Notes under the pieces: model-generated | Database searches by the model: none | Seen by the model: the letters and a program-made list of their open reading frames with translations, nothing else | Told to the model about the DNA's origin: nothing | Assembly (NCBI GenBank): GCA_014879845.1 | Contig: JACSRI010000137.1 | Span: forward strand, 1-64,000 | DNA: 64,000 bases | Origin: Opitutaceae bacterium | GTDB lineage: Bacteria > Verrucomicrobiota > Verrucomicrobiia > Opitutales > Opitutaceae | Direction of reading: 5' to 3' | Part shown: positions 1-64,000 of the stretch, piece by piece | How positions within the stretch are numbered: position 1 is the stretch's first letter | How the letters are laid out: every line of letters starts with the position of its first letter | Translations under genes and position numbers: made by a program

Positions 1-23
1 TCGGAGATGTGTATAAGAGACAG
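1..23 (+). other. Nextera/Tn5 sequencing adapter remnant
   Basis: The last 19 bases, AGATGTGTATAAGAGACAG, are the Tn5 mosaic end used in Nextera libraries. The four bases before them, TCGG, match the end of the read-2 transposase adapter. This is library DNA left at a contig end and not part of the genome. The biological sequence starts at about base 24. Confidence 0.97.
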
Positions 24-51
24 GGACTGCGCTTGCCGTGGTGTGGGATCG

Positions 52-918
52 CTAGGCGCTCGTTTCCCGGGCGTGCGTTGAGCGATCGGAGCGTGAGACT
101 TCGAAGTCAACCTCAGGCATGGCGGGATCACTTGCTCTTTCGGCCCCCTCCGCTCGCGACGTCGCACCGGGAATCAACATCGGTGTGCGACGGCGATAGG
201 CGAGATAGTCGGCGCCGTGGATCGTGACGAGGTCGCGCTCCTCAAACTGGATCGCGATGAGAATGTAGGCGGATGTCGCGAGTGCGAAAACCAGATGCGC
301 CACCGTCATCGTGGGCGTGAACCAAAAGGAAAAGAACCAGCCGACGTAGAGCGGATGCCGCACGAGACGGTAGGGTCCGGGAGTGACGAACTTCAGCGGG
401 CGATACGGCACGCCGCGAAAGTACTTCCACACCTGGCGCAGGCCGAAGAGATCGAAGTGGTTGATGAGAAAAGTCGTCACCAGCACGAGCAGCCACCCGA
501 ACGCGAACCCGGCGTGCAGCAGGCCGATGATCACGGGGCTCTCGGCCTGCCAGACGATGCCGCCCATCGGACGCCATTGCCAGAACAGCAGGATCAGCGC
601 GAGTGACGAGAGCAGCACGTAGAGCGAGCGCTCGGCCGCCGTGGGCACGAAGCGCTCGAGCCAGCGCTTGAAGACCGGCCGCGCCATCACGCTGTGCTGC
701 ACGGCGAACACGCCGAGCAGCGCGAGGTTGATCGCCAGCGCCAAACCGAACGGGTCGGTCGCGGGGGAGTCCATCGACTTTGGCACGAGCAGGTTGCCGA
801 CGAAGCCGGCGGCGTAGAGAAAGGTCACGAAGAAGATCGCGTAGGAGACGATACCGAAGAGCAGGACCGCGCTGCGTTGCAGGGCGGTCGGCGTCGAATG
901 GGACGGGGGCGGATTCAT
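52..918 (-). CDS. mddA: MddA-like methanethiol S-methyltransferase (NnrU/isoprenylcysteine methyltransferase fold)
   Basis: The 288-residue integral membrane protein has about five hydrophobic segments. The motifs FLINHFDLFGLRQVW, RLVRHPLYVGWF and QFEERDLVTIHG are as I recall them from MddA proteins, which use S-adenosylmethionine to methylate methanethiol to dimethyl sulfide. The ATG at 918 was chosen because the longer frame upstream is Arg-rich and low in hydrophobicity, while MNPPPSHS leads straight into the first membrane segment. The last 35 or so residues are a polar tail beyond the usual end. It stands alone, downstream of the kinase gene on the same strand. A generic NnrU-family or isoprenylcysteine methyltransferase assignment is the alternative. 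Confidence 0.75.
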   Translation of the reverse strand: MNPPPSHSTPTALQRSAVLLFGIVSYAIFFVTFLYAAGFVGNLLVPKSMDSPATDPFGLALAINLALLGVFAVQHSVMARPVFKRWLERFVPTAAERSLYVLLSSLALILLFWQWRPMGGIVWQAESPVIIGLLHAGFAFGWLLVLVTTFLINHFDLFGLRQVWKYFRGVPYRPLKFVTPGPYRLVRHPLYVGWFFSFWFTPTMTVAHLVFALATSAYILIAIQFEERDLVTIHGADYLAYRRRTPMLIPGATSRAEGAERASDPAMPEVDFEVSRSDRSTHARETSA

Positions 919-966
919 GGTTGGATGGGTGCCTGTGTTTTGTGGATCTGATGGGGGTGCACAGAC

Positions 967-997
967 TGAAGCGGAGTTTCGGGGCGAAAAGGACCAC
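967..997 (-). promoter_or_regulatory. Shared 31-bp upstream motif, copy 1 (before mddA)
   Basis: Read on the minus strand this is GTGGTCCTTTTCGCCC, eight variable bases, then CGCTTCA. The same arrangement, with one mismatch in the fixed positions, occurs at 4067-4097. It lies about 50-80 bases upstream of the mddA ATG. GTGGTCC and CGCTTCA are 17 bases apart, which would suit a -35/-10 pair or a regulator site. Function is inferred only. Confidence 0.4.
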
Positions 998-1087
998 GAG
1001 CCTGCATTCCGCAGTGCAATCCTTCGATGTCGCGCGTCCTGGAGCGTGACCTTCTCCGGGCGGGGTGCCCCCGAGGCAGAGCGGTCT

Positions 1088-1158
1088 CGCCGAGCCCTCC
1101 GCGAGGATCCCGCGGTGCTTCGGTCGACTGACGCGCACATCTCGGCGAGGCGTCCTCG
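1088..1158. repeat. Diverged CTCGCCGAGG palindromic repeat
   Basis: TCTCGCCGAGCCCTCCGCGAG at 1087-1107 and CTCGGCGAGGCGTCCTCG at 1141-1158 resemble the two arms of the better preserved inverted repeat at 25572-25659. It appears to be a degraded copy of the same dispersed element, in the gap between mddA and the kinase gene. Confidence 0.5.
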
Positions 1159-1212
1159 TTTCCTGTGCGTCGTACACGGCGCACAGACCAACGTCCTCCC
1201 GCGATCGATCCG

Positions 1213-4038
1213 TTACGGCGCCGCTGTGCCCAGGGTCGCTTCCTGCGTCGCCGGATGATCCGGGCCGAGCGTCGCCTCGAGGTGCTCGCGCGCCGAGGTG
1301 AACGCCGCGATTGCGCCCGCGTGATCGCCCTGCGCCCGCAGCACGTGCGCGAGGGCCAGCCAGTCGCGACCGAGATGGCTCGAGACCTCGCCGTGCGGGA
1401 TCGACTCGCGGTCGATCGCGAGCGCGCGTTCGGCGTCGGTCCGCGCATCGGCGAACCGGTCCAGGCGCCGATGCGCCTCGGCCCGCCGCGCGAGCAGCGC
1501 CGGCAGGAAACACACCGGGAGCGCCGCCTCTCGGTGGGCGATCGCCCGATCAAGCGCGACCAACGCCACCGCAGTCTCGCCGCGCGCGAGCGCCAGCAGG
1601 GCCGCCTGCTCGTCGACAAAACTGAATACGAAGTGCCCTTCGGGCAGGCTCGCGCGAAATCCTTCCTGCGCTGCGGCCAGCGCGGCCGCAGCCCGGTCGA
1701 GGTCGCCCTGGCTCGTCCTGATGCGGGCGAGGCTGAGCAACGCTTGATTTGCGACCATGCCATCGTCGAATTTCCGCGCCTGACTCAGGGAGCGGTCGGC
1801 CAACCGGGACGCCTCGTCGTACCGACCCAGGTCGATGAGGGCGCGGGCCAGGTTGTTCAGGAGCAGCGGCGACATGCCTTCGTCGGAGACAGCACCTCCG
1901 TTGATTCCGATCGCACGGCGGTACATCGACTCGGCTTCGCGCGGACGGCCGAGCGCGACGAGCGCGAGGGCCCAGTTGTTGAGCAGCGTGCCGGCCTTTT
2001 CCGTCTCCTGGCGACCGAGCGCGTTCAGTTGCGTCCGCGTGGTGGCGAAGAGCGCCGCGGATTCCGCCCAGCGGCCGGCCATCCGGTAGGTCTCCGCCAG
2101 TTCCATCGCCGAGCTCACCTTGAACAGTCCGGAGCCGGCGGCGTATCCCTCGACGATCCGGTGTGCCGCTTCCGCGCGCTCGACGGCGAGCGCGAGCTTG
2201 CCCGCCTGGCGAGCGATCTGGCTGCCGGATTTAAGGCAGTAGACATGGGTCGTCTCGTTGCCCGGCGAAGCGATCACCTCGGCGAGCGCGGACGCGATGA
2301 TCTGCTCGGCGCGATCGAACTCGCCCCCGCCGGCCAGCGCCTTGGCCAGCGTCGCACCCGCGTAGGGCCGGAGCGAACCATCGGGCAACGCGAGCGCGCG
2401 GGCGTAGGCCCGCTCCAGGACCTCGATCGCCTTGCCCTGCATTTCCAGGTTCGAGTAGTAGCTGCCGATCGTCACCAACATCTCGACACGGTTCTCCTCC
2501 GTGTCCGCGAGTTCGTGATCGACCACGGCCTCCGCGCGCGCGAGGAGTTCGCCCAGGGTGATCGGTTGGCCGCCGGGCGCGGCTTCCTTGAGCAGGAATG
2601 CATTCAGGTCGTTGATGGCCTCGGCCCGCGAGAGCTCCACGAGCGCCTTGTCCCGCGCCTCATCCGCGCGCTGGCGCTGCGCATCGGCGCGCTGGCGCGC
2701 CTCATTCGCACGTTCGCGCTGGGCGTCCGCCATGGCGGCGTGGCGCTGCGCGCGTCGCGCCTGCGTGACCGTGCCCGCCAGACCGGCGAGCAGCAGCACG
2801 AACACCACGACGACAAACGCGACCGGACCGCGATGGCGGCGCACGAACTTCGCCGCGCGATAGGACCAGCGATCCGGCCGCGCGAGCACCCGCTCGTGTG
2901 CCAGATGGCGCGTCAGGTCCAGCGCGAGTTCCTGGGCGGTCTCGTAGCGGCGTTTCCGGTCCTTCTGGAGGCATCGCAGCACGATCCAGTCGAGGTCGCC
3001 GCGCAGCTCACTGACGAGTTTCCTCGATTCGAGGCGCCGGCGTTGCGCGGTGGTCGTGAGGTCCGCGGCGCTCAACGACGTGAGGCGATGCGACGGACGC
3101 GGCGGCTCCGTCTCGCAGATGACGCGCTGGATCTCCTCGTAGCCGGCGGCCAGCAGCGCCTGCGGGTCGAAGGGCGTGCGGCCGGTCAGCAGTTCGTAGA
3201 GCAGCACACCGAGGCTGTAGATGTCGCTGCGCGTATCCACATCGATCCCACTGAGCCCTGTCTGTTCCGGGCTCATGTACGCGGGCGTGCCGACGAACTG
3301 GTGGAAACGCGTGAAGAGGGTCTTTTCCGTGAGGCGCTGCTCCGTCGCTTTCGCGATGCCGAAGTCGATCACCTTCGGCACGGCCTTGTCGTCGTGCAGC
3401 GTGACGAGGATGTTCGACGGCTTCAGGTCGCGATGGATCACGCCCTTCTGGTGGGCGTGCTGCACGGCGTGGCAGACCTGTGTGAACAACTCCAGGCGTT
3501 CGCGCGTGCTCAGGCGCTCCTGGTCGCAGAAATCGGTGATCGGCACGCCGCGCACCAATTCCATGACGAAATACGGCCGCCCTGCGGCGGTCGCGCCGCC
3601 GTCGAACACCCGCGCGATGTTCGGGTGCTCCATGAGCGCGAGCGCCTGGCGCTCGGCCTCGAAGCGCGCGACCACCGCCGCCGTATCCATGCCGAGCTTG
3701 ATCACCTTGAGCGCCACGCGCCGGCGCACCGGCTCCTCCTGCTCGGCGAGGTAGACCTCACCCCAGCCGCCTTCACCGATCTTCTCGAGCAGCTTGTAAC
3801 GGCCGATCTTCTCGCCCGCCATCACTTCGGCCGCGCGCGCAGGCGTGCCCATCCGGTGCGGTGCCGGTGTGTCCATGAATCCTCCGGCGCGCTCGTGAGC
3901 GTCGAGCAGCGCGTTGACCCGCGCGAGCAGGGCCGCGTCGCCGCCGCACGCGCGCTCGAGATACGCCCTGCGCTCCTCGCCACCCAGAGCCAGCGCATGC
4001 TCGAAGAGCGGCTGTTCGGGTGGGATCGTTTCGTTCAT
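1213..4038 (-). CDS. Membrane Ser/Thr protein kinase with C-terminal TPR repeats
   Basis: The 941-residue protein begins with about 75 residues resembling the usual lead-in of bacterial Hanks-type kinases. The kinase domain follows, roughly 85-350: glycine loop GEGGWGEVY, lysine in VALKVIKLGM, catalytic loop VIHRDLKPSNILV, DFG in VIDFGIAKA, and the GTPAYMSPEQ activation segment. One membrane segment (VAFVVVVFVLLLAGLAGTV) lies near residue 420, then a coiled-coil-like Arg/Glu/Ala stretch and many TPR-type helices to the end. This layout is common in Verrucomicrobia and Planctomycetes. The substrate is unknown; the TPRs probably bind a partner. A TTG 12 bases upstream is possible, but the ATG at 4038 was preferred. 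Confidence 0.93.
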   Translation of the reverse strand: MNETIPPEQPLFEHALALGGEERRAYLERACGGDAALLARVNALLDAHERAGGFMDTPAPHRMGTPARAAEVMAGEKIGRYKLLEKIGEGGWGEVYLAEQEEPVRRRVALKVIKLGMDTAAVVARFEAERQALALMEHPNIARVFDGGATAAGRPYFVMELVRGVPITDFCDQERLSTRERLELFTQVCHAVQHAHQKGVIHRDLKPSNILVTLHDDKAVPKVIDFGIAKATEQRLTEKTLFTRFHQFVGTPAYMSPEQTGLSGIDVDTRSDIYSLGVLLYELLTGRTPFDPQALLAAGYEEIQRVICETEPPRPSHRLTSLSAADLTTTAQRRRLESRKLVSELRGDLDWIVLRCLQKDRKRRYETAQELALDLTRHLAHERVLARPDRWSYRAAKFVRRHRGPVAFVVVVFVLLLAGLAGTVTQARRAQRHAAMADAQRERANEARQRADAQRQRADEARDKALVELSRAEAINDLNAFLLKEAAPGGQPITLGELLARAEAVVDHELADTEENRVEMLVTIGSYYSNLEMQGKAIEVLERAYARALALPDGSLRPYAGATLAKALAGGGEFDRAEQIIASALAEVIASPGNETTHVYCLKSGSQIARQAGKLALAVERAEAAHRIVEGYAAGSGLFKVSSAMELAETYRMAGRWAESAALFATTRTQLNALGRQETEKAGTLLNNWALALVALGRPREAESMYRRAIGINGGAVSDEGMSPLLLNNLARALIDLGRYDEASRLADRSLSQARKFDDGMVANQALLSLARIRTSQGDLDRAAAALAAAQEGFRASLPEGHFVFSFVDEQAALLALARGETAVALVALDRAIAHREAALPVCFLPALLARRAEAHRRLDRFADARTDAERALAIDRESIPHGEVSSHLGRDWLALAHVLRAQGDHAGAIAAFTSAREHLEATLGPDHPATQEATLGTAAP

Positions 4039-4066
4039 GGGGGCGAGCAAAGACCTGCTGCATCCT

Positions 4067-4097
4067 TGAAGCGAGATCAGCGGGCCAAAAGGACCAC
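4067..4097 (-). promoter_or_regulatory. Shared 31-bp upstream motif, copy 2 (before kinase gene)
   Basis: Minus-strand GTGGTCCTTTTGGCCC, eight variable bases, CGCTTCA. It begins 29 bases upstream of the kinase ATG. See the copy at 967-997. The rest of 4039-4320 shows no gene. Confidence 0.4.
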
Positions 4098-4320
4098 AGG
4101 ATCATCCATTCGCGTCGGGAACAGCATCCGGCGAACCAGCCAGCACGTGCCACGGACCGGCCAGGGTCCGGGTCCCGAGGAGCACCGCTGCCTCGATCCT
4201 GCGACGCCGATTCTCTGCATGTTCATGATCGCCTCGAGCGCGCGCATGCCGGCATCGCGGCCGAACGGGGTCGGTGTGAGGTGTGGCGGTGGTTTCATGC
4301 GCGATCGAGCGCAACCCGGA

Positions 4321-5211
4321 TCACGTGGAGTGGCGGCGTGCGTCGGCGAGAATCTCGTGGATCGTCCAGCGCGCCATCTCGGCGAAATTCGGATTCGTCG
4401 CGCGATAGTAGGGCAGGGCGATGAGCGCGATCGAGAGGGCGCGGGCGCGTCCGCGTATCCACATGGCCTCGTCGGCGTCGACGGCGGAGCGGAAGATTCC
4501 CCTCGCGCCCTCCGGGAGCAGCGTCCAGGCCGGAATCAGGTCGCAGGCGGGATCGCCCATGCCCGCGGTGGCGAAGTCGAGCACGCCGCTCAGCCGGCCC
4601 TGGTGTGTCAGGAGGTTGCCCGGAAGCAGATCCGCATGCACCCACGTGGGTGGACCATCCCAGGTCGGGGCGCGCAGGGCTTCCTCCCAGACCGCGAGGG
4701 CCGCGACGGTGTCGATCATGCCCGCCACGCGTGCGATCGCCGTGCGTGTCTGCGCGTCCCGGTCGATGAGGGGACCGCCGCGATAGGCGGTCTCCGTGCC
4801 TGACGGTGTGATGCGGCGCATCGCGGTGACGAACCGGGCGAGATCGGCCGCGACCCTCTCGGGTGCGAGGAGCGTCGTGGGTTCGGGTGACACGCCTTCG
4901 ATCCAGTCGGTCACGAGCCAGGTCCACGGGTAGGTCCCCTGGGGTTTGCCCACGCCGAGGACGCGCGGGATGCGAAACGGCAGGTGCGGGGCAAGCAACG
5001 GCAGCACGCTGGCCTCGCGCTCGGCATCGCGCGCACCCCACGGCACGCGGCAGAGGCGCACGGCCTTGTCCGTCCCGAGGCGAAAGATCGCGTTGACCGT
5101 GCCGTCGGTGTTGATCGCTCCGAGTTCGAGCGTGCGCCACGGTGGGAATTGCGTGGTCACGAGCCGACGTACCAGGTCGGGCGTGATGACGATCTCGTCC
5201 GCGTGCATCAT
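4321..5211 (-). CDS. APH-family phosphotransferase (aminoglycoside/choline kinase fold)
   Basis: The 296-residue protein carries the APH signatures: Brenner-type catalytic motif WVHADLLPGNLL near residue 195 and the metal-binding motif GVLDFATAGMGDPACDL about 20 residues later. An ATP-binding N-lobe has AVRLCRVPWG as the probable lysine-bearing strand equivalent. Such proteins phosphorylate hydroxyls on aminoglycosides, sugars, choline or amino alcohols; nothing here fixes the substrate, so antibiotic resistance should not be assumed. Two adjacent ATGs (5211 and 5208) could start it; no Shine-Dalgarno sequence decides. It lies upstream of the kinase gene with a 282-base gap, so co-transcription is uncertain. 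Confidence 0.85.
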   Translation of the reverse strand: MMHADEIVITPDLVRRLVTTQFPPWRTLELGAINTDGTVNAIFRLGTDKAVRLCRVPWGARDAEREASVLPLLAPHLPFRIPRVLGVGKPQGTYPWTWLVTDWIEGVSPEPTTLLAPERVAADLARFVTAMRRITPSGTETAYRGGPLIDRDAQTRTAIARVAGMIDTVAALAVWEEALRAPTWDGPPTWVHADLLPGNLLTHQGRLSGVLDFATAGMGDPACDLIPAWTLLPEGARGIFRSAVDADEAMWIRGRARALSIALIALPYYRATNPNFAEMARWTIHEILADARRHST

Positions 5212-5580
5212 GGGGGGAGGAGAGGCATGAACGGCGGAAGCCGTGTCGGCAATGCCGCATCGCGTCAGGAGAATCGTCGGCTCCGGCCGGCCGGGCTGTC
5301 AGGCGCCGGATCGCCGTGCCGCGAAACGGGGACCGCCACCGTGATACGGGTGCAGCGTCGCGAGGCGGCGGGCGGGTCCGTCCGGCCTGCGCTCGGCGAA
5401 CCGAGGGCGAGCCCACGTTCGGAGTTCTTCGGCACGGGCGTCATGTCGCGGGCGCCATGGACCAGCGTCAGCACCCAGCGGTAGTTGCCAGACAACTTCA
5501 GGAAGCTTCCTCCCGCGGCCGCTGGTCGCGGGAGGCTGCAGCGATCGTGCGGTATCTGGTCGGCGCGCGGCGGCGAGGAG
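5212..5580. other. 369-base gap with a perfect hairpin
   Basis: No convincing gene. CCTCCCGCG at 5509-5517 pairs perfectly with CGCGGGAGG at 5527-5535 around a 9-base loop, just downstream of the lipoprotein gene on the minus strand. There is no clear T-tract, so it is only a weak terminator candidate. Bases 5480-5507 nearly repeat 6605-6632. Confidence 0.4.
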
Positions 5581-6309
5581 TCACTCCGGCAGCATGCTGC
5601 GAAGCTCCTCGAACAGCAGCAGGGCCGAGAGCGCCGCCGTGACCGGGCCACGCAGGTCGGCGGGGAGATCGTCGGCGAACCACACGGCGCCGTCGTTGAT
5701 CACCTCGGCGGCGGCGAGGATGCGACCCTCGTGCTCGATCGTGTAGCCTGTCGTTTCATCGAGCGGCAACGGGGTGCCGGAGAGCCGGTTGGTGCCGCGC
5801 ACGTGCAGGACGAGTTGGTCGCGTGCGAGCGTGCCGGTGAGTGCGGTTTCGCCGGCTTCGCTGAGTTTCATTTCCCAGGTGACGTCGGGATCGTGTGCCG
5901 AGGCAAAGCGGGCGCCGAGCATGGACGCGTTGCGCAACTCGATCTCGACGCCGACGGTGAGGCGCTGCTTGCGCACGAAGGCTTCGCAATCGCCGGTCCA
6001 CGCGGGCCCCTCGGAATCGGCGAGGCGGAAGGAGTAGATCTGGCGCCGCCGGCTCTGGTCATAGACGAGAATTCGCAGGTCGGGGCCCTTGGTCAGCCCG
6101 CGCTCGACGTCGTAGACGTGTGCGTCGGCGAACCGCAGCTCCTGTCCGACCTTCCATCCCTGGCGTCCGGCCACGGGGTGAGGCGTCGCGCCCGCGAGGG
6201 CGGGTGGCAGGTGCATGCGCGCCGGAGGCAGCGACGTGCAGCCGGCATGGAGTGCGAGCATCAACAACGGCAGGAGGACGACGGGGCGACGACCGGAGAG
6301 TAGTGTCAT
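5581..6309 (-). CDS. Hypothetical lipoprotein
   Basis: The 242-residue protein starts with a hydrophobic signal (VVLLPLLMLAL) and a lipobox LHAGC, so it should be lipidated at about Cys-24 and held in a membrane facing the periplasm. The mature part is polar, with alternating hydrophobic residues suggesting beta structure (YDVERGLTKGPDLRILVYDQ, VEIELRNASM). I do not recognise the family. The start at 6309 was chosen because it puts the signal peptide at the N-terminus; the open frame runs further upstream but is Arg/Pro-rich there. It follows the transglycosylase gene on the same strand by about 190 bases. Confidence 0.7.
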   Translation of the reverse strand: MTLLSGRRPVVLLPLLMLALHAGCTSLPPARMHLPPALAGATPHPVAGRQGWKVGQELRFADAHVYDVERGLTKGPDLRILVYDQSRRRQIYSFRLADSEGPAWTGDCEAFVRKQRLTVGVEIELRNASMLGARFASAHDPDVTWEMKLSEAGETALTGTLARDQLVLHVRGTNRLSGTPLPLDETTGYTIEHEGRILAAAEVINDGAVWFADDLPADLRGPVTAALSALLLFEELRSMLPE

Positions 6310-6496
6310 GGGGAAGGTTGGCCGTGATCGGACGATCGCGGGAGCGCGGACTCTCGCCGGGCCGGAACGGGCGCGCAACGGGGATCGCCTCTGGAGGCAT
6401 ACCACTTTCGGGCCCCTCGGTACGGTTTGGGACGTCCGGGTCTGTCGGCGCCGGCGTCCATCCGGGCGCTCGACGCGATCGGACTGAGGTTCGGGC

Positions 6497-7513
6497 TCAA
6501 CCCTTTTCCGGCGCCTTCGGTGCGGGCAGGGCCGCCGGGTCCTGCACCTTTTCGCGGCGCGCGACGGTGGCGAGGACCCTGGGCACGTAGAGGCGCGTTT
6601 CGGACGGTAGTTGCCGGGCCACTTCAGGAAACGACTTCGTCCGGCTGGCCTTGAGCGCGCGGCTGACGCGACCTTCGCCGGCATTGTAGGCGGCGAGGGC
6701 GAGCGGCCAGGACTGGAAGGTGCCGTGCAGCGTGCGCAGGTAGCGCGCGGCGGCGCGGGCGCTTTTCTCCGGGTCGGTCCGCTCGTCCGGCCACGAGGTG
6801 CTCATGCCGAAGCGCTCGGCTGTCGCCGGCATGAACTGGAACAGGCCGCGCGCGCCGACCGGGCTGCGCGCCCTCGGGTTCATCGACGACTCGACCTCGG
6901 CGATCCACACCCACTCCGGCGGCACGCCCTCTTCCGCAAAGACCCGTTTCAGGCGCGGGACGAGGGTTTCGGCGCGCGCTGGCGGTTGGTGGCCGATCAC
7001 GACTTTGTCCCAGTAGGGACGCTCGAGTGGCGACGAGACCTTCGTGCGCGACGTCTCCGGAATCGGCGTGCTCGCTCCGGGCGCGGCCGAGGCGGTGACG
7101 ATGTCGAGCCGCGGCTCGAGCCAGTCGGCGAGCTCATCGCCGCCCTCAAACCGGCGCAACACGAGCAGCGCCTGCCGTGCGTCGATCTCGTAGGCCGCGA
7201 TCTCCTCGAACGACCCGTCCGTGAGCGCGCGCTGCAGGTCGGCGAGAAACGCCTCCACCGACTCGCGTGTGGGAAATTCGTACTGCGCCTTCAGCTCCTG
7301 CGGGGCGTACGCCTCCCAGAGCTGCTGCCCGGCCTCGAGCACGGCGTCGAGGTCGGGCGTCGCGGCATCCTCCTCCGCTTGCGCCGCGGGTGTGGCGCGC
7401 GGCGCCGGTGGCGTATCGGCGGCGCGCACCGCGAACGTGGCGACGGCGAAGCCGATCGCTGCGCGACGAAGCGCCGCTGGAGCGAAACGGGATGGAGCGC
7501 GGGTGGGTCTCAT
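6497..7513 (-). CDS. Lytic transglycosylase, SLT/MltC-E type
   Basis: The 338-residue exported protein begins with an Arg-rich signal peptide (RRAAIGFAVATFAVRAADT). An uncharacterised Ala/Glu-rich helical region (roughly 40-170) precedes a C-terminal SLT domain. The catalytic glutamate lies in AEVESSMNPRARSP, followed by GARGLFQFMPATAERFGM and ALAAYNAGEGRVSRAL, all standard for family-1 transglycosylases that cut peptidoglycan between MurNAc and GlcNAc. The ATG at 7513 was preferred over upstream codons because it gives the signal peptide directly. It is divergent from the sigma-factor gene at 7650. Confidence 0.9.
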   Translation of the reverse strand: MRPTRAPSRFAPAALRRAAIGFAVATFAVRAADTPPAPRATPAAQAEEDAATPDLDAVLEAGQQLWEAYAPQELKAQYEFPTRESVEAFLADLQRALTDGSFEEIAAYEIDARQALLVLRRFEGGDELADWLEPRLDIVTASAAPGASTPIPETSRTKVSSPLERPYWDKVVIGHQPPARAETLVPRLKRVFAEEGVPPEWVWIAEVESSMNPRARSPVGARGLFQFMPATAERFGMSTSWPDERTDPEKSARAAARYLRTLHGTFQSWPLALAAYNAGEGRVSRALKASRTKSFPEVARQLPSETRLYVPRVLATVARREKVQDPAALPAPKAPEKG

Positions 7514-7589
7514 GACTTCTGGGACTCTATCGACCGCGCGGTTGAGGGGAAGTTTCTCGGGGCGCCGATCTCTATGCCCAGTCGATTCG

Positions 7590-7618
7590 GGAACTGCGCG
7601 AGAAATGTGTGCGATTTC
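7590..7618 (+). promoter_or_regulatory. Possible ECF-type promoter before sigma gene 1
   Basis: GGAACT at 7590-7595 matches the classical ECF -35 core GGAAC; GATTTC follows after 17 bases. A similar GGAACG plus 17-base spacer stands before the second membrane-tethered sigma gene (14113-14141), suggesting autoregulation. The -10 halves do not match each other well. Confidence 0.35.
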
Positions 7619-7649
7619 GCGACGGCGTGCGGTTATGAAGTGAGACCGC

Positions 7650-9116
7650 ATGTGCACCGATGCCGAATTGCTCCAGCGCTACGTTCGTGACCGGGAGGAG
7701 GCCGCCTTCTCGGAACTGGTCGGGAGGCACCTTCCAGTCGTCTATGCCGCGGCGCTTCGCCGAGCCGCGGGTCGGGCTGAGCTGGCCGAGGACGCGGCGC
7801 AGCAGGTGTTTTGCGACCTCGCCCGCAAGTCGGCCACGCTCATGCACCACGACTCGCTGATTGGCTGGCTGTATCGGAGCGTCCGCTACGCGGTGATCGA
7901 CGCGCTCCGCGCCGACGTGCGGCGGCAGAGGCTCGTGCAGCGCGCGGCGCAGGAGGTGGTCGGCATGCCTGAGGACAACCCGCCGGACTGGGAGGAGCTG
8001 CGCCCATGGCTCGATGCGGCGATGGACGACCTGCGCGCGGGCGACCGCGAGATCGTGCTCATGCGCTACTTCTACGATCTCTCCTACCGCGAGATCGGCG
8101 AGCGCCTCGGCGTGCCGGAAAACACCGCCCGCATGCGCACGGAGCGTGGGCTCGATCGTCTGCGCGCCTTGCTCGCGCGACGCGGCGTGCGCTCGAGCGC
8201 GGCGGCGCTGGTCGTCGCTCTCGGGCACGAGGCCTGCGCCTCGGCTCCCGCGGGCGTCAGTCTCGCGGTGACGCAGGCGGCGCTCGCGGTCGGGCCGGCC
8301 CACGGAGCCGGCGCGGTGCTCATGACTTTCCTTATGGCCAAATACACCATCCCTGTGCTGAGCGGCCTCGTGGCCGCCGGAGTCACCGCGGTCGTCTGGA
8401 CCGCGTCGTCGGAGCGCGTGAGCGCCGAAGAACTCGCCGCGCTGCGTGCCGAGCGCGACCAACTGCAATCCCAACACGCCGAGGCGGGGTCGGGGAGTGC
8501 GGTCGCCGCGGTGCCGGCCGCAGCCACGGCGGCGACGCCGGTCTCCACCACGCCGGTTTCGACTTCGGCCACGGCGATCTCGACGGAACCGACGGCTGCA
8601 TCTCCATATCCGGCGACACAGGGCGAAGTCACCGCGCGCGGCCACAGTAACCACGGTACGGCGACGCCGATGGATGCGGCGATGACCTTCGCCTGGGCCT
8701 GCGACATCGCAGATCCGGTCGAACTGGAGCGGCTGATCACGTTTGATGCGGACGGTCGCGCGGCGGCCCTCGAGGAGTTGGCGCGCATGCCGGAGGAGGT
8801 CCGCACGCAATTCTCCACGCCGGAGGCGCTCTATGGCATGCTCATGGCCGGGTCGTGCCTGGAGGCGCCGCCTCCCGGAGCGGACATGATGCGGCAGTTC
8901 ATCACCATGGTCGAGCTGACGCCGGACCGCTATGCCTCACGCAAAAAAGGCAGCGACCGCAACTTCCACGAATACCAGCGGACCGAGGCTGGCTGGAAGT
9001 ACGTCATCCCGGTCGCCGGCGTGCGCGGCCTGCCGGGCATCCTGAAAAGCGATACGCTGGCGCGCCTGAGTGCGCGGGCATCGGCTCCGGCCCAGACGGC
9101 GACTCCCGCACCATGA
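7650..9116 (+). CDS. Membrane-tethered ECF sigma factor with C-terminal sensor-like domain
   Basis: The 488-residue protein has sigma region 2 (EDAAQQVFCDLARKSATL, with core-binding and -10 helices) at about 10-95 and region 4 (LMRYFYDLSYREIGERLGV plus ENTARMRTERGLDRLR) at about 130-180. An Ala-rich stretch and one membrane segment (IPVLSGLVAAGVTAVVWTA) lie near 235-255, then a short coiled coil (SAEELAALRAERDQLQSQ), an Ala/Thr/Pro linker to about 330, and a folded C-terminal domain to 488. With the sigma part in the cytoplasm, the tail would be extracytoplasmic. The same TM, coiled coil, linker and domain recur as a separate protein in the next gene, whose start overlaps this stop by 4 bases. 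The signal sensed is unknown. Confidence 0.88.
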   Translation: MCTDAELLQRYVRDREEAAFSELVGRHLPVVYAAALRRAAGRAELAEDAAQQVFCDLARKSATLMHHDSLIGWLYRSVRYAVIDALRADVRRQRLVQRAAQEVVGMPEDNPPDWEELRPWLDAAMDDLRAGDREIVLMRYFYDLSYREIGERLGVPENTARMRTERGLDRLRALLARRGVRSSAAALVVALGHEACASAPAGVSLAVTQAALAVGPAHGAGAVLMTFLMAKYTIPVLSGLVAAGVTAVVWTASSERVSAEELAALRAERDQLQSQHAEAGSGSAVAAVPAAATAATPVSTTPVSTSATAISTEPTAASPYPATQGEVTARGHSNHGTATPMDAAMTFAWACDIADPVELERLITFDADGRAAALEELARMPEEVRTQFSTPEALYGMLMAGSCLEAPPPGADMMRQFITMVELTPDRYASRKKGSDRNFHEYQRTEAGWKYVIPVAGVRGLPGILKSDTLARLSARASAPAQTATPAP

Positions 9117-9784
9117 ACCGCGTGGGACGATCCAGTCTTGGCGCGCTGGCGGCGGCCGGGCTGACGCTCGGTTGCCTGTATTGGATCGACCAGAGGCGCG
9201 CCGGCGAGGCGGGCGCGCTTCGGAGCGAGATAGCCGGATTGCGTGCTCGAGCCGCGGCGCGGGAGCCGGTAGCTCCCCCGGCGATGGCGGCGACTCCTGG
9301 GGGCGGCGTGTCGGTCGCGACGCCGGCACCGACGGCGGCGCCGGCAACGCCGCCACCTCCGCTGCCGATCTACCGTAACGAGGGCAGGGCGACAGCGCGC
9401 GCCGCCCTGCAGACGCTGGCCTGGGCCAGCGATCGCGGCGATGTGACGACGGTGCAGGCCATGTTGGTTTTCGACGATGCAGCGCGGACCAAGGCCGAAC
9501 AGTTGTTCTCCTCCATGCCACCAGAGGCTCGTGGCTCGTGGCGCAGCGTCGACGACATGGCGGCGTCGCTGATCACCATGTCCGGGATGCAGGCGCCATT
9601 TCCCGCCGCGGATGTGCTTGAGCACATCGAACTCGAGCCATTGAGCCCGGAGCGTGCGCGGCTGCACTTGCGGGGAACCCGGCGCGATGGATTGGAGTTT
9701 CAGCGCACGAGCACGGGCTGGAGCTACGTCATCTCGGAGGTGATGGTGGACCGGTACATCCAGCAACAGGCTGCGGGGCGTTGA
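9113..9784 (+). CDS. Membrane-anchored paralogue of the sigma factor's C-terminal half
   Basis: The 223-residue protein has an N-terminal membrane segment (SLGALAAAGLTLGCLYWI), a short coiled coil (LRSEIAGLRARAA), a Pro/Ala/Thr linker and a C-terminal domain. That domain matches the tail of the preceding sigma factor: TLAWASDRGD vs TFAWACDIAD, LFSSMPPEAR vs ELARMPEEVR, FQRTSTGWSYVIS vs YQRTEAGWKYVIP. It seems to be a duplicated sensor half without a sigma domain. The ATG overlaps the upstream stop (ATGA), so translation is probably coupled. It may heterodimerise with, or compete against, the sigma factor's tail. I know no named family for the domain. Confidence 0.8.
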   Translation: MNRVGRSSLGALAAAGLTLGCLYWIDQRRAGEAGALRSEIAGLRARAAAREPVAPPAMAATPGGGVSVATPAPTAAPATPPPPLPIYRNEGRATARAALQTLAWASDRGDVTTVQAMLVFDDAARTKAEQLFSSMPPEARGSWRSVDDMAASLITMSGMQAPFPAADVLEHIELEPLSPERARLHLRGTRRDGLEFQRTSTGWSYVISEVMVDRYIQQQAAGR

Positions 9785-9834
9785 GCCATGGTGCGGCTCC
9801 ACCCGTCGGAGGGGCGCAGGCTCGTGCCAGTCGA

Positions 9835-11235
9835 CTACGCGTGCGCGCGGCGCTCGAGGCGCGTGCAGAGGAAGCCGTAGAGGGCGATGACCACGAAGCA
9901 GGCGGCGGGCAGGAAGAACGAGACGCGCACGGATTCGAGGTGTTGGCCGAACAGGGTCATGCCGCTGCCGTCGATCGCCTTGCCCTGCCAGAGCGGCATG
10001 AAGGCGCCGCCGACGATGGCGAAGATCAGGCCGGCCGAGCCGAGCTTGGCGTGGTTCGGCGTCAGGCCGTCCAGTGCGATGCCGTAGATCGTCGGGAACA
10101 TGAGCGACATGCAGCCCGACACGCCGATCAGGCAATAGAGCCCTGGCATGCCCTGGATGAAGATCGCCGCGAGGGTCAGCAGCAGGCCGCCGACGGCGAG
10201 GATGCCGAGCAGCAGTCCGGCGTTGAGGAAGCGCAGCAGGAACGTGCAGATGAACCGGCTGGTGAGGAACAGCACCATCGCGGCGATGTTGTAGTTCTGC
10301 GCCTGTGCGGCGGTGAGGCCGACGAGTGTCATCCCGTAGTGGATGATGAAGGTCCAGCACATGATCTGGGCCCCGACGTAGAACGTCTGCGCCACCACGC
10401 CTCCGATGTAGTGGAAATTGGCCAGGCGCCGGAAGAGTTCGCCGAGACCGATCGGCTCGTCCTCGTGCCCGGTGTCAGGCATCCTGGATACGGCGAAGAT
10501 CACCAGCACCAGGAGCACGACCACGGCGATCGCGGCGTAGGGGATCATGACGACGTTGAGGTCGTGCTTCACCATCTCGAGGTGGTTTTCCGGGCTGGTC
10601 TTTGCGAACGTCTCGAGTGACTGGATGAGCAGGCCGTCGACCTGGCTCGGCAGCATGTCCTTGTATTCCGGATGCGCGGCGATCTCGCTGTCGCGGAACT
10701 GGCCGACCTGCAGGTTCGGCAGGATGAACAGGCTCGCGACGAGCATGCCGGTGAGCGAGCCGATGGGATTGAAGGCCTGGGCGAGATTGAGCCGGCGGGT
10801 CGCGGTCTGGGGCGAGCCCATGGAGAGGATGTAGGGGTTCGCGCTCGTCTCGAGGAAGGCCAGGCCGAAGGTGAGCACATAGAAGCCGAGCAGGAAGATG
10901 TTGAAGTTCATCTGCGTGCTCGCGGGGATGGTCAGCAGCGCGCCCGCGGCGTAGAGGCCGAGCCCGATCATGATGCCCGCCTTGTAGGAGAGCTTGCGGA
11001 TGACCAGCGCGGCCGGGATCGCCATCGTGGCGTAGCCGCCGTAGAAGGCCCACTGCACCAGACTGCTCTGCGCATTGCTGATGAGGAAGATCTCGCGGAA
11101 CGCGCGCACCAGCGGGTTGGTGATATCGTTGGCGAAACCCCAAAGCGCGAACAGCGTCGTCACGACGATGAACGCATAGAGAAATCGGGCGGGGACGACG
11201 CGGTGATCTGTGTCGGGGGAGTGGGGCGAGGACAT
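9835..11235 (-). CDS. fucP: FucP-type L-fucose:H+ symporter (MFS)
   Basis: The 466-residue protein has about 12 membrane helices and features of the FHS/FucP family: ALWGFANDITNPLVRAF in helix 1 (with the conserved Asn-Asp), QWAFYGGYATMAIPAALV, LAFLETSANPYIL and NLAQAFNPIGSL. FucP imports L-fucose with protons across the inner membrane; related members take galactose, glucose or other sugars, so the exact substrate is inferred from context. It lies 49 bases downstream of the aldo/keto reductase gene on the same strand, almost certainly in one operon, next to a divergent AraC regulator. Confidence 0.85.
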   Translation of the reverse strand: MSSPHSPDTDHRVVPARFLYAFIVVTTLFALWGFANDITNPLVRAFREIFLISNAQSSLVQWAFYGGYATMAIPAALVIRKLSYKAGIMIGLGLYAAGALLTIPASTQMNFNIFLLGFYVLTFGLAFLETSANPYILSMGSPQTATRRLNLAQAFNPIGSLTGMLVASLFILPNLQVGQFRDSEIAAHPEYKDMLPSQVDGLLIQSLETFAKTSPENHLEMVKHDLNVVMIPYAAIAVVVLLVLVIFAVSRMPDTGHEDEPIGLGELFRRLANFHYIGGVVAQTFYVGAQIMCWTFIIHYGMTLVGLTAAQAQNYNIAAMVLFLTSRFICTFLLRFLNAGLLLGILAVGGLLLTLAAIFIQGMPGLYCLIGVSGCMSLMFPTIYGIALDGLTPNHAKLGSAGLIFAIVGGAFMPLWQGKAIDGSGMTLFGQHLESVRVSFFLPAACFVVIALYGFLCTRLERRAHA

Positions 11236-11284
11236 GGGGCGGTGTCGAGAGAAGGTAAGTCGGGGCGGAGAGTCGCGGCGGTGA

Positions 11285-12238
11285 TCAGCCGATGATCGGG
11301 TCGCGGTTTTCCGGGCGTCCCCGCGTGAAGTTGTGGTTGTGGATTGGGCGCAGGATCGCGCGCACCTCGTCGATGAGCTCCTGCTCCAGCGGCGCCTCGG
11401 CGTAGACGATGTTTTTCCGGATGTTCTCGGGACTGGCCGAGCCGACGAGCGTCGTGGCGATGCCCGGGTGGCTGATGGCGAACTGGATCGCGAGCTTCAC
11501 GATGTCGACGCCCCGGGCGCGGCAAAACTTCACGGCCTCGCGGGCCACCTCGACCATGCGCGGCGGGGCGGGATGCCACGCGGGCACACCGCGCTCGGTG
11601 AGCAGGCCCATGCCGGTGGGGGAGGCGTTGATGATTCCGACGTCCTTGGACTGCAGATACGGGACCATGTCGGCCAGCGCCGTGTCATTGAGTTCGTAGC
11701 GGCAGAAGGAGAGCACAGTGTCGACGACCCCGGGGCCGACGCGGTCGAGCACGGCGGGAAAGATGCGCAGCGGCAGGCCGGTGATGCCGATGAAGCGGAT
11801 GCGCCCGGCCTCGCGCAGCCGGACCAGCGCGGGCAGCGTCTCGTTCACGATCTGGTCGATGTCGGCGAACTCGATGTCGTGACACTGCAGCAGGTCGATC
11901 GTCTCCACGCCGAGGCGCGCGCAGCTCTCGTCGAGCGAGCGCGTGACGCGTGCGGATGAGAAGTCGAACTCACCTTCGCCGTATTGCCCGACCTTGGTGG
12001 CGAGGATGTATTTCTCGCGCGGGATACCCTTGAGCGCGCGGCCGAGCACGGTCTCGGCCTTGGTCGCGCCGTAGTAGGGCGACACGTCGATGAAGTTGAT
12101 CCCGAGGTCGAGGGCCACGTGGACGGAGCGGATCGCCTCCGCGTCGTCCGTCGGGCGGAAGACGCTGCCGAGCGAAGAGGCGCCATAGCTGAGAATCGAG
12201 ACATCGAGGCCGGTGTGGCCGAGCTTGCGGGTGTGCAT
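11285..12238 (-). CDS. Aldo/keto reductase resembling L-galactose/L-fucose dehydrogenase
   Basis: The 317-residue single-domain TIM-barrel oxidoreductase has family residues Asp in FIDVSPYYG (Asp and Tyr of the catalytic tetrad), Lys in ILATKVGQYG and His in LLQCHDIEF. Motifs HDIEFADIDQIV, RFIGITGLPLRIF, INASPTGMGLLTERG and PAWHPAP are strikingly close, from memory, to plant L-galactose dehydrogenase. L-galactose and L-fucose differ only at C6, and the partner gene is a fucose permease, so oxidation of L-fucose to its lactone with NAD(P) is the likely role. First gene of the operon, transcribed away from the AraC gene. Confidence 0.8.
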   Translation of the reverse strand: MHTRKLGHTGLDVSILSYGASSLGSVFRPTDDAEAIRSVHVALDLGINFIDVSPYYGATKAETVLGRALKGIPREKYILATKVGQYGEGEFDFSSARVTRSLDESCARLGVETIDLLQCHDIEFADIDQIVNETLPALVRLREAGRIRFIGITGLPLRIFPAVLDRVGPGVVDTVLSFCRYELNDTALADMVPYLQSKDVGIINASPTGMGLLTERGVPAWHPAPPRMVEVAREAVKFCRARGVDIVKLAIQFAISHPGIATTLVGSASPENIRKNIVYAEAPLEQELIDEVRAILRPIHNHNFTRGRPENRDPIIG

Positions 12239-12299
12239 CGGGCGGGTGGCGGTGAGCCGGGGTATGTGGATTTGTAGCAGAAGAGCAGCCCGGGGTTAC

Positions 12300-13238
12300 A
12301 TGGCTGTTTTCTTCGCTGGCATGACGATTCTTGATCTCGAGTGCGGACACCGACATCTCTGGCGCGTGAGCAAGCCGATGCCCGAGGAGCCGCCCTACAT
12401 CTCCCGCCAGGTGCGCGAGGCAACGCGCTTCTATCTCGGCTCCGGGTCGGCGCCTGCTCGCGATCTCACGGTCATCTGTGGTGGCTGGGAGCGCACCACG
12501 CCCGACTACGTGATCCGGCGGGACACGTTTCCGTGGCTTGCCTTCGAGTTCGTCGCGGGCGGGCGCGGGAGCCTGGTGATCGGTGGTCGGCAGCACGCGC
12601 TGGGCCGCGGCAGCTGTTTCGCCTACGGCCCGGGGGTGCCGCATCGGATCGAGTCCGACCCGAGGCGGTTGCTCTCCAAATACTATGTCAACTTCGGTGG
12701 GCGCGAGGCGGCCAATCTTCTCTCCGCCGTCATGATGAGCCCGGGCCAGTCCCGCGTCGTGGACAACCCCGGCGAGATCGAGGCCGCGCTCGACGTGATG
12801 ATCGCCGATGGCGGCCGTCCGCGCCCGCAGGCGCCGATGATCGCCGAACTGCAACTGCACGTGCTCCTGCTCAAGCTCGGCGACGAAGGCGCCGCCGAGG
12901 ATGCCGCCGACCGCCGCTCACGCCAGACCCTGCGGGCGTGCCTGAGTCACATCGACAGCCACTTCCTCGAGCTTATCACCGCGGAGCAGGTCGCGGCGGC
13001 GTGCCATGTTTCACCGAGCCACATGGCGCGGTTGTTCAGCCGGTTTGGATACGCCCCGCCATATGAGTACCTCGTCCGGCGCAAGATGGTGCACGCGGCC
13101 GAACTCTTCGACTCCGGTTACCTGCTCGTGCGCGAGGTGGCGGAGCGGCTGGACATGGACCCGTTCCAGTTCTCGCGCGTCTTCAAGCGCGTGCACGGCC
13201 TGAGCCCATCGGAGTTCATCCGGCGGCATGGTGGGTAG
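12300..13238 (+). CDS. AraC-family transcriptional regulator
   Basis: About 312 residues. The N-terminal cupin-like sensor domain has RDTFPWLAFEFVAGGRG and the HxP-type motif YGPGVPHRI. The C-terminal double helix-turn-helix contains LITAEQVAAACHVSPSHMARLFSRFGY and VREVAERLDMDPFQFSRVFKRVHGLSPSEFIRR. Possible starts are 12300, 12321 and 12378; none has a clear ribosome-binding site and 12300 is kept as the longest ATG start after the divergent gene. Only 61 bases separate it from the reductase gene, so it most likely controls the reductase-permease operon, with the sugar as effector. Confidence 0.88.
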   Translation: MAVFFAGMTILDLECGHRHLWRVSKPMPEEPPYISRQVREATRFYLGSGSAPARDLTVICGGWERTTPDYVIRRDTFPWLAFEFVAGGRGSLVIGGRQHALGRGSCFAYGPGVPHRIESDPRRLLSKYYVNFGGREAANLLSAVMMSPGQSRVVDNPGEIEAALDVMIADGGRPRPQAPMIAELQLHVLLLKLGDEGAAEDAADRRSRQTLRACLSHIDSHFLELITAEQVAAACHVSPSHMARLFSRFGYAPPYEYLVRRKMVHAAELFDSGYLLVREVAERLDMDPFQFSRVFKRVHGLSPSEFIRRHGG

Positions 13239-13285
13239 GGGGGCTTCGGTGGCAGGCAGGTGCCCGCCACCGGTCCACGTCAATC

Positions 13286-13311
13286 AAGGTCGTGCGATCG
13301 CGCGCGACCTT
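13286..13311. terminator. Hairpin between convergent genes
   Basis: AAGGTCG (13286-13292) pairs with CGACCTT (13305-13311). It lies between the AraC gene and the convergent Dabb gene. There is no strong T-tract on either side, so termination is only suggested. Confidence 0.3.
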
Positions 13312-13385
13312 CAGCCGGCACCCGGCTGGGCAATCATTGCCCGTTCGGCGGTACCGGCCTGGGTGGAGCGCGGCGGCAACTGCGC

Positions 13386-13775
13386 TCAGTTGGTCACGTC
13401 AAACGACGAACTCTGGGCGCGAATCGGGACGTAGGTCTCGTACCACTTCTTCTGCGCGTCGCTATCGGCGTACTCGGCGAGGGCCTTCTCGCTGGCGAAC
13501 TCCATGGCGATGACGTGGGTGCGGGGCACCTCGGTGCCGCGAGGATTCTGGACCTTGAGTGTCTTGATCCAGACGCGCCTGATTCCGGGATAAGTCTTTG
13601 TCAGGTTTCGGGCGCCATCGAGTGCCGCCTGAATCTGTTCCGGGGTGGTTCCCTCTTTGAAGGCGACCGTGACCACGTGGATCACCGTCTTGGGGGCGGC
13701 GTCGGCAGCGGCGAGGCGCGCTGTCGCACCGAAAATCAGGGCAGCCGAGAGGAGGGCGAGGACAAGTTTCTTCAT
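13386..13775 (-). CDS. Exported Dabb-domain (stress-responsive alpha/beta barrel) protein
   Basis: The 129-residue protein has a signal peptide (KKLVLALLSAALIFGATARLAAA). The mature part fits the Dabb ferredoxin-like fold: VIHVVTVAFKEGTTPEQIQAAL, a central strand with Lys/Val-rich residues, then HVIAMEFASEKALAEYADS and HxxxW-like QKKWYETYVPI. Dabb proteins are small dimers of unknown or varied function, and export is not the usual case. The start at 13775 gives the signal peptide; the frame continues upstream without a sensible sequence. Apparently monocistronic. Confidence 0.82.
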   Translation of the reverse strand: MKKLVLALLSAALIFGATARLAAADAAPKTVIHVVTVAFKEGTTPEQIQAALDGARNLTKTYPGIRRVWIKTLKVQNPRGTEVPRTHVIAMEFASEKALAEYADSDAQKKWYETYVPIRAQSSSFDVTN

Positions 13776-13898
13776 GGGTGGGACGCGTGGGTTGTTCGAA
13801 CGGTTGGTGGATTTCCGGCCACGAGCCCGCGAGGGCGAAGGTGCCGGAGACGGAAAAGACGTGTCGGGTGCGACGAGGGTTTCCACGCGTTTCATGAA

Positions 13899-14144
13899 TC
13901 AGGGGAGGAGGCCGAGCCTGGCGGCTCCGGGCCTTCGGAGGTGCGATCCCTCTGCCGCGGAAAACGCGGGCGCGGCACGCGCCTCCTGGGGCGGATCGTG
14001 CGCGAGGCGCTTGTTCAGGGCGTCGGGCCGGACCTTGCCACCGTCGGGAAAACCTGCCGGGACCGAAGCCTGCACTGGCGCCGAGTGTGAGCAGGAAGGC
14101 ATGGTCCCGTGGGGAACGAGGCTGATCAGGACTTTTCTCATCAT
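13899..14144 (-). CDS. Doubtful small hypothetical ORF
   Basis: An 81-codon frame starting ATG-ATG, lying wholly between the Dabb gene and the second sigma gene. The first ten residues (MMRKVLISLV) look like the start of a signal, but the rest is not hydrophobic and matches nothing I know. Its middle contains LNKRLAH, encoded by the same 21 bases that encode the C-terminus of the mutase large subunit (16920-16940). Recorded because it is the only frame of size in a 419-base gap; it may well not be a gene. Confidence 0.2.
   Translation of the reverse strand: MMRKVLISLVPHGTMPSCSHSAPVQASVPAGFPDGGKVRPDALNKRLAHDPPQEARAAPAFSAAEGSHLRRPGAARLGLLP
14113..14141 (+). promoter_or_regulatory. Possible ECF-type promoter before sigma gene 2
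   Basis: GGAACG at 14113-14118, 17-base spacer, TCTCAT at 14136-14141, about 54 bases before the sigma ATG. The GGAAC core and spacing match the site before the first tethered sigma gene. Confidence 0.35.
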
Positions 14145-14194
14145 GGATGGAATCCTGTTCGGTCGAGCGGTCCTGCGGTGCTGATGATGGTGCG

Positions 14195-15808
14195 ATGGGC
14201 GAGAGCGATGTGGAGTTGTTGGGACGCTACGCGACCGGAGGATCGGAGGCGGCGTTTGCCGAACTGGTGCGCCGGCATGTTGCGCTCGTCTTCGGATCGG
14301 CCCTGCGCCGGACCAATAACAATCGGGCGCTGGCCGAGGAGATCGCGCAGACGGTGTTCGCGACGCTGGCGCGCGACGCGGCGCGGCTGCAGTCCGGGCA
14401 GGCACTCGCCGGCTGGCTCTATGTGGCGACGCGCCATGCGGCGGCGAATGTCATGCGTGCGGAGGCGCGCCGCGCGCGCCGGGAAGCGGAGGTTTGCGCG
14501 ATGGATGTGATCCACTCCTCGGATGACGCATGGAATCAACTCCGGCCCGAGATCGAGGCCGTGCTCGATGCGCTCGAAGCCCGCGAGCGCGATGTCGTGC
14601 TCCTGCGTTTCTTCGAGGGACGATCGTTTGGCGAGATCGGCGAGGCTCTCGCGATCTCCGAGGATGCGGCCCGCGTGCGCACGAGCCGCGCCCTGGAGAA
14701 ATTGCGTATCCGTCTGGCAAGACGCGGCATCACCTCGACCGCCGCGGCCCTGGGCGGCCTGCTGGCGACGCAGGCCGCGGGTGCCGTGCCGGCGGGCATG
14801 GCGGCTTCCATCGCGACAGCGGCCCTTTCCGGAGCGGCGGTGCCGCTCGCCATCGGCGCAAGTTTCGGGGCGAGCGCGCTGGGTGTCCTTACTTTCATGA
14901 ATACGACGAGGATTGCGGCGGGTGTAGCCGTCGCGGCGGCGGTGCTGGCCACGGGAGTCTCGGTCCAGGCGCTGCGCGAGCGCGGGAGTGCCCTGGCCGA
15001 ACTGCACGCGGCGTGTGGCGAGATGGACGCTCTTTCGCGGGCGCTGGCCGAGGCACGGGATGCCAGGCGCGGATTGGAGGAACGGCTCGCGACGGCCGTT
15101 CCTGCCACCGCGTCTCGAGATCCCGGGGGCGCGGCGGCGTCGGTGCAACGACCCGCCGAGGACGAACTCACGCGCGCGCTCGATATGCAGTATGGGAGTG
15201 ACGACTATATCACGGCATCCCAGCGCCTCGAGCGCGCGGTGTTCCCGTTTCAATACGGTCAACTCTGTCGACAGCTCGGCCTCTCGCCGCAGCAGGTGGC
15301 GGCCTTTGAACAGGCGCTTGCGGACCGCAGTACAGATATGAACGATGTGATGGCCGCTGCCCGCAGCCAGGGGCTCTCCACCACGGATCCCGCTGTGATC
15401 GAGATGGTCGGTTCCGCACAAACGCGGCGCGAGGCTACCCTCAAGTCGATTCTTGGAACCGAAGGATACGGCGCGTTCCAATCTTACCGGGCCATCGGTG
15501 GGGTGACGGAACTCAACGAGTTCCTCGTCGAGGCGCAGCTTCAAGGCATACCCATGAGCAGCGAGCAGGTGGATTTGCTCTTGCAGCAGAAGGCCGCACA
15601 CAGATCCCGGGTCAAAACCGCAACCAGCAGCGTGAGAGCGTATGACTGGGAGGCGATCACTCGCGACCTGGGCAGTGTGCTTTCGCCTGAACAGTTGGAG
15701 CTTCTGGGGCGTTTTGGCGAGATGAAGTCGGCGTTGGTTGCGAGAACGGTCGCCTCTTCGGCTTTGCGAAAACAGGCAGCCGACGCCGGCCCAGTGCCCT
15801 CGCCATAG
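14195..15808 (+). CDS. Membrane-tethered ECF sigma factor with a Spy/LTXXQ-like tail
   Basis: The 537-residue protein has sigma region 2 (ALAEEIAQTVFATLARDAARL) at about 15-90 and region 4 (LLRFFEGRSFGEIGEALAISEDAARVRTSRALEKLR) at about 125-175. An Ala/Gly-rich hydrophobic region and a membrane segment (IAAGVAVAAAVLATGVSVQAL) lie near 245-265, then a coiled coil and a C-terminal helical domain. The tail repeats a short pattern (LGLSPQQVAAF, PMSSEQVDLLLQ, LSPEQLELL) reminiscent of Spy/CnrR-type metal or misfolding sensors. It differs from the tail of the sigma factor at 7650. The ATG at 14195 was chosen because region 2 starts immediately after it. No anti-sigma gene is adjacent; the tail may act in its place. 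Confidence 0.85.
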   Translation: MGESDVELLGRYATGGSEAAFAELVRRHVALVFGSALRRTNNNRALAEEIAQTVFATLARDAARLQSGQALAGWLYVATRHAAANVMRAEARRARREAEVCAMDVIHSSDDAWNQLRPEIEAVLDALEARERDVVLLRFFEGRSFGEIGEALAISEDAARVRTSRALEKLRIRLARRGITSTAAALGGLLATQAAGAVPAGMAASIATAALSGAAVPLAIGASFGASALGVLTFMNTTRIAAGVAVAAAVLATGVSVQALRERGSALAELHAACGEMDALSRALAEARDARRGLEERLATAVPATASRDPGGAAASVQRPAEDELTRALDMQYGSDDYITASQRLERAVFPFQYGQLCRQLGLSPQQVAAFEQALADRSTDMNDVMAAARSQGLSTTDPAVIEMVGSAQTRREATLKSILGTEGYGAFQSYRAIGGVTELNEFLVEAQLQGIPMSSEQVDLLLQQKAAHRSRVKTATSSVRAYDWEAITRDLGSVLSPEQLELLGRFGEMKSALVARTVASSALRKQAADAGPVPSP

Positions 15809-15838
15809 GAACGGAGCAGCAATGTTCAGGTAGTCGCA

Positions 15839-15864
15839 GGCAGGCTGGAAGCCTGCGCCACGGG
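15839..15864. repeat. 26-bp REP-like hairpin repeat, copy 1
   Basis: GGCAGGCTGGAAGCCTGC followed by GCCACGGG, identical to 34390-34415. The core GCAGGCT-GGA-AGCCTGC is a perfect 7-bp hairpin. It lies between the second sigma gene and the toxin-antitoxin pair. Confidence 0.85.
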
Positions 15865-15913
15865 AGGTTTTCGGGTGGAACGTCGCTGCATGGTGTGTGC
15901 TGGGGTGGGGAAG

Positions 15914-15948
15914 TTGACAGCGCGCCGGAACGGCTACAAAAGTGTAGC
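15914..15948 (+). promoter_or_regulatory. Toxin-antitoxin promoter with overlapping palindromic operator
   Basis: TTGACA at 15914-15919 is a perfect -35; TACAAA at 15935-15940 is a plausible -10 with a 15-base spacer. GCTACA-AAAG-TGTAGC at 15933-15948 is a perfect 6-bp inverted repeat that covers the -10 and ends 3 bases before the antitoxin ATG. This is where an autoregulating Phd-type antitoxin would bind. Confidence 0.65.
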
Positions 15949-15951
15949 ACC

Positions 15952-16203
15952 ATGAAAACAGCGACCGTCAGGCAGCTCCGGAACCAATACACCGAAGTCC
16001 TCGGCTGGGTCGCCTCGGGTGAGGAGGTTGCGATCAGTCAGCGGGGCAAAGTCATCGCACGGCTGGTGCCGGAAACGGACGCGGGAGTGCGCAAGGTCGA
16101 TTGGTCGGCGAGTGCCGCGGCCCGGATGGACAAGTCCACGCTCCCGGCGTTGACCGCTGAGGAATCCGTGCGGTTGGTGGCGGAAAGCCGAGGGGCTTAC
16201 TGA
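15952..16203 (+). CDS. Phd/YefM-family antitoxin
   Basis: The 83-residue protein has an N-terminal Phd/YefM DNA-binding half (TATVRQLRNQYTEVLGWVASGEEVAISQRGKVIARLVP). The polar C-terminal part (about 45-83) would wrap and block the toxin. It is followed 6 bases later by a PIN-domain toxin gene in the same orientation, the usual antitoxin-first order. It probably represses its own operon through the palindrome that ends just upstream of its start codon. Phd-type antitoxins paired with PIN toxins are well known. Confidence 0.9.
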   Translation: MKTATVRQLRNQYTEVLGWVASGEEVAISQRGKVIARLVPETDAGVRKVDWSASAAARMDKSTLPALTAEESVRLVAESRGAY

Positions 16204-16209
16204 GCACGC

Positions 16210-16647
16210 ATGGCGTACGTCTGCTGCGACACGAGTTTTCTGTTTTCGCTCTACGGGCGCGATGCCAACTCGGCGCGTGCGCTCGCCGCAGTGACCCGAC
16301 TCAGGCAGGCGTTGACGCTGAGCGCGCTCAACGACTTCGAGTTTCGCAACGCGGTGCGCTTCGCCGTCTTTCGTCAGATCCTCGCGCCGGCCGATCTCGC
16401 CAGCATTCTCGCGGCCTATGAGTCGGACGTCGCCGGTGGGCGATTGATCGTCGAACAGGTCAACCTCGCGCAGGTGGTCACCGAAGCCAGCCGGCTCTCG
16501 GCCACGCACACCGTGAAGGGTGGGCACCGGTCGTTCGATCTGCTGCATGTCGCCGTGGCGACGCATCTCGGGGCCGGAGTGTTTCTGTCGTTCGATACCA
16601 ACCAGGCGGCGCTCGCGAAGCGCGTGGGATTGAAGGTCGCGCCATAG
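16210..16647 (+). CDS. PIN-domain toxin (VapC-type ribonuclease)
   Basis: The 145-residue protein has the four acidic positions of PIN nucleases: Asp-7 in CDTSFLFSLY, Glu in LNDFEFRNAV, Asp in RSFDLLHVAVA and Asp in VFLSFDTNQAALA. VapC toxins cut tRNA or rRNA with Mg2+ when freed from the antitoxin. Length is normal for the family. The start is set by the 6-base gap after the antitoxin. After this gene comes a 269-base gap with hairpins and the terminator of the mutase operon. Confidence 0.9.
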   Translation: MAYVCCDTSFLFSLYGRDANSARALAAVTRLRQALTLSALNDFEFRNAVRFAVFRQILAPADLASILAAYESDVAGGRLIVEQVNLAQVVTEASRLSATHTVKGGHRSFDLLHVAVATHLGAGVFLSFDTNQAALAKRVGLKVAP

Positions 16648-16656
16648 GCTTTTGCG

Positions 16657-16725
16657 CCGCCTTCAGGCGGACTTGAACTGCGCGGCGTGCGGGGACCGAC
16701 TCCCGGGAGTTCCGGCTGAAGCCGG
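16657..16725. repeat. Two short REP-like hairpins
   Basis: CCGCC-TTCA-GGCGG (16657-16670) and CCGGCT-GA-AGCCGG (16712-16725) lie just past the toxin gene. The second (GGCTGAAGCCGGGGCTAC) has the style of the other dispersed hairpins in this window, but no second copy was found here. Confidence 0.45.
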
Positions 16726-16820
16726 GGCTACGAACGGAGTCGGTTTCAACTGCAGTGCATCTCTCGTGAGTCGCTGCGCGAACGCGGGCGAGGCGATCGG
16801 CGGCAGTTGCGACTGCCGGA

Positions 16821-16856
16821 CAAAACAAGGGCGTCCCACGAATCGCGGGACGCCCT
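16821..16856 (-). terminator. Rho-independent terminator of the mutase operon
   Basis: AGGGCGTCCC (16828-16837) and GGGACGCCCT (16847-16856) form a perfect 10-bp stem with a 9-base loop. On the minus strand it is followed by TTGTTTTGTC. It lies about 60 bases downstream of the mutase large-subunit stop. Confidence 0.85.
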
Positions 16857-16916
16857 CGGTGCAACGTCAGTGACCCTTCCTCGCCGGAGCGACGAAGGGC
16901 CAAGGTGTTTGGCGGT

Positions 16917-19106
16917 TCAGTGCGCGAGGCGCTTGTTCAGCTCCGTCAGGATCGTCTTGGCCGCTGCGGGGATGACCGTGCCGGGGCCGAAGACGGCGGT
17001 GGCACCGTTCTTCAGGAGGAAGTCGTAATCCTGCGCGGGGATGACTCCGCCGCAGATGACCATGATGTCCTCGCGGCCGAGGCGCTTGAGTTCCTCGACC
17101 AGCTTGGGCAGCAGCGTCTTGTGGCCGGCGGCGAGCGAGCTCATGCCGACCACGTGCACGTCGTTCTCCACGGCCTGCTTCGCGGTCTCCTCGGGCGTCT
17201 GGAAGAGCGGCCCGATGTCGACGTCGAATCCAAGGTCCGCATACGCCGTGGCGACGACCTTCGCGCCGCGGTCGTGGCCGTCCTGGCCCATCTTCGCGAT
17301 CATGATGCGCGGACGGCGACCTTCCTTCTTCGCGAAGTCGTCGGTCAGTTTCCGGACCTCGCCGATCTGGTTGTCTTTGCCGAATTCTGCGGAGTACACG
17401 CCGGTGATGGAACGGATGACAGCCTTGTGGCGGCCGTAGATGACTTCAAGCGCGTCGGAGATCTCGCCGAGCGACGCGCGCACCTGGGCGGCGTTCACGG
17501 CGAGTTCGAGCAGGTTGCCGGTGCCGTTCTTCGCGGCCTCGGTGAGGGCGGCGAGCGCGGCCTGGACCTTCGTCCCGTCGCGTTCGGCCCGGAGCTTGGC
17601 GAGGCGCTTGATCTGCGACTCGCGCACGGCGGTGTTGTCCACCTCGAGGATCTCCAGCGGGTCCTCCTTCGCGAGGCGGTACTTGTTCACGCCGACGATC
17701 GTCTCGCGGCCGCTGTCGATGCGCGCCTGGCGGCGGGCGGCCGCCTCCTCGATGCGCATCTTGGGCAGGCCGCTCTCGAGCGCCTTGGCCATGCCGCCGA
17801 GCTTTTCCACTTCCTCGATGTGGGCCCAGGCGCGGCGCATGAGCGCGTCGGTGAGGGCCTCGACGTAGTAGCTGCCGCCCCACGGGTCGATGACCTTGCA
17901 GATGCCGGTCTCGTCCTGGAGGTAGAGCTGCGTGTTGCGCGCGATGCGGGCGGAAAAGTCCGTCGGCAGTGCGATCGCCTCGTCGAGCGCATTGGTGTGG
18001 AGCGACTGCGTGTGACCCAGCGCTGAGGCCATCGCCTCGATGCAGGTGCGCGTCACGTTGTTGAACGGATCCTGCTCGGTCAGCGACCAGCCGGAGGTCT
18101 GCGAGTGCGTGCGCAGCGCCATCGACTTCGTCGACTTCGGGCCGAACTGCTTCACGATCTTCGCCCAGAGCAGGCGGGCGGCGCGCATCTTCGCCACCTC
18201 CATGAAGTAGTTTTTCCCGATGGCCCAGAAGAAGGAGAGGCGCGGCGCGAAGTCATCGACGCCGAGGCCGGCCTTCGTGCCGGTGCGCAAGTACTCGAGA
18301 CCGTCGGCGAGCGTGTAGGCGAGCTCGAGGTCGGCCGTGGCTCCCGCCTCCTGCATGTGGTAGCCGGAGATCGAGATGGAGTTGAACTTCGGCATCTTCT
18401 GCGAGGTGAAGGCGAAGATGTCGCCGATGATCCTCATCGAGGGCGCGGGCGGATAGATGTAGGTGTTCCGCACCATGTACTCCTTGAGGATGTCGTTCTG
18501 GATCGTGCCGGCGAGTTCCTCGAGCTTGGCGCCCTGCTCGAGGGCGGCCACGATGTAGAACGCGAGCACGGGCAGCACGGCGCCGTTCATCGTCATCGAG
18601 ACGGAGACCTTGTTCAGCGGGATCCGGCTGAAAAGGATCTCCATGTCGAGGATCGAGTCGATCGCGACACCGGCCTTGCCCACGTCGCCGACCACGCGGG
18701 GGTGGTCGGAGTCGTAGCCGCGGTGGGTGGCGAGGTCGAAGGCGACCGAGAGGCCCTTCTGGCCGGCCGCGAGGTTGCGGCGGTAGAAGGCGTTGGACTC
18801 CTCGGCGGTGGAGAAGCCCGCGTACTGGCGCACCGTCCACGGCTGCGTCACGTACATCGTAGCGTAGGGGCCACGCAGATACGGGGCGATGCCGGCGGTG
18901 TAGCCGGTGTGCTCGGCACCGGCGATGTCCTCGGCGGTGTAGAGCGGCTTGACGGCGATCTGCTCCATCGTCTGCCAGACGAGGTCGTCCAGCTTCTTGC
19001 CGGTCTGGGCCTCGAGCTGCGCACGCCATTCGGCGTAGGTGGGCTGCTTGGCCGCAGCCGCGGCGGGCTGGAAGGGCAGGGTGGTGAAATCAACGGTGCG
19101 GCTCAT
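16917..19106 (-). CDS. mutB: Methylmalonyl-CoA mutase, large (catalytic) subunit
   Basis: The 729-residue protein has an N-terminal acyl-CoA mutase barrel ([70 protein letters not shown]). The C-terminal B12-binding domain has DGHDRG, with the cobalt-ligating His near residue 609, followed by the SL and GG motifs ([19 protein letters not shown]). It interconverts succinyl-CoA and (R)-methylmalonyl-CoA using adenosylcobalamin in the cytoplasm. Its start overlaps the stop of the small-subunit gene by 4 bases, so the two are co-translated. Length is normal. Confidence 0.97.
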
Positions 19107-21277
19107 TTCAGGACTCCGATCTTCGTGAGGAGGCGGGTGAGCATCTCCAGGCTGTTGCTGGCGACATTGACGAATTCATCGACGCCGGCGGCGCGCCAGG
19201 CGTCTTCAACGGGTTTATCCTTCGGTGCGGCGCCGGCCACCATGACGTGGATACCGGCGTCCTTGGCCTTGAGGGCGCGGGCGAGCGGCTCGACCGCGGT
19301 GACGTAGGTGTCGTCCATCGAAGTGATCACGACGATGCGGGCGCCCGAGGCGAGGGCCGCGGCGGCGGCTTCGTCGGCGTCCTTGAAGTCGCGATCCGCG
19401 GCGACCTTGAAGCCGCCGACCTCGAAGAAGCCCGTCGTCCAGTCGGCGCGGAGCCGGTAGAGGCGGGACGGGCCGATGTTGGCCTGGAAGAGCAGGGGCG
19501 TCTTCCCGGCGGCGGTGGCGGCGGCCGAGGCCTCGCGAAGGCGCTCGAACGGCTGCGCGGCGCGGTGGATGCACAGCGGCGTGGCCTTGGGATGCTCGGC
19601 ATCGCCGGAGCGCATCGCGCGGCAGATCTCGCCGAGCGTGGCGCCCTTCGACACGGCCTCGATTGCGGCCTCGAGGGCGGAGCGCGGTTGCGACTCGAGC
19701 AGCACGGACAGGCTGTTGAGGACAAACGCGTCCTCGTCGGCGTCGTGCTTCGTGCGGTAGTCGGCGACCTGCTTCGCGCGCTTCTGCTGGATCGCGGCGT
19801 AGTCGAGCGGCTTGCGATCGGGCTGGGCTTCGCGGGCGTTGGCGTACTGGTTCACGCCGACGATGACCGTGCGGCGCTTGGCCACGCCGTCGGCGCGGGC
19901 CTTGGCGGCGTCGGCCACCATCTTCTGCGGCGAACCGGCGAGCAGGGCCTTGGTCATGCCACCCTGCTTCTCGATTTCCTGGAAGAGCGCCCAGGCGCGG
20001 GTGGCGACCTCGTTCGTCAGCCACTCGACGTAGTGCGAACCGCCGGCGGGATCGACGACCTTCGTGAGGTCGCACTCCTCGGCGAGGATCGTCTGCGTAT
20101 TGCGCGCGATGCGACGGGAGAACTCGTCGGGCAGGCGCGTGACCTCGTCATACGGGCTGACGTGGAGCGAATCGCAGCCGCCGACCACGGCCGAGAACGC
20201 CTCGGTCGTGGTGCGCAGCATGTTCGTGTGCGCGTCGTAGACGGTCTTGTTGAACGTCGCGGTGCGCACGTGCAGGTGCATCGCGCGCGCCTGCTCGTCG
20301 CCGCCGAGCGCGGCCACGGCCTGCGACCAGACCTGGCGGGCGGCGCGGAACTTCGCCACCTCCATGAAGAAGTTCGAGCCGGCGCTGAGCGAGAAGCGCA
20401 CGTGACGCGTGGCCTCGTTGATCGAGACGCCGTGCTTCTGCAGTTCGCGCAGGTACTCGACGCCCGTCGCGAGGACGAAGGCGAGTTCCTGGACCGCGGT
20501 GGCGCCGGCGTCGGCGTAGGGCGTGCCCTGCACCGCGACGGTCTGGAGGTTTTTCGCCTGCTTGGAGGCGTAGAGTGTGAGCCCGGCCATCTCCTGCCAG
20601 GCGCGCTCGAGCGAGATGGGCAGGTCGCCCTTCCAGGCGAGCATGCCGAGTGGGTCGATCTCGATGCAACCGCGCAGGTCCTTCGGGGCCACGCCGCGTT
20701 TCTTCGCGAGGGCGAGGAGCAGGGCGGCAGCCGGCAGGGCGGAGGCGCCGGCGCGCAGGTAGACGGAGACCAGCGGCAACTGGATGTTGGCAAACGCCTT
20801 CTCCATGTCGGCGAGCGTGGCGAGCGAGAGGCCGCAGGCGCCGACGTCGCCCGGCTGGGCCTGGTCGGGGTCGCGTCCGGCGAGCGTCGCCAGATCGAGC
20901 GGGATGTTCAGCTCGGTCTGCCCGCGCTCCAGGTCGTGGAGGGCGGCGGCGTTGAACTCCTCGGGCGTGGCGAGCGGCAGTTCCTGGGAGATCTCCCAGC
21001 CGTGGCCGACCTGGCCGGCGGCAGTTGCGCCGCGCAGGCGGCTGGCCGTGCCCGGCAGCTCGGCGAGCTGGGGCAGGTGGGCGACGTCCTCCTTGCGGTA
21101 GATCGGCTGGAGCTCGATGCCTTCGGGCGTGCGCGTGATGAGCTTCTTTTCAAAGGGTGCACCCTTGAGGAGAGCTTCAGCGGCGGCGCGCCACTCGTCA
21201 TAGGTCGGCAGCGGAAACTCCGCGAGCAGGCGCTCGGGTTTTCCGGCCGGGTTGGTTTCGTGCGTGGGCACTTTCAT
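19103..21277 (-). CDS. mutA: Methylmalonyl-CoA mutase, small subunit
   Basis: The 724-residue protein is homologous along its length to the large subunit. It keeps the barrel ([49 protein letters not shown]) and a B12-like domain, but the DxHxxG cobalt-ligating motif is absent; the equivalent strand reads [16 protein letters not shown]. This is known for MutA, which is structural rather than catalytic. It is the first gene of a two-gene operon, divergent from the epimerase and sodium-pump run. A TAGAAT hexamer stands 15 bases before the ATG. Confidence 0.93.
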
Positions 21278-21292
21278 GGCGTTGCAGAAGAA

Positions 21293-21298
21293 ATTCTA
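21293..21298 (-). promoter_or_regulatory. Possible -10 element of mutAB
   Basis: Minus-strand TAGAAT ends 15 bases before the mutA ATG. No good -35 partner is seen at 16-18 bases. Confidence 0.35.
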
Positions 21299-21504
21299 AC
21301 ACCCCGGGTCTACGCATTCCATAGTGAGCCAGTGGCAAAAAGTGCGGAGACGGTTCTCGGGCGCAACGTGTATCCTGTTCAGGATGCTTCCGCCAGAGGC
21401 CACTCCCACTCGCTCGATGGGGATTACGATCCTCGGGCCGGAGGCATGTTCAACTCCCGGGAGGCACGACGGATTCTTATCGCGTCGGCTGCTGGGTTTA
21501 GCTC

Positions 21505-21510
21505 TATAAG
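21505..21510 (+). promoter_or_regulatory. Possible -10 element of the epimerase gene
   Basis: TATAAG ends 5 bases before the ATG at 21516. If used, transcription would start at or next to the start codon (leaderless). A -35 is not evident. The rest of the 238-base divergent region shows no gene or recognised riboswitch. Confidence 0.4.
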
Positions 21511-21515
21511 AAAAA

Positions 21516-21938
21516 ATGATCCAACGCATCGACCACCTCGGCATCGCCGTCCGCTCGCTGGCGGAGACCGTGAAGTATTACGAGCAGGCCCTGGGCCTGA
21601 AGTGTGAACACTACGAGGAGGTGCCGTCGCAGAAGGTGAAGACGGCGTTCTTCGACGTGGGTGGGGTGCACATCGAGTTGCTCGAGCCAACCTCCCCCGA
21701 GAGCACGATCGCGCAGTTCATCGAGAAGCGCGGCGAGGGCATCCACCACATCGCCTTCGCCTCGGATGACATCACCGGTCAGCTCGCCGGTGCGAAGAAC
21801 GCGGGCGTGAAGCTCCTGCACGAGGTGCCTTTCGAGGGCGCGGCGGGCAAGCTCGTCGCCTTCCTGCACCCGAAGTCGACCTACGGCGTGCTGACCGAGT
21901 TCTGCATGCCCAAGCCCGGAGCCGCGGCCGCTCACTGA
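21516..21938 (+). CDS. mce: Methylmalonyl-CoA epimerase
   Basis: The 140-residue glyoxalase/VOC-fold protein begins IQRIDHLGIAVRSLAETVKYYEQALGL and contains DVGGVHIELLEPTSPESTIAQFI and GEGIHHIAFASDDI. Metal-binding His/Glu positions fall in DHLGIAV, HIELLE and HHIAFA. It interconverts the (R) and (S) forms of methylmalonyl-CoA, linking the mutase to the decarboxylase encoded next. Length is typical. Confidence 0.96.
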   Translation: MIQRIDHLGIAVRSLAETVKYYEQALGLKCEHYEEVPSQKVKTAFFDVGGVHIELLEPTSPESTIAQFIEKRGEGIHHIAFASDDITGQLAGAKNAGVKLLHEVPFEGAAGKLVAFLHPKSTYGVLTEFCMPKPGAAAAH

Positions 21939-21995
21939 GCCGGGCCGCGCTTTCCGTCACCTCAATCCGCCATCCGCTTTCAGGAGAATCGCTCC

Positions 21996-23552
21996 ATGCC
22001 CATTGATCCCGCATTGCTCAAGGAACTCGAGGCGCGTCGCAAGAAGGCCGCGCTCGGGGGAGGAAAAGACAAGATCGCCAAGCGCCACGAGAAGGGCCAG
22101 CTGACGGCCCGCGACCGTCTGGCCGCGCTCTTTGATGCCGACACGTTCATCGAGTTCGGCATGCACGCCGCGCACGCCTGCCATGCCTTCGGCATGGAGG
22201 ACAAGGAGATGCCGGCCGACGGCGTCGTGACCGGCATCGGCTATGTCGCCGGCCGCCCCGTGGCAGCCTACTCGCACGACTTCACGGTCGGCGGTGGCGC
22301 GCTCGGGCGCATCCACGCCGCCAAGGTCTGCGACCTCATGGACTATGCCATGAAGGCGGGCATGCCCATCGTTGGGATCAACGACTCCGGTGGCGCGCGC
22401 ATCCAGGAGGGCGTGGACTCGCTCTCCGGCTATGGCCAGATCTTCTTCCGCAACGTCGCGGCCTCCGGCCTCGTGCCCCAGATCGCGATCATCGCCGGCC
22501 CGTGCGCCGGTGGCGCCGCCTACTCGCCCGCGCTCACCGACTTCCTCATCATGGTGCGCAACGCGGCAACGAACATGTTCATCTGCGGCCCCGAGGTGAT
22601 CAAAGCCGCCACCGGTGAGACGGCCAAGCTCGAGCAGTTCGCCACCGCGGACGCGCACGCTTCGGTCAGCGGCAACGTCCACCTCATCGCGAACGACGAC
22701 AAGCACGCCGTCCAGCTCGCGCAGACGCTGATGAGCTACCTGCCGTCGAACAACCTCGACGATCCGCCGCACCATCCCGCCGAGCACCTCAGCCTCGCCC
22801 CGATCCTCAAGCTCAACGAGCTGATGCCCGCCGACCCGAAGATGCCCTTCGACGTGAAGGACATGATCGGTGCGCTGGTCGACTCCGGTTCGTTCTTCGA
22901 GATCATGGCCTCGTTCGCGCCCAACCTCGTGGTTGGATTCGCGCGCATCGACGGCATCGTGGTCGGCATCGTGGCCAACCAGCCCAAGGTCAAGGCCGGC
23001 TGCCTCGACATCGACGCCTCGGACAAGGGCGCGCGCTTCATCCGCACGTGCAATGTCTACGGCATCCCGATCGTCACGCTCGTCGACGTCCCCGGCTACA
23101 TGCCCGGCCTCGCCCAGGAGCGCGGCGGCATCATCCGCCACGGCGCGAAGCTGCTCTTCGCCTACGCCGCGGCCACCGTGCCGAAGATCACGGTGATCCT
23201 GCGCAAGGCCTACGGCGGCGCCTACCTCGCCATGTGCTCGAGCGACCTCGGCGCCGATCTCGTCTACGCCTGGCCGACGGCCGAGATCGCGGTCATGGGC
23301 GCGGAAGGCGCGGTGAAGGTGATCTTCGGCAAGGAACTCAAGGAGGCGCCCGACGCCGACAAGAAGCTGGCCGAGCTCATCTCACAGTACCGCGAGGAGT
23401 TCGCCTCGCCGTATCAGGCCGCCAAGAACGCGCTCATCACCGACGTGATCGAGCCGTCGCAGACGCGCGGCATGGTCTCGCTCGGCCTGCGCTCGCTCCT
23501 GACCAAGCGCGAGACCCGCCCGCCAAAGAAGCACGGCAACATGCCGCTCTGA
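21996..23552 (+). CDS. mmdA: Methylmalonyl-CoA decarboxylase/carboxyltransferase alpha subunit
   Basis: The 518-residue protein has two crotonase-like carboxyltransferase halves. Oxyanion-hole and CoA motifs include GINDSGGARIQEGV, GPCAGGAAYSPALTDF, VDVPGYMPGLAQERGGIIRHGAKLL and AYGGAYLAMCSSDLGAD. It moves the carboxyl group of (S)-methylmalonyl-CoA to biotin on the carrier protein encoded two genes later. The context of OadB/OadG-like membrane subunits favours a sodium-pumping decarboxylase over a propionyl-CoA carboxylase, and no biotin carboxylase gene is present here. CAGGAGA at 21981-21987 is a good ribosome-binding site. Confidence 0.93.
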   Translation: MPIDPALLKELEARRKKAALGGGKDKIAKRHEKGQLTARDRLAALFDADTFIEFGMHAAHACHAFGMEDKEMPADGVVTGIGYVAGRPVAAYSHDFTVGGGALGRIHAAKVCDLMDYAMKAGMPIVGINDSGGARIQEGVDSLSGYGQIFFRNVAASGLVPQIAIIAGPCAGGAAYSPALTDFLIMVRNAATNMFICGPEVIKAATGETAKLEQFATADAHASVSGNVHLIANDDKHAVQLAQTLMSYLPSNNLDDPPHHPAEHLSLAPILKLNELMPADPKMPFDVKDMIGALVDSGSFFEIMASFAPNLVVGFARIDGIVVGIVANQPKVKAGCLDIDASDKGARFIRTCNVYGIPIVTLVDVPGYMPGLAQERGGIIRHGAKLLFAYAAATVPKITVILRKAYGGAYLAMCSSDLGADLVYAWPTAEIAVMGAEGAVKVIFGKELKEAPDADKKLAELISQYREEFASPYQAAKNALITDVIEPSQTRGMVSLGLRSLLTKRETRPPKKHGNMPL

Positions 23553-23586
23553 TCCTCGAAGACACTCACACCGCGATCAGCCCCAT

Positions 23587-23949
23587 ATGCACCTGAACTG
23601 GCAAGGATTCCTCGAGTCACTCGAACACCTCACCGGGTTCGTCATCGTCATGATCGCGCTCGGCGGGTTGTGGGGGCTCACGGCCCTCATGGCCAAGCTG
23701 GTTGCGTTGATTGAAAAGCCCAAGGTGCCGGCGACGGTGGCTCCCGCCGCCGCGCCCGCGCCGGCCGCGCCGGTCGCCGCTGTCGCGGCGGCCGCCGGTG
23801 GTCCGCCCGAGGACGACCTCGTCGTCGTGGCTGCGGCCGTCGCGACGATGCTCGGCGCCCGCCACCGCGTGGTCGCCGTCAAGCCCGTCTCCTCGTCGTG
23901 GGGCCAGCAGGGCCGCCGCGACATCCATGCCTCGCACCGTATCCGTTGA
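23587..23949 (+). CDS. Sodium-pump decarboxylase gamma/delta-type membrane subunit
   Basis: The 120-residue protein has one N-terminal membrane segment (TGFVIVMIALGGLWGLTALMAKLVALI), an Ala/Pro linker, and a C-terminal domain with DLVVVAAAVATMLG ending WGQQGRRDIHASHRIR. The C-terminal arrangement fits the MmdD/OadG family, which assembles the decarboxylase complex and contacts the beta subunit. It lies between alpha and the biotin carrier, as in known mmd clusters. A homologous but distinct protein is encoded at 27264. Confidence 0.82.
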   Translation: MHLNWQGFLESLEHLTGFVIVMIALGGLWGLTALMAKLVALIEKPKVPATVAPAAAPAPAAPVAAVAAAAGGPPEDDLVVVAAAVATMLGARHRVVAVKPVSSSWGQQGRRDIHASHRIR

Positions 23950-23991
23950 TCCACTCTCCAGTCTCCGCCATCGCCTGACCCTTATCCGTCC

Positions 23992-24402
23992 ATGAAGAAG
24001 ACCCTTCGCATTTCGTTCAATGGGAAGACCTACGAGGTCGTCGCCGAACTCCTGGGCGAGGACGATGCCGCGCCGTCGCCGGCGCGCGCCTCCGCTCCCG
24101 CTCCTGTCGCTGTCGCCGCCGCGGCGGCCGCACCCGCTGCGGCCGCGCCCAAGCCGGCGGCCGCTCCCGCCGCGCCCGCCGCCGGTGGTGCCGGGGCGAT
24201 CCCGAGCCCGCTCGCGGGCAAGGTCGTCTCGATCGACGTCAAGGTCGGCCAGCAGGTCGCCGCCGGTGCCCAGCTCGCCACGCTCGAGGCGATGAAGATG
24301 AACACGCTCATCTACGCGCCGCAGGCTGGCACGGTCGCCTCGGTGCATGCCAATCCCGGCGACGCCGTGGAGGAAGGCCAGCCCCTGCTCACGCTTTCCT
24401 AA
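23992..24402 (+). CDS. mmdC: Biotin carboxyl carrier subunit
   Basis: The 136-residue protein starts with a short conserved segment (KTLRISFNGKTYEVVAELLGE), then a long Ala/Pro linker. A C-terminal biotinyl domain has the biotinylation site EAMKMN; the central Lys is modified. GAIPSPLAGKVVSIDVKVGQQV and GTVASVHANPGDAVEEGQPLLTLS are standard. It carries carboxybiotin from the alpha subunit to the membrane beta subunit. It is the only biotin carrier in the cluster. Confidence 0.95.
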   Translation: MKKTLRISFNGKTYEVVAELLGEDDAAPSPARASAPAPVAVAAAAAAPAAAAPKPAAAPAAPAAGGAGAIPSPLAGKVVSIDVKVGQQVAAGAQLATLEAMKMNTLIYAPQAGTVASVHANPGDAVEEGQPLLTLS

Positions 24403-24414
24403 CGGTCGTCGGAC

Positions 24415-25563
24415 ATGGAACTCATCAATCGCATCATCGAAACCACCGGTTTCCTGCACATCACCTGGCAGATGGTGGTGATGTGGGGCGTGGTGGCCAT
24501 CCTGCTCTACCTCGCGGTGGCGAAGGGGTTCGAGCCGCTGCTGCTCGTGCCGATCGCGATGGGCGCGCTCATCGCGAACATCCCGACGCACGGCGTGCTC
24601 GAGGGCATGGAGGGCACGCCCTTCAAGCCCGACGGCACCGGCGGCCTCTACTACTATCTGTATTCAGGCATTCGATTCGAGCTGTTCCCGCCGATCATCT
24701 TCCTCGGCGTGGGCGCGTTGACGGACTTCGGCCCGCTCATCGCCAACCCGCGCACGCTCCTGCTCGGCGGCGCGGCCCAGCTCGGCGTGTTTGCCACGAT
24801 GTTCACGGCGATCCTGATCGGATTCAGCGCACCGGAGGCCGCCTCGATCGGCATCATCGGCGGCGCGGACGGCCCGACCTCGATCTTCCTCGCCAACAAG
24901 CTCGCCCCGCACCTGCTCGGCCCGATCGCGGTGGCGGCCTACACCTACATGTCGCTCGTGCCGCTCATCCAGCCCCCGATCATGCGGCTGCTTACGACCG
25001 ACGCGGAGCGCAAGATCCGCATGAAGACGCTGCGCAAGGTGTCCAAGACGGAGAAGCTGGTCTTCGCCGTCATGGTCATGGTGGCCTGCACCCTGCTCGT
25101 GCCCGATGCCGCGGCGCTGCTCTTCATGCTCTTCCTCGGCAACTTCATCCGCGAGTGCGGAGTGGCCGACCGGTTGAACAAGGCCGCGCAAAACGAGATC
25201 ATCAACATCACCACGATCTTCCTCGGCACGAGCGTGGGTGTGACGATGGGCGGCGAGTCCTTCCTGCGGCCGCAGACCCTCGGCATCATCGTGATGGGCG
25301 TGGTCGCATTCGGCATCTCCACCGCGGGTGGCGTGCTCATGGGCAAGATCATGAACAAGCTGAGCAAGAACCCGGTGAATCCGCTCATCGGCTCGGCCGG
25401 TGTGAGCGCGGTGCCGATGGCGGCCCGCGTCAGCCACAACGTCGGCCAGGAATACGACCCGCACAACTACCTGCTCATGCACGCCATGGGTCCGAACGTG
25501 GCGGGTGTGATCGGCACGGCCCTCGTGGCTGGCTACTACATCGCCGCCCTCGGCGGGCGGTGA
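24415..25563 (+). CDS. mmdB: Sodium-pumping decarboxylase beta subunit 1 (OadB/MmdB family)
   Basis: The 382-residue polytopic protein. IGIIGGADGPTSIFLANKLAP contains the conserved Asp region used for sodium, and NEIINITTIFLGTSVGVTMGGESFLRPQTLG is the second conserved segment. It decarboxylates carboxybiotin and exports Na+ across the inner membrane. Its position 12 bases after the biotin carrier gene makes it the partner of alpha and carrier. A second beta paralogue lies at 28928. Confidence 0.95.
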   Translation: MELINRIIETTGFLHITWQMVVMWGVVAILLYLAVAKGFEPLLLVPIAMGALIANIPTHGVLEGMEGTPFKPDGTGGLYYYLYSGIRFELFPPIIFLGVGALTDFGPLIANPRTLLLGGAAQLGVFATMFTAILIGFSAPEAASIGIIGGADGPTSIFLANKLAPHLLGPIAVAAYTYMSLVPLIQPPIMRLLTTDAERKIRMKTLRKVSKTEKLVFAVMVMVACTLLVPDAAALLFMLFLGNFIRECGVADRLNKAAQNEIINITTIFLGTSVGVTMGGESFLRPQTLGIIVMGVVAFGISTAGGVLMGKIMNKLSKNPVNPLIGSAGVSAVPMAARVSHNVGQEYDPHNYLLMHAMGPNVAGVIGTALVAGYYIAALGGR

Positions 25564-25571
25564 GCCATCCG

Positions 25572-25659
25572 GGGTAGGGAGGCCTCGCCGAGGCCTCCGC
25601 GAGTGAGACCCGCAGGCACGGGAACCTCACGCGGACGCCTCGGCGAGGCGACCCTACCC
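25572..25659. repeat. GGTAGGG/CCTCGCCGAGG inverted repeat
   Basis: Arms at 25572-25607 and 25625-25659: GGGTAGGGAGGCCTCGCCGA is mirrored by TCGGCGAGGCGACCCTACCC, with few mismatches and a 17-base centre. Each arm also holds a CCTCGCCGAGG palindrome. It fills the gap between beta subunit 1 and the CoA-transferase. A diverged copy is at 1088-1158. Confidence 0.85.
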
Positions 25660-25691
25660 TGAATCGAACCCACTCCCTTTCATCCTTTCTC

Positions 25692-27185
25692 ATGAAACTT
25701 CCTTTCCCGACACTCACGGCCGACGAAGCGGCGGCCCTCATCCAGAACGGCCAGACGCTCGGCTGCAGCGGTTTCACGCCGGCCGGTGCCGCCAAGGTCA
25801 TCCCCAAGGCGCTCGCGGCGCGCGCGCGCGCCGAGCACGAGGCCGGCCGCCCGTTCAAGGTCGCGATCGTGACCGGCGCCTCGACCGGCGACTCGCTCGA
25901 CGGCGAGCTCGCCCGCGCCGACGCCATCTCCTGGCGCACGCCCTACCAAAGCAACAAGTCGCTGCGCGACAGTATCAACAAGGGCAAGACGCGCTTCTTC
26001 GACATGCACCTCTCGCACGTGCAGCAGCAGGTGCGGGCGGGTTTCCTGGGCCAGATGGACTGGGCCATCGTCGAGGCCTGCGCCGTCAGCGCCGACGGCC
26101 AGATCGTGCTCACGACCTCGGTCGGCGCCTCAAACACCTTTCTGCGCTGCGCGAAGAAGGTGCTGATCGAGCTCAACCACTTCCACTCGCCGCGCCTGCG
26201 CGGTTTCCACGACATCTACGAGCCGCAGGATCCGCCCTATCGCCAGCCCGTGCCGATCATCCGGCCGTCCGACCACATCGGCCAGCCCACGGTGAAGATC
26301 GATCCGTCGAAGATCGCCGGCATCGTCGAGAGCAACATGGCCGACGAGACCGGTGGTTTCGAGCCGGCCGACGCGGTGACGAACAAGATCGGCGAGAACG
26401 TCGCCAACTTCCTCGCCGGTGAGATCCGCGCCGGACGCGTGCCGCGCGAGTTTCTCCCGCTGCAGTCCGGCGTGGGCAACATCGCCAACGCCGTGCTCGG
26501 CGCCCTCGGCGCCAATCCCGAGATCCCCGCCTTCGAGATGTACTCCGAGGTGATTCAGGACTCGGTCGTCGACCTCATCCGCTCGGGCAAGATCCGCTTC
26601 GCCACGGGCACGTCGCTGACCATCGGCAAGGAGAAGCTCCAGGCCTTCTACGACGACCTCGAGTTCTTCCGGCCGCGCGTGCTCCTGCGCCCGCAGGAGA
26701 TCACGAACAACCCCGAGATCGTGCGCCGCCTCGGCATCATCACCGTGAATACGGCGATCGAGGTCGATATCTTCGGCAACGTGAATTCGACGCACGTCAT
26801 GGGCAGCAACCTCATGAACGGCATCGGCGGCTCGGGCGACTTCACGCGCAACGCCTACATCTCCGTCTTCACCTGCCCGTCGTCGGCCAAGGGCGGCAAG
26901 ATCAGCACGATCGTCCCGCTCGTCTCGCACATGGACCACAGCGAGCACTCCGTGCACGTGGTCGTGACCGAGCAGGGCGTCGCGGACCTGCGCGGCAAGG
27001 ATCCGAACGAGCGCGCACGCCTGATCGTGCAGCATTGCGCGCATCCGGAGTACCGCGACGAGCTCCTGCGCTACTTTGAGATGGCGAAGGACGGCCACTC
27101 GCCGCAAACCCTCGCCAACGCGTTCCTCATGCACCAGCAGTTCCTGCAGACCGGGGACATGCGCGGTGTGAAGTGGACGCCCTGA
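25692..27185 (+). CDS. Succinate/propionate CoA-transferase (Cat1/ScpC/AarC family)
   Basis: The 497-residue protein belongs to the acetyl-CoA hydrolase/transferase family. Likely catalytic glutamate in FEMYSEVIQDSVVDL near residue 290; other family segments are IVESNMADETGGFEPAD, GSNLMNGIGGSGDFTRNAY and HVVVTEQGVADLRGKDP. It probably moves CoA from propionyl-CoA (or acetyl-CoA) to succinate, closing the propionate cycle with the mutase, epimerase and decarboxylase upstream. Acetyl-CoA:succinate activity cannot be excluded from sequence alone. Confidence 0.9.
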   Translation: MKLPFPTLTADEAAALIQNGQTLGCSGFTPAGAAKVIPKALAARARAEHEAGRPFKVAIVTGASTGDSLDGELARADAISWRTPYQSNKSLRDSINKGKTRFFDMHLSHVQQQVRAGFLGQMDWAIVEACAVSADGQIVLTTSVGASNTFLRCAKKVLIELNHFHSPRLRGFHDIYEPQDPPYRQPVPIIRPSDHIGQPTVKIDPSKIAGIVESNMADETGGFEPADAVTNKIGENVANFLAGEIRAGRVPREFLPLQSGVGNIANAVLGALGANPEIPAFEMYSEVIQDSVVDLIRSGKIRFATGTSLTIGKEKLQAFYDDLEFFRPRVLLRPQEITNNPEIVRRLGIITVNTAIEVDIFGNVNSTHVMGSNLMNGIGGSGDFTRNAYISVFTCPSSAKGGKISTIVPLVSHMDHSEHSVHVVVTEQGVADLRGKDPNERARLIVQHCAHPEYRDELLRYFEMAKDGHSPQTLANAFLMHQQFLQTGDMRGVKWTP

Positions 27186-27263
27186 CCGAAGGCTGCGCTC
27201 GGCAGGCCTTCCGAGGTGGGCCTGTCGGGCATCGAGACACACCTCAAACCTACCCCAACTCCC

Positions 27264-27689
27264 ATGATACCCCTCGTGGCCATCGCGCTCGTGTCGCCGG
27301 TGCTGGCGGCGGCCGGGGGCGTCGCGGCGGAGACGCCCCAGGTCTCGTTCCAAACGGCGATGCTCCTGGTCGTGGTGGTGGTGCTCGCCTTCCTCGGCAA
27401 GAAACTGGCCGATCTCGGCCGCGCCGTGCGCGACCTCGAGGAACGCCTGGCCGCGCGCACGCCGGCCGGCGTGTCCGAGCCGGGCGCCAACCCGGTCCAG
27501 CCGGTGGCCCATGCGCCCGGCGAGCCGGTCGACGTCGACACCGAAACCGCGGTCGTGATCTCCGCCACCGTCGCCGCCCTCTGGGGACCGACGGCTCGCA
27601 TCGTCTCCGTCGGGGAGCCGAAGGGCGGCGTGCGTCTCTGGGCGCTCGAGGGGCGCCGTCAGATCTTCGCTTCGCACAAGATTCGCTGA
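27264..27689 (+). CDS. Second gamma/delta-type decarboxylase subunit
   Basis: The 141-residue protein has a hydrophobic N-terminus that could act as a signal (LVAIALVSPVLAAAGGVAA), a membrane segment (FQTAMLLVVVVVLAFLGKKLA) and a short coiled coil. The C-terminal domain ends GRRQIFASHKIR, parallel to GRRDIHASHRIR of the subunit at 23587. The start at 27264 excludes an upstream in-frame ATG because the hydrophobic region begins here. It opens the second pump module. Its partner is probably beta subunit 2 at 28928. Confidence 0.75.
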   Translation: MIPLVAIALVSPVLAAAGGVAAETPQVSFQTAMLLVVVVVLAFLGKKLADLGRAVRDLEERLAARTPAGVSEPGANPVQPVAHAPGEPVDVDTETAVVISATVAALWGPTARIVSVGEPKGGVRLWALEGRRQIFASHKIR

Positions 27690-27731
27690 GCAGGCTCGAC
27701 CCGGACCGGTCCCTCCCATCCATTTTCGCGC

Positions 27732-28769
27732 ATGCACTCGCTGACGTTTCTCTGGGCGCTTTTCTGGGTTCTCTTTGTCGTCGTCTCGGCGGTGGACCTG
27801 TTCGTCGTCACGCACCGCAAGACCACGATCGACGTCAAGGTCGCCCTGCGCTGGACGGCGCTGTGGGTGAGCCTCGCGCTCGGCTTCGGTGCGGCGACCT
27901 GGGTGCTGCACCCCGGCGGGCATGAGATCGCGACGGCCTACATCGCGGGCTACCTCACGGAGTATTCGCTCTCCGTCGACAACCTCTTCGTCTTCATCCT
28001 CATCTTCTCGCTCATGGGCGTGCAGCCGGTCGCCCAGCCCAAGCTGATCAAGCTCGGCATCTACCTCTCCATCGTCCTGCGCATCGCCTTCATCCTCTTC
28101 GGCATCGCGCTGGTGGAGAAGTTCCACGTGCTCATCTATGCGTTCGGCGCGCTGCTCATCTGGACGGCGTGGAAGATGGTCGCGGCTGACGAGGACGAGC
28201 ACGTGCATCCGGAGAAGAACATCTTGGCGCGGATGGCCTCGAAGATCCTGCCGATCCACCCGGAGCCGCAGGAGACGCGCAAGCTCTTCACGCGCTGGAA
28301 CGGGAAGCTGCACATCACGCCGCTCTTCCTGGTGTTCCTCGTCATCGGCTCGACCGACGTGCTCTTCGCCATCGACTCGATCCCGGCGATCATGGGCATC
28401 AGCCAGGACCCGTTTGTCGTCATCACCTCGAACATCTTCGCCGTGCTCGGGCTCAACTCCCTGTTCTTCGCCATCCGCGGGATCATGGGCCTGTTCAAGT
28501 TCCTCAAGCACGGGGTGAGCGTCATCCTCTTCTTCATCGGCGCGAAGATGGTCGTGCCGGGCCTCGGGCACCTGCTCGAGATCGCCGGGCTCGAGGGCGC
28601 CGGTCATCCGATGGTGCTCTCCGAGGAGTGGTTCAAGCACCACGTCTCCGTCTCGCTGCTCGTCATCGCCGCCGTGCTCGCCGTCTCGATCGTGCTCTCC
28701 GTCTGGCACGACCGCTATGAGCGGCAGCTCGCCGCGGCGAAGGCCCCTGTCCCCACGGATACTCCATGA
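27732..28769 (+). CDS. TerC/Alx-family integral membrane protein
   Basis: The 345-residue protein has about eight to nine membrane helices. TerC signatures include EYSLSVDNLFVFILIFS and GSTDVLFAIDSIPAIMGISQDPFVVITSNIFAVLGLNSLFFA, with acidic residues inside the helices (SVDN, STDV, AIDS). TerC proteins are linked to tellurite resistance, Mn2+ export and metal loading of exported enzymes. Its place between two sodium-pump subunit genes, overlapping the next gene by 4 bases, is unusual and hints at a role in ion balance or in loading the pump. Confidence 0.93.
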   Translation: MHSLTFLWALFWVLFVVVSAVDLFVVTHRKTTIDVKVALRWTALWVSLALGFGAATWVLHPGGHEIATAYIAGYLTEYSLSVDNLFVFILIFSLMGVQPVAQPKLIKLGIYLSIVLRIAFILFGIALVEKFHVLIYAFGALLIWTAWKMVAADEDEHVHPEKNILARMASKILPIHPEPQETRKLFTRWNGKLHITPLFLVFLVIGSTDVLFAIDSIPAIMGISQDPFVVITSNIFAVLGLNSLFFAIRGIMGLFKFLKHGVSVILFFIGAKMVVPGLGHLLEIAGLEGAGHPMVLSEEWFKHHVSVSLLVIAAVLAVSIVLSVWHDRYERQLAAAKAPVPTDTP

Positions 28770-28912
28770 GTCAACTGACCTTCGGTCTCACCATGCTCGT
28801 CGTCGGCATGGGCGGCACACTGCTCACGCTGTGGCTGCTCACGCTGCTCATCCGCGGCCTGACCGCCATCTTCCCGCCGGACCACGGCGGGCCCGAGGGC
28901 AAGAAGGACTGA
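28766..28912 (+). CDS. Mini OadG-like single-span subunit (48 aa)
   Basis: Starts MSQLTFGLTMLVVGMGGTLL, with one membrane helix continuing through LTLWLLTLLI and a short polar tail ending GPEGKKD. The GLTxLVVGMG pattern at the N-terminus is characteristic of OadG-type decarboxylase gamma subunits; the usual soluble C-terminal part is missing. ATG overlaps the TerC stop (ATGA), and beta subunit 2 starts 15 bases after its stop, preceded by GGAGG at 28914-28918. It is easily missed by gene finders because of its size. Confidence 0.8.
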   Translation: MSQLTFGLTMLVVGMGGTLLTLWLLTLLIRGLTAIFPPDHGGPEGKKD

Positions 28913-28927
28913 CGGAGGGATCACGCC

Positions 28928-30097
28928 ATGCTCGACGCCATCCTCGAAGCGCTCAAGGGCCTGGGAGCCGGTGCCCAGTTTCTCTATACACACGGCGGGC
29001 CGAACATCGTGATGCTCCTGATTGCGGGCGTCATGTTCTACCTCGCCGTCGCCAAGGACGTGGAGCCGCTCCTGCTCCTGCCCATCGGCTTCGGCTGCCT
29101 GCTGTCCAACCTGCCGCTGAGCGAGCTCATGGGCCACGACGGCGTGCTGCGCACGCTTTACGACATGGGCATCGGCAACGAGCTGTTCCCGCTGCTCATC
29201 TTCGTGGGCATCGGCTCGATGACCGACTTCACCCCGCTGCTGGCGGAGCCCAAGCTTCTGCTCTTCGGCGCGGCGGGCCAGCTCGGCATCTTCCTCACGC
29301 TCCTGCTCGCGCTGGCGCTGGGATTCTCCAAGGAGGCCGCCGTATCCGTGGCGGCCATCGGCGCATGCGACGGCCCGACGGTGATCTACGTCTCCAACAT
29401 GTTCGCCGACCTCGGCAAGATCGACACCGCCATGGTCGGCGCGCTCGCCGTGGCGGCGTATTCCTACATGGCGCTCGTGCCGATCATCCAGCCGCCGATC
29501 ATGCGGCTGCTCACGACGAAGAAAGAGCGCGAGACCAAGATGCCGCCGGTGAGGGGCAAGGTCTCGAAGACCGCGCTCATCGCGTTCCCGATCATCGTCA
29601 CCGCCATCACCGGCATCATCGCCCCGAAGGGTCTGCCGCTCATGGGCATGATCATGCTGGGCAACTTCATGAAGGTCTCCGGGGCCGTCACGCGCCTGTG
29701 CAAGGCGAGCGAGAACGAGATCGCCAACATCTCCACGCTCTTCCTCGGGCTGGCCATCGGCGGCACGATGGCGGGCGGCGAGTTCCTGAAGATGCAGACG
29801 CTGATGGTCTTCGGCCTGGGCTTGGTCGCGATCGTGACCGACACCGTCGGCGGCGTGCTCCTCGGCAAGCTCTGGTACTACCTCTCGGGCGGAAAGGTGA
29901 ACCCGCTGGTCGGCGCGGCCGGCATCTCCGCCTACCCGATGGCGGCGCGGCTCGTGCAGACCGAGGGGCAGAAGGCCAACAAGCACAACTTCCTGCTCAT
30001 GCACGCCATGGGCGCCAACACGGGCGGGCAGATCGGGTCGGTCATGGCCGCGGCCATCATGCTGGCGGTGCTCAAGGGGCTCGGCGTGATTCCGTGA
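28928..30097 (+). CDS. Sodium-pumping decarboxylase beta subunit 2 (OadB family)
   Basis: The 389-residue polytopic paralogue of beta subunit 1. Matching segments are MFYLAVAKDVEPLLLLPIGFG, VGIGSMTDFTPL, GACDGPTVIYVSNMFA (Asp kept) and NEIANISTLFLGLAIGGTMAGGEFLKMQTL. In the last segment FLKMQTL replaces FLRPQTL of subunit 1. It should couple decarboxylation of a carboxybiotin carrier to Na+ export, but the second module has no alpha or carrier gene, so it must share those at 21996 and 23992 or use others outside the window. Confidence 0.92.
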   Translation: MLDAILEALKGLGAGAQFLYTHGGPNIVMLLIAGVMFYLAVAKDVEPLLLLPIGFGCLLSNLPLSELMGHDGVLRTLYDMGIGNELFPLLIFVGIGSMTDFTPLLAEPKLLLFGAAGQLGIFLTLLLALALGFSKEAAVSVAAIGACDGPTVIYVSNMFADLGKIDTAMVGALAVAAYSYMALVPIIQPPIMRLLTTKKERETKMPPVRGKVSKTALIAFPIIVTAITGIIAPKGLPLMGMIMLGNFMKVSGAVTRLCKASENEIANISTLFLGLAIGGTMAGGEFLKMQTLMVFGLGLVAIVTDTVGGVLLGKLWYYLSGGKVNPLVGAAGISAYPMAARLVQTEGQKANKHNFLLMHAMGANTGGQIGSVMAAAIMLAVLKGLGVIP

Positions 30098-30218
30098 CGC
30101 CGGCGAGGGCCTGACGGGAAATGCGCTTGCCGTCGCCACGACGGCATGAGTTTGGGAAGGGCGTTGGCACGCCTCGTGGTTGGGGTGATGCTCTTCGCCT
30201 CACCGGTCGTCCCCCCGT

Positions 30219-31583
30219 ATGTCGTTCCTCCTCGCCTCCAGCACGCACACCGCCATGGCCGCGGTGCCGGCGTGGTTGATCATTCCGTTCGGCTTGCTGC
30301 TCCTGCTCATCGCGGCGATGTCGCTCACCCCGCCGCGGGTGAAGCATTTCTGGGAGCACTACTACCCGCATATCGCGATCGGGATGGGCGTGGCGGTGGC
30401 GGGATATTTCGTCTTCGGCCTGCACGCCGGCGGCGTGGTGGTGCACACGCTGCACGAGTATTTCTCGTTCATCTGCCTGATCGGGTCGCTCTATATCGTG
30501 GCTGGGGGCATCCACATCCGGGTTAAGGGCGAAGCCACGCCGACGCAGAATGCGATCTTCCTCTTCGTGGGCGCGGTCGTGGCCAACCACATCGGCACGA
30601 CCGGTGCCTCGATGGTGATGATCCGCCCGTGGATCCGGACGAACAAGATCCGGATCAGCGCCTACCACATCGTCTTCTTCATCTTCGTCGTCTCGAACTG
30701 CGGCGGTGCGCTCACCCCGATCGGCGACCCGCCGCTGTTCATCGGTTTCCTGCGCGGGGTGCCGTTCTTCTGGCTGATGGAGCACGTGCTCCTGCAGTGG
30801 CTGTGCACCATCCTGGCGATCATCGGTGTGTTCTGGCTGATCGACCGCCACCACTACGCCAAGGTCCCGCGCCGCGTGCAGGAACAGATCGAGGAGCACG
30901 ACAGCTGGCGGTTCGACGGCGGGATCAACGCATTCTTCCTCCTGGTGATCGTGGGTGCGGTCTTCCTCTCGGAGGTGCCGGTGGTCGGGCCGCTCTCGGA
31001 CCGGTTCCTCCTGCGCGAGTGGCTCATGATCGGCGCCGCCGTCGCCTCGTACCGGATGACCAACAAGACGGTGCACGCGGAGAACCAGTTCACCTTCGGC
31101 CCGATCAAGGAGGTGGCCTTCCTTTTTGCGGGGATCTTCATGACAATGATGCCCGCGCTGGGCTACATCAACCAGCACGGCGGAGAGTTGAGGGTCAACC
31201 AGCCGATGCAGTACTACCTCACCTCCGGATCCCTGTCGGCCGTGCTCGACAACGCGCCGACCTACGCGACTTTCCTGCAGCTGGCCGAGACGGTGGCGCA
31301 GGCGGAGTCGCCCGAGGCGTTTCCCGAGGGTGCCGACGAGCGTGCGGAGGTGCGCGTGTTGCTGCATCATCCGCGCTACTCGCAATTCGTGGTCGCGATC
31401 AGCCTGGGCGCCGTGTTCTTCGGCGCGATGACCTACATCGGCAACGGTCCGAACTTCATGGTCAAGGCCATCGCCGAAGCCGCCGGTGTGCGCACGCCAA
31501 CCTTCGTCGGTTACATCGTGCGCTACAGCCTGCCCATCCTGCTGCCGATCCTGCTGGCGAGCGGATGGTTGTTTTTGCGCTGA
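30219..31583 (+). CDS. NhaD-type Na+/H+ antiporter (IT superfamily)
   Basis: The 454-residue protein has about 11-12 membrane helices. Typical segments are HEYFSFICLIGSLYIVAGGIHIRV, VGAVVANHIGTTGASMVMIRPWIR, FFIFVVSNCGGALTPIGDPPLFIGFLRGVPF and ISLGAVFFGAMTYIGNGPNFMVKAI. This family includes NhaD and citrate-type transporters; the NCGG..TPIGDPPL motif favours NhaD. It could recycle the sodium exported by the decarboxylases into a proton gradient. It lies 121 bases after beta subunit 2 in the same orientation. Confidence 0.85.
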   Translation: MSFLLASSTHTAMAAVPAWLIIPFGLLLLLIAAMSLTPPRVKHFWEHYYPHIAIGMGVAVAGYFVFGLHAGGVVVHTLHEYFSFICLIGSLYIVAGGIHIRVKGEATPTQNAIFLFVGAVVANHIGTTGASMVMIRPWIRTNKIRISAYHIVFFIFVVSNCGGALTPIGDPPLFIGFLRGVPFFWLMEHVLLQWLCTILAIIGVFWLIDRHHYAKVPRRVQEQIEEHDSWRFDGGINAFFLLVIVGAVFLSEVPVVGPLSDRFLLREWLMIGAAVASYRMTNKTVHAENQFTFGPIKEVAFLFAGIFMTMMPALGYINQHGGELRVNQPMQYYLTSGSLSAVLDNAPTYATFLQLAETVAQAESPEAFPEGADERAEVRVLLHHPRYSQFVVAISLGAVFFGAMTYIGNGPNFMVKAIAEAAGVRTPTFVGYIVRYSLPILLPILLASGWLFLR

Positions 31584-31686
31584 GCGGCAGTCGGCTCCGG
31601 GGCCGGCGAAGGCGAGGACGACCGGCGGCTTCGAGGTTTCGTCTGGCGAGGCTGCACCCGGCCCCGCATGGTGGCACGACGACCCC

Positions 31687-33387
31687 ATGGTAAAGACACA
31701 CGCCATGTACCCGCGTGAACGGTTTGCGGGGATCCGCGTGCATGCGCACTCCGTCGACTCGGGCGAGGCGGAGTTCAACCGTCGGCCCGAACTCGCCGGG
31801 CATCTCGGCACTGCGGCCTTCATGGCCCTGGCCCGCAATGTGCGACGCGAGGTCATCGTCGACCAGGTGCCGGTGCGCCGAACCATGGATGCGGGCACGC
31901 TCCTCGCCGTGGCGATCGCGCTGAGCCGGCGTTGGCGACGGCACTTCCACGAGCACCGCATCGGCATTGTCCTGCCGCCGGGCATCGGAGCCTGCGTGGC
32001 CAACCTCGCGCTCACGCTCGCGGGCAAGACGCCGGTCAACCTCAACTTCGTCATCGGCCGGACCTCCGTCGCCGCGGCCATGCGCAAGGGCGGGATCACG
32101 CGCGTGGTCGGCGCCGCCGCGTTGCGCGAGAAGATCCCGGACTTTCCCTGGCCCGAGGCCACGCACGACGTGGGGACCGAGATCGCGGCCTGCGGCAAGC
32201 CCCGCATCGCCGGCTGGCTCGCGGCCGTGCGCGCGCTCCCGGCGGGCTTGCTCGCGCGCCAGCTGCGCCTGCCTGCGCATGGCGGCGACCGCGAGGCGGC
32301 CTTGCTCTTCACCAGCGGCAGCGCCGGCGAGCCCAAGGGCGTGGTGCTCACCCACCGCAACATCCTGGGCAACTGCCTGCAGACGCGGGAGACCGGCCTG
32401 CTCCATCCCGGCGAGACGATGGTCGGATGCCTGCCGGTGTTCCACAGCTTCGGGTTCACGGTCACGATGTGGTACCCGATGCTCCACGACATGCGCATCG
32501 CCTCCTTCCCGTCGCCCCTCGAGACGCGGCGGATCGCCGAGGTGATCGCGGCGGAGCAGGCGCACGTGCTCGTGGGCGCACCGACCTTCCTGCGGCCCTT
32601 CCTCAAGCGCGCCGAGCCCGGCCAGCTGCGCAGCCTGCGGCTCGTCGTGGCCGGCGCGGAGAAGCTGCCGCCCGATCTCGACGGGGCGTTTCGCGAGCGG
32701 TTCGGCGTGCCGATCCGCGAGGGTTACGGGCTCACCGAGACCACGCCGGTGCTCGCGGTCAACCGCCCCGATCCCGTGCCGCTCGCGGCCGGGGGCACGG
32801 GCGAGGGGCACCGCCCCGGTTCGGTCGGGCTGCTCGTCGGCGGCATGCAGGCCCGTATCGTCGACCCGGAGACGCGCCAGGCCCTGCAGATCGGCGAGAC
32901 CGGCGTGCTGGCGGTGCGCGGCTGCAACGTCTTCGGCGGTTATCTCGACGATCCCGCGGCGACCGCGGCCGTGCTCAAGGACGGCTGGTTCTACACGGGC
33001 GACCTCGCGCGTTTCGACGAGGACGGTTTTCTCTATATCGAGGGGAGGCTCTCGCGCTTTTCCAAGATCGGCGGCGAGATGGTGCCCCACGGCACGGTCG
33101 AGCAGCGCATCATCGAGGCCTTCGGCTGGCAGGCGGCCGAGACGCAGCCGGTCGTGGTGATCGGCGTGCCGGACGAGACCAAGGGCGAGGCGCTCGTCGC
33201 GCTCTCGACCCTGGACCTCCCGACGGAGGCCATGCGGGCGCGGCTGCTCGAGGGCGGGCTGCCTGTCCTGTGGGTCCCGAAACGCGTGGTCCGGGTCGAG
33301 CGCATCCCCGTGCTCGGCACGGGCAAGCTCGACCTCACGCGCTGCCGGTCCACCGCGCTTGGCGACAGGGAGAACGGCCGCTCGTGA
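31687..33387 (+). CDS. AMP-forming acyl-ACP/acyl-CoA synthetase
   Basis: The 566-residue ANL-superfamily enzyme. P-loop-like LLFTSGSAGEPKGVVLTHRN (near 205), core GYGLTETTPVLAVN, hinge GDLARFDEDGFLYIEGRLSRFSKIGGEMV, and C-terminal Lys in LGTGKLDLT. It resembles the synthetase half of Aas (acyl-ACP synthetase), which activates fatty acids with ATP. The usual acyltransferase half is absent. The start at 31687 fits; an ATG six codons on is the alternative. Its stop overlaps the GTG start of an amidohydrolase, so the two act in one pathway. The substrate is unknown. Confidence 0.85.
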   Translation: MVKTHAMYPRERFAGIRVHAHSVDSGEAEFNRRPELAGHLGTAAFMALARNVRREVIVDQVPVRRTMDAGTLLAVAIALSRRWRRHFHEHRIGIVLPPGIGACVANLALTLAGKTPVNLNFVIGRTSVAAAMRKGGITRVVGAAALREKIPDFPWPEATHDVGTEIAACGKPRIAGWLAAVRALPAGLLARQLRLPAHGGDREAALLFTSGSAGEPKGVVLTHRNILGNCLQTRETGLLHPGETMVGCLPVFHSFGFTVTMWYPMLHDMRIASFPSPLETRRIAEVIAAEQAHVLVGAPTFLRPFLKRAEPGQLRSLRLVVAGAEKLPPDLDGAFRERFGVPIREGYGLTETTPVLAVNRPDPVPLAAGGTGEGHRPGSVGLLVGGMQARIVDPETRQALQIGETGVLAVRGCNVFGGYLDDPAATAAVLKDGWFYTGDLARFDEDGFLYIEGRLSRFSKIGGEMVPHGTVEQRIIEAFGWQAAETQPVVVIGVPDETKGEALVALSTLDLPTEAMRARLLEGGLPVLWVPKRVVRVERIPVLGTGKLDLTRCRSTALGDRENGRS

Positions 33388-34355
33388 TCGACGGCCACGT
33401 CCATCTCATCGGCACCGGCGCCGGCGGCACGGGATGCTGGATACGCCTGCGCGGCGCGCAGAAGGCCCTCGCGCCCGTGCTGCTCGCGAGCTTCGGCCTG
33501 ACCCTGCGAGATCTCGGGCGCGACGACTTCGACGACCTGCTTGTCGAGCGCCTGCTGGGGTTGATCCGGGCGGCCGGGCTGCGGCAGGTGCTGCTCCTCG
33601 CCCAGGAGGATGTCTATACCGGGCGCGGCGAGCGTGTGCCCGACCGGGCGGCGTTCTACGTGCCGAACGAACGCGTGCTCGAGCTGGCGCGGCGGCATCC
33701 GGAGTTTGTGCCCGCGGTCTCGATACACCCGGCGCGGGCCGACGCCCTCGATGAGCTGGCGCGCTGTCTCGAGGGCGGCGCGGCCGTGATGAAGTGCCTG
33801 CCCAACTGCCAGGACATCGACCCGCGCCTGCCGCATTACCGGCGGTTCTGGGAGCACATGGCCGCGGCGGGTTTGCCGCTGCTGGCTCACACGGGTGGCG
33901 AGAAGGCATTGCCCGTCGTGCGACCCGACTTGGCCGATCCGCGCGTGCTCGAGGCGCCGCTGGAGTGCGGCGTCACGGTCATCGCCGCGCACTGCGGTAC
34001 GACCGCGGGCTGGGGCGGGCGACACTGGTTCCCGGAATTCTGCGCGATGTTGCCGAAGTACCCGCGGCTCTACGGCGACATCAGTGCGCTCGCGCTCGCG
34101 GGCAAGGGACGGTTCGTGCGAGGCCTGCTCGCGCCCGGGGTCGTCGACCGACTCGTGCATGGCAGCGACCTGCCCGTGCCGATCCAGGTCACCCCCATGC
34201 TGCTGGAGCGGCAGATCGGGCTGCGCGCTTGGTGGCGCCTGCGTGGCATACGCAACGCGCTCGCGCGCGACATCGCGCTCAAGCGGGCGCTGGGGTTTCC
34301 GGAGGCCACGTTCACGCGCATCGAGTCGCTCTGGCGCCGCGGCGGCTCAAGGTAG
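33384..34355 (+). CDS. Amidohydrolase-family metal-dependent hydrolase
   Basis: The 323-residue protein starts with GTG inside the upstream stop (GTGA overlap). Amidohydrolase signatures: HVH in VIDGHVHLIG, Lys in AVMKCLPNCQDIDPRLP, His in PLLAHTGGEKAL and VIAAHCGTT, Asp in LVHGSDLPVP. This is the PF04909-like (amidohydrolase_2) barrel with one or two metals, acting as a hydrolase or decarboxylase. Starting at the HVH motif is normal for this family and supports the GTG start. The coupling to the acyl-activating enzyme suggests a dedicated but unknown route. Confidence 0.82.
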   Translation: MIDGHVHLIGTGAGGTGCWIRLRGAQKALAPVLLASFGLTLRDLGRDDFDDLLVERLLGLIRAAGLRQVLLLAQEDVYTGRGERVPDRAAFYVPNERVLELARRHPEFVPAVSIHPARADALDELARCLEGGAAVMKCLPNCQDIDPRLPHYRRFWEHMAAAGLPLLAHTGGEKALPVVRPDLADPRVLEAPLECGVTVIAAHCGTTAGWGGRHWFPEFCAMLPKYPRLYGDISALALAGKGRFVRGLLAPGVVDRLVHGSDLPVPIQVTPMLLERQIGLRAWWRLRGIRNALARDIALKRALGFPEATFTRIESLWRRGGSR

Positions 34356-34389
34356 CGCGGGCTTCCCGCCTCGATGGCCCGGGTGCAGA

Positions 34390-34415
34390 GGCAGGCTGGA
34401 AGCCTGCGCCACGGG
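34390..34415. repeat. 26-bp REP-like hairpin repeat, copy 2
   Basis: Identical to 15839-15864 in sequence and orientation. It lies between the amidohydrolase gene and the next promoter. Confidence 0.85.
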
Positions 34416-34434
34416 CCCGGCGTTCTCTCCCGGC

Positions 34435-34462
34435 TTGGATCCGCGCCGAAAATAGGTAGACT
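34435..34462 (+). promoter_or_regulatory. Possible promoter, leaderless type
   Basis: TTGGAT (34435-34440), 16-base spacer, TAGACT (34457-34462). The ATG follows 6 bases after the -10, so the transcript would start at about the start codon. Confidence 0.4.
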
Positions 34463-34468
34463 GTCTCC

Positions 34469-35023
34469 ATGCGAAACCCGCTGCGTCTCCTTGGGATCGT
34501 GAGTGTGATCGCGTGCCTCGCGGGAGGCGATTTGTCGGCGCGCCCGCGCACCTTCGTCGCGGGGCAGGGTGTGCGCCTCAAGACCGAGGTGCCCGCCGGC
34601 TACTCGTTCGCGACCCAGACCAACCAGCACGGCATGACGCTGGTGAAGTTGGAAAACCCGGTGTGGAACATCTCGGTCGCCGTGATCATCTCGCCGGAAT
34701 ACTCGGCCGAGGCCGAGGGCGAGGAGTGGCAGAAGAACATCGTCGTCACCCAGAGCGCCGACTTCCTCGCGCAGTCGAAGGAGCAGGATTACAAATTCTT
34801 CCCGCTCAAGCCGGTCAACGGTTCCGGCGTCTACTGCGTGTTCACCGACCCCGAGGCCAAGCGCCCCGAGGACCTCAAGCCCGGCGAGTACCTGCACGTC
34901 GTCGTCGGCGCCAAGGTGATCCGCGGCGCGGTCATGTATTTCCAGATCTACAACAACGACGTGAAGTCCGCCGAGTATCGGGAGGTCTTCGACCTCTTCA
35001 TCAACGGATTCGACGAGGCCTGA
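34469..35023 (+). CDS. Hypothetical secreted protein
   Basis: The 184-residue protein has a signal peptide (LRLLGIVSVIACLAGGDLSA). The mature domain alternates strands and helices: VRLKTEVPAGYSFATQ, ISVAVIISPEYSAEAEGEEW, EYLHVVVGAKVIRGAVMYFQIY and EVFDLFINGF. This loosely resembles a PsbP/Mog1-like fold; that is a guess. No catalytic motif is seen. Probably monocistronic, with its own promoter just upstream. Confidence 0.7.
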   Translation: MRNPLRLLGIVSVIACLAGGDLSARPRTFVAGQGVRLKTEVPAGYSFATQTNQHGMTLVKLENPVWNISVAVIISPEYSAEAEGEEWQKNIVVTQSADFLAQSKEQDYKFFPLKPVNGSGVYCVFTDPEAKRPEDLKPGEYLHVVVGAKVIRGAVMYFQIYNNDVKSAEYREVFDLFINGFDEA

Positions 35024-35112
35024 GCCGGGCATGGTCCCAGTGACCGCGTTCGCGGTGTCGGCGGCTCTCTGGGATTGAAGACCGGCGGCCCGCGCGCCGG
35101 AATGGTCGCGCG

Positions 35113-36258
35113 ATGCCGTATTTCGACCACAACGCCACCACGCCGCTCCTGCCGGCGGCGCGCGAGGCGTGGTTGCGCGCCAGCGACGAGGCGTGGGCCA
35201 ACCCGAGCAGCCCCTACCGGCTCTCGGCCCGTGTCTTTCGGCTGCTGGGTGAGGCACGCGCGCGGGTCTCGGCCCACCTCGGTGTGACGCCCGAGGAGAT
35301 CGTCTTCACCTCGGGTGCGACCGAGGCGAACAATGCCGCGATCCGCTGGATCGCGCGCGTCCTGCCGGCCGACGCGCGTGCGTGCGTCGCCGCGACCGAA
35401 CATCCGAGCGTGCTCGCCGCGGCGCGCGATGCGTTCGGGGAGCGATGCGTCGCGGGCCCCGTCGCGTCCGACGGTCAGTTCGCGTCGGCCACGGTCACGA
35501 CAACCCCGGCGCGCTTCGTCGCCGTGATGGCGGCCAACAACGAGACAGGCGTGCTCGGCCCGGTGGCCGAAGTCGACGCCGTGTGTCGCGAGCGCGGTGC
35601 GTGGTATCTGTGCGACGCGTCGCAGTGGATCGGCCGGCTGCCTGCGCGCGGGCTCGCACTGGGCGGGTTTGTCGTCGGTTGCGCGCACAAGTTCGGCGGG
35701 CCGAAGGGCGTGGGTTTCCTGCGTGTTCCGCCGGCGGCTCTGGCGGCGGGCTTTCGCGCGCAGCGCGGCGGCGAGCAGGAGGGCGGACGGCGCGCGGGCA
35801 CGGAGAATTTTCCGGCGATCGCCGCGATGGTCGCGGCACTCGACGCCGCGGAGGCGCAGTCGGGCAGCATCGCCACACGCGCCGCCTGGCGCTCGGCCTT
35901 CATCGACGCGATCGCGCGGTGCATCCCGGGCGTCGTGGTGAACTCAGGCGATGCGCCATGCCTCTGGAATACCGTCTCGCTGCGGCTGCCCGCGCACGAC
36001 AACACGCGCTGGGTGGTGCGTTTGGATAAGCTCGGCTTCGAGGTTTCCACCGGCTCGGCTTGTGCGAGCGGCTCGGCCGCGCCGAGCCACGTGCTCGCGG
36101 CGATGGGACTGACCCCCGAGGCCGCGCGCCGCACCATCCGCATCAGCAGCGGCTGGGCGACGACCGAACGCGACTGGCAGCTCCTGGCCGAGGCGCTCGC
36201 GAATGTGTGGGGGCAGTTCGAAGCCGAGAGCGGAAGCGGGAAGGTGATCCAAGTATGA
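35113..36258 (+). CDS. Cysteine desulfurase (NifS/IscS family)
   Basis: The 381-residue PLP enzyme. FDHNATTPLLP at the N-terminus, EEIVFTSGATEANNAAI, ATEHPSVL, ANNETGVLGPV, the PLP lysine in VGCAHKFGGPKGVGFL, RAGTENFPAI, and the catalytic cysteine in STGSACASGSAAPSHVL. It removes sulfur from L-cysteine for Fe-S clusters or thio-modification. The ACASG loop is the group I (IscS/NifS) type. No scaffold gene is adjacent. It stands upstream of recF, separated by a long inverted repeat. Confidence 0.95.
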   Translation: MPYFDHNATTPLLPAAREAWLRASDEAWANPSSPYRLSARVFRLLGEARARVSAHLGVTPEEIVFTSGATEANNAAIRWIARVLPADARACVAATEHPSVLAAARDAFGERCVAGPVASDGQFASATVTTTPARFVAVMAANNETGVLGPVAEVDAVCRERGAWYLCDASQWIGRLPARGLALGGFVVGCAHKFGGPKGVGFLRVPPAALAAGFRAQRGGEQEGGRRAGTENFPAIAAMVAALDAAEAQSGSIATRAAWRSAFIDAIARCIPGVVVNSGDAPCLWNTVSLRLPAHDNTRWVVRLDKLGFEVSTGSACASGSAAPSHVLAAMGLTPEAARRTIRISSGWATTERDWQLLAEALANVWGQFEAESGSGKVIQV

Positions 36259-36268
36259 GGAAGCCGGC

Positions 36269-36423
36269 TTGAACCACAGAGGACACAGAAGGCACAGAGA
36301 CCCGAACTGGATGGCCGTGAGAGGAACAGGATGCGCAGACGAGACGAAGCCATCGTGTGGCTCTTGTGCCTCTTCGCTGCTGAACTGTCTTTCTCTGTGC
36401 TCTCTGTGACCTCTGTGGTTCAA
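36269..36423. repeat. CACAGAG long inverted repeat, copy A
   Basis: 32-base arms at 36269-36300 and 36392-36423 match in 29 positions (TTGAACCACAGAGG at each outer end), with a 91-base centre. It lies between the cysteine desulfurase and recF. Other copies are at 41773-41867 and 53484-53641. Confidence 0.9.
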
Positions 36424-36440
36424 CCGGATCATCTGACGCT

Positions 36441-37517
36441 GTGAAACTCCGCCTCATCCGCCTGCAGCATTTTCGCAACATCGCAGGCGCCGAGCTGGCG
36501 TTCGCGGGCGAGCGCACGTTCCTCCTCGGACCGAACGGGCAGGGGAAAACCAACCTGCTCGAGGCGATCGGCTACGTGAGCGCGCTCCGGGCGTTTCGTC
36601 CCGGCGACAATCGCACCCTCATCCAGCAGGGCCAGGCGGAGGCGGCCCTGGCGTTTCGCTTCGGGCACGAGACGCTCGGTGAGAGCGAGGTGATCGTGCG
36701 CATCCGGCCGAAGGGCAAGGAGGCGACGCTTGACGGGGAGCCGGTGCGACGGCTCTCGGACTACATCGGCCGCTTCCCCACCGTGCTTTTCGCCTCCGAG
36801 GACATCCAGCTCGTGCGCGGCGGACCGGCCCTGCGCCGCCGCCTTCTCGACTTGCACCTCGCCTCGCTTGATCCGGCCTATCTCGCCGACCTGCAGGCGT
36901 ATCATCGTGCCTTGGACGCGCGCAACCGCCTGCTCAAGGAGGCCGCCGGTGCGGCGCAGATCTCGGCCTTCGAACACCAGCTCGCCCCGGCAGCCTGTCG
37001 CCTCATCGCGCGACGACGCGAGGGCGTGGCCCGGCTCGCCGCGCTCGTCGCCGACCTGTATGTCGCGCTCTCCGGTGGAGCCGAGCCTGGCAGCCTGGCC
37101 TACACGCCGGACTGCGCCCTCGAGGATCCGGCCCTGTACCTCGCACAGCTCGAGCGGGGACGCCCGCGCGACCTGTTGGCGCGCTCGTCCCAGCACGGAC
37201 CCCACCGCGACGATCTCGCCCTGGCGGTGGCGGGTCGGGAGGCGGCCCTCTATGCCTCGGAGGGACAGCAGCGCGCGCTCGTGCTCGCACTGCGGTTCGC
37301 CCAGTTGCGCGACGCGCGCGCCGAGCGGGGCATCGCGCCGCTCGTGCTGGCCGACGACGTTTTGGGGGAACTCGACCCGGTGCGGCGGGCACGCTTCTGG
37401 GGCGTGCTCGACCCCGACCTGCAGCTCTTCGCCACGGGCACGACGCCGCCCGGGGGCGAGCGCGACGGATGGAGGGTGATCCACGTCGAGGGCGGGACGT
37501 TCCGCGACGACGAGTGA
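36441..37517 (+). CDS. recF: DNA replication and repair protein RecF
   Basis: The 358-residue SMC-like ATPase starts at GTG. Walker A is LGPNGQGKTNLLEAIGYVS, with the RecF opening KLRLIRLQHFRNI just before it. The family segment RPGDNRTLIQQGQ follows. Signature SSQHGPHRDDLALAV and Walker B LVLADDVLGELD complete the fold. It helps load RecA at gapped DNA. It is not next to dnaA/dnaN here, which is often the case outside Gammaproteobacteria and Firmicutes. Confidence 0.95.
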   Translation: MKLRLIRLQHFRNIAGAELAFAGERTFLLGPNGQGKTNLLEAIGYVSALRAFRPGDNRTLIQQGQAEAALAFRFGHETLGESEVIVRIRPKGKEATLDGEPVRRLSDYIGRFPTVLFASEDIQLVRGGPALRRRLLDLHLASLDPAYLADLQAYHRALDARNRLLKEAAGAAQISAFEHQLAPAACRLIARRREGVARLAALVADLYVALSGGAEPGSLAYTPDCALEDPALYLAQLERGRPRDLLARSSQHGPHRDDLALAVAGREAALYASEGQQRALVLALRFAQLRDARAERGIAPLVLADDVLGELDPVRRARFWGVLDPDLQLFATGTTPPGGERDGWRVIHVEGGTFRDDE

Positions 37518-37589
37518 CCGGGGCCAAGGCGCGCCGACGGCCCGCTTCGTGATTGAGGTGCTTGGAACGCGCGTTGAGAACAAACCGTG

Positions 37590-38555
37590 ATGATCCCGCT
37601 GCTGTCGTTCGTCGTCCCGTGCTTCAACGAGGAGGACGTGTTGCGCCATTCGGTCGACCGCCTCCTCGCCGCGGGGCGCGCGCTCGGCGAGACCTTCGAG
37701 GTCGTGCTCGTCGACGACGGCTCGCGCGACCGGACCTGGGCGATCATCGACGAGTCCGCGCGTGGGCACGCCGAGGTGCGCGGGGTGCGCCTGTCGCGCA
37801 ACTTCGGGCACCAGCCCGCCATCATGGCAGGCCTCGAGGCGGCGCGCGGTGTTTACGTGCTCGTGATCGATGCCGACCTTCAGGACCCGCCGGAACTCGC
37901 GGGACCGATGCTCGCCGAGGCCCGGACGGACGGCGGCTGGGACGTGGTCTTCGGCCAGCGCCGCTCGCGCGCGGAGGAGACCTGGCTTAAACGGGCGACG
38001 GCACGCGTGTTTTATCGCATGCTCAACGCGCTGGCCGACCGCCCCATCCCGGTGGATACAGGCGACTTTCGCCTCATGAGCCGGCGCGTGGTGGAGGCGT
38101 TGATCGCCCTGCCGGAGCGCGGGCGCTACCTGCGCGGCCTGGTCGGCTGGGTCGGTTTCCGGCAGAAAGCCTTTCCCTATGACCGCGCCCCGCGCGCGGC
38201 AGGCCAGACCAAATACAGCTGGGGTCGCATGCTGGCGCTGGCGGTGGAGGCTGTGACGAGCTTCTCCCTGCGTCCGCTGCGCCTGGCGATCTGGCTCGGT
38301 GGCCTGCAGCTGGGCGTCTCGGCGCTGGTCCTGGCGTGGGCGCTCTTCAGCTGGGCGCGGGGCCATGTCGTGGCAGGCTGGACGTCGATGATCTGCGTGA
38401 TGCTCTTCATCGGCGGCATGCAGACGCTGATCCTTGGCATCCTCGGCGAGTACCTCGGCAAGCTCTTCATCGAGGCCAAGCGCCGCCCGATCTTCATCGT
38501 GCAGGAAACGACGGCCTCCGCGGGCGACGCTGGCGTGCGCGCGGCGAACACTTGA
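37590..38555 (+). CDS. Polyprenyl-phosphate glycosyltransferase (GtrB/DPM1-like, GT2)
   Basis: The 321-residue protein has a GT-A domain: SFVVPCFNEEDVL, VVLVDDGSRDRTW, GVRLSRNFGHQPAIMAGLEAA, the metal motif LVIDADLQDPPEL and VDTGDFRLMSRRVV. Two C-terminal membrane helices (near 230-300) follow the KYSWGRML hinge. Such enzymes load a sugar onto undecaprenyl phosphate. ATG at 37590 is preferred over the GTG three bases earlier. The next gene is a large membrane protein that could use the lipid-linked sugar. Confidence 0.9.
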   Translation: MIPLLSFVVPCFNEEDVLRHSVDRLLAAGRALGETFEVVLVDDGSRDRTWAIIDESARGHAEVRGVRLSRNFGHQPAIMAGLEAARGVYVLVIDADLQDPPELAGPMLAEARTDGGWDVVFGQRRSRAEETWLKRATARVFYRMLNALADRPIPVDTGDFRLMSRRVVEALIALPERGRYLRGLVGWVGFRQKAFPYDRAPRAAGQTKYSWGRMLALAVEAVTSFSLRPLRLAIWLGGLQLGVSALVLAWALFSWARGHVVAGWTSMICVMLFIGGMQTLILGILGEYLGKLFIEAKRRPIFIVQETTASAGDAGVRAANT

Positions 38556-38567
38556 GGCGCTGCTCCC

Positions 38568-40235
38568 ATGGAATCCCTGCTCCTTGCCCTCGGCGGAACG
38601 TCCACGCGCTACACCGTCGTCGCCGTGCTGGCCGGACTCGCGCTCCTCGGCGCGGCCTGGAGCCCGCGTCGCGTAAAGCCGCTCGGCTACCTGGCCGCCC
38701 TCGGGCTCTTCCTTCTCGCCTGTCGCTGGCCGCTCGCGGCCCTGAACGTCGAACTCGGCGTCGACGACTCGCAGGCCCTCGCGGGAGCCATGCGACTGAG
38801 CACTCACCCCATCCCGTGGAAGTACGTCGATCTCAACACAGTCGGTCCGCTCAACATGCTCCCCGTCGTGCTGATGAGTTGGATCGGCATCCCGATCCAG
38901 TTCTCGACCTCGCACTTCGCGGCCGTGTTGATGCTGTGGATCGCGCTGGGCGGCGCCTACCTCATGCTGCGCGAGGAGGCGGACGAGCGGGTGGCGCGGT
39001 GCGGCGTGCTGCCGGCCGTCGTGTTTTTCGCCCTCACCACCTTCTTCGATTTTGCGTATTCGACCTCCGAGCACGTGCCCATGGCCCTGATCGGGGCCGG
39101 CTCGGCGCTGCTCTGGCAGGGCGCGCACCGCGGGGTGGGGTGGCGGGTGCTGCTGGGGATGGCCGCGCTCGGCGCGACGCCGTGGGCCAAGCTCCAGACC
39201 GTGCCGCTCGCCCTCTGGTTCTGCCTGGCCGGGGGAGTCGTCATCGTGTGGCGGTGGCGGACGGAGCGCTCGCGCCTGTGGCGGTTGCTCGGCGCGTGGC
39301 TCGGCGGTGGCGTGTTGGTCAGCGTGCTCTTTGGCGCGATGATCCTGATCTGGGGCCTCGGGCGCCAATGGTATCTCGCCTACATTCAGCAGGCCTTCAA
39401 CTACAAGGCCATGGGCGGGCTGACGTTTTCCGGGTTCTGGCGTGCCGTGCCGGAATTCACGAAGGATATCTCCGAGGTTCACACCTACACGGTCCCGCTG
39501 CTTGTGATTGGCCTCATGTTGGTCGGGGCCGCGGTATTTGTGGTGCCGCGTCGCTGGGTCACGCTGGGCGTGCTGCTGGTCGCGGCGTTTGTGGCGGCCT
39601 ACGTAGTCGCCGCGCCCGGCAGGTTGTTTTTTCACTATTTGCTCCTGGGCGTGATCCCGCTGTGCATGGTCGTTGCCGCGCTGCTCGACGCCGTGTTGGA
39701 TCGCGTGGCGTCGGCGCGGTCGTGCTGGTACGTGCACGGGGTGCTCGCGGTCTTGCTTGCGGCGACGCTCGTGCCGCAGGTGCGCTCACGGATGAGCCGC
39801 GACCATCCGGGTGTTCCCTACCAGCGCGGGCATATTGCTCTGCATGTCTCCGATCCGGCGCGTGTGCTGGCCGACGCCGCGCGGCCTGGAGACACGATGA
39901 CGATCTGGGGCTGGGCCTCGCGGCTGCACGTCGAGTCGGGTCTGCCGCAGGCGACTCGGGATGGCACGACCGAGCGGCAAATCGTGGGGAATCCGCTGCT
40001 GGACTTCTATCGCACGCGTTATCTGTTCGACCTGCGGCGGCACCAGCCACGGTTCTTTGTCGAGGCGGTGGGCCCGGAATTTTTCGCCTACCAGGACCGT
40101 GCGAGAGACGGCTTCGAGACCTGGCCGGAGCTGCGTGAGTATGTGGCGGCTCACTACGAACTGATGAGGGAGGTCGGAAGCTGCCGGATTTTTGTGCGCA
40201 AGTCCGGCGCGGCCGAAATGGCCGTCTCGCCGTGA
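38568..40235 (+). CDS. Polytopic membrane protein, possible GT-C/PMT-like glycosyltransferase
   Basis: The 555-residue protein has about 11 membrane segments. It has an early extracytoplasmic loop with Asp-Asp (NVELGVDDSQALAGAMRL), as in GT-C catalytic loops, and a polar C-terminal domain of about 150 residues (from SRMSRDHPGVPYQRGHIAL). It follows the lipid-sugar glycosyltransferase gene by 12 bases. Role as the enzyme that transfers the lipid-linked sugar is inferred from fold and neighbourhood; no family motif proves it. Confidence 0.6.
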   Translation: MESLLLALGGTSTRYTVVAVLAGLALLGAAWSPRRVKPLGYLAALGLFLLACRWPLAALNVELGVDDSQALAGAMRLSTHPIPWKYVDLNTVGPLNMLPVVLMSWIGIPIQFSTSHFAAVLMLWIALGGAYLMLREEADERVARCGVLPAVVFFALTTFFDFAYSTSEHVPMALIGAGSALLWQGAHRGVGWRVLLGMAALGATPWAKLQTVPLALWFCLAGGVVIVWRWRTERSRLWRLLGAWLGGGVLVSVLFGAMILIWGLGRQWYLAYIQQAFNYKAMGGLTFSGFWRAVPEFTKDISEVHTYTVPLLVIGLMLVGAAVFVVPRRWVTLGVLLVAAFVAAYVVAAPGRLFFHYLLLGVIPLCMVVAALLDAVLDRVASARSCWYVHGVLAVLLAATLVPQVRSRMSRDHPGVPYQRGHIALHVSDPARVLADAARPGDTMTIWGWASRLHVESGLPQATRDGTTERQIVGNPLLDFYRTRYLFDLRRHQPRFFVEAVGPEFFAYQDRARDGFETWPELREYVAAHYELMREVGSCRIFVRKSGAAEMAVSP

Positions 40236-40250
40236 AGCACGTCCCCCGGT

Positions 40251-40850
40251 TCAGCGTCTGAGCCAGCGGGCCAGCTTCTCCTTCAGCGTGGCACGGGCGC
40301 GGTAGAGGCGGGTCTCGATCGCCTTGGGCGTGGTGCCGGCGATCACGGCGATCTCGGTGTGGGAGAGTTCCTCGTATTCGAAGAGGATGACCGCGGCGCG
40401 CAGGTCCGCGGGCAACTCCTGGATCGCGGTGCGCACGGCGGCGGCGCGCTCGCGCGTGAGAGCCTCGTCGGCCGGTCCGGGCTCGGAGGATGCGTGCTCG
40501 CGGGGGCGAGCCGAGGCGCCGGAGTCCGAGGGATCGGCGGACGCGTCGAGCGACTCCGCGGCCCGGCGGCCCATCTTCTCGGCGTGGTTGCGGCAGAGGT
40601 TGACGGCGATCGTGAACAACCAAGTCGAGAAGCGGCTCCTCGGCTCGTAGCGGGCGCGGTGCCGGTAGACACGCACAAAGGTCTCCTGCACGAGGTCGTC
40701 GGCGTCGGAGGCGTTGGCCAGGTAGCGCAGGACGAAGGCGCGCACCGGGCGCTGCCAGCGCAGCATGATCGTGTTCAGCGCGAGGTCATCGCCGCCGGCC
40801 AGGGCGGCCATCAGGCGCTTGTCCTCGGTGTCGTCGAGACGGGGCTCCAT
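40251..40850 (-). CDS. ECF-type RNA polymerase sigma factor
   Basis: The 199-residue protein with only sigma regions 2 and 4. Region 2: YLANASDADDLVQETFVRVYRHRARYEPRSRFSTWLFTIAVN; region 4: LPADLRAAVILFEYEELSHTEIAVIAGTTPKAIETRLYRARATLKEKL. It lacks the membrane tail of the sigma factors at 7650 and 14195. It is the last of three minus-strand genes, after a single-span protein and a periplasmic sensor-like protein. The order, with the sigma last, is the reverse of the usual sigma/anti-sigma operon. Confidence 0.92.
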   Translation of the reverse strand: MEPRLDDTEDKRLMAALAGGDDLALNTIMLRWQRPVRAFVLRYLANASDADDLVQETFVRVYRHRARYEPRSRFSTWLFTIAVNLCRNHAEKMGRRAAESLDASADPSDSGASARPREHASSEPGPADEALTRERAAAVRTAIQELPADLRAAVILFEYEELSHTEIAVIAGTTPKAIETRLYRARATLKEKLARWLRR

Positions 40851-40879
40851 GCGCTCGTGCGTACCTGCGGCTGCCGTGC

Positions 40880-41341
40880 CTACGGTGTGAGGCGCGAGCC
40901 GTCGTGCGGGCTGTGCGCGAGGTGGGGTTCGACGAGCGCGATGTAGCGCGCCCCTTGTTCGGCCGGCATCGCGGCCGCGACGCGGCGAAGGTGGGCGCGG
41001 GTGGCTGTGTTGCACACCTCCTCGAGCGCGGCAACCTCGCGACGGGCGGCCTCGAGGTCGGTCGGAGCGGCGTTCTCCGACGTGAGTCTCTGGAGTCGGG
41101 TGGTCGCCGCGGCGATGTCGGCGCAGTGCCCGGCGCAGACCACCGCGTAGTCGTCGTGCAGCTTCTTCACGGCGGCGAACTGCGCGTCGTCGAGGCGGAA
41201 CTCCGTGCGTATCCACTGGAGATCGTCGCCGCTCGTGCCTGCGAGCGCGGCGATGCCCGCGTCGTGGCGTCGCTGCACGAGCCAGAAGGCGCAGACGGCG
41301 GAGACGAGCGCGGCGACGAGGACGATCGCGATCTGCTTCAT
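40880..41341 (-). CDS. Membrane-anchored periplasmic sensor-like protein (CnrR/Spy-like)
   Basis: The 153-residue protein has an N-terminal anchor (IAIVLVAALVSAVCAFWLV). The helical periplasmic part contains EFRLDDAQFAAVKKLHDDYAVVCAGHCADI and a later VCNTATRAHLRR, with several Cys and His residues. The L-D-D-A-Q-F pattern and His/Cys pairs recall heavy-metal sensor proteins of the CnrR/ZraP type that act with ECF sigma factors. ATG overlaps the upstream stop by 4 bases and the sigma gene starts 29 bases on. Confidence 0.7.
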   Translation of the reverse strand: MKQIAIVLVAALVSAVCAFWLVQRRHDAGIAALAGTSGDDLQWIRTEFRLDDAQFAAVKKLHDDYAVVCAGHCADIAAATTRLQRLTSENAAPTDLEAARREVAALEEVCNTATRAHLRRVAAAMPAEQGARYIALVEPHLAHSPHDGSRLTP

Positions 41342-41700
41342 CGTGCGTGGCCGTGCGGCGCCGCGGCGTCGGTGCCGCGACCGTGCATCAGGATCGGGTC
41401 GATGGAGTGCGCGTATTCGGCGGCGAGGCGCTCGAGCCGGGCCTCGCGGGCGGAGGCCTGGGTCAGCTCGGCCACGCCGGCGCCGACGGCGGCGAAGAGC
41501 AGCACAGCGGCCGAAGCGGCGATGGGCTGGGCCAGGAGGCGGGCGAGCCCGTCGAGCCAGGCGCGCCACGGGGACGGACGCTCGGCTGCGAGGCGTTGCC
41601 AGACCTTGCGGGCGAGCTGCAGATCGTCGGCCGGATCGACCTCCCAGGTGCGCAGAAGGCGCGAGAGATCATCGGGTTGCTTGGCAGGCGGTTTGGCCAT
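41338..41700 (-). CDS. Single-span membrane protein, probable anti-sigma factor
   Basis: The 120-residue protein has a polar N-terminal helix region of about 50 residues (DDLSRLLRTWEVDPADDLQLARKVW), one membrane segment (PIAASAAVLLFAAVGAGVAEL) and a short outer part ending in a His-containing tail. Size, topology and operon place suggest it holds the sigma factor encoded at 40251 at the membrane. No zinc-finger anti-sigma motif is visible. First gene of the operon. Confidence 0.6.
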   Translation of the reverse strand: MAKPPAKQPDDLSRLLRTWEVDPADDLQLARKVWQRLAAERPSPWRAWLDGLARLLAQPIAASAAVLLFAAVGAGVAELTQASAREARLERLAAEYAHSIDPILMHGRGTDAAAPHGHAR

Positions 41701-41709
41701 GGCGGAGTT

Positions 41710-41726
41710 GGTTTCCTAGGTAAACC
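41710..41726 (-). promoter_or_regulatory. Palindrome just before the anti-sigma-like gene
   Basis: GGTTTCCTAGGTAAACC is a near-perfect inverted repeat centred on CCTAGG, ending 9 bases upstream of the ATG at 41700. It could be an operator. A GGAAAT hexamer about 35 bases further upstream on the minus strand could be an ECF -35. Confidence 0.35.
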
Positions 41727-41772
41727 ACCGGGCCGGGGCAAACCCTTGCGGAATTTCCACCGCCGGCCTGGG

Positions 41773-41867
41773 GCACAGCGGTCACGGAGGTCGCACCGAG
41801 GTCACAGAGTCCGGACGGAAACGACGGGCACTCCGTGGACTCTGCGCCACCTCTGCGCTCCCTGTGG
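41773..41867. repeat. CACAGAG long inverted repeat, copy B (diverged)
   Basis: 37-base arms at 41773-41809 and 41831-41867 are related as imperfect inverted copies (CACAG...GAGGT...CAC.GAG). The centre is only 21 bases. It lies between the anti-sigma-like gene and htpG. Confidence 0.65.
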
Positions 41868-41896
41868 CCTGGCTTGGGTCGTTCGAGGGCGCCGGC

Positions 41897-43747
41897 CTAC
41901 TTCGTCGCGGCCTCGAGGATCTTGTTCAGCCGTGCCACCATCGGGCGCGAGTCCTCGAGCAGGCCGGCGGCGATGAGGGCGTTGTCGAGGAGCTGCTCGG
42001 CCACGAGCTTGGCGAAGTCGGGCTTGGCCGCGCGCAGGTTGTTCAGGCCGACGATGAGGCTGTGGCGCGGGTTGACCTCGAGGTGGACCTTCAGGGCGCC
42101 GAGGTCGGAGCCCTGGTTCATCGCCTTCATCATGCGGCGCATGTGTGCGCTCATGAAGTCGGCGTTGAGCGCCATGACCGGGCTGTCGACGAGACGGTCG
42201 CTGCCCTTGGCCTCGCCCACGCGTTCACCGAGCGTCTCCTTCAGCCAGGCGCAGAGCTCCTTGGTCTGGTCGGCGTTGAGCGCGCCTTCGGCGGGCGGTG
42301 GCGGCACGTCATCGAGCTTCAGCTCGTTGCTGTCGCCGGCCAGGAGCTTCTTGCCGTCGAACTCGCGCAGGTTGCCCATGACGAACTCGTCGACCGGCTC
42401 GTAGAGGAAGAGCACCTCGAGGCCGCGCAGCTTGAACGCCTCGTAGTACGGGCCGTTTTCGAGCGCCTCGCGGTTCGGGCCGACGAGGAAATAGATCTCC
42501 TTCTGGCCGTCCTTCATGCGCGATACGTAATCGGCGAAGCTCGTGAGTTCACCCTTCGCCAGCGTGGACGACTCGAAGCGCAGCAGCTTCGCCAGCGCGG
42601 CGCGGTGCGTGTGGTCGATGGCCGCGCCTTCCTTCAGGTAGATGCCGAAATTCTGGTAGAACTCCTTGTATCCGTCGGCTCGATTCTTCGCCTCCTCCTC
42701 GAGGAACTTGAGGAAGCGGCCGGTCACGATCTTGTTCAGTTTCTCGATGAGCTGGCGGTCCTGCAGCGTCTCGCGCGAGATGTTCAGCGGCAGGTCCTCG
42801 CTGTCGATCACGCCCTTGAGGAACCGCAGCCACTCCGGCAGCAGGTCCTTGGGCGCGGCGTCGATCAGCACCTTGCGGCAGTAGAGCGACACGGCCGGGT
42901 CGATGCGGCCGAAGCCGAAGCGCTCCGGATTGTCCTTCGGGACGAAGACCAGGGCGTTGATCGCGAGCGGGGCGTCGGCCGAGAAATGGAGCCGGAAGCG
43001 CGGTTCGTCGTAGGCGCTGGCCTGATACTTGTAGAACTCGGTGTACTCCTCGTCCTTGATCTCGCTCTTGCTGCGCAGCCAGAGCGCCTGGACGGTGTTG
43101 ACCTTCTCGCCGTTGAGATTGATCGGGAACGGCACGAAGGACGAGTACTTGCGCAGGATCTCGCGCAGGCGGCTGGCGTTGGCGTAGTCGTGACAGTCGT
43201 CCTTGAGCTCGAGCACGAGCTTGGCGCCGCGGCGCTGGCCCTCGGCCTCCTCGATCTCGAAGCTGCCCGCGCCCTCGCTCGTCCAGCAGTGGCCGCTGCC
43301 CTCAAGATGGTAGGAACGCGAATAGACCTTCACCCGCTTCGCCACCATGAAGGCAGCGTAGAACCCGACGCCGAACTGGCCGATGAGGTTGACGTCCTTC
43401 TTCGCGCCCTCGGCGAGGGTCTTGACGAAGGCCTTCGAGCCGGAATGGGCGATGGTGCCGAGGTTTTTCTGCAGTTCCTCGCGCGTCATGCCGACGCCGA
43501 AGTCCTGGATCGTGATCGTCTTGGCGGTGTCGTCGGTCGTGATGTTGATCTCGAGCGGCAGGCGGTCGTCAAAGACCTCCTTCTCGGTGAGGTGCAGGTG
43601 TCGGAACTTCTCGAGGGCGTCAGCCGCGTTGGACACCAGCTCGCGCAGGAAGATCTCGCGGTCGGTGTAGAGCGAGTGGATGACGATATCGAGGAGCTGG
43701 CGGATCTCGGCCTGGAACTCGAATTTCTCGACAGGGACTGTGCTCAT
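41897..43747 (-). CDS. htpG: Hsp90-family chaperone HtpG
   Basis: The 616-residue protein has the GHKL ATPase domain first: ELVSNAADALEKFRHL, TITIQDFGVGMTREEL, GTIAHSGSKAFVKTL and IGQFGVGFYAAFMVAKRV. The middle domain includes ALWLRSKSEIKDEEYTEFYK and DSEDLPLNISRETLQ, and a C-terminal dimer domain ends the protein. It folds and protects client proteins in the cytoplasm using ATP. Length is normal. Monocistronic, with a 211-base empty region upstream. Confidence 0.97.
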   Translation of the reverse strand: MSTVPVEKFEFQAEIRQLLDIVIHSLYTDREIFLRELVSNAADALEKFRHLHLTEKEVFDDRLPLEINITTDDTAKTITIQDFGVGMTREELQKNLGTIAHSGSKAFVKTLAEGAKKDVNLIGQFGVGFYAAFMVAKRVKVYSRSYHLEGSGHCWTSEGAGSFEIEEAEGQRRGAKLVLELKDDCHDYANASRLREILRKYSSFVPFPINLNGEKVNTVQALWLRSKSEIKDEEYTEFYKYQASAYDEPRFRLHFSADAPLAINALVFVPKDNPERFGFGRIDPAVSLYCRKVLIDAAPKDLLPEWLRFLKGVIDSEDLPLNISRETLQDRQLIEKLNKIVTGRFLKFLEEEAKNRADGYKEFYQNFGIYLKEGAAIDHTHRAALAKLLRFESSTLAKGELTSFADYVSRMKDGQKEIYFLVGPNREALENGPYYEAFKLRGLEVLFLYEPVDEFVMGNLREFDGKKLLAGDSNELKLDDVPPPPAEGALNADQTKELCAWLKETLGERVGEAKGSDRLVDSPVMALNADFMSAHMRRMMKAMNQGSDLGALKVHLEVNPRHSLIVGLNNLRAAKPDFAKLVAEQLLDNALIAAGLLEDSRPMVARLNKILEAATK

Positions 43748-43958
43748 GGGCGGTGGGTGGATGGATGGGTGAAGGTCGTTGTTAACGTCCGAAACGGCCG
43801 TGAATTACGGGTGCGGGCCGGCGGTGCAAGTCGGTTCTTCAGCGGCGGTGGCTCCGACTGGCGGACGATTCGCACCCGATTGACCTGAAGGCTGTGCCCG
43901 GCGCAAACGCGGGCTCCATGGCGGTGCCGTGATGTCGATAGAGGAGGCAGGATCCCTC

Positions 43959-44366
43959 ATGAAGACCACCCCTCTGTTTCGCATCCTGCCAACCGCACTG
44001 GCCTGCCTCCTCGGGACCGCGCCCCTGATCGCGGATGAGCCGGTCGAGGCGGGCGCCGGCGAGCCGACCGAGGCCGCCGACGTGCCGATCTCGAGTATCC
44101 CATTGTCGAAGATCGCCTTCACGCCCGCGCAACGCACGGAGATCTTTGCCCTCCTGCGTCGCCACCGCGAGGAGGTCGAGGCGTTGCAGGCGGAGACGAA
44201 CCTGAGCACCGACGCCAAGCTCGCGAAGGTCAAAGAATCGGCCGATCGTGCGTTGGCGCAGATCCGCGCGCTGATGAATCGGGAGCAGCAGCGGTCGTTT
44301 GACCTGCTCTACGATGCGGCCCGCCGCGAGGCGCGGGAGCGGGCGAAACGCCAGGGCATCCAGTAG
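43959..44366 (+). CDS. Hypothetical small exported protein
   Basis: The 135-residue protein has a signal peptide (FRILPTALACLLGTAPLIA). The mature part is mostly charged helix: LSKIAFTPAQRTEIFALLRRHREEVEALQ, then LAKVKESADRALAQIRALMNREQQRSF. The 'TPAQR..I..LL..H..E' and 'L...QQ..F..L' pattern recalls Spy/LTXXQ-type periplasmic proteins. GAGGAGG at 43941-43947 decides for the ATG at 43959 over the GTG/ATG at 43929-43934. Confidence 0.65.
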   Translation: MKTTPLFRILPTALACLLGTAPLIADEPVEAGAGEPTEAADVPISSIPLSKIAFTPAQRTEIFALLRRHREEVEALQAETNLSTDAKLAKVKESADRALAQIRALMNREQQRSFDLLYDAARREARERAKRQGIQ

Positions 44367-44517
44367 GCTCGGCGTCGGGCGGTGACGCGACTGCGGCGGC
44401 GGCCGCGAAGTCCGCACGGGTTGGTCGTTGCGGGACGTGTGCGTGCCCGCTAGGACCACGGCTGCTTGCTCGCGCCGTCGCCCCCGGGATGTGGGCGGGG
44501 AAGCGGAGGGATTTCTC

Positions 44518-46275
44518 ATGCCCGCTTGGATATCGCAGCATGCCGTGGGCGCGTTGGCGCTCGCGCTGGGTTTGTCCGGAGCCGCGTCGCCCGTGCGAGC
44601 GGTCTCGTTTTCAGCTGAGATGGTGGATACGGAACGCGAGGCGACACGCACGACCGCGTTTCACTTTCACGAGGGGAGCTACCGCTACGAGGTCGTCGAG
44701 AACGGCGCGACGGTGGTGATCGTCCACGACGCGGCGAGCCGGGTCACGCGCCTGCTCCAGCCCGCGGAGAAACAGTATCTCGAGGTCGGACCCGACGATC
44801 CGCTGAGCCGCATGGCCGATCCGTTCGGCTTTCACGCCTACTACGCGCGGACCAAGGCCGTACAACCCATGGGCGCGGAGGCGATCGACGGCGTGTCCTG
44901 CACCAAGCAGGAGGTGGCGAAGGACGGGCAGTCGTATTGCATGGCGTGGGTGTCGCCGGAGCTGGGATTCCCGCTCAAGATCGAGATTCCGCTCTTTCAG
45001 CGCACGGTCGAGCTGCGCCGGATCACGCCCGGCCCGCAGGATGCGGCGCTCTTCGCCCTGCCCGCCGGATACACGGCCGCTCCGCCGCCGGAGGAGTTTC
45101 GTCAGCCGGACTGGGCCGGTCAGGTCGCAGCCGCGCCCGAGGTGGCCGCACCGTTCGAGCGGACGCTCGAGGCAGCCAATATCCTGCGGGTGCGGCCGAG
45201 GGTCGGACATCAGCTTCGTCTTGAGGTGGGCAATTCGGGCGCCGAGCCGTGCACGTGCACCGCGGTGGCGTTCAAGGGCGGCCGCGCGCTGACCGATCCG
45301 TCCTCCGCGACCTGCACGCTGGAGGCCGACCAGTCGGTCACGATGACGCTCACCCAGGGCCCGAACGAGGCCGATGCGCTCGTCCTGCGCGTCCGCGCGG
45401 GCGCGGCGAAGATCAAGGCGGCCTGGGTCGCGGCGGCGGGCGCGAATGCCTCGACCCGGACCCCACCGGTGTCGGACGTCGCGGTCGAGCTGAGCGGACC
45501 GGCCGGAGCCGACATCGCCTCGCGCTTCGAGGTGACCTGGGCCGGGCCGGGTGCAGCCGAGGACTACCTCACCGTCGCGCGACCGGACCAGCCGCCGGGC
45601 GCCTACCTCACGATGGCGCGCCTGCGCGAGGGCAACCCGCTGAAACTCTGGGCGCCGAGCGATCCCGGCGAGTACGAGATCCGCTACATCCTCGGGCGCG
45701 GCACCAAGGTGCTGGGGCGCCTGCCCATCGCGGTCCACGCGGTCGCGGCGTCCGTGCAACCGGCCGGCCCGGCGCGGGTGGCGGACTGGGTCGAGGTGAC
45801 CTGGGAGGGCCCGGCGGCGGACGGCGACTACGTGAGCATCGCTCGGCCCGGGCAGGCACCCGGCGCGTCGCAGGGACTCGCGCGGGTCAAGGACGGCAAC
45901 CCCGTGCGCCTGCGTGCGCCGAGCGATGCCGGCGACTACGAGGTGCGCTACGTGCTCGCCCGCGGTACCCGGGTTCTGGCGACGGCGCCGATCGTGATCG
46001 AGGCCGTCGCGGCCACGGTCGGGGCTCCGGCCACGATCGCCGCGGGTGCCGAGGTCGAGGTATCCTGGAGCGGTCCGGCCTACAACGAGGACTATGTCAC
46101 CATCGCGCGTCCGAACCAGCCGCCCGGCGCCTACGTGGTCGCGAAAGTGACGCGTCAGGGCAATCCGGCGAAACTCAAGGCGCCGAAGGAGCCCGGCATC
46201 TACGAGGTGCGCTACATCCTCGGGCGCGGGTCGCGCCTCCTCGCCCGGACAGCCATCACGGTGACCGCGCCGTAG
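44518..46275 (+). CDS. Exported protein with three tandem beta-sandwich repeats
   Basis: The 585-residue protein has a signal peptide (AVGALALALGLSGAASPVRA). An N-terminal DUF4412/LolA-like part (about 25-190) has SYRYEVVENGATVVIVHD and KQYLEVGPDDPLSRM. A Cys-containing middle region follows, then three repeats of about 88 residues at roughly 322-410, 411-498 and 499-585. Each repeat has (V)EVTWxGP, DYxxxARPxQxPGA, GNPxxLxAPxxxGxYEVRY and a final strand. Such repeats occur in other bacterial exported and VWA proteins. A GCGGAGGG ribosome-binding site precedes the ATG. Function is unknown; binding or adhesion is plausible. Confidence 0.75.
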   Translation: MPAWISQHAVGALALALGLSGAASPVRAVSFSAEMVDTEREATRTTAFHFHEGSYRYEVVENGATVVIVHDAASRVTRLLQPAEKQYLEVGPDDPLSRMADPFGFHAYYARTKAVQPMGAEAIDGVSCTKQEVAKDGQSYCMAWVSPELGFPLKIEIPLFQRTVELRRITPGPQDAALFALPAGYTAAPPPEEFRQPDWAGQVAAAPEVAAPFERTLEAANILRVRPRVGHQLRLEVGNSGAEPCTCTAVAFKGGRALTDPSSATCTLEADQSVTMTLTQGPNEADALVLRVRAGAAKIKAAWVAAAGANASTRTPPVSDVAVELSGPAGADIASRFEVTWAGPGAAEDYLTVARPDQPPGAYLTMARLREGNPLKLWAPSDPGEYEIRYILGRGTKVLGRLPIAVHAVAASVQPAGPARVADWVEVTWEGPAADGDYVSIARPGQAPGASQGLARVKDGNPVRLRAPSDAGDYEVRYVLARGTRVLATAPIVIEAVAATVGAPATIAAGAEVEVSWSGPAYNEDYVTIARPNQPPGAYVVAKVTRQGNPAKLKAPKEPGIYEVRYILGRGSRLLARTAITVTAP

Positions 46276-46293
46276 TGCGGCGACGCTCGCCGC

Positions 46294-47346
46294 TCAGATC
46301 ACCGCGGGCACGGGCTGTTTCACCTGCAGCCCGGCCTGCCAGTCGCGGATGCGATCGGCCACGAACTTGATCCAGAGCGGATGTTCGTTGAGGCAGGGGA
46401 TGTGTTTGAAATGCCCGCCGCCGGCCTTTTCGAAACCCTCGCGGCCGACCACCGCGATTTCCTCGAGCGTCTCGAGGCAGTCGCTGACGAACGCGGGTGT
46501 CATCACGAGCAGGCGCTTGATGCCCTTCGCGCCGAGCTTCACAAGGGTGGCGTCGGTGTAGGGCTCGAGCCAGGGCTCGCGACCGAGCCGCGACTGGAAG
46601 GAGATCGACCACTTGCCGTCGGGCACGCCGGCGCGCTTGATGAACTCGATCGTCGTTTGCGTGCACTGCGCCTTGTAGCAGGTCGCGTGGGTCGCGCTCG
46701 GGGTGGTGCAGCAGTTGGGAACAACTCCGCAGTGCGCTTTCGAGGAGTCGGCCTTGCCGAGGTGGCGCACCGGGATGCCGTGGTAGCTGAAGAGCAGGTG
46801 GTCGAAGCCGGCATCGAGGTCGGGCTTGGCGCTCTGGTAGAGGGCCTCGATGTAGAGCGGGTCGTTGTAGAAGGGCTGGAGCGTGAGCACGTGCATCTGC
46901 GGCGCGAGTTGCGCGACGACTTCCATCACGCGCACGACCACGGTCTCGTAGCTCGACATCGCGTAGTGCGGGTAGAGCGGGATGAGAAAAAGCTCCTCCA
47001 CGCCGGCGGCCTTGAGCTGGGTGATCACGTCGGGGATCGACGGCTTGCCATAGCGCATGGCCAGCGCGACCGGGATGTCGCTCTGCTCCTGCACGAGCCG
47101 CTGCAGCGCCTTGCTCGTCACGATCAGCGGTGAGCCCTCGGGCGTCCAGATCGACGAATACGCGTGCGCCGAGGCCTTCGGGCGCTTGGGCAGGATGAAG
47201 GCCTTGAGCACGAACTGCTGGATCGGCTTCGGCTTGTCGATGACCCGGTCGTCCGAGAGGAACTCGTCGAGGTAACGACGCACATCGGGGACGGACGTGG
47301 AGTCGGGCGAGCCGAGATTGACGAGGAGAGCAGCGTGCTTGGCCAT
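46294..47346 (-). CDS. hemH: Ferrochelatase with Cys-rich insertion
   Basis: The 350-residue protein contains LLVNLGSPDSTSVPDVRRYL, YPHYAMSSYET, LLFSYHGIPVRHLGK (catalytic His) and MTPAFVSDCLETLEEI (Glu). It inserts Fe2+ into protoporphyrin IX. Between the catalytic His and the end lies a segment with five cysteines within about 24 residues (HCGVVPNCCTT, then TCYKAQC). That is the right region for the [2Fe-2S] cluster known from some bacterial ferrochelatases. ATG at 47346 starts the conserved core; the upstream frame is Arg-rich. Confidence 0.95.
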   Translation of the reverse strand: MAKHAALLVNLGSPDSTSVPDVRRYLDEFLSDDRVIDKPKPIQQFVLKAFILPKRPKASAHAYSSIWTPEGSPLIVTSKALQRLVQEQSDIPVALAMRYGKPSIPDVITQLKAAGVEELFLIPLYPHYAMSSYETVVVRVMEVVAQLAPQMHVLTLQPFYNDPLYIEALYQSAKPDLDAGFDHLLFSYHGIPVRHLGKADSSKAHCGVVPNCCTTPSATHATCYKAQCTQTTIEFIKRAGVPDGKWSISFQSRLGREPWLEPYTDATLVKLGAKGIKRLLVMTPAFVSDCLETLEEIAVVGREGFEKAGGGHFKHIPCLNEHPLWIKFVADRIRDWQAGLQVKQPVPAVI

Positions 47347-47490
47347 GATGGAGAAGGGCAGATTGGTCGGGGCAATGCGGCGTGTTGTCAAACGCGCTCG
47401 CCGCTCCGGTCCGCTGTCGCAGATCCGGACTCGGCGCGGCGACAATGTCATCCAATAGATGACAAGGCCCGGCCCCGGCTGGCGCCCGCG

Positions 47491-48057
47491 TCAGTAGGCC
47501 TTGGGTGAGTTCAGCCAGGCCGCGACCAGGCTCACGGCTACATACAACAGGGTCACGAACACTCGGCCGCGACGCGGCTTTGTGCGAAGGTAGAGGAGCG
47601 GAAGCGCGATCAGGGCGGCATCGAGCACCTGGGCGTAGGTGAAGGCGCGGGACTTCCACAGGTAACAGTTGGCGAAAAGGGCGACCGCGAAGTAGGCCGA
47701 GATGAAGATCAGCGCCCACCGACCGTCATGCTCAAAGCTCGCCGCCATATCGCCGTCCCGGTCCGTCGGTTGCGCGGGCAGGACGAGCGCCGAGGCCACG
47801 TAGAGCAGCACCACGAGGAGCAGCAGGACGGCGAACTCGAGGATCGTCCAGGTGTGGACGAGGCCGGAGAGTTCGATCACCGCCCACCAGTATTGGAGCT
47901 GCCAGAGGAAGATGCATCCCGCCCAGGTGACGGGGATCCAGTCAAACCGGACGGTGCCGCGGGCGCGAAACAGCGCCACCATGCCCGAGAGCGTTCCCGT
48001 GATGCCCAGGCCCAGGACGATCGAGACGGTGACGGTGATCCATTGGAACGAATCCAT
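47491..48057 (-). CDS. Hypothetical five-span membrane protein
   Basis: The 188-residue protein has about five to six membrane segments (ITVTVSIVLGLGITGTLSGMVALF; VTWAGCIFLWQLQYWWAVIEL; FAVLLLLVVLLYVASALVL; WALIFISAYFAVALFANCYLW; VFVTLLYVAVSLVAAWL). No motif is recognised. It stands between hemH and the divergent patatin gene and has no obvious link to either. Confidence 0.65.
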   Translation of the reverse strand: MDSFQWITVTVSIVLGLGITGTLSGMVALFRARGTVRFDWIPVTWAGCIFLWQLQYWWAVIELSGLVHTWTILEFAVLLLLVVLLYVASALVLPAQPTDRDGDMAASFEHDGRWALIFISAYFAVALFANCYLWKSRAFTYAQVLDAALIALPLLYLRTKPRRGRVFVTLLYVAVSLVAAWLNSPKAY

Positions 48058-48169
48058 CGCGCCTCGGACGATGTGCGCACGCGTGATCCGGCGCCAAGAA
48101 AAACTCGACGGCCACCTGCGCGTGCCGGTCTTGCCAACGCTGTCCCGCCTCGGCCAGCGTCACGGGGTC

Positions 48170-50473
48170 ATGCCCACCACGTGCGCGCGTTCCGCGGGTC
48201 GCCTCAGGGTCGCCATCGTCTCGGCCGTGCTGGCCGCCATGCTTGTCCCGGTCGCGCCGGCAGCCGCAGACTTTTCGCCTGCGACCTCGGAGCGGCGCCC
48301 TCGCATCGGTCTCGTCCTCGCCGGCGGCGGCGCGCGGGGCATCGGTCACGTAGGGGTCATCCGGCTGCTCGAGGAGCTGAACATCCAGGTCGACGCCGTC
48401 GCCGGCACGAGCATGGGCTCGATCGTCGGCGGGCTCTATGCCGCTGGATACACGTCGGAGGAGATGATCGCCTGGCTCGAGCAATGCGACTGGGAGCGCA
48501 TGCTCAGCGACTCGCTCGCACGGCCGCAACGCGGGTATCGCGCCAAGGAGGAGGAATTGGATACGCCGCGCTGGATCGAGCTCGGCGTCGGGCGCGACGG
48601 CCTGAAGCTCCCCAACGCGTTCATTTCCGGGCAGAATCTCCTCGTCGCGTTGCGCGAAAAGACCGACTGGGTCGGCGAACTTGACTCCTTCGACCGGCTG
48701 CCCGTGCCCTATCGCGCCGTGGCCACCGACGTCGAGACCGGCGCGATGGTCGTGCTCGATCACGGCACGTTGGCCGACGCGATGCGCGCGAGCATGGCCG
48801 TGCCCGGGGCCTTCGCGCCGCACACGATCGATGGGCGCGTGCTCATCGACGGCTTCGCCTCCCGCAACCTCCCGGTCAGCGTCGTGCGCGAGATGGACGT
48901 GGACGTGGTCATCGCCGTCGACGTGCGCGCTGAGCTGCAGAAGGCCGACGAGCTCAACAGCCCCATGGCCATGGCGGCGCAGCTCCTCGCCATCCTCTCG
49001 CAGCGCGACACGCTCGAGCAGATCGCCACGCTCGGGAAGGGCGACGTGCTCGTGCGCCTCAAGCTCCCGGGCTACGCCGCCTCGAGCTTCAGGAGCGCGG
49101 TGCAGATCGCGCGGCTCGGCTACGAGGAGGCTCAGGATTCGCGTGCGGCCCTGGCGGGCCTCGCGCTGCCCCGCGAGACCTACCTCGCGCGCGAGCAGGT
49201 CCGTCGCCGGTTGTCGCGCGACCTGCCGGTCATCGCGGGCATCGAGGTCGAGGGCGCCGGGCGCGTCGCCGAGGAGACCGTGCTGCAGCGGCTCGACCTC
49301 GAGCCGGGCGAGACGCTAGACCAGGAGAAGCTGCGCGACGGACTCGGGCGTATCCACGATCTCGGGCATTTCAAGAGCGTGGACTACCGCATCGACAAGC
49401 GGCCCGAGGGCGAGGTGCTCGTGCTCAAGCTCGAACCCAAGCCCTGGGGGCCGAACCTCGCGATCTTCGGCGTGGGGCTCGGCAGCGACGTCGATGGCAC
49501 GAGCGAGCTCAATCTCCGCGCCTCGCTGCGCTTCACCCAGATCAACCGCTACGGCGCCGAACTCGCCGTCCGCAGCTCGCTCGGCACGGTCGATCAGCTC
49601 GAGACGGAGTTCTTCCAGCCGATCGGGCACGAGGGTTCGTTCTTCATCGCGCCCGAGATCGATTTCCTGCGCACGCCTGAGGCGTACACGGAGGACATCT
49701 CGCAGATCATCCCGGGCGCGCGTCCGCTGCGCGTCGACTTCCAGCGCCAGACCGCGTTCGCCGGCGTGTCGACAGGCGTGCGCCTCGGCACCTACGGCGA
49801 GATGCGGATCGGCGCCGAGCGCGGGCAGGTCGACTATTCGAAGGTCCGCGCGCCCTCGATCATCGTCGTCGCGCCCGACGGAAGCATCATCGTCCTCGAT
49901 CCGGCCCAGGGCCTCGAGCCCTACACGACCAACCGTTACTTCGGCCGCCTCACGCTCGACCGGCTCGATGACGCGTTCTTCCCCCAGCAGGGGTACTACT
50001 TTGCCGGTTCGCTCGATCACGAGTCGGGCGAGCGCGGTTCGACCACCGCCACCGGGCTGTTTACGGCGCCGATCACCCGGGGCAGTGTCGTCGTGCAGCC
50101 GCGATTCGTGCTCAATCACACCATCGAGGACAAGGGGAACACCGGCCGGCTGCCTTTCCGCATCGGCGGCCTGTTCAACCTCTCCGGCGTGCCGACGGAC
50201 GAGGTCTATGGCGCCCATTCCTTCGTCGGCGCCCTGATCTTCCGAAAGCGACTGGGCGGACCAGGTCGGCCGGCCGGACTCTACGTGGGTGGATCGATCG
50301 AGGCAGGCAACGCCTGGGACGGCTCGTCGCGCTGGGTGCCCGAGGACTGGATCCTGGGCGGCAGTGCCTTCGTCGCGACGAGCACGCCGATCGGCCCCGT
50401 GCACCTGGCCCTCGCGCTGGCGGAGGATCGCGATCCCACCGTCTACTTCTACCTCGGGCGCGTGATCCCGTAG
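48170..50473 (+). CDS. Patatin-like phospholipase fused to POTRA/BamA outer-membrane barrel
   Basis: The 767-residue protein has a signal peptide (RVAIVSAVLAAMLVPVAPAAA). The patatin domain has the oxyanion loop LAGGGARGIGHVGVI, nucleophile Ser in VAGTSMGSIVGG and catalytic Asp in VLIDGFASRNLP. A POTRA-like segment (VIAGIEVEGAGRVAEETVLQRL) starts near 340, and a C-terminal barrel of the surface antigen/Omp85 family runs to the end. This matches the PlpD-type type Vd secretion architecture, although the passenger may stay attached. The start at 48170 gives the signal peptide; the frame is open further upstream. Confidence 0.88.
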   Translation: MPTTCARSAGRLRVAIVSAVLAAMLVPVAPAAADFSPATSERRPRIGLVLAGGGARGIGHVGVIRLLEELNIQVDAVAGTSMGSIVGGLYAAGYTSEEMIAWLEQCDWERMLSDSLARPQRGYRAKEEELDTPRWIELGVGRDGLKLPNAFISGQNLLVALREKTDWVGELDSFDRLPVPYRAVATDVETGAMVVLDHGTLADAMRASMAVPGAFAPHTIDGRVLIDGFASRNLPVSVVREMDVDVVIAVDVRAELQKADELNSPMAMAAQLLAILSQRDTLEQIATLGKGDVLVRLKLPGYAASSFRSAVQIARLGYEEAQDSRAALAGLALPRETYLAREQVRRRLSRDLPVIAGIEVEGAGRVAEETVLQRLDLEPGETLDQEKLRDGLGRIHDLGHFKSVDYRIDKRPEGEVLVLKLEPKPWGPNLAIFGVGLGSDVDGTSELNLRASLRFTQINRYGAELAVRSSLGTVDQLETEFFQPIGHEGSFFIAPEIDFLRTPEAYTEDISQIIPGARPLRVDFQRQTAFAGVSTGVRLGTYGEMRIGAERGQVDYSKVRAPSIIVVAPDGSIIVLDPAQGLEPYTTNRYFGRLTLDRLDDAFFPQQGYYFAGSLDHESGERGSTTATGLFTAPITRGSVVVQPRFVLNHTIEDKGNTGRLPFRIGGLFNLSGVPTDEVYGAHSFVGALIFRKRLGGPGRPAGLYVGGSIEAGNAWDGSSRWVPEDWILGGSAFVATSTPIGPVHLALALAEDRDPTVYFYLGRVIP

Positions 50474-50494
50474 CTCACCGAGCCCGGTTATCCA

Positions 50495-51232
50495 TCATTC
50501 GCGGGCCTTGCGCTCGAGGCGCGTCACGCGCTCCTCGAGCGAGGCGATCGCTTCGGCCGGGAGTTTCGGCTCGTCGGTCGCCTTGTCCGCCGTGCCGAGG
50601 AAGAAACTCGCGGCTACGCCGCTGAGTGTGCCGAACAGGCCGATGCCGCTGACCATGAGCACCGTCGCGATGAGTCGCCCGGCGTCGGTCACGGGGTAGC
50701 GGTCGCCGTAGCCGATCGTCGTGATCGTGACCATCGCCCACCAGAGGGCGTCCTCGGCGGTCTTGATGTTCGAGGCGGGATCATTCTCGAACAGGAGCAC
50801 GCCGATAGAAGCGAAGCAGATCACGAACACCGTCAACACGAGCGCCGAGGCGAGGCCGGCCTGGCGGCGCTTGTGCACAAACTGCGCGAGCAGCGCTCGG
50901 TAGGAGCGGAGCGCGAGCACGAGTTTGATCACACGCACGATCCGGAACAGCCGGCCCCAACGCAGCGCCGGCACGGCGGGGACGCAGGCGAGCAGGTCGA
51001 GCCATCCCCACTGCATGAAGCGCCACTTCGCGGGCGCGCGCGCGAAGCGCCAGAGAAAGTCGACGAGCAGCATCCCGCATATCGCCGTGTCGACGAAGAA
51101 GATCAGCCGCCCGATTTCATGGGGCACGCGAACGATGAAGTCGACCGCGAGGCCGACGAGCAGCACGACCGAGAGGACGACAAGCGCGAGCTGGAACGGG
51201 CCGAGTTCCTTCGAGGTTTCCTCGTTGGGCAC
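50495..51232 (-). CDS. Voltage-gated-type potassium channel
   Basis: About 245 residues. Six membrane helices with an S4-like segment (LRWGRLFRIVRVIKLVLALRSYR), and the selectivity filter in MVTITTIGYGDRYPVT. A coiled coil ends the protein (LPAEAIASLEERVTRLERKA). It should conduct K+ as a tetramer. No ATG fits: GTG at 51232 is chosen, TTG at 51268 is the alternative, and neither has a convincing ribosome-binding site. It lies just downstream of the glycosyltransferase gene on the same strand. Confidence 0.82.
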   Translation of the reverse strand: MPNEETSKELGPFQLALVVLSVVLLVGLAVDFIVRVPHEIGRLIFFVDTAICGMLLVDFLWRFARAPAKWRFMQWGWLDLLACVPAVPALRWGRLFRIVRVIKLVLALRSYRALLAQFVHKRRQAGLASALVLTVFVICFASIGVLLFENDPASNIKTAEDALWWAMVTITTIGYGDRYPVTDAGRLIATVLMVSGIGLFGTLSGVAASFFLGTADKATDEPKLPAEAIASLEERVTRLERKARE

Positions 51233-51303
51233 GGGTGTCGAGAAATGCCGGACACCGGACAGGGTCAAGAGCGGACCCTTGTGGTCGTGGGTGTGAGGCG
51301 TCC

Positions 51304-52041
51304 CTACGAAGTCGTCGTGTTGATCTCGAAACGCGGCGTGTCGTCTCGTGTGCCGGCCGCCGGCCGTCGCAGGCAACTCGCAAAAGCATGCCAGGCGACG
51401 CCGCAAAGGCGCGCATACGAGTAATGCGTGTGGCCAGCCAGGCGCGGCGCGCGGTCGTAGGGAAATGCGACGCGCGGCAGGTCGATCAGGCTGACGAGCA
51501 GCCGCAGGTAGCGGTCGCGCGCGGGCAGGGCGAGGAGCCGGTCGAGGGCTCGGCGGGAGAGCAGGTAGAAGTAGCCGGAGTCGACGGGAATCGGGCGCGG
51601 CGCGACAAGATTGAGCGCGCGGTGAAACATCCAGGCGGTCGCCCGCTTCGGCCAGGGCTCGCCCGCGCGACTGCGACGCACGCCGGTGACGATGTCGTAG
51701 CCCTCCCAAGCTCGCGCCAACATCGGCGCCGCGAGTTCGGGCGGGTCCTGGAGGTCGGCATCAACCAGCAACGCATGGTCGCCCCGTGCGTGCTGCAGGC
51801 CGGCGAGCATGGCCGCATGCTGGCCGAAGTTGTGCGTGAAGCGGATGCCGCGCACGTGTTCCGGATCGCGCGTGGCCGCGTCGGCGATGAGTTCCCACGT
51901 GCGATCGGTCGAACCGTCGTCGATCAGCACGATCTCAAAGGACTCGTTCGTGGCGGCCCCGGCCGCGAGCAGGCGCGGAATGGCGAGCGGCAGGACCGCC
52001 TCCTCGTCGTGGCAGGGAACGATGAAGGAAAGCGTGGGCAT
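51304..52041 (-). CDS. GT2 glycosyltransferase lacking the membrane tail
   Basis: The 245-residue protein is close to the GT-A part of the enzyme at 37590: SFIVPCHDEEAVL, EIVLIDDGSTDRTW, GIRFTHNFGQHAAMLAGLQ, LLVDADLQDPPEL and VDSGYFYLLSRRAL. The HYSYARLCGV hinge that normally leads into two membrane helices is followed by a short polar end (RRPAAGTRDDTPRF). Other frames there encode no helices, so a simple frameshift is not supported. It would need another anchor to reach a polyprenyl phosphate acceptor. Upstream neighbour is hemG. Confidence 0.85.
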   Translation of the reverse strand: MPTLSFIVPCHDEEAVLPLAIPRLLAAGAATNESFEIVLIDDGSTDRTWELIADAATRDPEHVRGIRFTHNFGQHAAMLAGLQHARGDHALLVDADLQDPPELAAPMLARAWEGYDIVTGVRRSRAGEPWPKRATAWMFHRALNLVAPRPIPVDSGYFYLLSRRALDRLLALPARDRYLRLLVSLIDLPRVAFPYDRAPRLAGHTHYSYARLCGVAWHAFASCLRRPAAGTRDDTPRFEINTTTS

Positions 52042-52094
52042 GGCGCGGAAGCGCGGCGATCGAGTGAATGGCCGGCGGCCCGCTTGCGGGCTGC

Positions 52095-53462
52095 CTACAC
52101 GATCCGGTCGGCCAGCTTCCAGCCGGCGCGGATGCAGTCGCCCACGCTCACGCCGTCGCGCACGTGGCCGCCGACGACCAGGCCCGGGTGGGCCTTTTCC
52201 GCCGCGGCCATGGCGTCGTGATAGCGCGCGTACCCGAGATTGTACTGCGGGATTGCGCGCGGCCACGCCGTGATGTGGCAGAAGAACGGTTCGGCCGAGA
52301 CGCCGAGCAGCGCCTGCAACTCCTCGACCACGAGGTCGCGCAACTGACCCTGCGGGAGGCCGGCCAGCTCCGGCTGGCGCATGCCGCCGAGAAAGGTCGT
52401 CACGAGCACGCAGCCGCGCGGGCAGCGGCCGGGGAAGAGCGAGCTGTTGAAGAGCGTGCCGAGGATGCGCCGGCTTTCACAGGCGGGCACGAGCACACCG
52501 TAACCGTCGAGCGGATGCGCCACGTGGTCGCGCTGGAAGCCGAGCGATACGCTCGTCACGGGCGGGTAGGTGATCTCGCCGAGCGCGGTGAGCGGGTTGC
52601 CTCCGGTGAAGGGCAGCGTGGCCGTGGCGTGCGCCGGCGTCGTGACGAGCACGGCGTCGGCGTGGATCTCGGTGGCGTGGCCGTTGCGGGAGATCCGCAC
52701 GGTCCATGGCCGGCCCGGAACGATCTCCTCGATCGTCACGCCCGTATAGAGGGAATCGCCGACGGCGTGCACGAGCGCGTCGATGATCGTGTGCAGGCCG
52801 TTCTTGAACGAGATCGAGCGCGTCTTGAACTTCGGGATGCCCGCTTTCTTGCGCGCGCGTCCGGCGGCGATGGCGCCGCGCACAAGCGAGCCGTGGTCGC
52901 GATCGAACTGATACAGCTTGGGGAAGGCGTAGCGCAGCGAGAGCTTTTCCGGGTCGCCGGCGAAGATGCCGCCGATGAGCGGATTGATCGCGTAGTCGAC
53001 GATCTCCTGGCCGAGGCGGCGGCGCGCGAAGGCGGCCACGCTTTCCTCGACGCTGGGGTCGGCGCGGCCGATGAAGGGCTCGCGCAGCAGGCGCCATTTC
53101 GCGCCGCCGGAGAGAAACTTGGTCTTGAAGAACTCGCCCGGCCCCATGGGCACGGCCATGGGCGCGCCGCCGCGCACGATGTAGCGTTTCTTTGCCTCGG
53201 GCGAGGCGTCGACCATGTCCTCGAGGATCCCGATCTGGCGGAAGAACTCGAGCACGGCGGCGTCGTTGAGCAGCATCGTGTTCGGACCTGCCTCGACGAG
53301 GAAACCGTCGCGCCGGATGCTCTGGATCGCGCCGCCGGGCGTCGTGCTCTTCTCCAGGAGATAGACGTGGTGACCACGCTGCTGGAGCATGTACGCGGCG
53401 GTCAGGCCGGTCACCCCGGCGCCGATCACGACGACGTTTTTCGGAAGCTTTTCCTTGTGCAT
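52095..53462 (-). CDS. hemG: Protoporphyrinogen oxidase (HemY-type flavoprotein)
   Basis: The 455-residue FAD enzyme. The dinucleotide-binding motif VVIGAGVTGLTAAYMLQQRGH is followed by LLEKSTTPGGAIQS. RRDGFLVEAGPNTMLLND and C-terminal GLVVGGHVRDGVSVGDCI are typical of PPO. It oxidises protoporphyrinogen IX to protoporphyrin IX before ferrochelatase. The HemY type normally uses oxygen, while the upstream hemN product works without it. It lies in a hemE-hemN-hemG order on the minus strand, with a long inverted repeat before it. Confidence 0.93.
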   Translation of the reverse strand: MHKEKLPKNVVVIGAGVTGLTAAYMLQQRGHHVYLLEKSTTPGGAIQSIRRDGFLVEAGPNTMLLNDAAVLEFFRQIGILEDMVDASPEAKKRYIVRGGAPMAVPMGPGEFFKTKFLSGGAKWRLLREPFIGRADPSVEESVAAFARRRLGQEIVDYAINPLIGGIFAGDPEKLSLRYAFPKLYQFDRDHGSLVRGAIAAGRARKKAGIPKFKTRSISFKNGLHTIIDALVHAVGDSLYTGVTIEEIVPGRPWTVRISRNGHATEIHADAVLVTTPAHATATLPFTGGNPLTALGEITYPPVTSVSLGFQRDHVAHPLDGYGVLVPACESRRILGTLFNSSLFPGRCPRGCVLVTTFLGGMRQPELAGLPQGQLRDLVVEELQALLGVSAEPFFCHITAWPRAIPQYNLGYARYHDAMAAAEKAHPGLVVGGHVRDGVSVGDCIRAGWKLADRIV

Positions 53463-53483
53463 CAGAGACCTGAGTTCAGGCAG

Positions 53484-53641
53484 GTCACAGAGAACACAGA
53501 GGAGGCACAGAGGTCACGGAGCAAACGCTCGTGAGTCGGCAATCAAACCGGCTACGAGAACGGCACCAGGAAGGCCGTTGCGGCCCCGAGCCGCTGAGGA
53601 CACCTCCGTGAACTCTGTGCCTCCTCTGTGTTCTCGGTGAC
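53484..53641. repeat. CACAGAG long inverted repeat, copy C
   Basis: 38-base arms at 53484-53521 and 53604-53641 match in 36 positions (core GAGAACACAGAGGAGGCACA), with an 82-base centre. It fills the gap between hemG and hemN. Confidence 0.92.
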
Positions 53642-53647
53642 GAAATC

Positions 53648-55015
53648 CTAGATCGTCTTCGAAAAACGCTTCTCGCTCGACTGGACGTAGGCGTCGAAGG
53701 TCATCGCGAGGTTGCGGATGAGGAGGCGGCCGGACTCCGTCGCGACGATGCCGCGCTCGCTCAGGGTCACGAGACCGTCGGCGGCCGGCGCGGCGAAGGC
53801 GGCGATCTCCTTCGCGAAGTGCGTGCGGAAATCGATGCCGAGGGCGCCGCCCATGCGGTCGAAGTCGAGTTCGAGGTCGCACATCAGGCGCATGATCACC
53901 TCGCGGCGGATCATGTCCTCGGGCGTGAGGAAACAGGCGCGCGTCCACGGCAGCTCGCCCGCGTCGAGGCGCTTGTAGTAGGGCTCGAGCGTCTTCTCGT
54001 TCTGCCGGTAGTGGGTCGGCGTCTGCGAGATCGACGACATGCCGAAGCCGTAGATGTCGGACCCGGCGCGCGTGGAGTAGCCCTGGAAATTGCGCTGCAG
54101 CGTGCGCGCGCGCTGGGCCACGGCGAGCTCGTCGGTCTCGCGCGCGAAATGGTCCATGCCGATGTAGGCGAAGCCGCGCGCCGTGAGCGTCTCGATCACG
54201 AGCTTGAGCATCTCGAGCTTCACCTCGGGCGTGGGCAGGACGGCGCGCTCGACGATCTTCTGCGCAGGTTTCATCCACGGCACGTGGGCGTAGTTGAAGA
54301 CGGCGAAGCGATCCGGCTTCAGCTCGAGGGCGAGATCGATGGTGCGCGCGAACGTCTCGGGCGTCTGGTGCGGCAGGCCGTAGATCAGGTCGACGTTGAG
54401 CGACTCGAAGCCGAGTTCGTGGATCCAGGTCGCTGCGTTGTCGGAGAGTTCCTTGGGCTGGATGCGGTTGACCGCCTCCTGCACCTGGGGATTGAAGTCT
54501 TGGATACCGAAGCTCGCGCGCGTCACGCCCATGTCGCGAAACGCCTGCACGTGCTCGCGCGTGAGCCGGCGGGGGTCGAGCTCCACGCTCATCTCGGCGC
54601 CAGGCCGGAAGCGGAAGTGCTTGTGGATGATTTCGCCGAGCCGGCGGATCTGGTCGGGGTGGAAGAAATTGGGCGTGCCGCCACCGAAGTGCAGCTGCAC
54701 CGCCTGGCTCTCCGGATGGAGCAGCGGCAGTGTGAGCTCGATCTCGCGCGCCAGGTAATCGATGTAGCGGCCGCCTTTGGTGTGGTCCTTGGTGATGACC
54801 GTGGTGCAGCCGCAGAACCAGCAGAGCGTCTCGCAGAAGGGCAGGTGAAAGTAGAGCGAGAGGTCGCGCGGGACGGTGTTGGTGGCCTTCAGGTCGTCGA
54901 CGATCTGCGACGCGGTGAACTTGTCGGTGAACTGCACCGCCGTCGGGTAGGAGGTGTAGCGCGGACCCGGGACGTTGTACTTCCGGATGAGGTCGAGGTC
55001 GACGGTGAGGGCCAT
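53648..55015 (-). CDS. hemN: Oxygen-independent coproporphyrinogen III oxidase
   Basis: The 455-residue radical SAM enzyme. The cluster motif is in FHLPFCETLCWFCGCTTVIT (CX3CX2CXC). RYTSYPTAVQF near the start, VQLHFGGGTPNFF, SFGIQDFNPQVQEAVNRIQP and YIGMDHFARETDELAVAQ are all characteristic of HemN. It decarboxylates coproporphyrinogen III to protoporphyrinogen IX without oxygen. It stands between hemE and hemG, probably in one transcription unit. Confidence 0.96.
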   Translation of the reverse strand: MALTVDLDLIRKYNVPGPRYTSYPTAVQFTDKFTASQIVDDLKATNTVPRDLSLYFHLPFCETLCWFCGCTTVITKDHTKGGRYIDYLAREIELTLPLLHPESQAVQLHFGGGTPNFFHPDQIRRLGEIIHKHFRFRPGAEMSVELDPRRLTREHVQAFRDMGVTRASFGIQDFNPQVQEAVNRIQPKELSDNAATWIHELGFESLNVDLIYGLPHQTPETFARTIDLALELKPDRFAVFNYAHVPWMKPAQKIVERAVLPTPEVKLEMLKLVIETLTARGFAYIGMDHFARETDELAVAQRARTLQRNFQGYSTRAGSDIYGFGMSSISQTPTHYRQNEKTLEPYYKRLDAGELPWTRACFLTPEDMIRREVIMRLMCDLELDFDRMGGALGIDFRTHFAKEIAAFAAPAADGLVTLSERGIVATESGRLLIRNLAMTFDAYVQSSEKRFSKTI

Positions 55016-55090
55016 GGAAAGTGCGGAAGGTGGAGGGCGGAGTGCGGAGCCGCAAGGCCGCGGCCGCGGAGGAGTGTGCGGGGCGGATAG

Positions 55091-56119
55091 CTACGCGAAG
55101 GCGACGACCGTGTCCACGAGGGCAGAGACGTTTTCGATCTTTGCCTGCGGGAGGATGCCGTGGCCGAGGTTGAAGATATGGCCGGGGCGGCTGCGCATCG
55201 ACTCGAGGAGTCGCCGGGCCTCGCGTGCGACGACGTCGGGCGTGGTGTTGAGCAGGACGGGATCGAGATTGCCCTGCACGGCGGTCGTGGCCGGCAGCGC
55301 GCGCGCGGCGGCGCCGAGGTCGACCGTCCAGTCGAGCGCGAGCACGGGCGCGCCGGTGGCGGCGAGCGCTGGCAGTGCGGCCATCGCGCCGCGGGCGAAG
55401 AGGATGACCGGGGCGCGGCGACCGATCGCGTCGACAATGCGGCGGATCCACTTGAGCGAGGCCGCCTCGTAGTCGATCGCCGGCACGATGCCCGCCCACG
55501 AATCGAAGATCTGCACCGCGTCGGCGCCTGCTTCGATCTGCGCGCGGAAGTGCTCGATCGACGCGTCTGTGAGTTTCTCCATCAGCCGGTCAAACAGCGG
55601 TCGGTCGCGGTGAAACACCTCCTTGGCGCGGGCAAAATCATCCGAGCCGCCGCCCTCGAGCATGTAACAGGCGAGCGTCCACGGCGATCCACCGAAACCG
55701 AGCAGGGCCTTGGTGTCGCCAAGTTCTCGGCGCAGGATGCGCAGCGCGGCCGGCATGTAGGCGAGTTTTTCCCGCACGGCCGAGGCGGGTGCGAGGCGCT
55801 CGACGGCAGCGGCGTCCTCGAGACGGAACTCCATCGCGATGCCGCCCTCCTCCTTGAAGCGGTAGGGCTGCCCGAGCGCCTCCGGGATCACGAGGATGTC
55901 CGAGAACAGGATCGCGGCATCGAGTGCGAAGCGCCGCAGCGGCTGCAGGGTCACCTCGACCGCGAGGTCGGGGGTGCGGACCATTTCCACGAACGTGTGC
56001 TTCTGCTTGAGCGCACGGTACTCGGGCAGATAGCGCCCGGCCTGGCGCATGATCCAGATCGGGGGGCGCTCCAGAGGCTGAGCGGCGCAGGCGGCGAGGA
56101 AGCGTTGGCGGCTGGTCAT
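55091..56119 (-). CDS. hemE: Uroporphyrinogen decarboxylase
   Basis: The 342-residue TIM barrel. PIWIMRQAGRYLPEYR (substrate arginines), ILFSDILVIPEALGQPYRF (Asp), GFGGSPWTLACYMLEGGGS and VQIFDSWAGIVPAIDYE are the family motifs. It removes four carboxyl groups from uroporphyrinogen III to give coproporphyrinogen III. First gene of the hemE-hemN-hemG run. Confidence 0.97.
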   Translation of the reverse strand: MTSRQRFLAACAAQPLERPPIWIMRQAGRYLPEYRALKQKHTFVEMVRTPDLAVEVTLQPLRRFALDAAILFSDILVIPEALGQPYRFKEEGGIAMEFRLEDAAAVERLAPASAVREKLAYMPAALRILRRELGDTKALLGFGGSPWTLACYMLEGGGSDDFARAKEVFHRDRPLFDRLMEKLTDASIEHFRAQIEAGADAVQIFDSWAGIVPAIDYEAASLKWIRRIVDAIGRRAPVILFARGAMAALPALAATGAPVLALDWTVDLGAAARALPATTAVQGNLDPVLLNTTPDVVAREARRLLESMRSRPGHIFNLGHGILPQAKIENVSALVDTVVAFA

Positions 56120-56232
56120 GGGATGGATGTTAAGCAGTAGACCCCAAACCGGACGCTGAAAGCCTAAAGACGGGGTTTCCGGTCCCGGGCTTGACCCGGG
56201 TCAGGTCCGGACCGGGCGACCGGCCTCCGAGA

Positions 56233-57126
56233 TCATTCCGGCGTGTGCAGCACGCCGCGGCCCTCGCGGGCGAGGCGCACGAGTTTGGCGACCATGCCGT
56301 AGCGCGGGCTGGCGAGCGCGGAAAACAGGAAGGCCGCGCCGAGCACGAGCACGATCGAGGCGCCGCTGGCGATGCCGCCGTGGTAGCTGAGCAGCATGCC
56401 GCCCGCTGCACCGAGCACGGCGTCGGCGACCGACACGGCAAACAGCCGCCCGAGCCGGTCGGTCCACAGGTAGGCGGTGACCGCGGGCAGGATGAACAAG
56501 CCGAGCGCCAGCACCGCCCCCATGGCGTGGAGCGCGGCCACGAGATTGAGCACGATGAGCGCGAGCACGCCGAGGTGCAGCAGCGGGCCGCGGCCGCCCA
56601 GCGCGCGATAGAACGTCGGATCAAAGCTCTCGAGCACGAGTGGCCGGTAGCCGATCAGAGCCACCGTCACCGTGAGCGTGCTCGCCGCGGCGGCGAGCCG
56701 GAGGTCCGAGCCGCCCACGCCGAGCACGTGGCCGAAGAGGAAGTGCGAAAGGTCGATCTTGGTGCGCATCGCGCTGACCAGGGCCACCCCGGCGCCGAAG
56801 AAGATGATGAAGAGCGCGGCAAATGCCGCCTCCTCCTTCACGCGCGTCAGCCGCGTGACCAGGGCACTGCCCAGCGCGGTAAACATCCCAGCGATGAGCG
56901 CGCCGCCCAGCATCGCAGCCGGACTCGGCCCGAACGCGAAATAGGCCAACCCGATACCGGGCAGCAGCGAGTGCGCCAGCGCGTCGCCCATGAGCGCGAG
57001 ACGGCGCAGCAGCATGAGCACGCCGAGCAGACCACCGCTGACCCCGAGCAGGGTCGCGGCCAGCAGGCCGCGCTGCATGAACTCATAGCCGAACGGCGCG
57101 ACGAAAAACTCGTGGAGCGTGTGCAT
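56233..57126 (-). CDS. znuB: Zinc/manganese-type ABC importer permease
   Basis: The 297-residue protein has about eight to nine helices of the ABC-3 family: FMQRGLLAATLLGVSGGLLGVLMLLRRLALMGDALAHSLLPGIGLAYF, FFGAGVALVSAM and ALGLFILPAVTAYL. It forms the inner-membrane channel for a metal ion. It is the last gene of the minus-strand operon 59405-56233, 13 bases after the ATPase gene. The symbol follows the zinc reading of the operon; manganese cannot be ruled out. Confidence 0.87.
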   Translation of the reverse strand: MHTLHEFFVAPFGYEFMQRGLLAATLLGVSGGLLGVLMLLRRLALMGDALAHSLLPGIGLAYFAFGPSPAAMLGGALIAGMFTALGSALVTRLTRVKEEAAFAALFIIFFGAGVALVSAMRTKIDLSHFLFGHVLGVGGSDLRLAAAASTLTVTVALIGYRPLVLESFDPTFYRALGGRGPLLHLGVLALIVLNLVAALHAMGAVLALGLFILPAVTAYLWTDRLGRLFAVSVADAVLGAAGGMLLSYHGGIASGASIVLVLGAAFLFSALASPRYGMVAKLVRLAREGRGVLHTPE

Positions 57127-57139
57127 CGCGGGTCGCGGT

Positions 57140-57943
57140 TCAGCGTGGGCCGTGGGCGGGTCCGTAGGCGGACTCGATGCGTGCGGGATCGAGCACGGTC
57201 GCGGTGGGCCCGACCTCGATCAAGCGCGTGTTCAGCAGGAGCGCTTGCGGGAAGGCCCGCCGCGCGAGGTCGAGGTCGTGCACCACGGCGAGCACGGTGC
57301 GCCCCTGGTCGAGCCAGTGCGTGAGGCGCGCGATCAGGTCGTCGGACGCGCGTGTATCCAGCCCGGCGAACGGTTCATCGAGCAGGAAGATGTCCGCGCC
57401 CTGCGCGAGGGCCCGGGCGAGGAACACCCGCTGCTGCTGGCCGCCGCTGAGAGAGCGGATCTGCCGCCCCCGCAGGTCGTCGAGGCCGAGTTCGGCGATC
57501 GCGCGATCGACCAAGTCGTGGTCCTCGGCGCGGAATCCGCGAAATGCCCCGAGCGCCGGGTAACGCCCCTGGGCGACGACGGCCTCGACGGTGATGGGAA
57601 AATCCCAGTCGATCTCCGCGCGTTGCGGCAGGTAGGCCAGTCGCGGGAGGGCATGGTGGGCATGATGGTCCCCGATGCGGATCTCGCCGGCCGCGAGTGG
57701 CATCCAGCCGAGGATGGCGCGCAGGAGCGTGGTCTTGCCCGCGCCGTTGGGGCCGACGATGGCGGTGAGGCTGTTGCACTCGATGTTGGCCGTGATCGAG
57801 TCCAGCGCGACGGTGCGACCGTAGGCCACGGTCACGCCGCGGAAGCGCAGGATGTCGTGGGTGTGGTGCACACAGGCCCCCGGGGCGTCCGGGTGCGGGC
57901 CGGTGTGTGCGCGACCGTGGGCATGTGCGTGCGCGGCGCTCAC
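57140..57943 (-). CDS. znuC: Zinc-type ABC importer ATPase with His-rich N-terminus
   Basis: The 267-residue protein starts at GTG, overlapping the upstream stop (GTGA). Its first 30 residues hold eight histidines (AAHAHAHGRAHTGPH and VHHTHD), a probable metal-binding extension. The ABC core follows: Walker A IVGPNGAGKTTLLRAIL, signature LSGGQQQRVFLARAL, Walker B IFLLDEPFAGLD and switch His in AVVHDLDLARR. It drives metal uptake through the permease encoded next. Confidence 0.92.
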   Translation of the reverse strand: MSAAHAHAHGRAHTGPHPDAPGACVHHTHDILRFRGVTVAYGRTVALDSITANIECNSLTAIVGPNGAGKTTLLRAILGWMPLAAGEIRIGDHHAHHALPRLAYLPQRAEIDWDFPITVEAVVAQGRYPALGAFRGFRAEDHDLVDRAIAELGLDDLRGRQIRSLSGGQQQRVFLARALAQGADIFLLDEPFAGLDTRASDDLIARLTHWLDQGRTVLAVVHDLDLARRAFPQALLLNTRLIEVGPTATVLDPARIESAYGPAHGPR

Positions 57944-58443
57944 GGCAGGTCCTCCGGATCGATCGGCGCCACGGCCGGGGCGAGCGCGCCGGCCCGGGTC
58001 GCGATGGACCAGTCGCGCGCGCACCAGAAGGTCTGCTCGCGCGAGACCGGTGTGCCCGCGATCCGGATACGCAGCGCGTTGGCGCCGTCCGTCTCGCCGG
58101 CGGCCGGGGTGGCGTCGATCACGAGGGCGCTCGCGGCGGTGACCGTGAGTTCGGCGAGCCAGATGGTCGCCGAGGTCGTGCGGGCCTGCACCGGCACGCC
58201 GTCGACGCGCACGGTCCACGCGGCCACGGGGCGCAGCGAATCGATGCAGAGCACGGTCCGGTGGGCGGCGGGCGTGGCGACCGGCTCGGGGGCCGCGTGT
58301 TCGCCCCCGGCCGAGCGGTCGGTCGCGACCGGCTCGAGCAGCGCGACCGCGCCGAATGCGAGCACGCCGAAGAGCACAGCCGCGGTCAGGCGCGGAACGA
58401 GTCCGCTCTGAAAGAGCGAGGGACGCATCGTGCCGGCGCGCAT
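57940..58443 (-). CDS. Unknown membrane-anchored protein inside the znu operon
   Basis: The 167-residue protein has one N-terminal membrane segment (RLTAAVLFGVLAFGAVALLEP), then an Ala/Pro-rich stretch and a beta-rich outer domain (TVLCIDSLRPVAAWTVRVDG, IWLAELTVTAASALVIDAT, LRIRIAGTPVSREQTFWCARD). Two cysteines could form a disulfide. ATG overlaps the substrate-binding protein stop (TAATG) and its own stop overlaps the ATPase start, so it is translationally locked into the importer operon. No family recognised. Confidence 0.7.
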   Translation of the reverse strand: MRAGTMRPSLFQSGLVPRLTAAVLFGVLAFGAVALLEPVATDRSAGGEHAAPEPVATPAAHRTVLCIDSLRPVAAWTVRVDGVPVQARTTSATIWLAELTVTAASALVIDATPAAGETDGANALRIRIAGTPVSREQTFWCARDWSIATRAGALAPAVAPIDPEDLP

Positions 58444-59405
58444 TACGGGGAGGCAGCCTCGAGGGCGGCGAGGATGCGCAGCGTGTTCTCGCGCACCATG
58501 CCGAGGTAGGAGGCGGCGGGCGAGCCCGTGGGTCCGAGGCTGTCGGTGAAGAGTTCGCCTCCGATGGCGACGCCCGTGTCGCGGGCGAGTTGCTCGAGCA
58601 GGCGCGGGTTGCTCACGGCCTCGACGAAGAGGGCGCGGGCGCGGCGCGAGCGCAGCAGGTCGACCGTGGCGGCCAGTTGTTTCGCATCGGGTTCGGTGCG
58701 GGCATCGACCCCGCGCAACGGCACGATCTCGAGGCCGTAGGTGCGGCCGAAATAGGCAAGCGAGTCGTGCGAAGTCACGAGGACACGACGATCCTGGGGC
58801 AGCAGGCTGAAGAGGCGGCGCGCCCAGGCGTCGAGCGTCTCGATCTGGGCCGCGTAGAGGCGCGCGCGACGACGGTAGCTTTCCGCGCCGGATGGATGGG
58901 CCTGGACGAGGGCATCGCGGATGTTTGCCACGTAACGCAGGGCGAGGCGGGGATCCTGCCAGGCATGCGGGTCGAAGGCCCCGTGATCGTGCGCGGTGTC
59001 GTGGTCGTGCGCGCCGTCGTGGCCGTGGTGCTCGTCAGGCGCGTTTTCCGCCTCGGCCGTGAGCAGCGCGCAACTATCGGAGGCCTGCACGACCGGACCG
59101 CTGTAGCCGCTGGCGGCGAGGAAGCGCCCCAGCCACGGCTCGAAGCCTGCGCCGTTGGCCACGACCAGGTCGGCCTCGAGGAGCGGGGCGATATCGCGCG
59201 GTGTCGGATCGAAGCCGTGCAGGTCGGTCCCGGCGGGCACAAGGCAACGCACCTCCGCCGCGTCGCCGGTGATCTCGCGCGTCATGTCGGCGAGGATGGT
59301 GTTGGTCGTCACCACGATCGGTCGCGGGCGTTCGTCGGCGGCCCGAGTGGCCGCGGCGAGGGATCCCATGACCAGGCAGGCGAGGAGAAAGGCGCGCAGG
59401 GACAT
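58443..59405 (-). CDS. znuA: Zinc-type ABC importer substrate-binding protein
   Basis: The 320-residue protein has a signal peptide (SLRAFLLACLVMGSLAAATRAA). Cluster A-I binding-protein features: TNTILADMTREI, DLHGFDPTPRDIAPLLEADLVVANG (first His ligand), FDPHAWQDPRLALRYVANI (second His), LVTSHDSLAYFGRTYGLEIVPL (third His) and a C-terminal acidic ligand region. The loop before FDPHAW is very rich in His and Asp (HHGHDGAHDHDTAHDHG), typical of zinc-binding ZnuA proteins. First gene of the operon. Confidence 0.92.
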   Translation of the reverse strand: MSLRAFLLACLVMGSLAAATRAADERPRPIVVTTNTILADMTREITGDAAEVRCLVPAGTDLHGFDPTPRDIAPLLEADLVVANGAGFEPWLGRFLAASGYSGPVVQASDSCALLTAEAENAPDEHHGHDGAHDHDTAHDHGAFDPHAWQDPRLALRYVANIRDALVQAHPSGAESYRRRARLYAAQIETLDAWARRLFSLLPQDRRVLVTSHDSLAYFGRTYGLEIVPLRGVDARTEPDAKQLAATVDLLRSRRARALFVEAVSNPRLLEQLARDTGVAIGGELFTDSLGPTGSPAASYLGMVRENTLRILAALEAASP

Positions 59406-59419
59406 CGATAAGGTGGGTC

Positions 59420-59432
59420 TGATGGAGCATCA
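59420..59432 (-). promoter_or_regulatory. Small palindrome before znuA
   Basis: TGATG-GAG-CATCA is a perfect 5-bp inverted repeat 15 bases upstream of the znuA ATG. It may be a metal-regulator operator, but it does not match the Zur consensus I remember. Confidence 0.25.
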
Positions 59433-59560
59433 TACAGAACCTGTCCAGTGGCACCTGCGCCGTGGTTTGCGCACGCACCCCGTGCTTGCCTCGAGAGGCC
59501 AGGTGCCCGAGCATCCAGGAACGACTCCGGCAACCCCATACCGCGGCCCGGGTCGCATCC

Positions 59561-62479
<2,919 letters not shown>

Positions 62480-62503
62480 CCCGCTTTGCGGACGCGGGCC
62501 CGG

Positions 62504-62998
62504 CTAGAATCCTCCGGCCGCGGAACGTCGGAAGCGCGCGAGGTCAAACTCCGGCTGGTCGAAGCTCACGAGCTTCCAGGACCACGGAAACGATTTCGCG
62601 CGGCGCCACTCGAACGTGAAGGGCGAGAAAAGCGCGTTCGTCGCCACCCGGGCCTCCTGGGCGCGCCCGGAGCCGCGCACCTCGACGCGGAGGATGGCGG
62701 TGATGGTGGCGCGATCTCCCTCGATGCGGACCTCCTCCTGCTCCGCCCGGATGGCGATGGAGTCGAAGTGATAAAACGCGAGTCGTGCATCCTGGACGAG
62801 CGTGCCTTTGCGGTAGCCCCAGCGATCCGCATAGTCCTCGGCGAGCAGCGTCCCGAGCGCACGAGCGTGCCGTGCCTCGACCACGGCAACGAGCTTGTCC
62901 CAGGTCCGGCGCAGCCGGCGTTCGGGCTGCAGGTGCCAGAATGCGGCTGAGACGAACACGAGCACAAGCAGAGCGGCGGCGAGGCGCGTACGGGTCAT
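62504..62998 (-). CDS. Hypothetical membrane-anchored protein
   Basis: The 164-residue protein has an N-terminal hydrophobic signal/anchor (RLAAALLVLVFVSAAFWHL). The rest resembles an NTF2/SnoaL-like alpha+beta domain: WDKLVAVVEARHARALGTLLAEDYADRWG, then DSIAIRAEQEEVRIEGDRATITAILRVEV. No catalytic motif is seen. It converges on the histidine kinase gene, with 24 bases between the stops. Confidence 0.68.
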   Translation of the reverse strand: MTRTRLAAALLVLVFVSAAFWHLQPERRLRRTWDKLVAVVEARHARALGTLLAEDYADRWGYRKGTLVQDARLAFYHFDSIAIRAEQEEVRIEGDRATITAILRVEVRGSGRAQEARVATNALFSPFTFEWRRAKSFPWSWKLVSFDQPEFDLARFRRSAAGGF

Positions 62999-63437
62999 GG
63001 GCGAGGGCGAGTGTGGCGTGGTTCAGGCCGGGCGCAAATCGCGGCGCGCGGGCCACGATCCGGCCGGGACGTCGGACGACAGCAGGTGGTGGTGTGTAGT
63101 CGGATTCCCATGACACACGGGCCGGCCGCGGGTGCGCGGCCGCCCGCGAGCGAGAGGCTGGGCCCGTGCCGCCTGCGGAGGCGGCCGTCGGTGTGCTCCG
63201 GCGACACCGGTTTGTCCTGGCACCAGCCCCTTCCGGCACCCTCGTTACTACGGAGAATCATGCAGGAGTGATGGCTGCCCTACGTGGTCTTCCTGAGGGA
63301 ATTGGGCGTTTGTGGGATCGCCGAACCCGGTGTCCGCGTAAATTGACTGTTTTCCCGCATCCATCCGTGGAATTTTCTCGTGCGTCTGGGGGGCACTCCC
63401 TATGTTACAAAGCAGAGACGAGCCGTATACTCCACGC
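62999..63437. other. 439-base gap with a possible promoter
   Basis: No gene is supported. GC-rich short inverted repeats lie around 63119-63180. At the right end GTTACA (63404-63409), a 16-base spacer and TATACT (63426-63431) could drive the small gene at 63438; the -10 ends 6 bases before its ATG. TTGACT at 63343-63348 is another isolated -35-like site. Confidence 0.45.
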
Positions 63438-63617
63438 ATGCTCCTACCCATCCTCCTCTCCATCGCAGCCGTCTGGGTCGTCGGGATTGTTGTTACGGTC
63501 GTGCACCTGCGTCGTGCTCCGGTGGCCATCGAGGACGAGACCGGCTTCCATGTGATCGAGGAAGCGGATGCTGGCAAGGTGCTCGAGTTTCGCGAGGCCT
63601 CTGTTCGGGCCCACTGA
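63438..63617 (+). CDS. Small single-span membrane protein (59 aa)
   Basis: One N-terminal helix (LLPILLSIAAVWVVGIVVTVVHL) followed by a short cytoplasmic tail with acidic residues (AIEDETGFHVIEEADAGKVLEF). No family recognised. Start at 63438 is preferred over an in-frame ATG 36 bases upstream because the helix begins at once and a TATACT hexamer precedes it. Two strong hairpins follow the stop, which supports a real short transcript. Confidence 0.6.
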   Translation: MLLPILLSIAAVWVVGIVVTVVHLRRAPVAIEDETGFHVIEEADAGKVLEFREASVRAH

Positions 63618-63640
63618 GCGAAACGCGTGGAGCTTTACGG

Positions 63641-63703
63641 AGAGCGGCAGGGCAGTCGCCGCTCTTCGCAAAAAAGCGCTGGTCTCTCCGAGACTGGCGC
63701 TTT
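63641..63703 (+). terminator. Tandem terminator hairpins after the small membrane gene
   Basis: Hairpin 1: AGAGCGGC (63641-63648) with GCCGCTCT (63658-63665). Hairpin 2: 14-bp stem 63673-63686 with 63690-63703 (two G-T wobbles), TCC loop, then CCATTTTCC. The A-run at 63670-63675 means it could also work on the minus strand. Confidence 0.8.
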
Positions 63704-63800
63704 CCATTTTCCGGGGGACGTGGTGAACCGATTCAACAACGGTCTGGCCGTGTTTTCGGCGCCGCCGGCGGCACAGCGGCTCTGCGGCACCTCCCTGGCA

Positions 63801-63832
63801 AAGAAAAACGCCGCCCCCGGATGGGAGCGGCG
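63801..63832 (-). terminator. Rho-independent terminator of the response regulator gene
   Basis: CGCCGC (63809-63814) pairs with GCGGCG (63827-63832), with further C/G pairing inside. On the minus strand it is followed by GTTTTTCTTT. It lies about 35 bases past the stop at 63867. Confidence 0.85.
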
Positions 63833-63866
63833 CAGGGGAAAACGTGCAACGGCTGGCCGTGCGTGA

Positions 63867-64000
63867 TCAGGCCGTCGGAGCAGTATGGTCGGCATCGGCC
63901 GGCGCGGCCGTGTCTTCACCGGGTTGGGGACTTGGCGAAAACTCATAACCGATGCCGTGCACCGTGCGCAGGTTCGTGATCGGACGGCCCTTGCGGGCGA
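63867..64000 (-). CDS. OmpR-family response regulator, C-terminal fragment
   Basis: Only the last 43 residues are in the window; the gene continues beyond base 64000. KGRPITNLRTVHGIGYEF is the wing and final strand of the OmpR/PhoB winged-helix DNA-binding domain, followed by a 23-residue Pro/Ala/Asp tail. It could be a partner for a sensor kinase outside the window; the hybrid kinase at 59561 already has its own receiver. Confidence 0.85.
   Translation of the reverse strand, partial: ARKGRPITNLRTVHGIGYEFSPSPQPGEDTAAPADADHTAPTA

Follow-up and report, generated by a model that had tools for sequence, protein, structure and literature searches.

An Opitutaceae ECF sigma factor with a membrane helix and a predicted outer domain, and an overlapping gene for a partner with the homologous domain

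Introduction

Few membrane-spanning sigma factors have been studied. Sigma factors with fused transmembrane regulatory extensions have been described in IutY/ECF243, ECF48, ECF52 and ECF53, of which IutY of Pseudomonas putida is released by Prc and RseP, with cleavage also proposed for ECF52; for 15 of the approximately 26 ECF groups that carry extensions, no mechanism is known (PMC8999054). The locus described here was found in a window of 64,000 nucleotides (the whole stretch of DNA that was analysed) from an Opitutaceae bacterium. It consists of gene A, encoding an ECF sigma factor with a membrane helix and a folded outer domain (termed DOM), and gene B, encoding a membrane-anchored protein with the same domain (Table 1).

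Gene A resembles IutY, ECF48, ECF52 and ECF53 in combining sigma factor, transmembrane helix and outer region in one polypeptide (PMC8999054). However, in those proteins the membrane segment is preceded by a domain of anti-sigma-like or zinc-finger type, whereas none was identified by Pfam in gene A, and no free copy of their outer domain is described as a partner, the role considered here for gene B; IutY also works with a TonB-dependent receptor, while the tail of the window protein is a DOM (PMC8999054). ECF41 and ECF56 possess a C-terminal domain of probably similar fold (SnoaL-like, NTF2), but without a membrane helix before it, whereas helix and linker intervene in gene A; furthermore, contact with the sigma part is described for the C-terminal domain of ECF41, while the DOM of gene A is placed beyond a membrane helix and is accompanied by a second gene (PMC8999054, PMC7730460). 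Sigma factors with fused transmembrane segments and with NTF2-fold (SnoaL) tails are thus already known, the latter without a membrane helix.

More distant likenesses are found in ECF42, which has a TPR extension and a conserved YCII-type neighbour gene whose domain is fused to the sigma factor in some genomes, but for which no membrane helix is described and whose domains are unrelated to those of A and B, and in planctomycete ECF57, an ECF sigma factor with a long C-terminal extension that is, however, a WD40-type tail with no DOM partner described (PMC8999054). RpoE-RseA-RseB and FecI-FecR-FecA are analogous in controlling a sigma factor across the inner membrane, with a separate outside partner that can set cleavage, but their sigma factor and membrane protein are separate, no outer domain is common to partner and membrane protein, and RseB is soluble, unlike the membrane-anchored B. 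The preliminary description of this locus stated that no system of this form had been described, which is too strong for the sigma half (IutY/ECF243, ECF48, ECF52, ECF53; PMC8999054). For the two-gene module, a literature search that did not extend to the central ECF classification returned no description of a sigma factor with an outer TonB_C, ExbD or DOM tail and a dedicated DOM partner.

The sigma protein and the partner gene

Matches of gene A to PF04542, PF08281 and TIGR02937 (8.8e-23) all passed the Pfam and NCBIfam cut-offs, and the protein has the regions 2 and 4, the short linker and the lack of region 3 that define ECF sigma factors. The Ala-rich segment that follows belongs to no Pfam family, although its G, S, A, L and P positions are almost invariant among the tails of 46 relatives, and no Pfam match to an anti-sigma or zinc-finger domain was found between sigma factor and transmembrane helix in gene A or in the tails of 46 relatives. 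Residues 234-252 form the best hydrophobic window of gene A (Kyte-Doolittle 1.83), so that a membrane helix lies C-terminal to the sigma part and is itself followed by a folded outer region, the arrangement of a transmembrane extension. AlphaFold2 predicted residues 243-281 to be helical, with low confidence in the N-terminal part of this stretch, and gave a pLDDT below 50 for linker residues 282-321. A cytoplasmic SnoaL-type domain was considered for the tail and ruled out, as the membrane helix intervenes.

Genes A and B share four bases (ATGA), gene B starting within the stop codon of gene A. The product of gene B consists of approximately six residues, a membrane helix, a coil, a linker and a DOM. 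This agrees with the preliminary description, in which a sigma protein continued into helix, coil, linker and folded domain (as now identified by Pfam, hydropathy and AlphaFold2) and a gene overlapping it by four bases encoded the same parts without sigma. Gene B cannot be a classical anti-sigma factor, because with only approximately six residues ahead of the membrane helix it has no cytoplasmic domain; free DOM partners elsewhere also have a membrane helix with few residues ahead of it. A lipoprotein assignment (LTLGC) was likewise rejected, most orthologues being without Cys at that position.

Table 1. Features of the sigma-DOM locus, with positions numbered along the window
Feature	Position	Strand	Basis or remark
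Putative operon promoter, TGTGCGATTT-N11-GCGGTTA, ending 14 nt ahead of the gene A start	7608..7635	+	motif conservation
Gene A, ECF sigma + TM helix + coil + linker + outer DOM, 488 aa	7650..9116	+	
Sigma region 2, gene A residues 23-90	7716..7919	+	Pfam PF04542, 4.7e-8
Sigma region 4, gene A residues 120-171	8007..8162	+	Pfam PF08281, 6.3e-13
Ala-rich conserved cytoplasmic segment, gene A residues 179-233, from sigma region 4 to TM helix	8184..8348	+	
TM helix, gene A residues 234-252	8349..8405	+	hydropathy 1.83
Helical coil beyond TM helix, gene A residues 253-281	8406..8492	+	AlphaFold2
Ala/Thr/Pro-rich linker, gene A residues 282-338	8493..8663	+	pLDDT
Outer DOM domain, gene A residues 339-466	8664..9047	+	BLASTP, AlphaFold2
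Gene B, free DOM protein with TM anchor, 223 aa	9113..9784	+	start overlaps stop of gene A
Signal-anchor/TM helix, gene B residues ~7-25	9131..9187	+	hydropathy 1.45
Outer DOM domain, gene B residues ~87-220	9371..9772	+	AlphaFold2, homology to gene A tail

Homology and predicted fold of the DOM domains

Comparison of A and B using BLASTP showed 34% identity over 122 residues (E=4e-20), and the motifs TFAWACD and GWKYVIP of A correspond to TLAWASD and GWSYVIS of B, as previously described. Local alignment of the two DOMs scored 184, compared with a mean of 29 (sd 4.9) and a maximum of 47 for 500 shuffles, which excludes chance resemblance. The DOM is a folded domain of approximately 125 residues, predicted by AlphaFold2 with a pLDDT of 95.1 and pTM of 0.88 in gene B and a pLDDT of 94-98 for residues 340-466 of gene A. 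The two predictions have the same order of helices and strands, rather than the unrelated folds that would have told against a shared sensor half.

No Pfam or NCBIfam family was found above cut-off for the tail of gene A or for gene B, nor did either have a Pfam match to SnoaL. DUF4878 was matched weakly in five of 82 relatives (best 6.4e-5), under its curated cut-off. The best matches among solved structures were mostly NTF2-like folds, at moderate similarity (VIA Z 5-6; Foldseek E >0.06), and also included N-terminal parts of penicillin-binding proteins. Judging from these model-based comparisons, the fold of both DOMs is probably NTF2-like.

Distribution and gene order among relatives

The genome itself holds a second pair of the A-B type (contig C63) and a third unit in which a sigma gene with a TonB_C-like tail is followed by a free DOM gene (contig C41). 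A profile search covering 150 genomes of the family identified the DOM in 42 and gave only two weak matches outside the family in a sample of the phylum, while named matches obtained with full-length relatives of A were from Opitutaceae/Opitutia and other Verrucomicrobiota. Sigma tails with a related, more distant DOM were seen in other Verrucomicrobiota lineages (L212, L223), and the domain superfamily therefore extends past Opitutaceae.

From 71 stretches taken around DOM matches, 90 DOM-bearing frames were obtained, 20 fused to a sigma factor and 70 free. An automatic rule placed 48 of the 70 free DOM genes directly behind an ECF sigma gene. Five further sigma-DOM neighbours were added by eye (L015, two in L126, L148, L158), bringing the tally for Opitutaceae, a census suggested by the preliminary description, to approximately 53 of 70. 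Relative to the stop codon of the sigma gene, the start of the free DOM gene mostly lies at -3 to +37 nt. With approximately 59 sigma region-4 matches in the whole 5.4 Mb genome, such adjacency would be expected by chance in only about 1% of cases. Among the remaining free DOM genes, five were truncated or at contig ends and approximately 12 had real other neighbours; conversely, sigma-DOM genes without an adjoining free DOM were found in L093, L136 and L157, and neither part therefore strictly depends on the other. An unsystematic look at the surroundings of the pair revealed no adjoining gene conserved with that of the window. Its divergent neighbour (6497-7657, minus strand) is a lytic-transglycosylase-like exported protein, the place of which is taken by a purD-like gene in L131, L146, L136 and L143.

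A DOM subclade without sigma neighbours was also observed (L108, L112, L116, L122, L127, L138), with the DOM sitting behind frames resembling ABC-transporter permeases in L108, L122 and L127. Elsewhere the DOM is fused to an apparent PDZ-type exported protein (L096) or to a long exported STN/TPR-like protein (L104).

B could accordingly be pictured as an envelope protein without regulatory effect on A, its gene merely accompanying the sigma gene, for instance because B is the principal target of the sigma factor and serves the cell wall or outer membrane. Effector genes are indeed frequent in autoregulated operons, and the occurrence of DOMs outside sigma operons, beside permease-like genes or in PDZ-like and STN/TPR-like fusions, fits this explanation, but the tight, strong linkage to sigma genes, the single duplication common to sigma tail and free DOM and the sigma-DOM-DOM fusion described below make it improbable.

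Outer ends of related sigma factors and topology

While the sigma factor itself carries an outer DOM in 20 genes, TonB_C was identified in 31 of the 46 DOM-less sigma tails scanned and ExbD in six, with SLBB and TPR as single cases. Examples of transmembrane sigma factors with TonB_C or ExbD tails are those of L139, L101, L123 and L095. A partner composed of transmembrane helix, coil and DOM is typically encoded by the second gene in a larger type of sigma module, in which the sigma factor usually has an outer TonB_C or ExbD.

Almost every one of 70 related sigma proteins has a transmembrane helix at approximately the same distance past sigma region 4, with a mean hydropathy of at least 1.6 in 62 of the 70; a comparable helix follows this region in some ECF57 proteins. 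Flanking charges alone do not establish the topology of A. However, TonB_C and ExbD domains function in the periplasm, and since they occupy the same place in relatives, the position beyond the helix is very probably outside, which contradicts a cytoplasmic tail and provides strong grounds for a periplasmic location of the outer domains. Both the module and its topology are well supported. Sigma factors with an outer TonB_C or ExbD could dock directly on the Ton/Tol machinery.

These observations can be drawn together, tentatively, as a large class of verrucomicrobial modules, each comprising a transmembrane sigma factor with an exchangeable outer end (TonB_C, ExbD/TolR-like, NTF2-like DOM, SLBB, TPR) and a bitopic DOM co-receptor, with a common promoter type and autoregulation of each unit; the sub-type of the window would pair by homologous outer domains, while TonB_C and ExbD sub-types may couple the sigma factor directly to Ton/Tol energy machinery. 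In its entirety this picture is possible rather than probable.

Origin of the double-DOM form

A tree was constructed from 87 DOM sequences, in which support for the inner forks was uneven because the domain is short. Tails of the window type and their free partners formed one clade (100/100), within which the free copies formed a clade (100/99) and the tails grouped together (93/69); one old duplication therefore gave both the tail and the free DOM. The two have stayed together in nine loci, eight of them pairs of genes and the ninth a fusion. In another set of double-DOM pairs (G023, G105, G115, G006) the partners formed a clade of their own (100/97) and the tails were likewise separate, so that the double-DOM form appears to have originated on at least two occasions. 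The presence of matching domains on both proteins is one sub-type of the sigma module. The duplicated sensor half of the preliminary description is thus upheld in that B is a true paralogue of the outer half of A in a conserved pair, but B is not merely a copy of the A tail.

In L143, from a one-contig genome, a single frame of 627 aa was found to encode sigma factor, helix, DOM and DOM, with a short linker between the two domains. This union of both domains in one sigma polypeptide favours physical association. The distance matrices of tail and free DOM correlated only weakly in a mirror-tree comparison (r=0.37, Mantel p=0.09).

The fusion also bears on whether B might be a feedback decoy, its free domain competing with that of A for ligand or protease and damping the response without a stable complex with A. 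The presence of the same domain on both proteins, in the same operon with coupled starts, would suit a decoy, as would the apparent double origin of the arrangement. Nevertheless, the natural sigma-DOM-DOM chain points to a joint unit, and competition for ligand cannot be the general role of B because the sigma factors paired with a free DOM mostly end in another outer domain, TonB_C or ExbD, leaving this explanation doubtful.

A conserved motif upstream of the sigma genes

The sequence TGTSCGNTTT-N11-GCGGTTA, or a near variant, was found upstream of most window-type double-DOM sigma genes, ending approximately 14 nt before the start codon. Of 59 related sigma genes outside the set from which it was derived, 48 had its first, -35-like half (TGTBCGRTTT) with no more than one mismatch in the 10 positions, compared with one of 56 control stretches taken farther upstream. 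This half lies at a near-fixed distance, in most related genes approximately 38 nt ahead of the point where the sigma domain begins. The second half of the motif differs by sub-group. Across the genome of the window, the full motif occurred without mismatch only at the operon itself; allowing two mismatches, three occurrences were found compared with one for the reversed control, a number near chance. The conserved position of the first half is what would be expected of ECF sigma factors that recognise their own promoters, and the family-wide motif probably represents self-promoters of the sigma genes.

Proposed mechanism

We give about an even chance to the interpretation that A and B form one operon and one signalling unit, in which a membrane-tethered sigma factor is freed by proteolysis and B serves as co-sensor or gatekeeper. 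A would be held in the inner membrane by its single helix with the probably NTF2-like domain in the periplasm, and B would be its bitopic partner, which scarcely extends into the cytoplasm and has a coil beside that of A and a related outer domain. Pairing in the membrane via coils, outer domains or both would keep the sigma part off its promoters. A periplasmic signal would alter the outer A-B complex, allowing A to be cut outside by a site-1 protease and then within the membrane by an RseP-type M50 protease, and the released sigma part would transcribe its targets, among them its own operon by way of the conserved upstream motif, whereupon freshly synthesised A and B would reset the system. 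Contact between A and B is suggested with moderate confidence, as are proteolytic release and autoregulation. Precedents are provided by IutY and by the models for ECF52 and ECF53 (PMC8999054). Genes for M50 proteases are present in the genome, but are merely permissive for release, because most bacteria have them. B could act as a co-receptor, as a shield against cleavage or as a decoy; RseB, which shields RseA from cleavage, offers an analogy.

Signalling might alternatively proceed without proteolysis, outer pairing of A and B acting on the conformation or clustering of A, which would stay in the membrane and recruit RNA polymerase there through its tethered sigma part. The long helix that runs from the membrane into the coil, together with the presence of coils in both proteins, would be compatible with this, and conformational transmembrane signalling is common among other receptors. 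Such a mechanism is nonetheless unlikely, as among the transmembrane-fused ECF sigma factors that have been studied or modelled IutY undergoes cleavage and ECF52 is proposed to do so (PMC8999054).

Returning to the favoured interpretation, the conserved pairing points to a two-protein reading of signals outside the cell, uncharacterised so far. The family offers natural swaps of the outer domain beside a constant partner type, a natural DOM-DOM fusion and a likely self-promoter for each unit, making the control of a tethered sigma factor by its outer domain directly testable.

Other sigma factor genes of the window

Another membrane-tethered ECF sigma gene was identified at 14147-15808 (plus strand); LSPxQ-like motifs recur in the long outer tail of its product, and its upstream motif is weak (TGTTCGGTCG). 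The third sigma region-4 match of the window lies at 40284-40439 (minus strand), within a frame of 378 aa.

Follow-up and report, generated by a model that had tools for sequence, protein, structure and literature searches.

Why does a gene cluster that encodes a single carboxyltransferase encode two decarboxylase beta subunits, and why does a TerC protein stand within the second set? In textbooks, biotin-dependent Na+ decarboxylases figure as primary pumps in which each head has a single membrane sector; the methylmalonyl-CoA decarboxylase MmdABCDE is known from Veillonella. The window analyzed here, a stretch of 64,000 nucleotides from an Opitutaceae bacterium (contig JACSRI010000137.1), contains a same-strand run of genes for an MmdA-type alpha subunit, delta1, a biotin carrier, beta1, a CoA-transferase, delta2, TerC, mini-OadG, and beta2 (Table 1). 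The last four genes form the end of the run, after the CoA-transferase, and had been described in the original prediction as a second pump module. All four are real and correctly placed, as is the 4-base overlap between TerC and mini-OadG (28766-28769). A GTG at 27216, upstream of the ATG, is a possible alternative start for delta2.

TABLE 1 Features of the decarboxylase locus in the window (profile cut-offs in parentheses)
Feature	Position	Strand	Evidence or description
Methylmalonyl-CoA mutase subunits	16917-21277		divergent, upstream of the run
MmdA-type alpha (carboxyltransferase), putative shared head	21996..23552	+	PF01039 598 bits; TIGR01117 741 bits, full length (998.8)
delta1, OadG-type helix and putative head-binding tail	23587..23949	+	PF04277 32.2 bits (27)
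Biotin carrier	23992..24402	+	PF00364 65 bits; EAMKM
beta1, membrane sector A	24415..25563	+	TIGR01109 498 bits; groups with Opitutales MmdB-type betas
Long hairpin at the beta1/CoA-transferase junction	25568..25664	.	copy of a genome-dispersed repeat
CoA-transferase, YgfH/succinate type	25692..27185	+	TIGR03458 744 bits and NF053666 804 bits, both above cut-off
delta2, different transmembrane helix	27264..27689	+	ATG start, 141 aa; conserved tail W..EGRR.IF.SH..R
TerC, Alx type	27732..28769	+	345 aa; TIGR03718 317 bits (246); PF03741 150 bits (27.8); in the clade of relatives' beta2-locus TerCs
mini-OadG (OadG_rel_small), helix only	28766..28912	+	48 aa; NF040909 53.5 bits (25)
beta2, OadB type, membrane sector B	28928..30097	+	389 aa; PF03977 456 bits (31.6); TIGR01109 389 bits (190.6)

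We propose that delta2-TerC-miniOadG-beta2 probably makes up a full membrane sector of a Na+-translocating, biotin-dependent methylmalonyl-CoA decarboxylase that uses the same MmdA alpha and carrier as beta1, with TerC in an accessory role as a metal exporter or chaperone. MmdA would transfer the carboxyl group of methylmalonyl-CoA to the biotin of the carrier, the head would be held by the delta2 tail and the beta2 trimer by mini-OadG, and carboxybiotin decarboxylation with Na+ export would fall to beta2. With beta1 and the CoA-transferase lying between the carrier and delta2, the locus would let a single head work with either of two membrane sectors, and carboxybiotin from MmdA could be decarboxylated at either beta. 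TerC would depend on the pump or help in its maturation.

The gene content of the genome (5.44 Mb, 277 contigs, 99.4% complete) bears directly on the sharing of the head. It contains two OAD_beta genes, both within the window. Of its three Carboxyl_trans matches, only the one in the window is full length, the others being short and AccD/AccA-like. One free-standing biotin carrier was found, beside the single MmdA-type alpha; its EAMKM sequence we take to be the biotinylation motif. The 277 contigs revealed no further alpha/carrier pair that could belong to beta2. One MmdA alpha, one carrier, and two betas are most simply read as one head with two membrane sectors, in line with the suggestion in the original prediction that a second sector works with the common alpha and carrier. 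We infer head sharing in this organism from these gene counts, to which an assembly in 277 contigs could fail to contribute a gene. The alpha scores below the mmdA cut-off of TIGR01117, and methylmalonyl-CoA is suggested as the substrate by context, namely the divergent methylmalonyl-CoA mutase genes and the CoA-transferase, rather than by the profile score. The cluster appears to belong to the propionate pathway, with two membrane sectors common to one head.

Gene order in relatives was compared by distinct genome, several of which carry two labels (L088 is G534, L091 G613, L094 G508, L095 G578, L096 G691, L097 G253, L098 G531, L101 G506, L104 G507, and L105 G692). A scan of named genomes gave 23 loci, from which L106 (cut by its contig), L107, L108, and L110 were omitted as lying outside the beta2 clade; among 132 genomes of the order, the matches examined as loci were closer to beta1. 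Mini-OadG and beta2 were found together in 25 genomes, 21 of them close (G000, G253, G506, G507, G508, G531, G534, G548, G575, G578, G594, G613, G691, G692, G706, G698, G699, G700, G701, G702, and G320) and 4 more distant (G703, G704, G705, and G217), the latter having no alpha beside the pair. The MmdA alpha and carrier lie upstream of the set in 9 of the 21 close genomes (the window, G253, G506, G507, G508, G534, G594, G613, and G706). No other beta stands between carrier and set in seven of these eight relatives; in G534 a MadB-like beta occupies that position. The genome of IMCC26134 (G253), complete on one contig, contains one MmdA alpha and, at E 1e-30, one beta, which is this beta2. The position of the set directly behind MmdA alpha and carrier in relatives, and its provision of the only beta in IMCC26134, point to a native membrane sector of this enzyme, from which the carrier in the window is set apart by beta1 and the CoA-transferase. 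The original prediction had assigned neither an alpha nor a carrier to the set. This stands for the genome itself, where no extra pair was found, but the reading of a set lacking an alpha of its own was rejected in view of the operons of the eight relatives.

Other arrangements of the set also occur. In G575 and G578 the contigs end within what looks like the same operon. In G698 and G699, alpha-carrier-delta2 and TerC-miniOadG-beta2 occupy separate loci; G706 (L089), which belongs to the same beta2 clade, has the two blocks contiguous. The break falls exactly between delta2 and TerC, which suggests that TerC-miniOadG-beta2 moves as a cassette. In G691, alpha-carrier, delta-beta1, and delta2-TerC-miniOadG-beta2 are found at three places. 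Several Opitutaceae genomes (L137-L142) carry alpha-delta-carrier-MadB-like beta-delta-beta1 in one operon; G534 has a similar operon in which mini-OadG and beta2 replace beta1, and G700 has an operon of the L137-L142 type with TerC-miniOadG-beta2 elsewhere. Alternative sectors on one head therefore seem to recur in the Opitutaceae, the window being one case.

The association of TerC with beta2 was assessed by searching 252 genomes of the same family for both proteins. Beta2 (at least 73% identity) was present in 14 and TerC of this type (at least 68% identity; next best TerC, 47%) in 15. Both were present in 11 genomes, beta2 without this TerC in 3 (G534, G531, and G548), and this TerC without beta2 in 4 (Fisher test on 11/3/4/234, P = 9e-14, kinship ignored). 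As the original prediction had expected, TerC is kept next to OadB in relatives: the genes adjoin in all 11 genomes that have both, and also in G706, G698, G699, and G700. Among the 21 close genomes, this TerC lies directly upstream in 15, another TerC flanks the pair in 2, and none is found in 4 (G534, G531, G548, and G701, the last with only a 16-bit remnant). No TerC stands beside miniOadG-beta2 in the four distant genomes. G532, G543, and G612 contain this TerC with no beta detected, and in G532 and G543 it is divergent to a second TerC. Neither beta2 nor TerC, then, always needs the other. A single origin of the link within the clade is possible, but in G256 (L142), which has no beta2, a TerC of this type comes after beta1, and the miniOadG-beta2 pair is flanked by a YkoY-type TerC in G320 and G702, with a YjbE-type TerC also in G702. 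These cases favor more than one origin. The TerC of G256 groups with those of L094, L101, and L104 (80/85).

TerC could be an operon neighbor that serves general metal homeostasis and is unrelated to the pump, as the three genomes with TerC but no detected beta and the four close genomes with beta2 but no adjoining TerC might suggest. We regard this as unlikely, though worth serious consideration, given the consistent adjacency of TerC and beta2, the TerC behind beta1 in G256, and the flanking TerCs drawn from other subfamilies. A TerC-dependent form of the pump, as raised in the original prediction, would be consistent with these neighborhoods. TerC proteins export Mn2+ and help to metalate exported and membrane proteins in Bacillus, according to the part of the MeeF/MeeY report available to us (PMC10550928). 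The window protein belongs to the same TerC/Alx family (TIGR03718) and has its acidic motifs, SVDN and DSIPA; residues D83, N84, D215, and S216 are invariant across the aligned operon and housekeeping TerCs. Members described in the available part of that report act in Mn2+ efflux and in metalation with the Sec machinery, whereas here TerC lies beside a decarboxylase pump. Because these acidic motifs are retained in the operon TerC, we favor an accessory function, in metal export or as a metal chaperone, over a dead scaffold and consider it the most likely one. A bolder and improbable version would make TerC an integral partner of the beta2 sector, with decarboxylation energy driving or gating metal export through the Na+ gradient or direct contact and the cell selecting either a TerC-linked or a plain sector for its single head. 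If true, it would mean that a decarboxylase pump is wired to metal homeostasis. The locus also offers a tangible starting point for learning what TerC proteins do beyond secretion.

The beta2 sector might mainly serve a different head. PYC_OADA had two matches in the genome: a C-terminal fragment at the edge of contig C141, which we read as a putative pyruvate carboxylase, and a 506-amino-acid OadA/5S-like carboxyltransferase without a carrier domain on contig C126. The latter scores 568 bits as pyruvate carboxylase subunit B (cut-off, 402) and 478 bits against the 5S family NF008984, below the cut-off of 827. If it borrowed the carrier encoded in the window, sector B would act on oxaloacetate and not on methylmalonyl-CoA. 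OadA-type genes adjoin the set downstream in G253 and G578, and in G531 and G548 an OadA-type alpha with a carrier takes the upstream position, so beta2 is not tied to MmdA. Contig C126, however, has no OAD_beta gene, its protein might just as well form the 5S half of a transcarboxylase, and in seven relatives the set follows MmdA alpha and carrier without an intervening beta. We therefore give this alternative little weight and retain MmdA as the likely partner of sector B.

Beta2 aligns well to Salmonella OadB (6iva), for which the available part of the report lists the residues essential for sodium binding and decarboxylation (PMC7274780). Mapped onto 6iva, beta2 of the window has all of E40, D203, Y229, R304, N311, N373, G377, S382, and N412. 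The wider comparison used 26 rows of the beta2 clade, a selection of loci from 22 genomes; L106, L107, and L108, labeled beta2 by best score, fall outside the clade and were excluded. E40, D203, Y229, R304, N373, G377, S382, R389, N412, and S419 are present in 26/26 rows and N311 in 25/26, with His in G548. By comparison, MadB-like betas have lost R304 in 8/8 rows and N311 in 7/8. The only clade-wide change found at the sodium-binding residues is immediately before D203, the sodium-binding Asp, where Ala-Cys occurs in all 26 beta2 rows and Gly-Ala in all 18 beta1 rows, a change to the sodium-site tip that runs through the whole clade. The other ion preference that had been suggested for this sector finds no support, since every residue shown to matter for sodium binding is present; a different ion for sector B was set aside for want of residue support. 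The beta tree places beta2 of the window in an 18-row clade of Verrucomicrobiota betas (support 100), whereas its beta1 joins the MmdB-type betas of Opitutales (support 98).

The same residues bear on whether TerC-miniOadG-beta2 could be an independent ion transporter that has given up carboxybiotin. The triple does occur alone in G698, G699, and G700, and miniOadG-beta2 has no adjoining alpha in G701, G702, G320, G703, G704, G705, and G217. Yet the residues essential for decarboxylation are kept even in the lone sets, and a full-length MmdA/PccB-like alpha is encoded elsewhere in 9 of the 10 genomes with a lone set, G217 being the exception. Alpha-carrier loci with no beta in the DNA examined around them are present in G698, G699, and G320, and we consider the free-standing transporter quite doubtful. 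That sector B is a redundant, decaying duplicate, as two betas for one alpha might imply, is very unlikely because its frames are intact, all catalytic residues are kept, identity to close orthologs is mostly 75 to 85%, and beta2 is the only beta in IMCC26134.

The beta2 set also differs from the beta1 side in its gamma/delta proteins. Mini-OadG scores 19.3 bits against PF04277, below the cut-off of 27 for OadG gamma subunits, and is instead a member of the OadG_rel_small family. It aligns, as a weak match (E value of 0.08), to the OadG helix (6iva_B residues 30 to 59). It lies directly 5' of beta2 in 29 of 30 measured loci, some of which are one genome counted twice (gap of -8 to +27); the exception is L104, in which beta2 is frameshifted. 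Delta2 had no match to OAD_gamma (PF04277) up to an E value of 0.1, and its tail matches that of delta1 (phmmer, 30 bits). The OAD_gamma cut-off is passed by 5 of 6 beta1-side deltas (window, L137, L138, L142, and L160; L139 fails) and by 0 of 11 delta2 proteins of beta2 sets (window, L088, L089, L094, L095, L096, L097, L125, L104, L161, and L162). The tail W..EGRR.I(F/Y).S(H/R)..R occurs in nearly all deltas, a few of which vary in the last residues; it was not seen in L098. In oxaloacetate decarboxylase, gamma binds beta through its helix and alpha through its tail (PMC7274780, available part), and GcdD has helix and tail parts too (PMC7145394, available part). By analogy, mini-OadG and delta2 would divide the work of one delta, and the gamma/delta subunit looks split into a putative beta-binding helix, mini-OadG, and a head-binding tail, delta2. 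A strict split does not fit G320, where the delta of the alpha locus is OadG type (45.7 bits) although its beta2 has a mini-OadG.

With MmdABCDE and OadABG, the locus shares a biotin carboxyltransferase, a carrier, an OadB-family beta, small membrane gamma/delta proteins, and a conserved Na+ site; it differs in having two betas per alpha, a helix-only mini-OadG with a separate delta2, and TerC within the set. A further parallel is the glutaconyl-CoA decarboxylase of Clostridium symbiosum, which also has a duplicated part (PMC7145394). As described in the available part of that paper, its GcdD consists of a helix, an Ala/Pro linker, and a C-terminal region, like delta1 here; C. symbiosum doubles the carrier (GcdC1/GcdC2), whereas the window doubles beta, and no TerC is described there. 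In the part of the literature that was searched, no paper tied TerC to a decarboxylase or OadB-type pump, and none described two betas for one alpha. NF040909, the OadG-related small transporter subunit, is known by name only, and the literature search returned no paper using this family name. One head facing two membrane sectors, one of them with TerC and a split gamma, offers a natural test of modular coupling.

No riboswitch was found before TerC: Rfam gave none in 14000-40000 and only two sub-threshold miRNA-family matches, both on the hairpin repeat. The promoter scan returned 0 promoter-like sites, and 10 terminator-like sites were found against a mean of 4.7 in shuffles. The hairpin between beta1 and the CoA-transferase has a fold z of -6.8, and its repeat has 43 matches in the genome, some copies being counted on both strands.

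Pairs consisting of the 48-residue OadG-like protein (miniOadG) and beta2 were found standing alone at four loci (L102, L103, L109, and L112), hosted by metagenome-assembled genomes labelled Thermodesulfobacteriota or Myxococcota and by G217, a genome from the same phylum as the window. No full-length MmdA-type alpha was seen in the G217 genome, which carries such a lone pair.

In Opitutaceae operons L137-L142, L136, and L160, two betas follow one MmdA alpha: the first kind is MadB-like, and the other is either of the MmdB type or beta2. The MadB-like beta of these operons lacks R304 and mostly also N311, both of which are essential in OadB. R304 and N311 are both absent from the Clostridiales OadB-type betas of L107 and L108, which keep the sodium-site residues.

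The CitMHS_2 transporter was not found adjoining beta2 in the relatives searched, and sequence comparison revealed no solved relative. No decarboxylase beta lies near the paired TerC genes of L145 and L146.

Coordinates of accessory features
Feature	Location	Remarks
CitMHS_2 family transporter	window 30219-31583	PF16980, 481 bits; directly 3' of beta2
Long hairpin	window 25568-25664	separates beta1 from CoA-transferase
OadA/5S-like carboxyltransferase, 506 aa	L045 607-2127 (own genome, contig C126)	without carrier domain
Two adjoining divergent TerC genes	L145 8145-10396	different types
Two adjoining divergent TerC genes	L146 about 8350-10352	different types

The OadA/5S-like protein on C126 could form a transcarboxylase with MmdA and the free carrier; the gene downstream of it reads, judging by its sequence, as a putative cobalamin adenosyltransferase. 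The hairpin is a copy of a dispersed repeat family with 43 matches in its own genome, including some copies counted on two strands, and it borders the beta1 stretch, which looks inserted.
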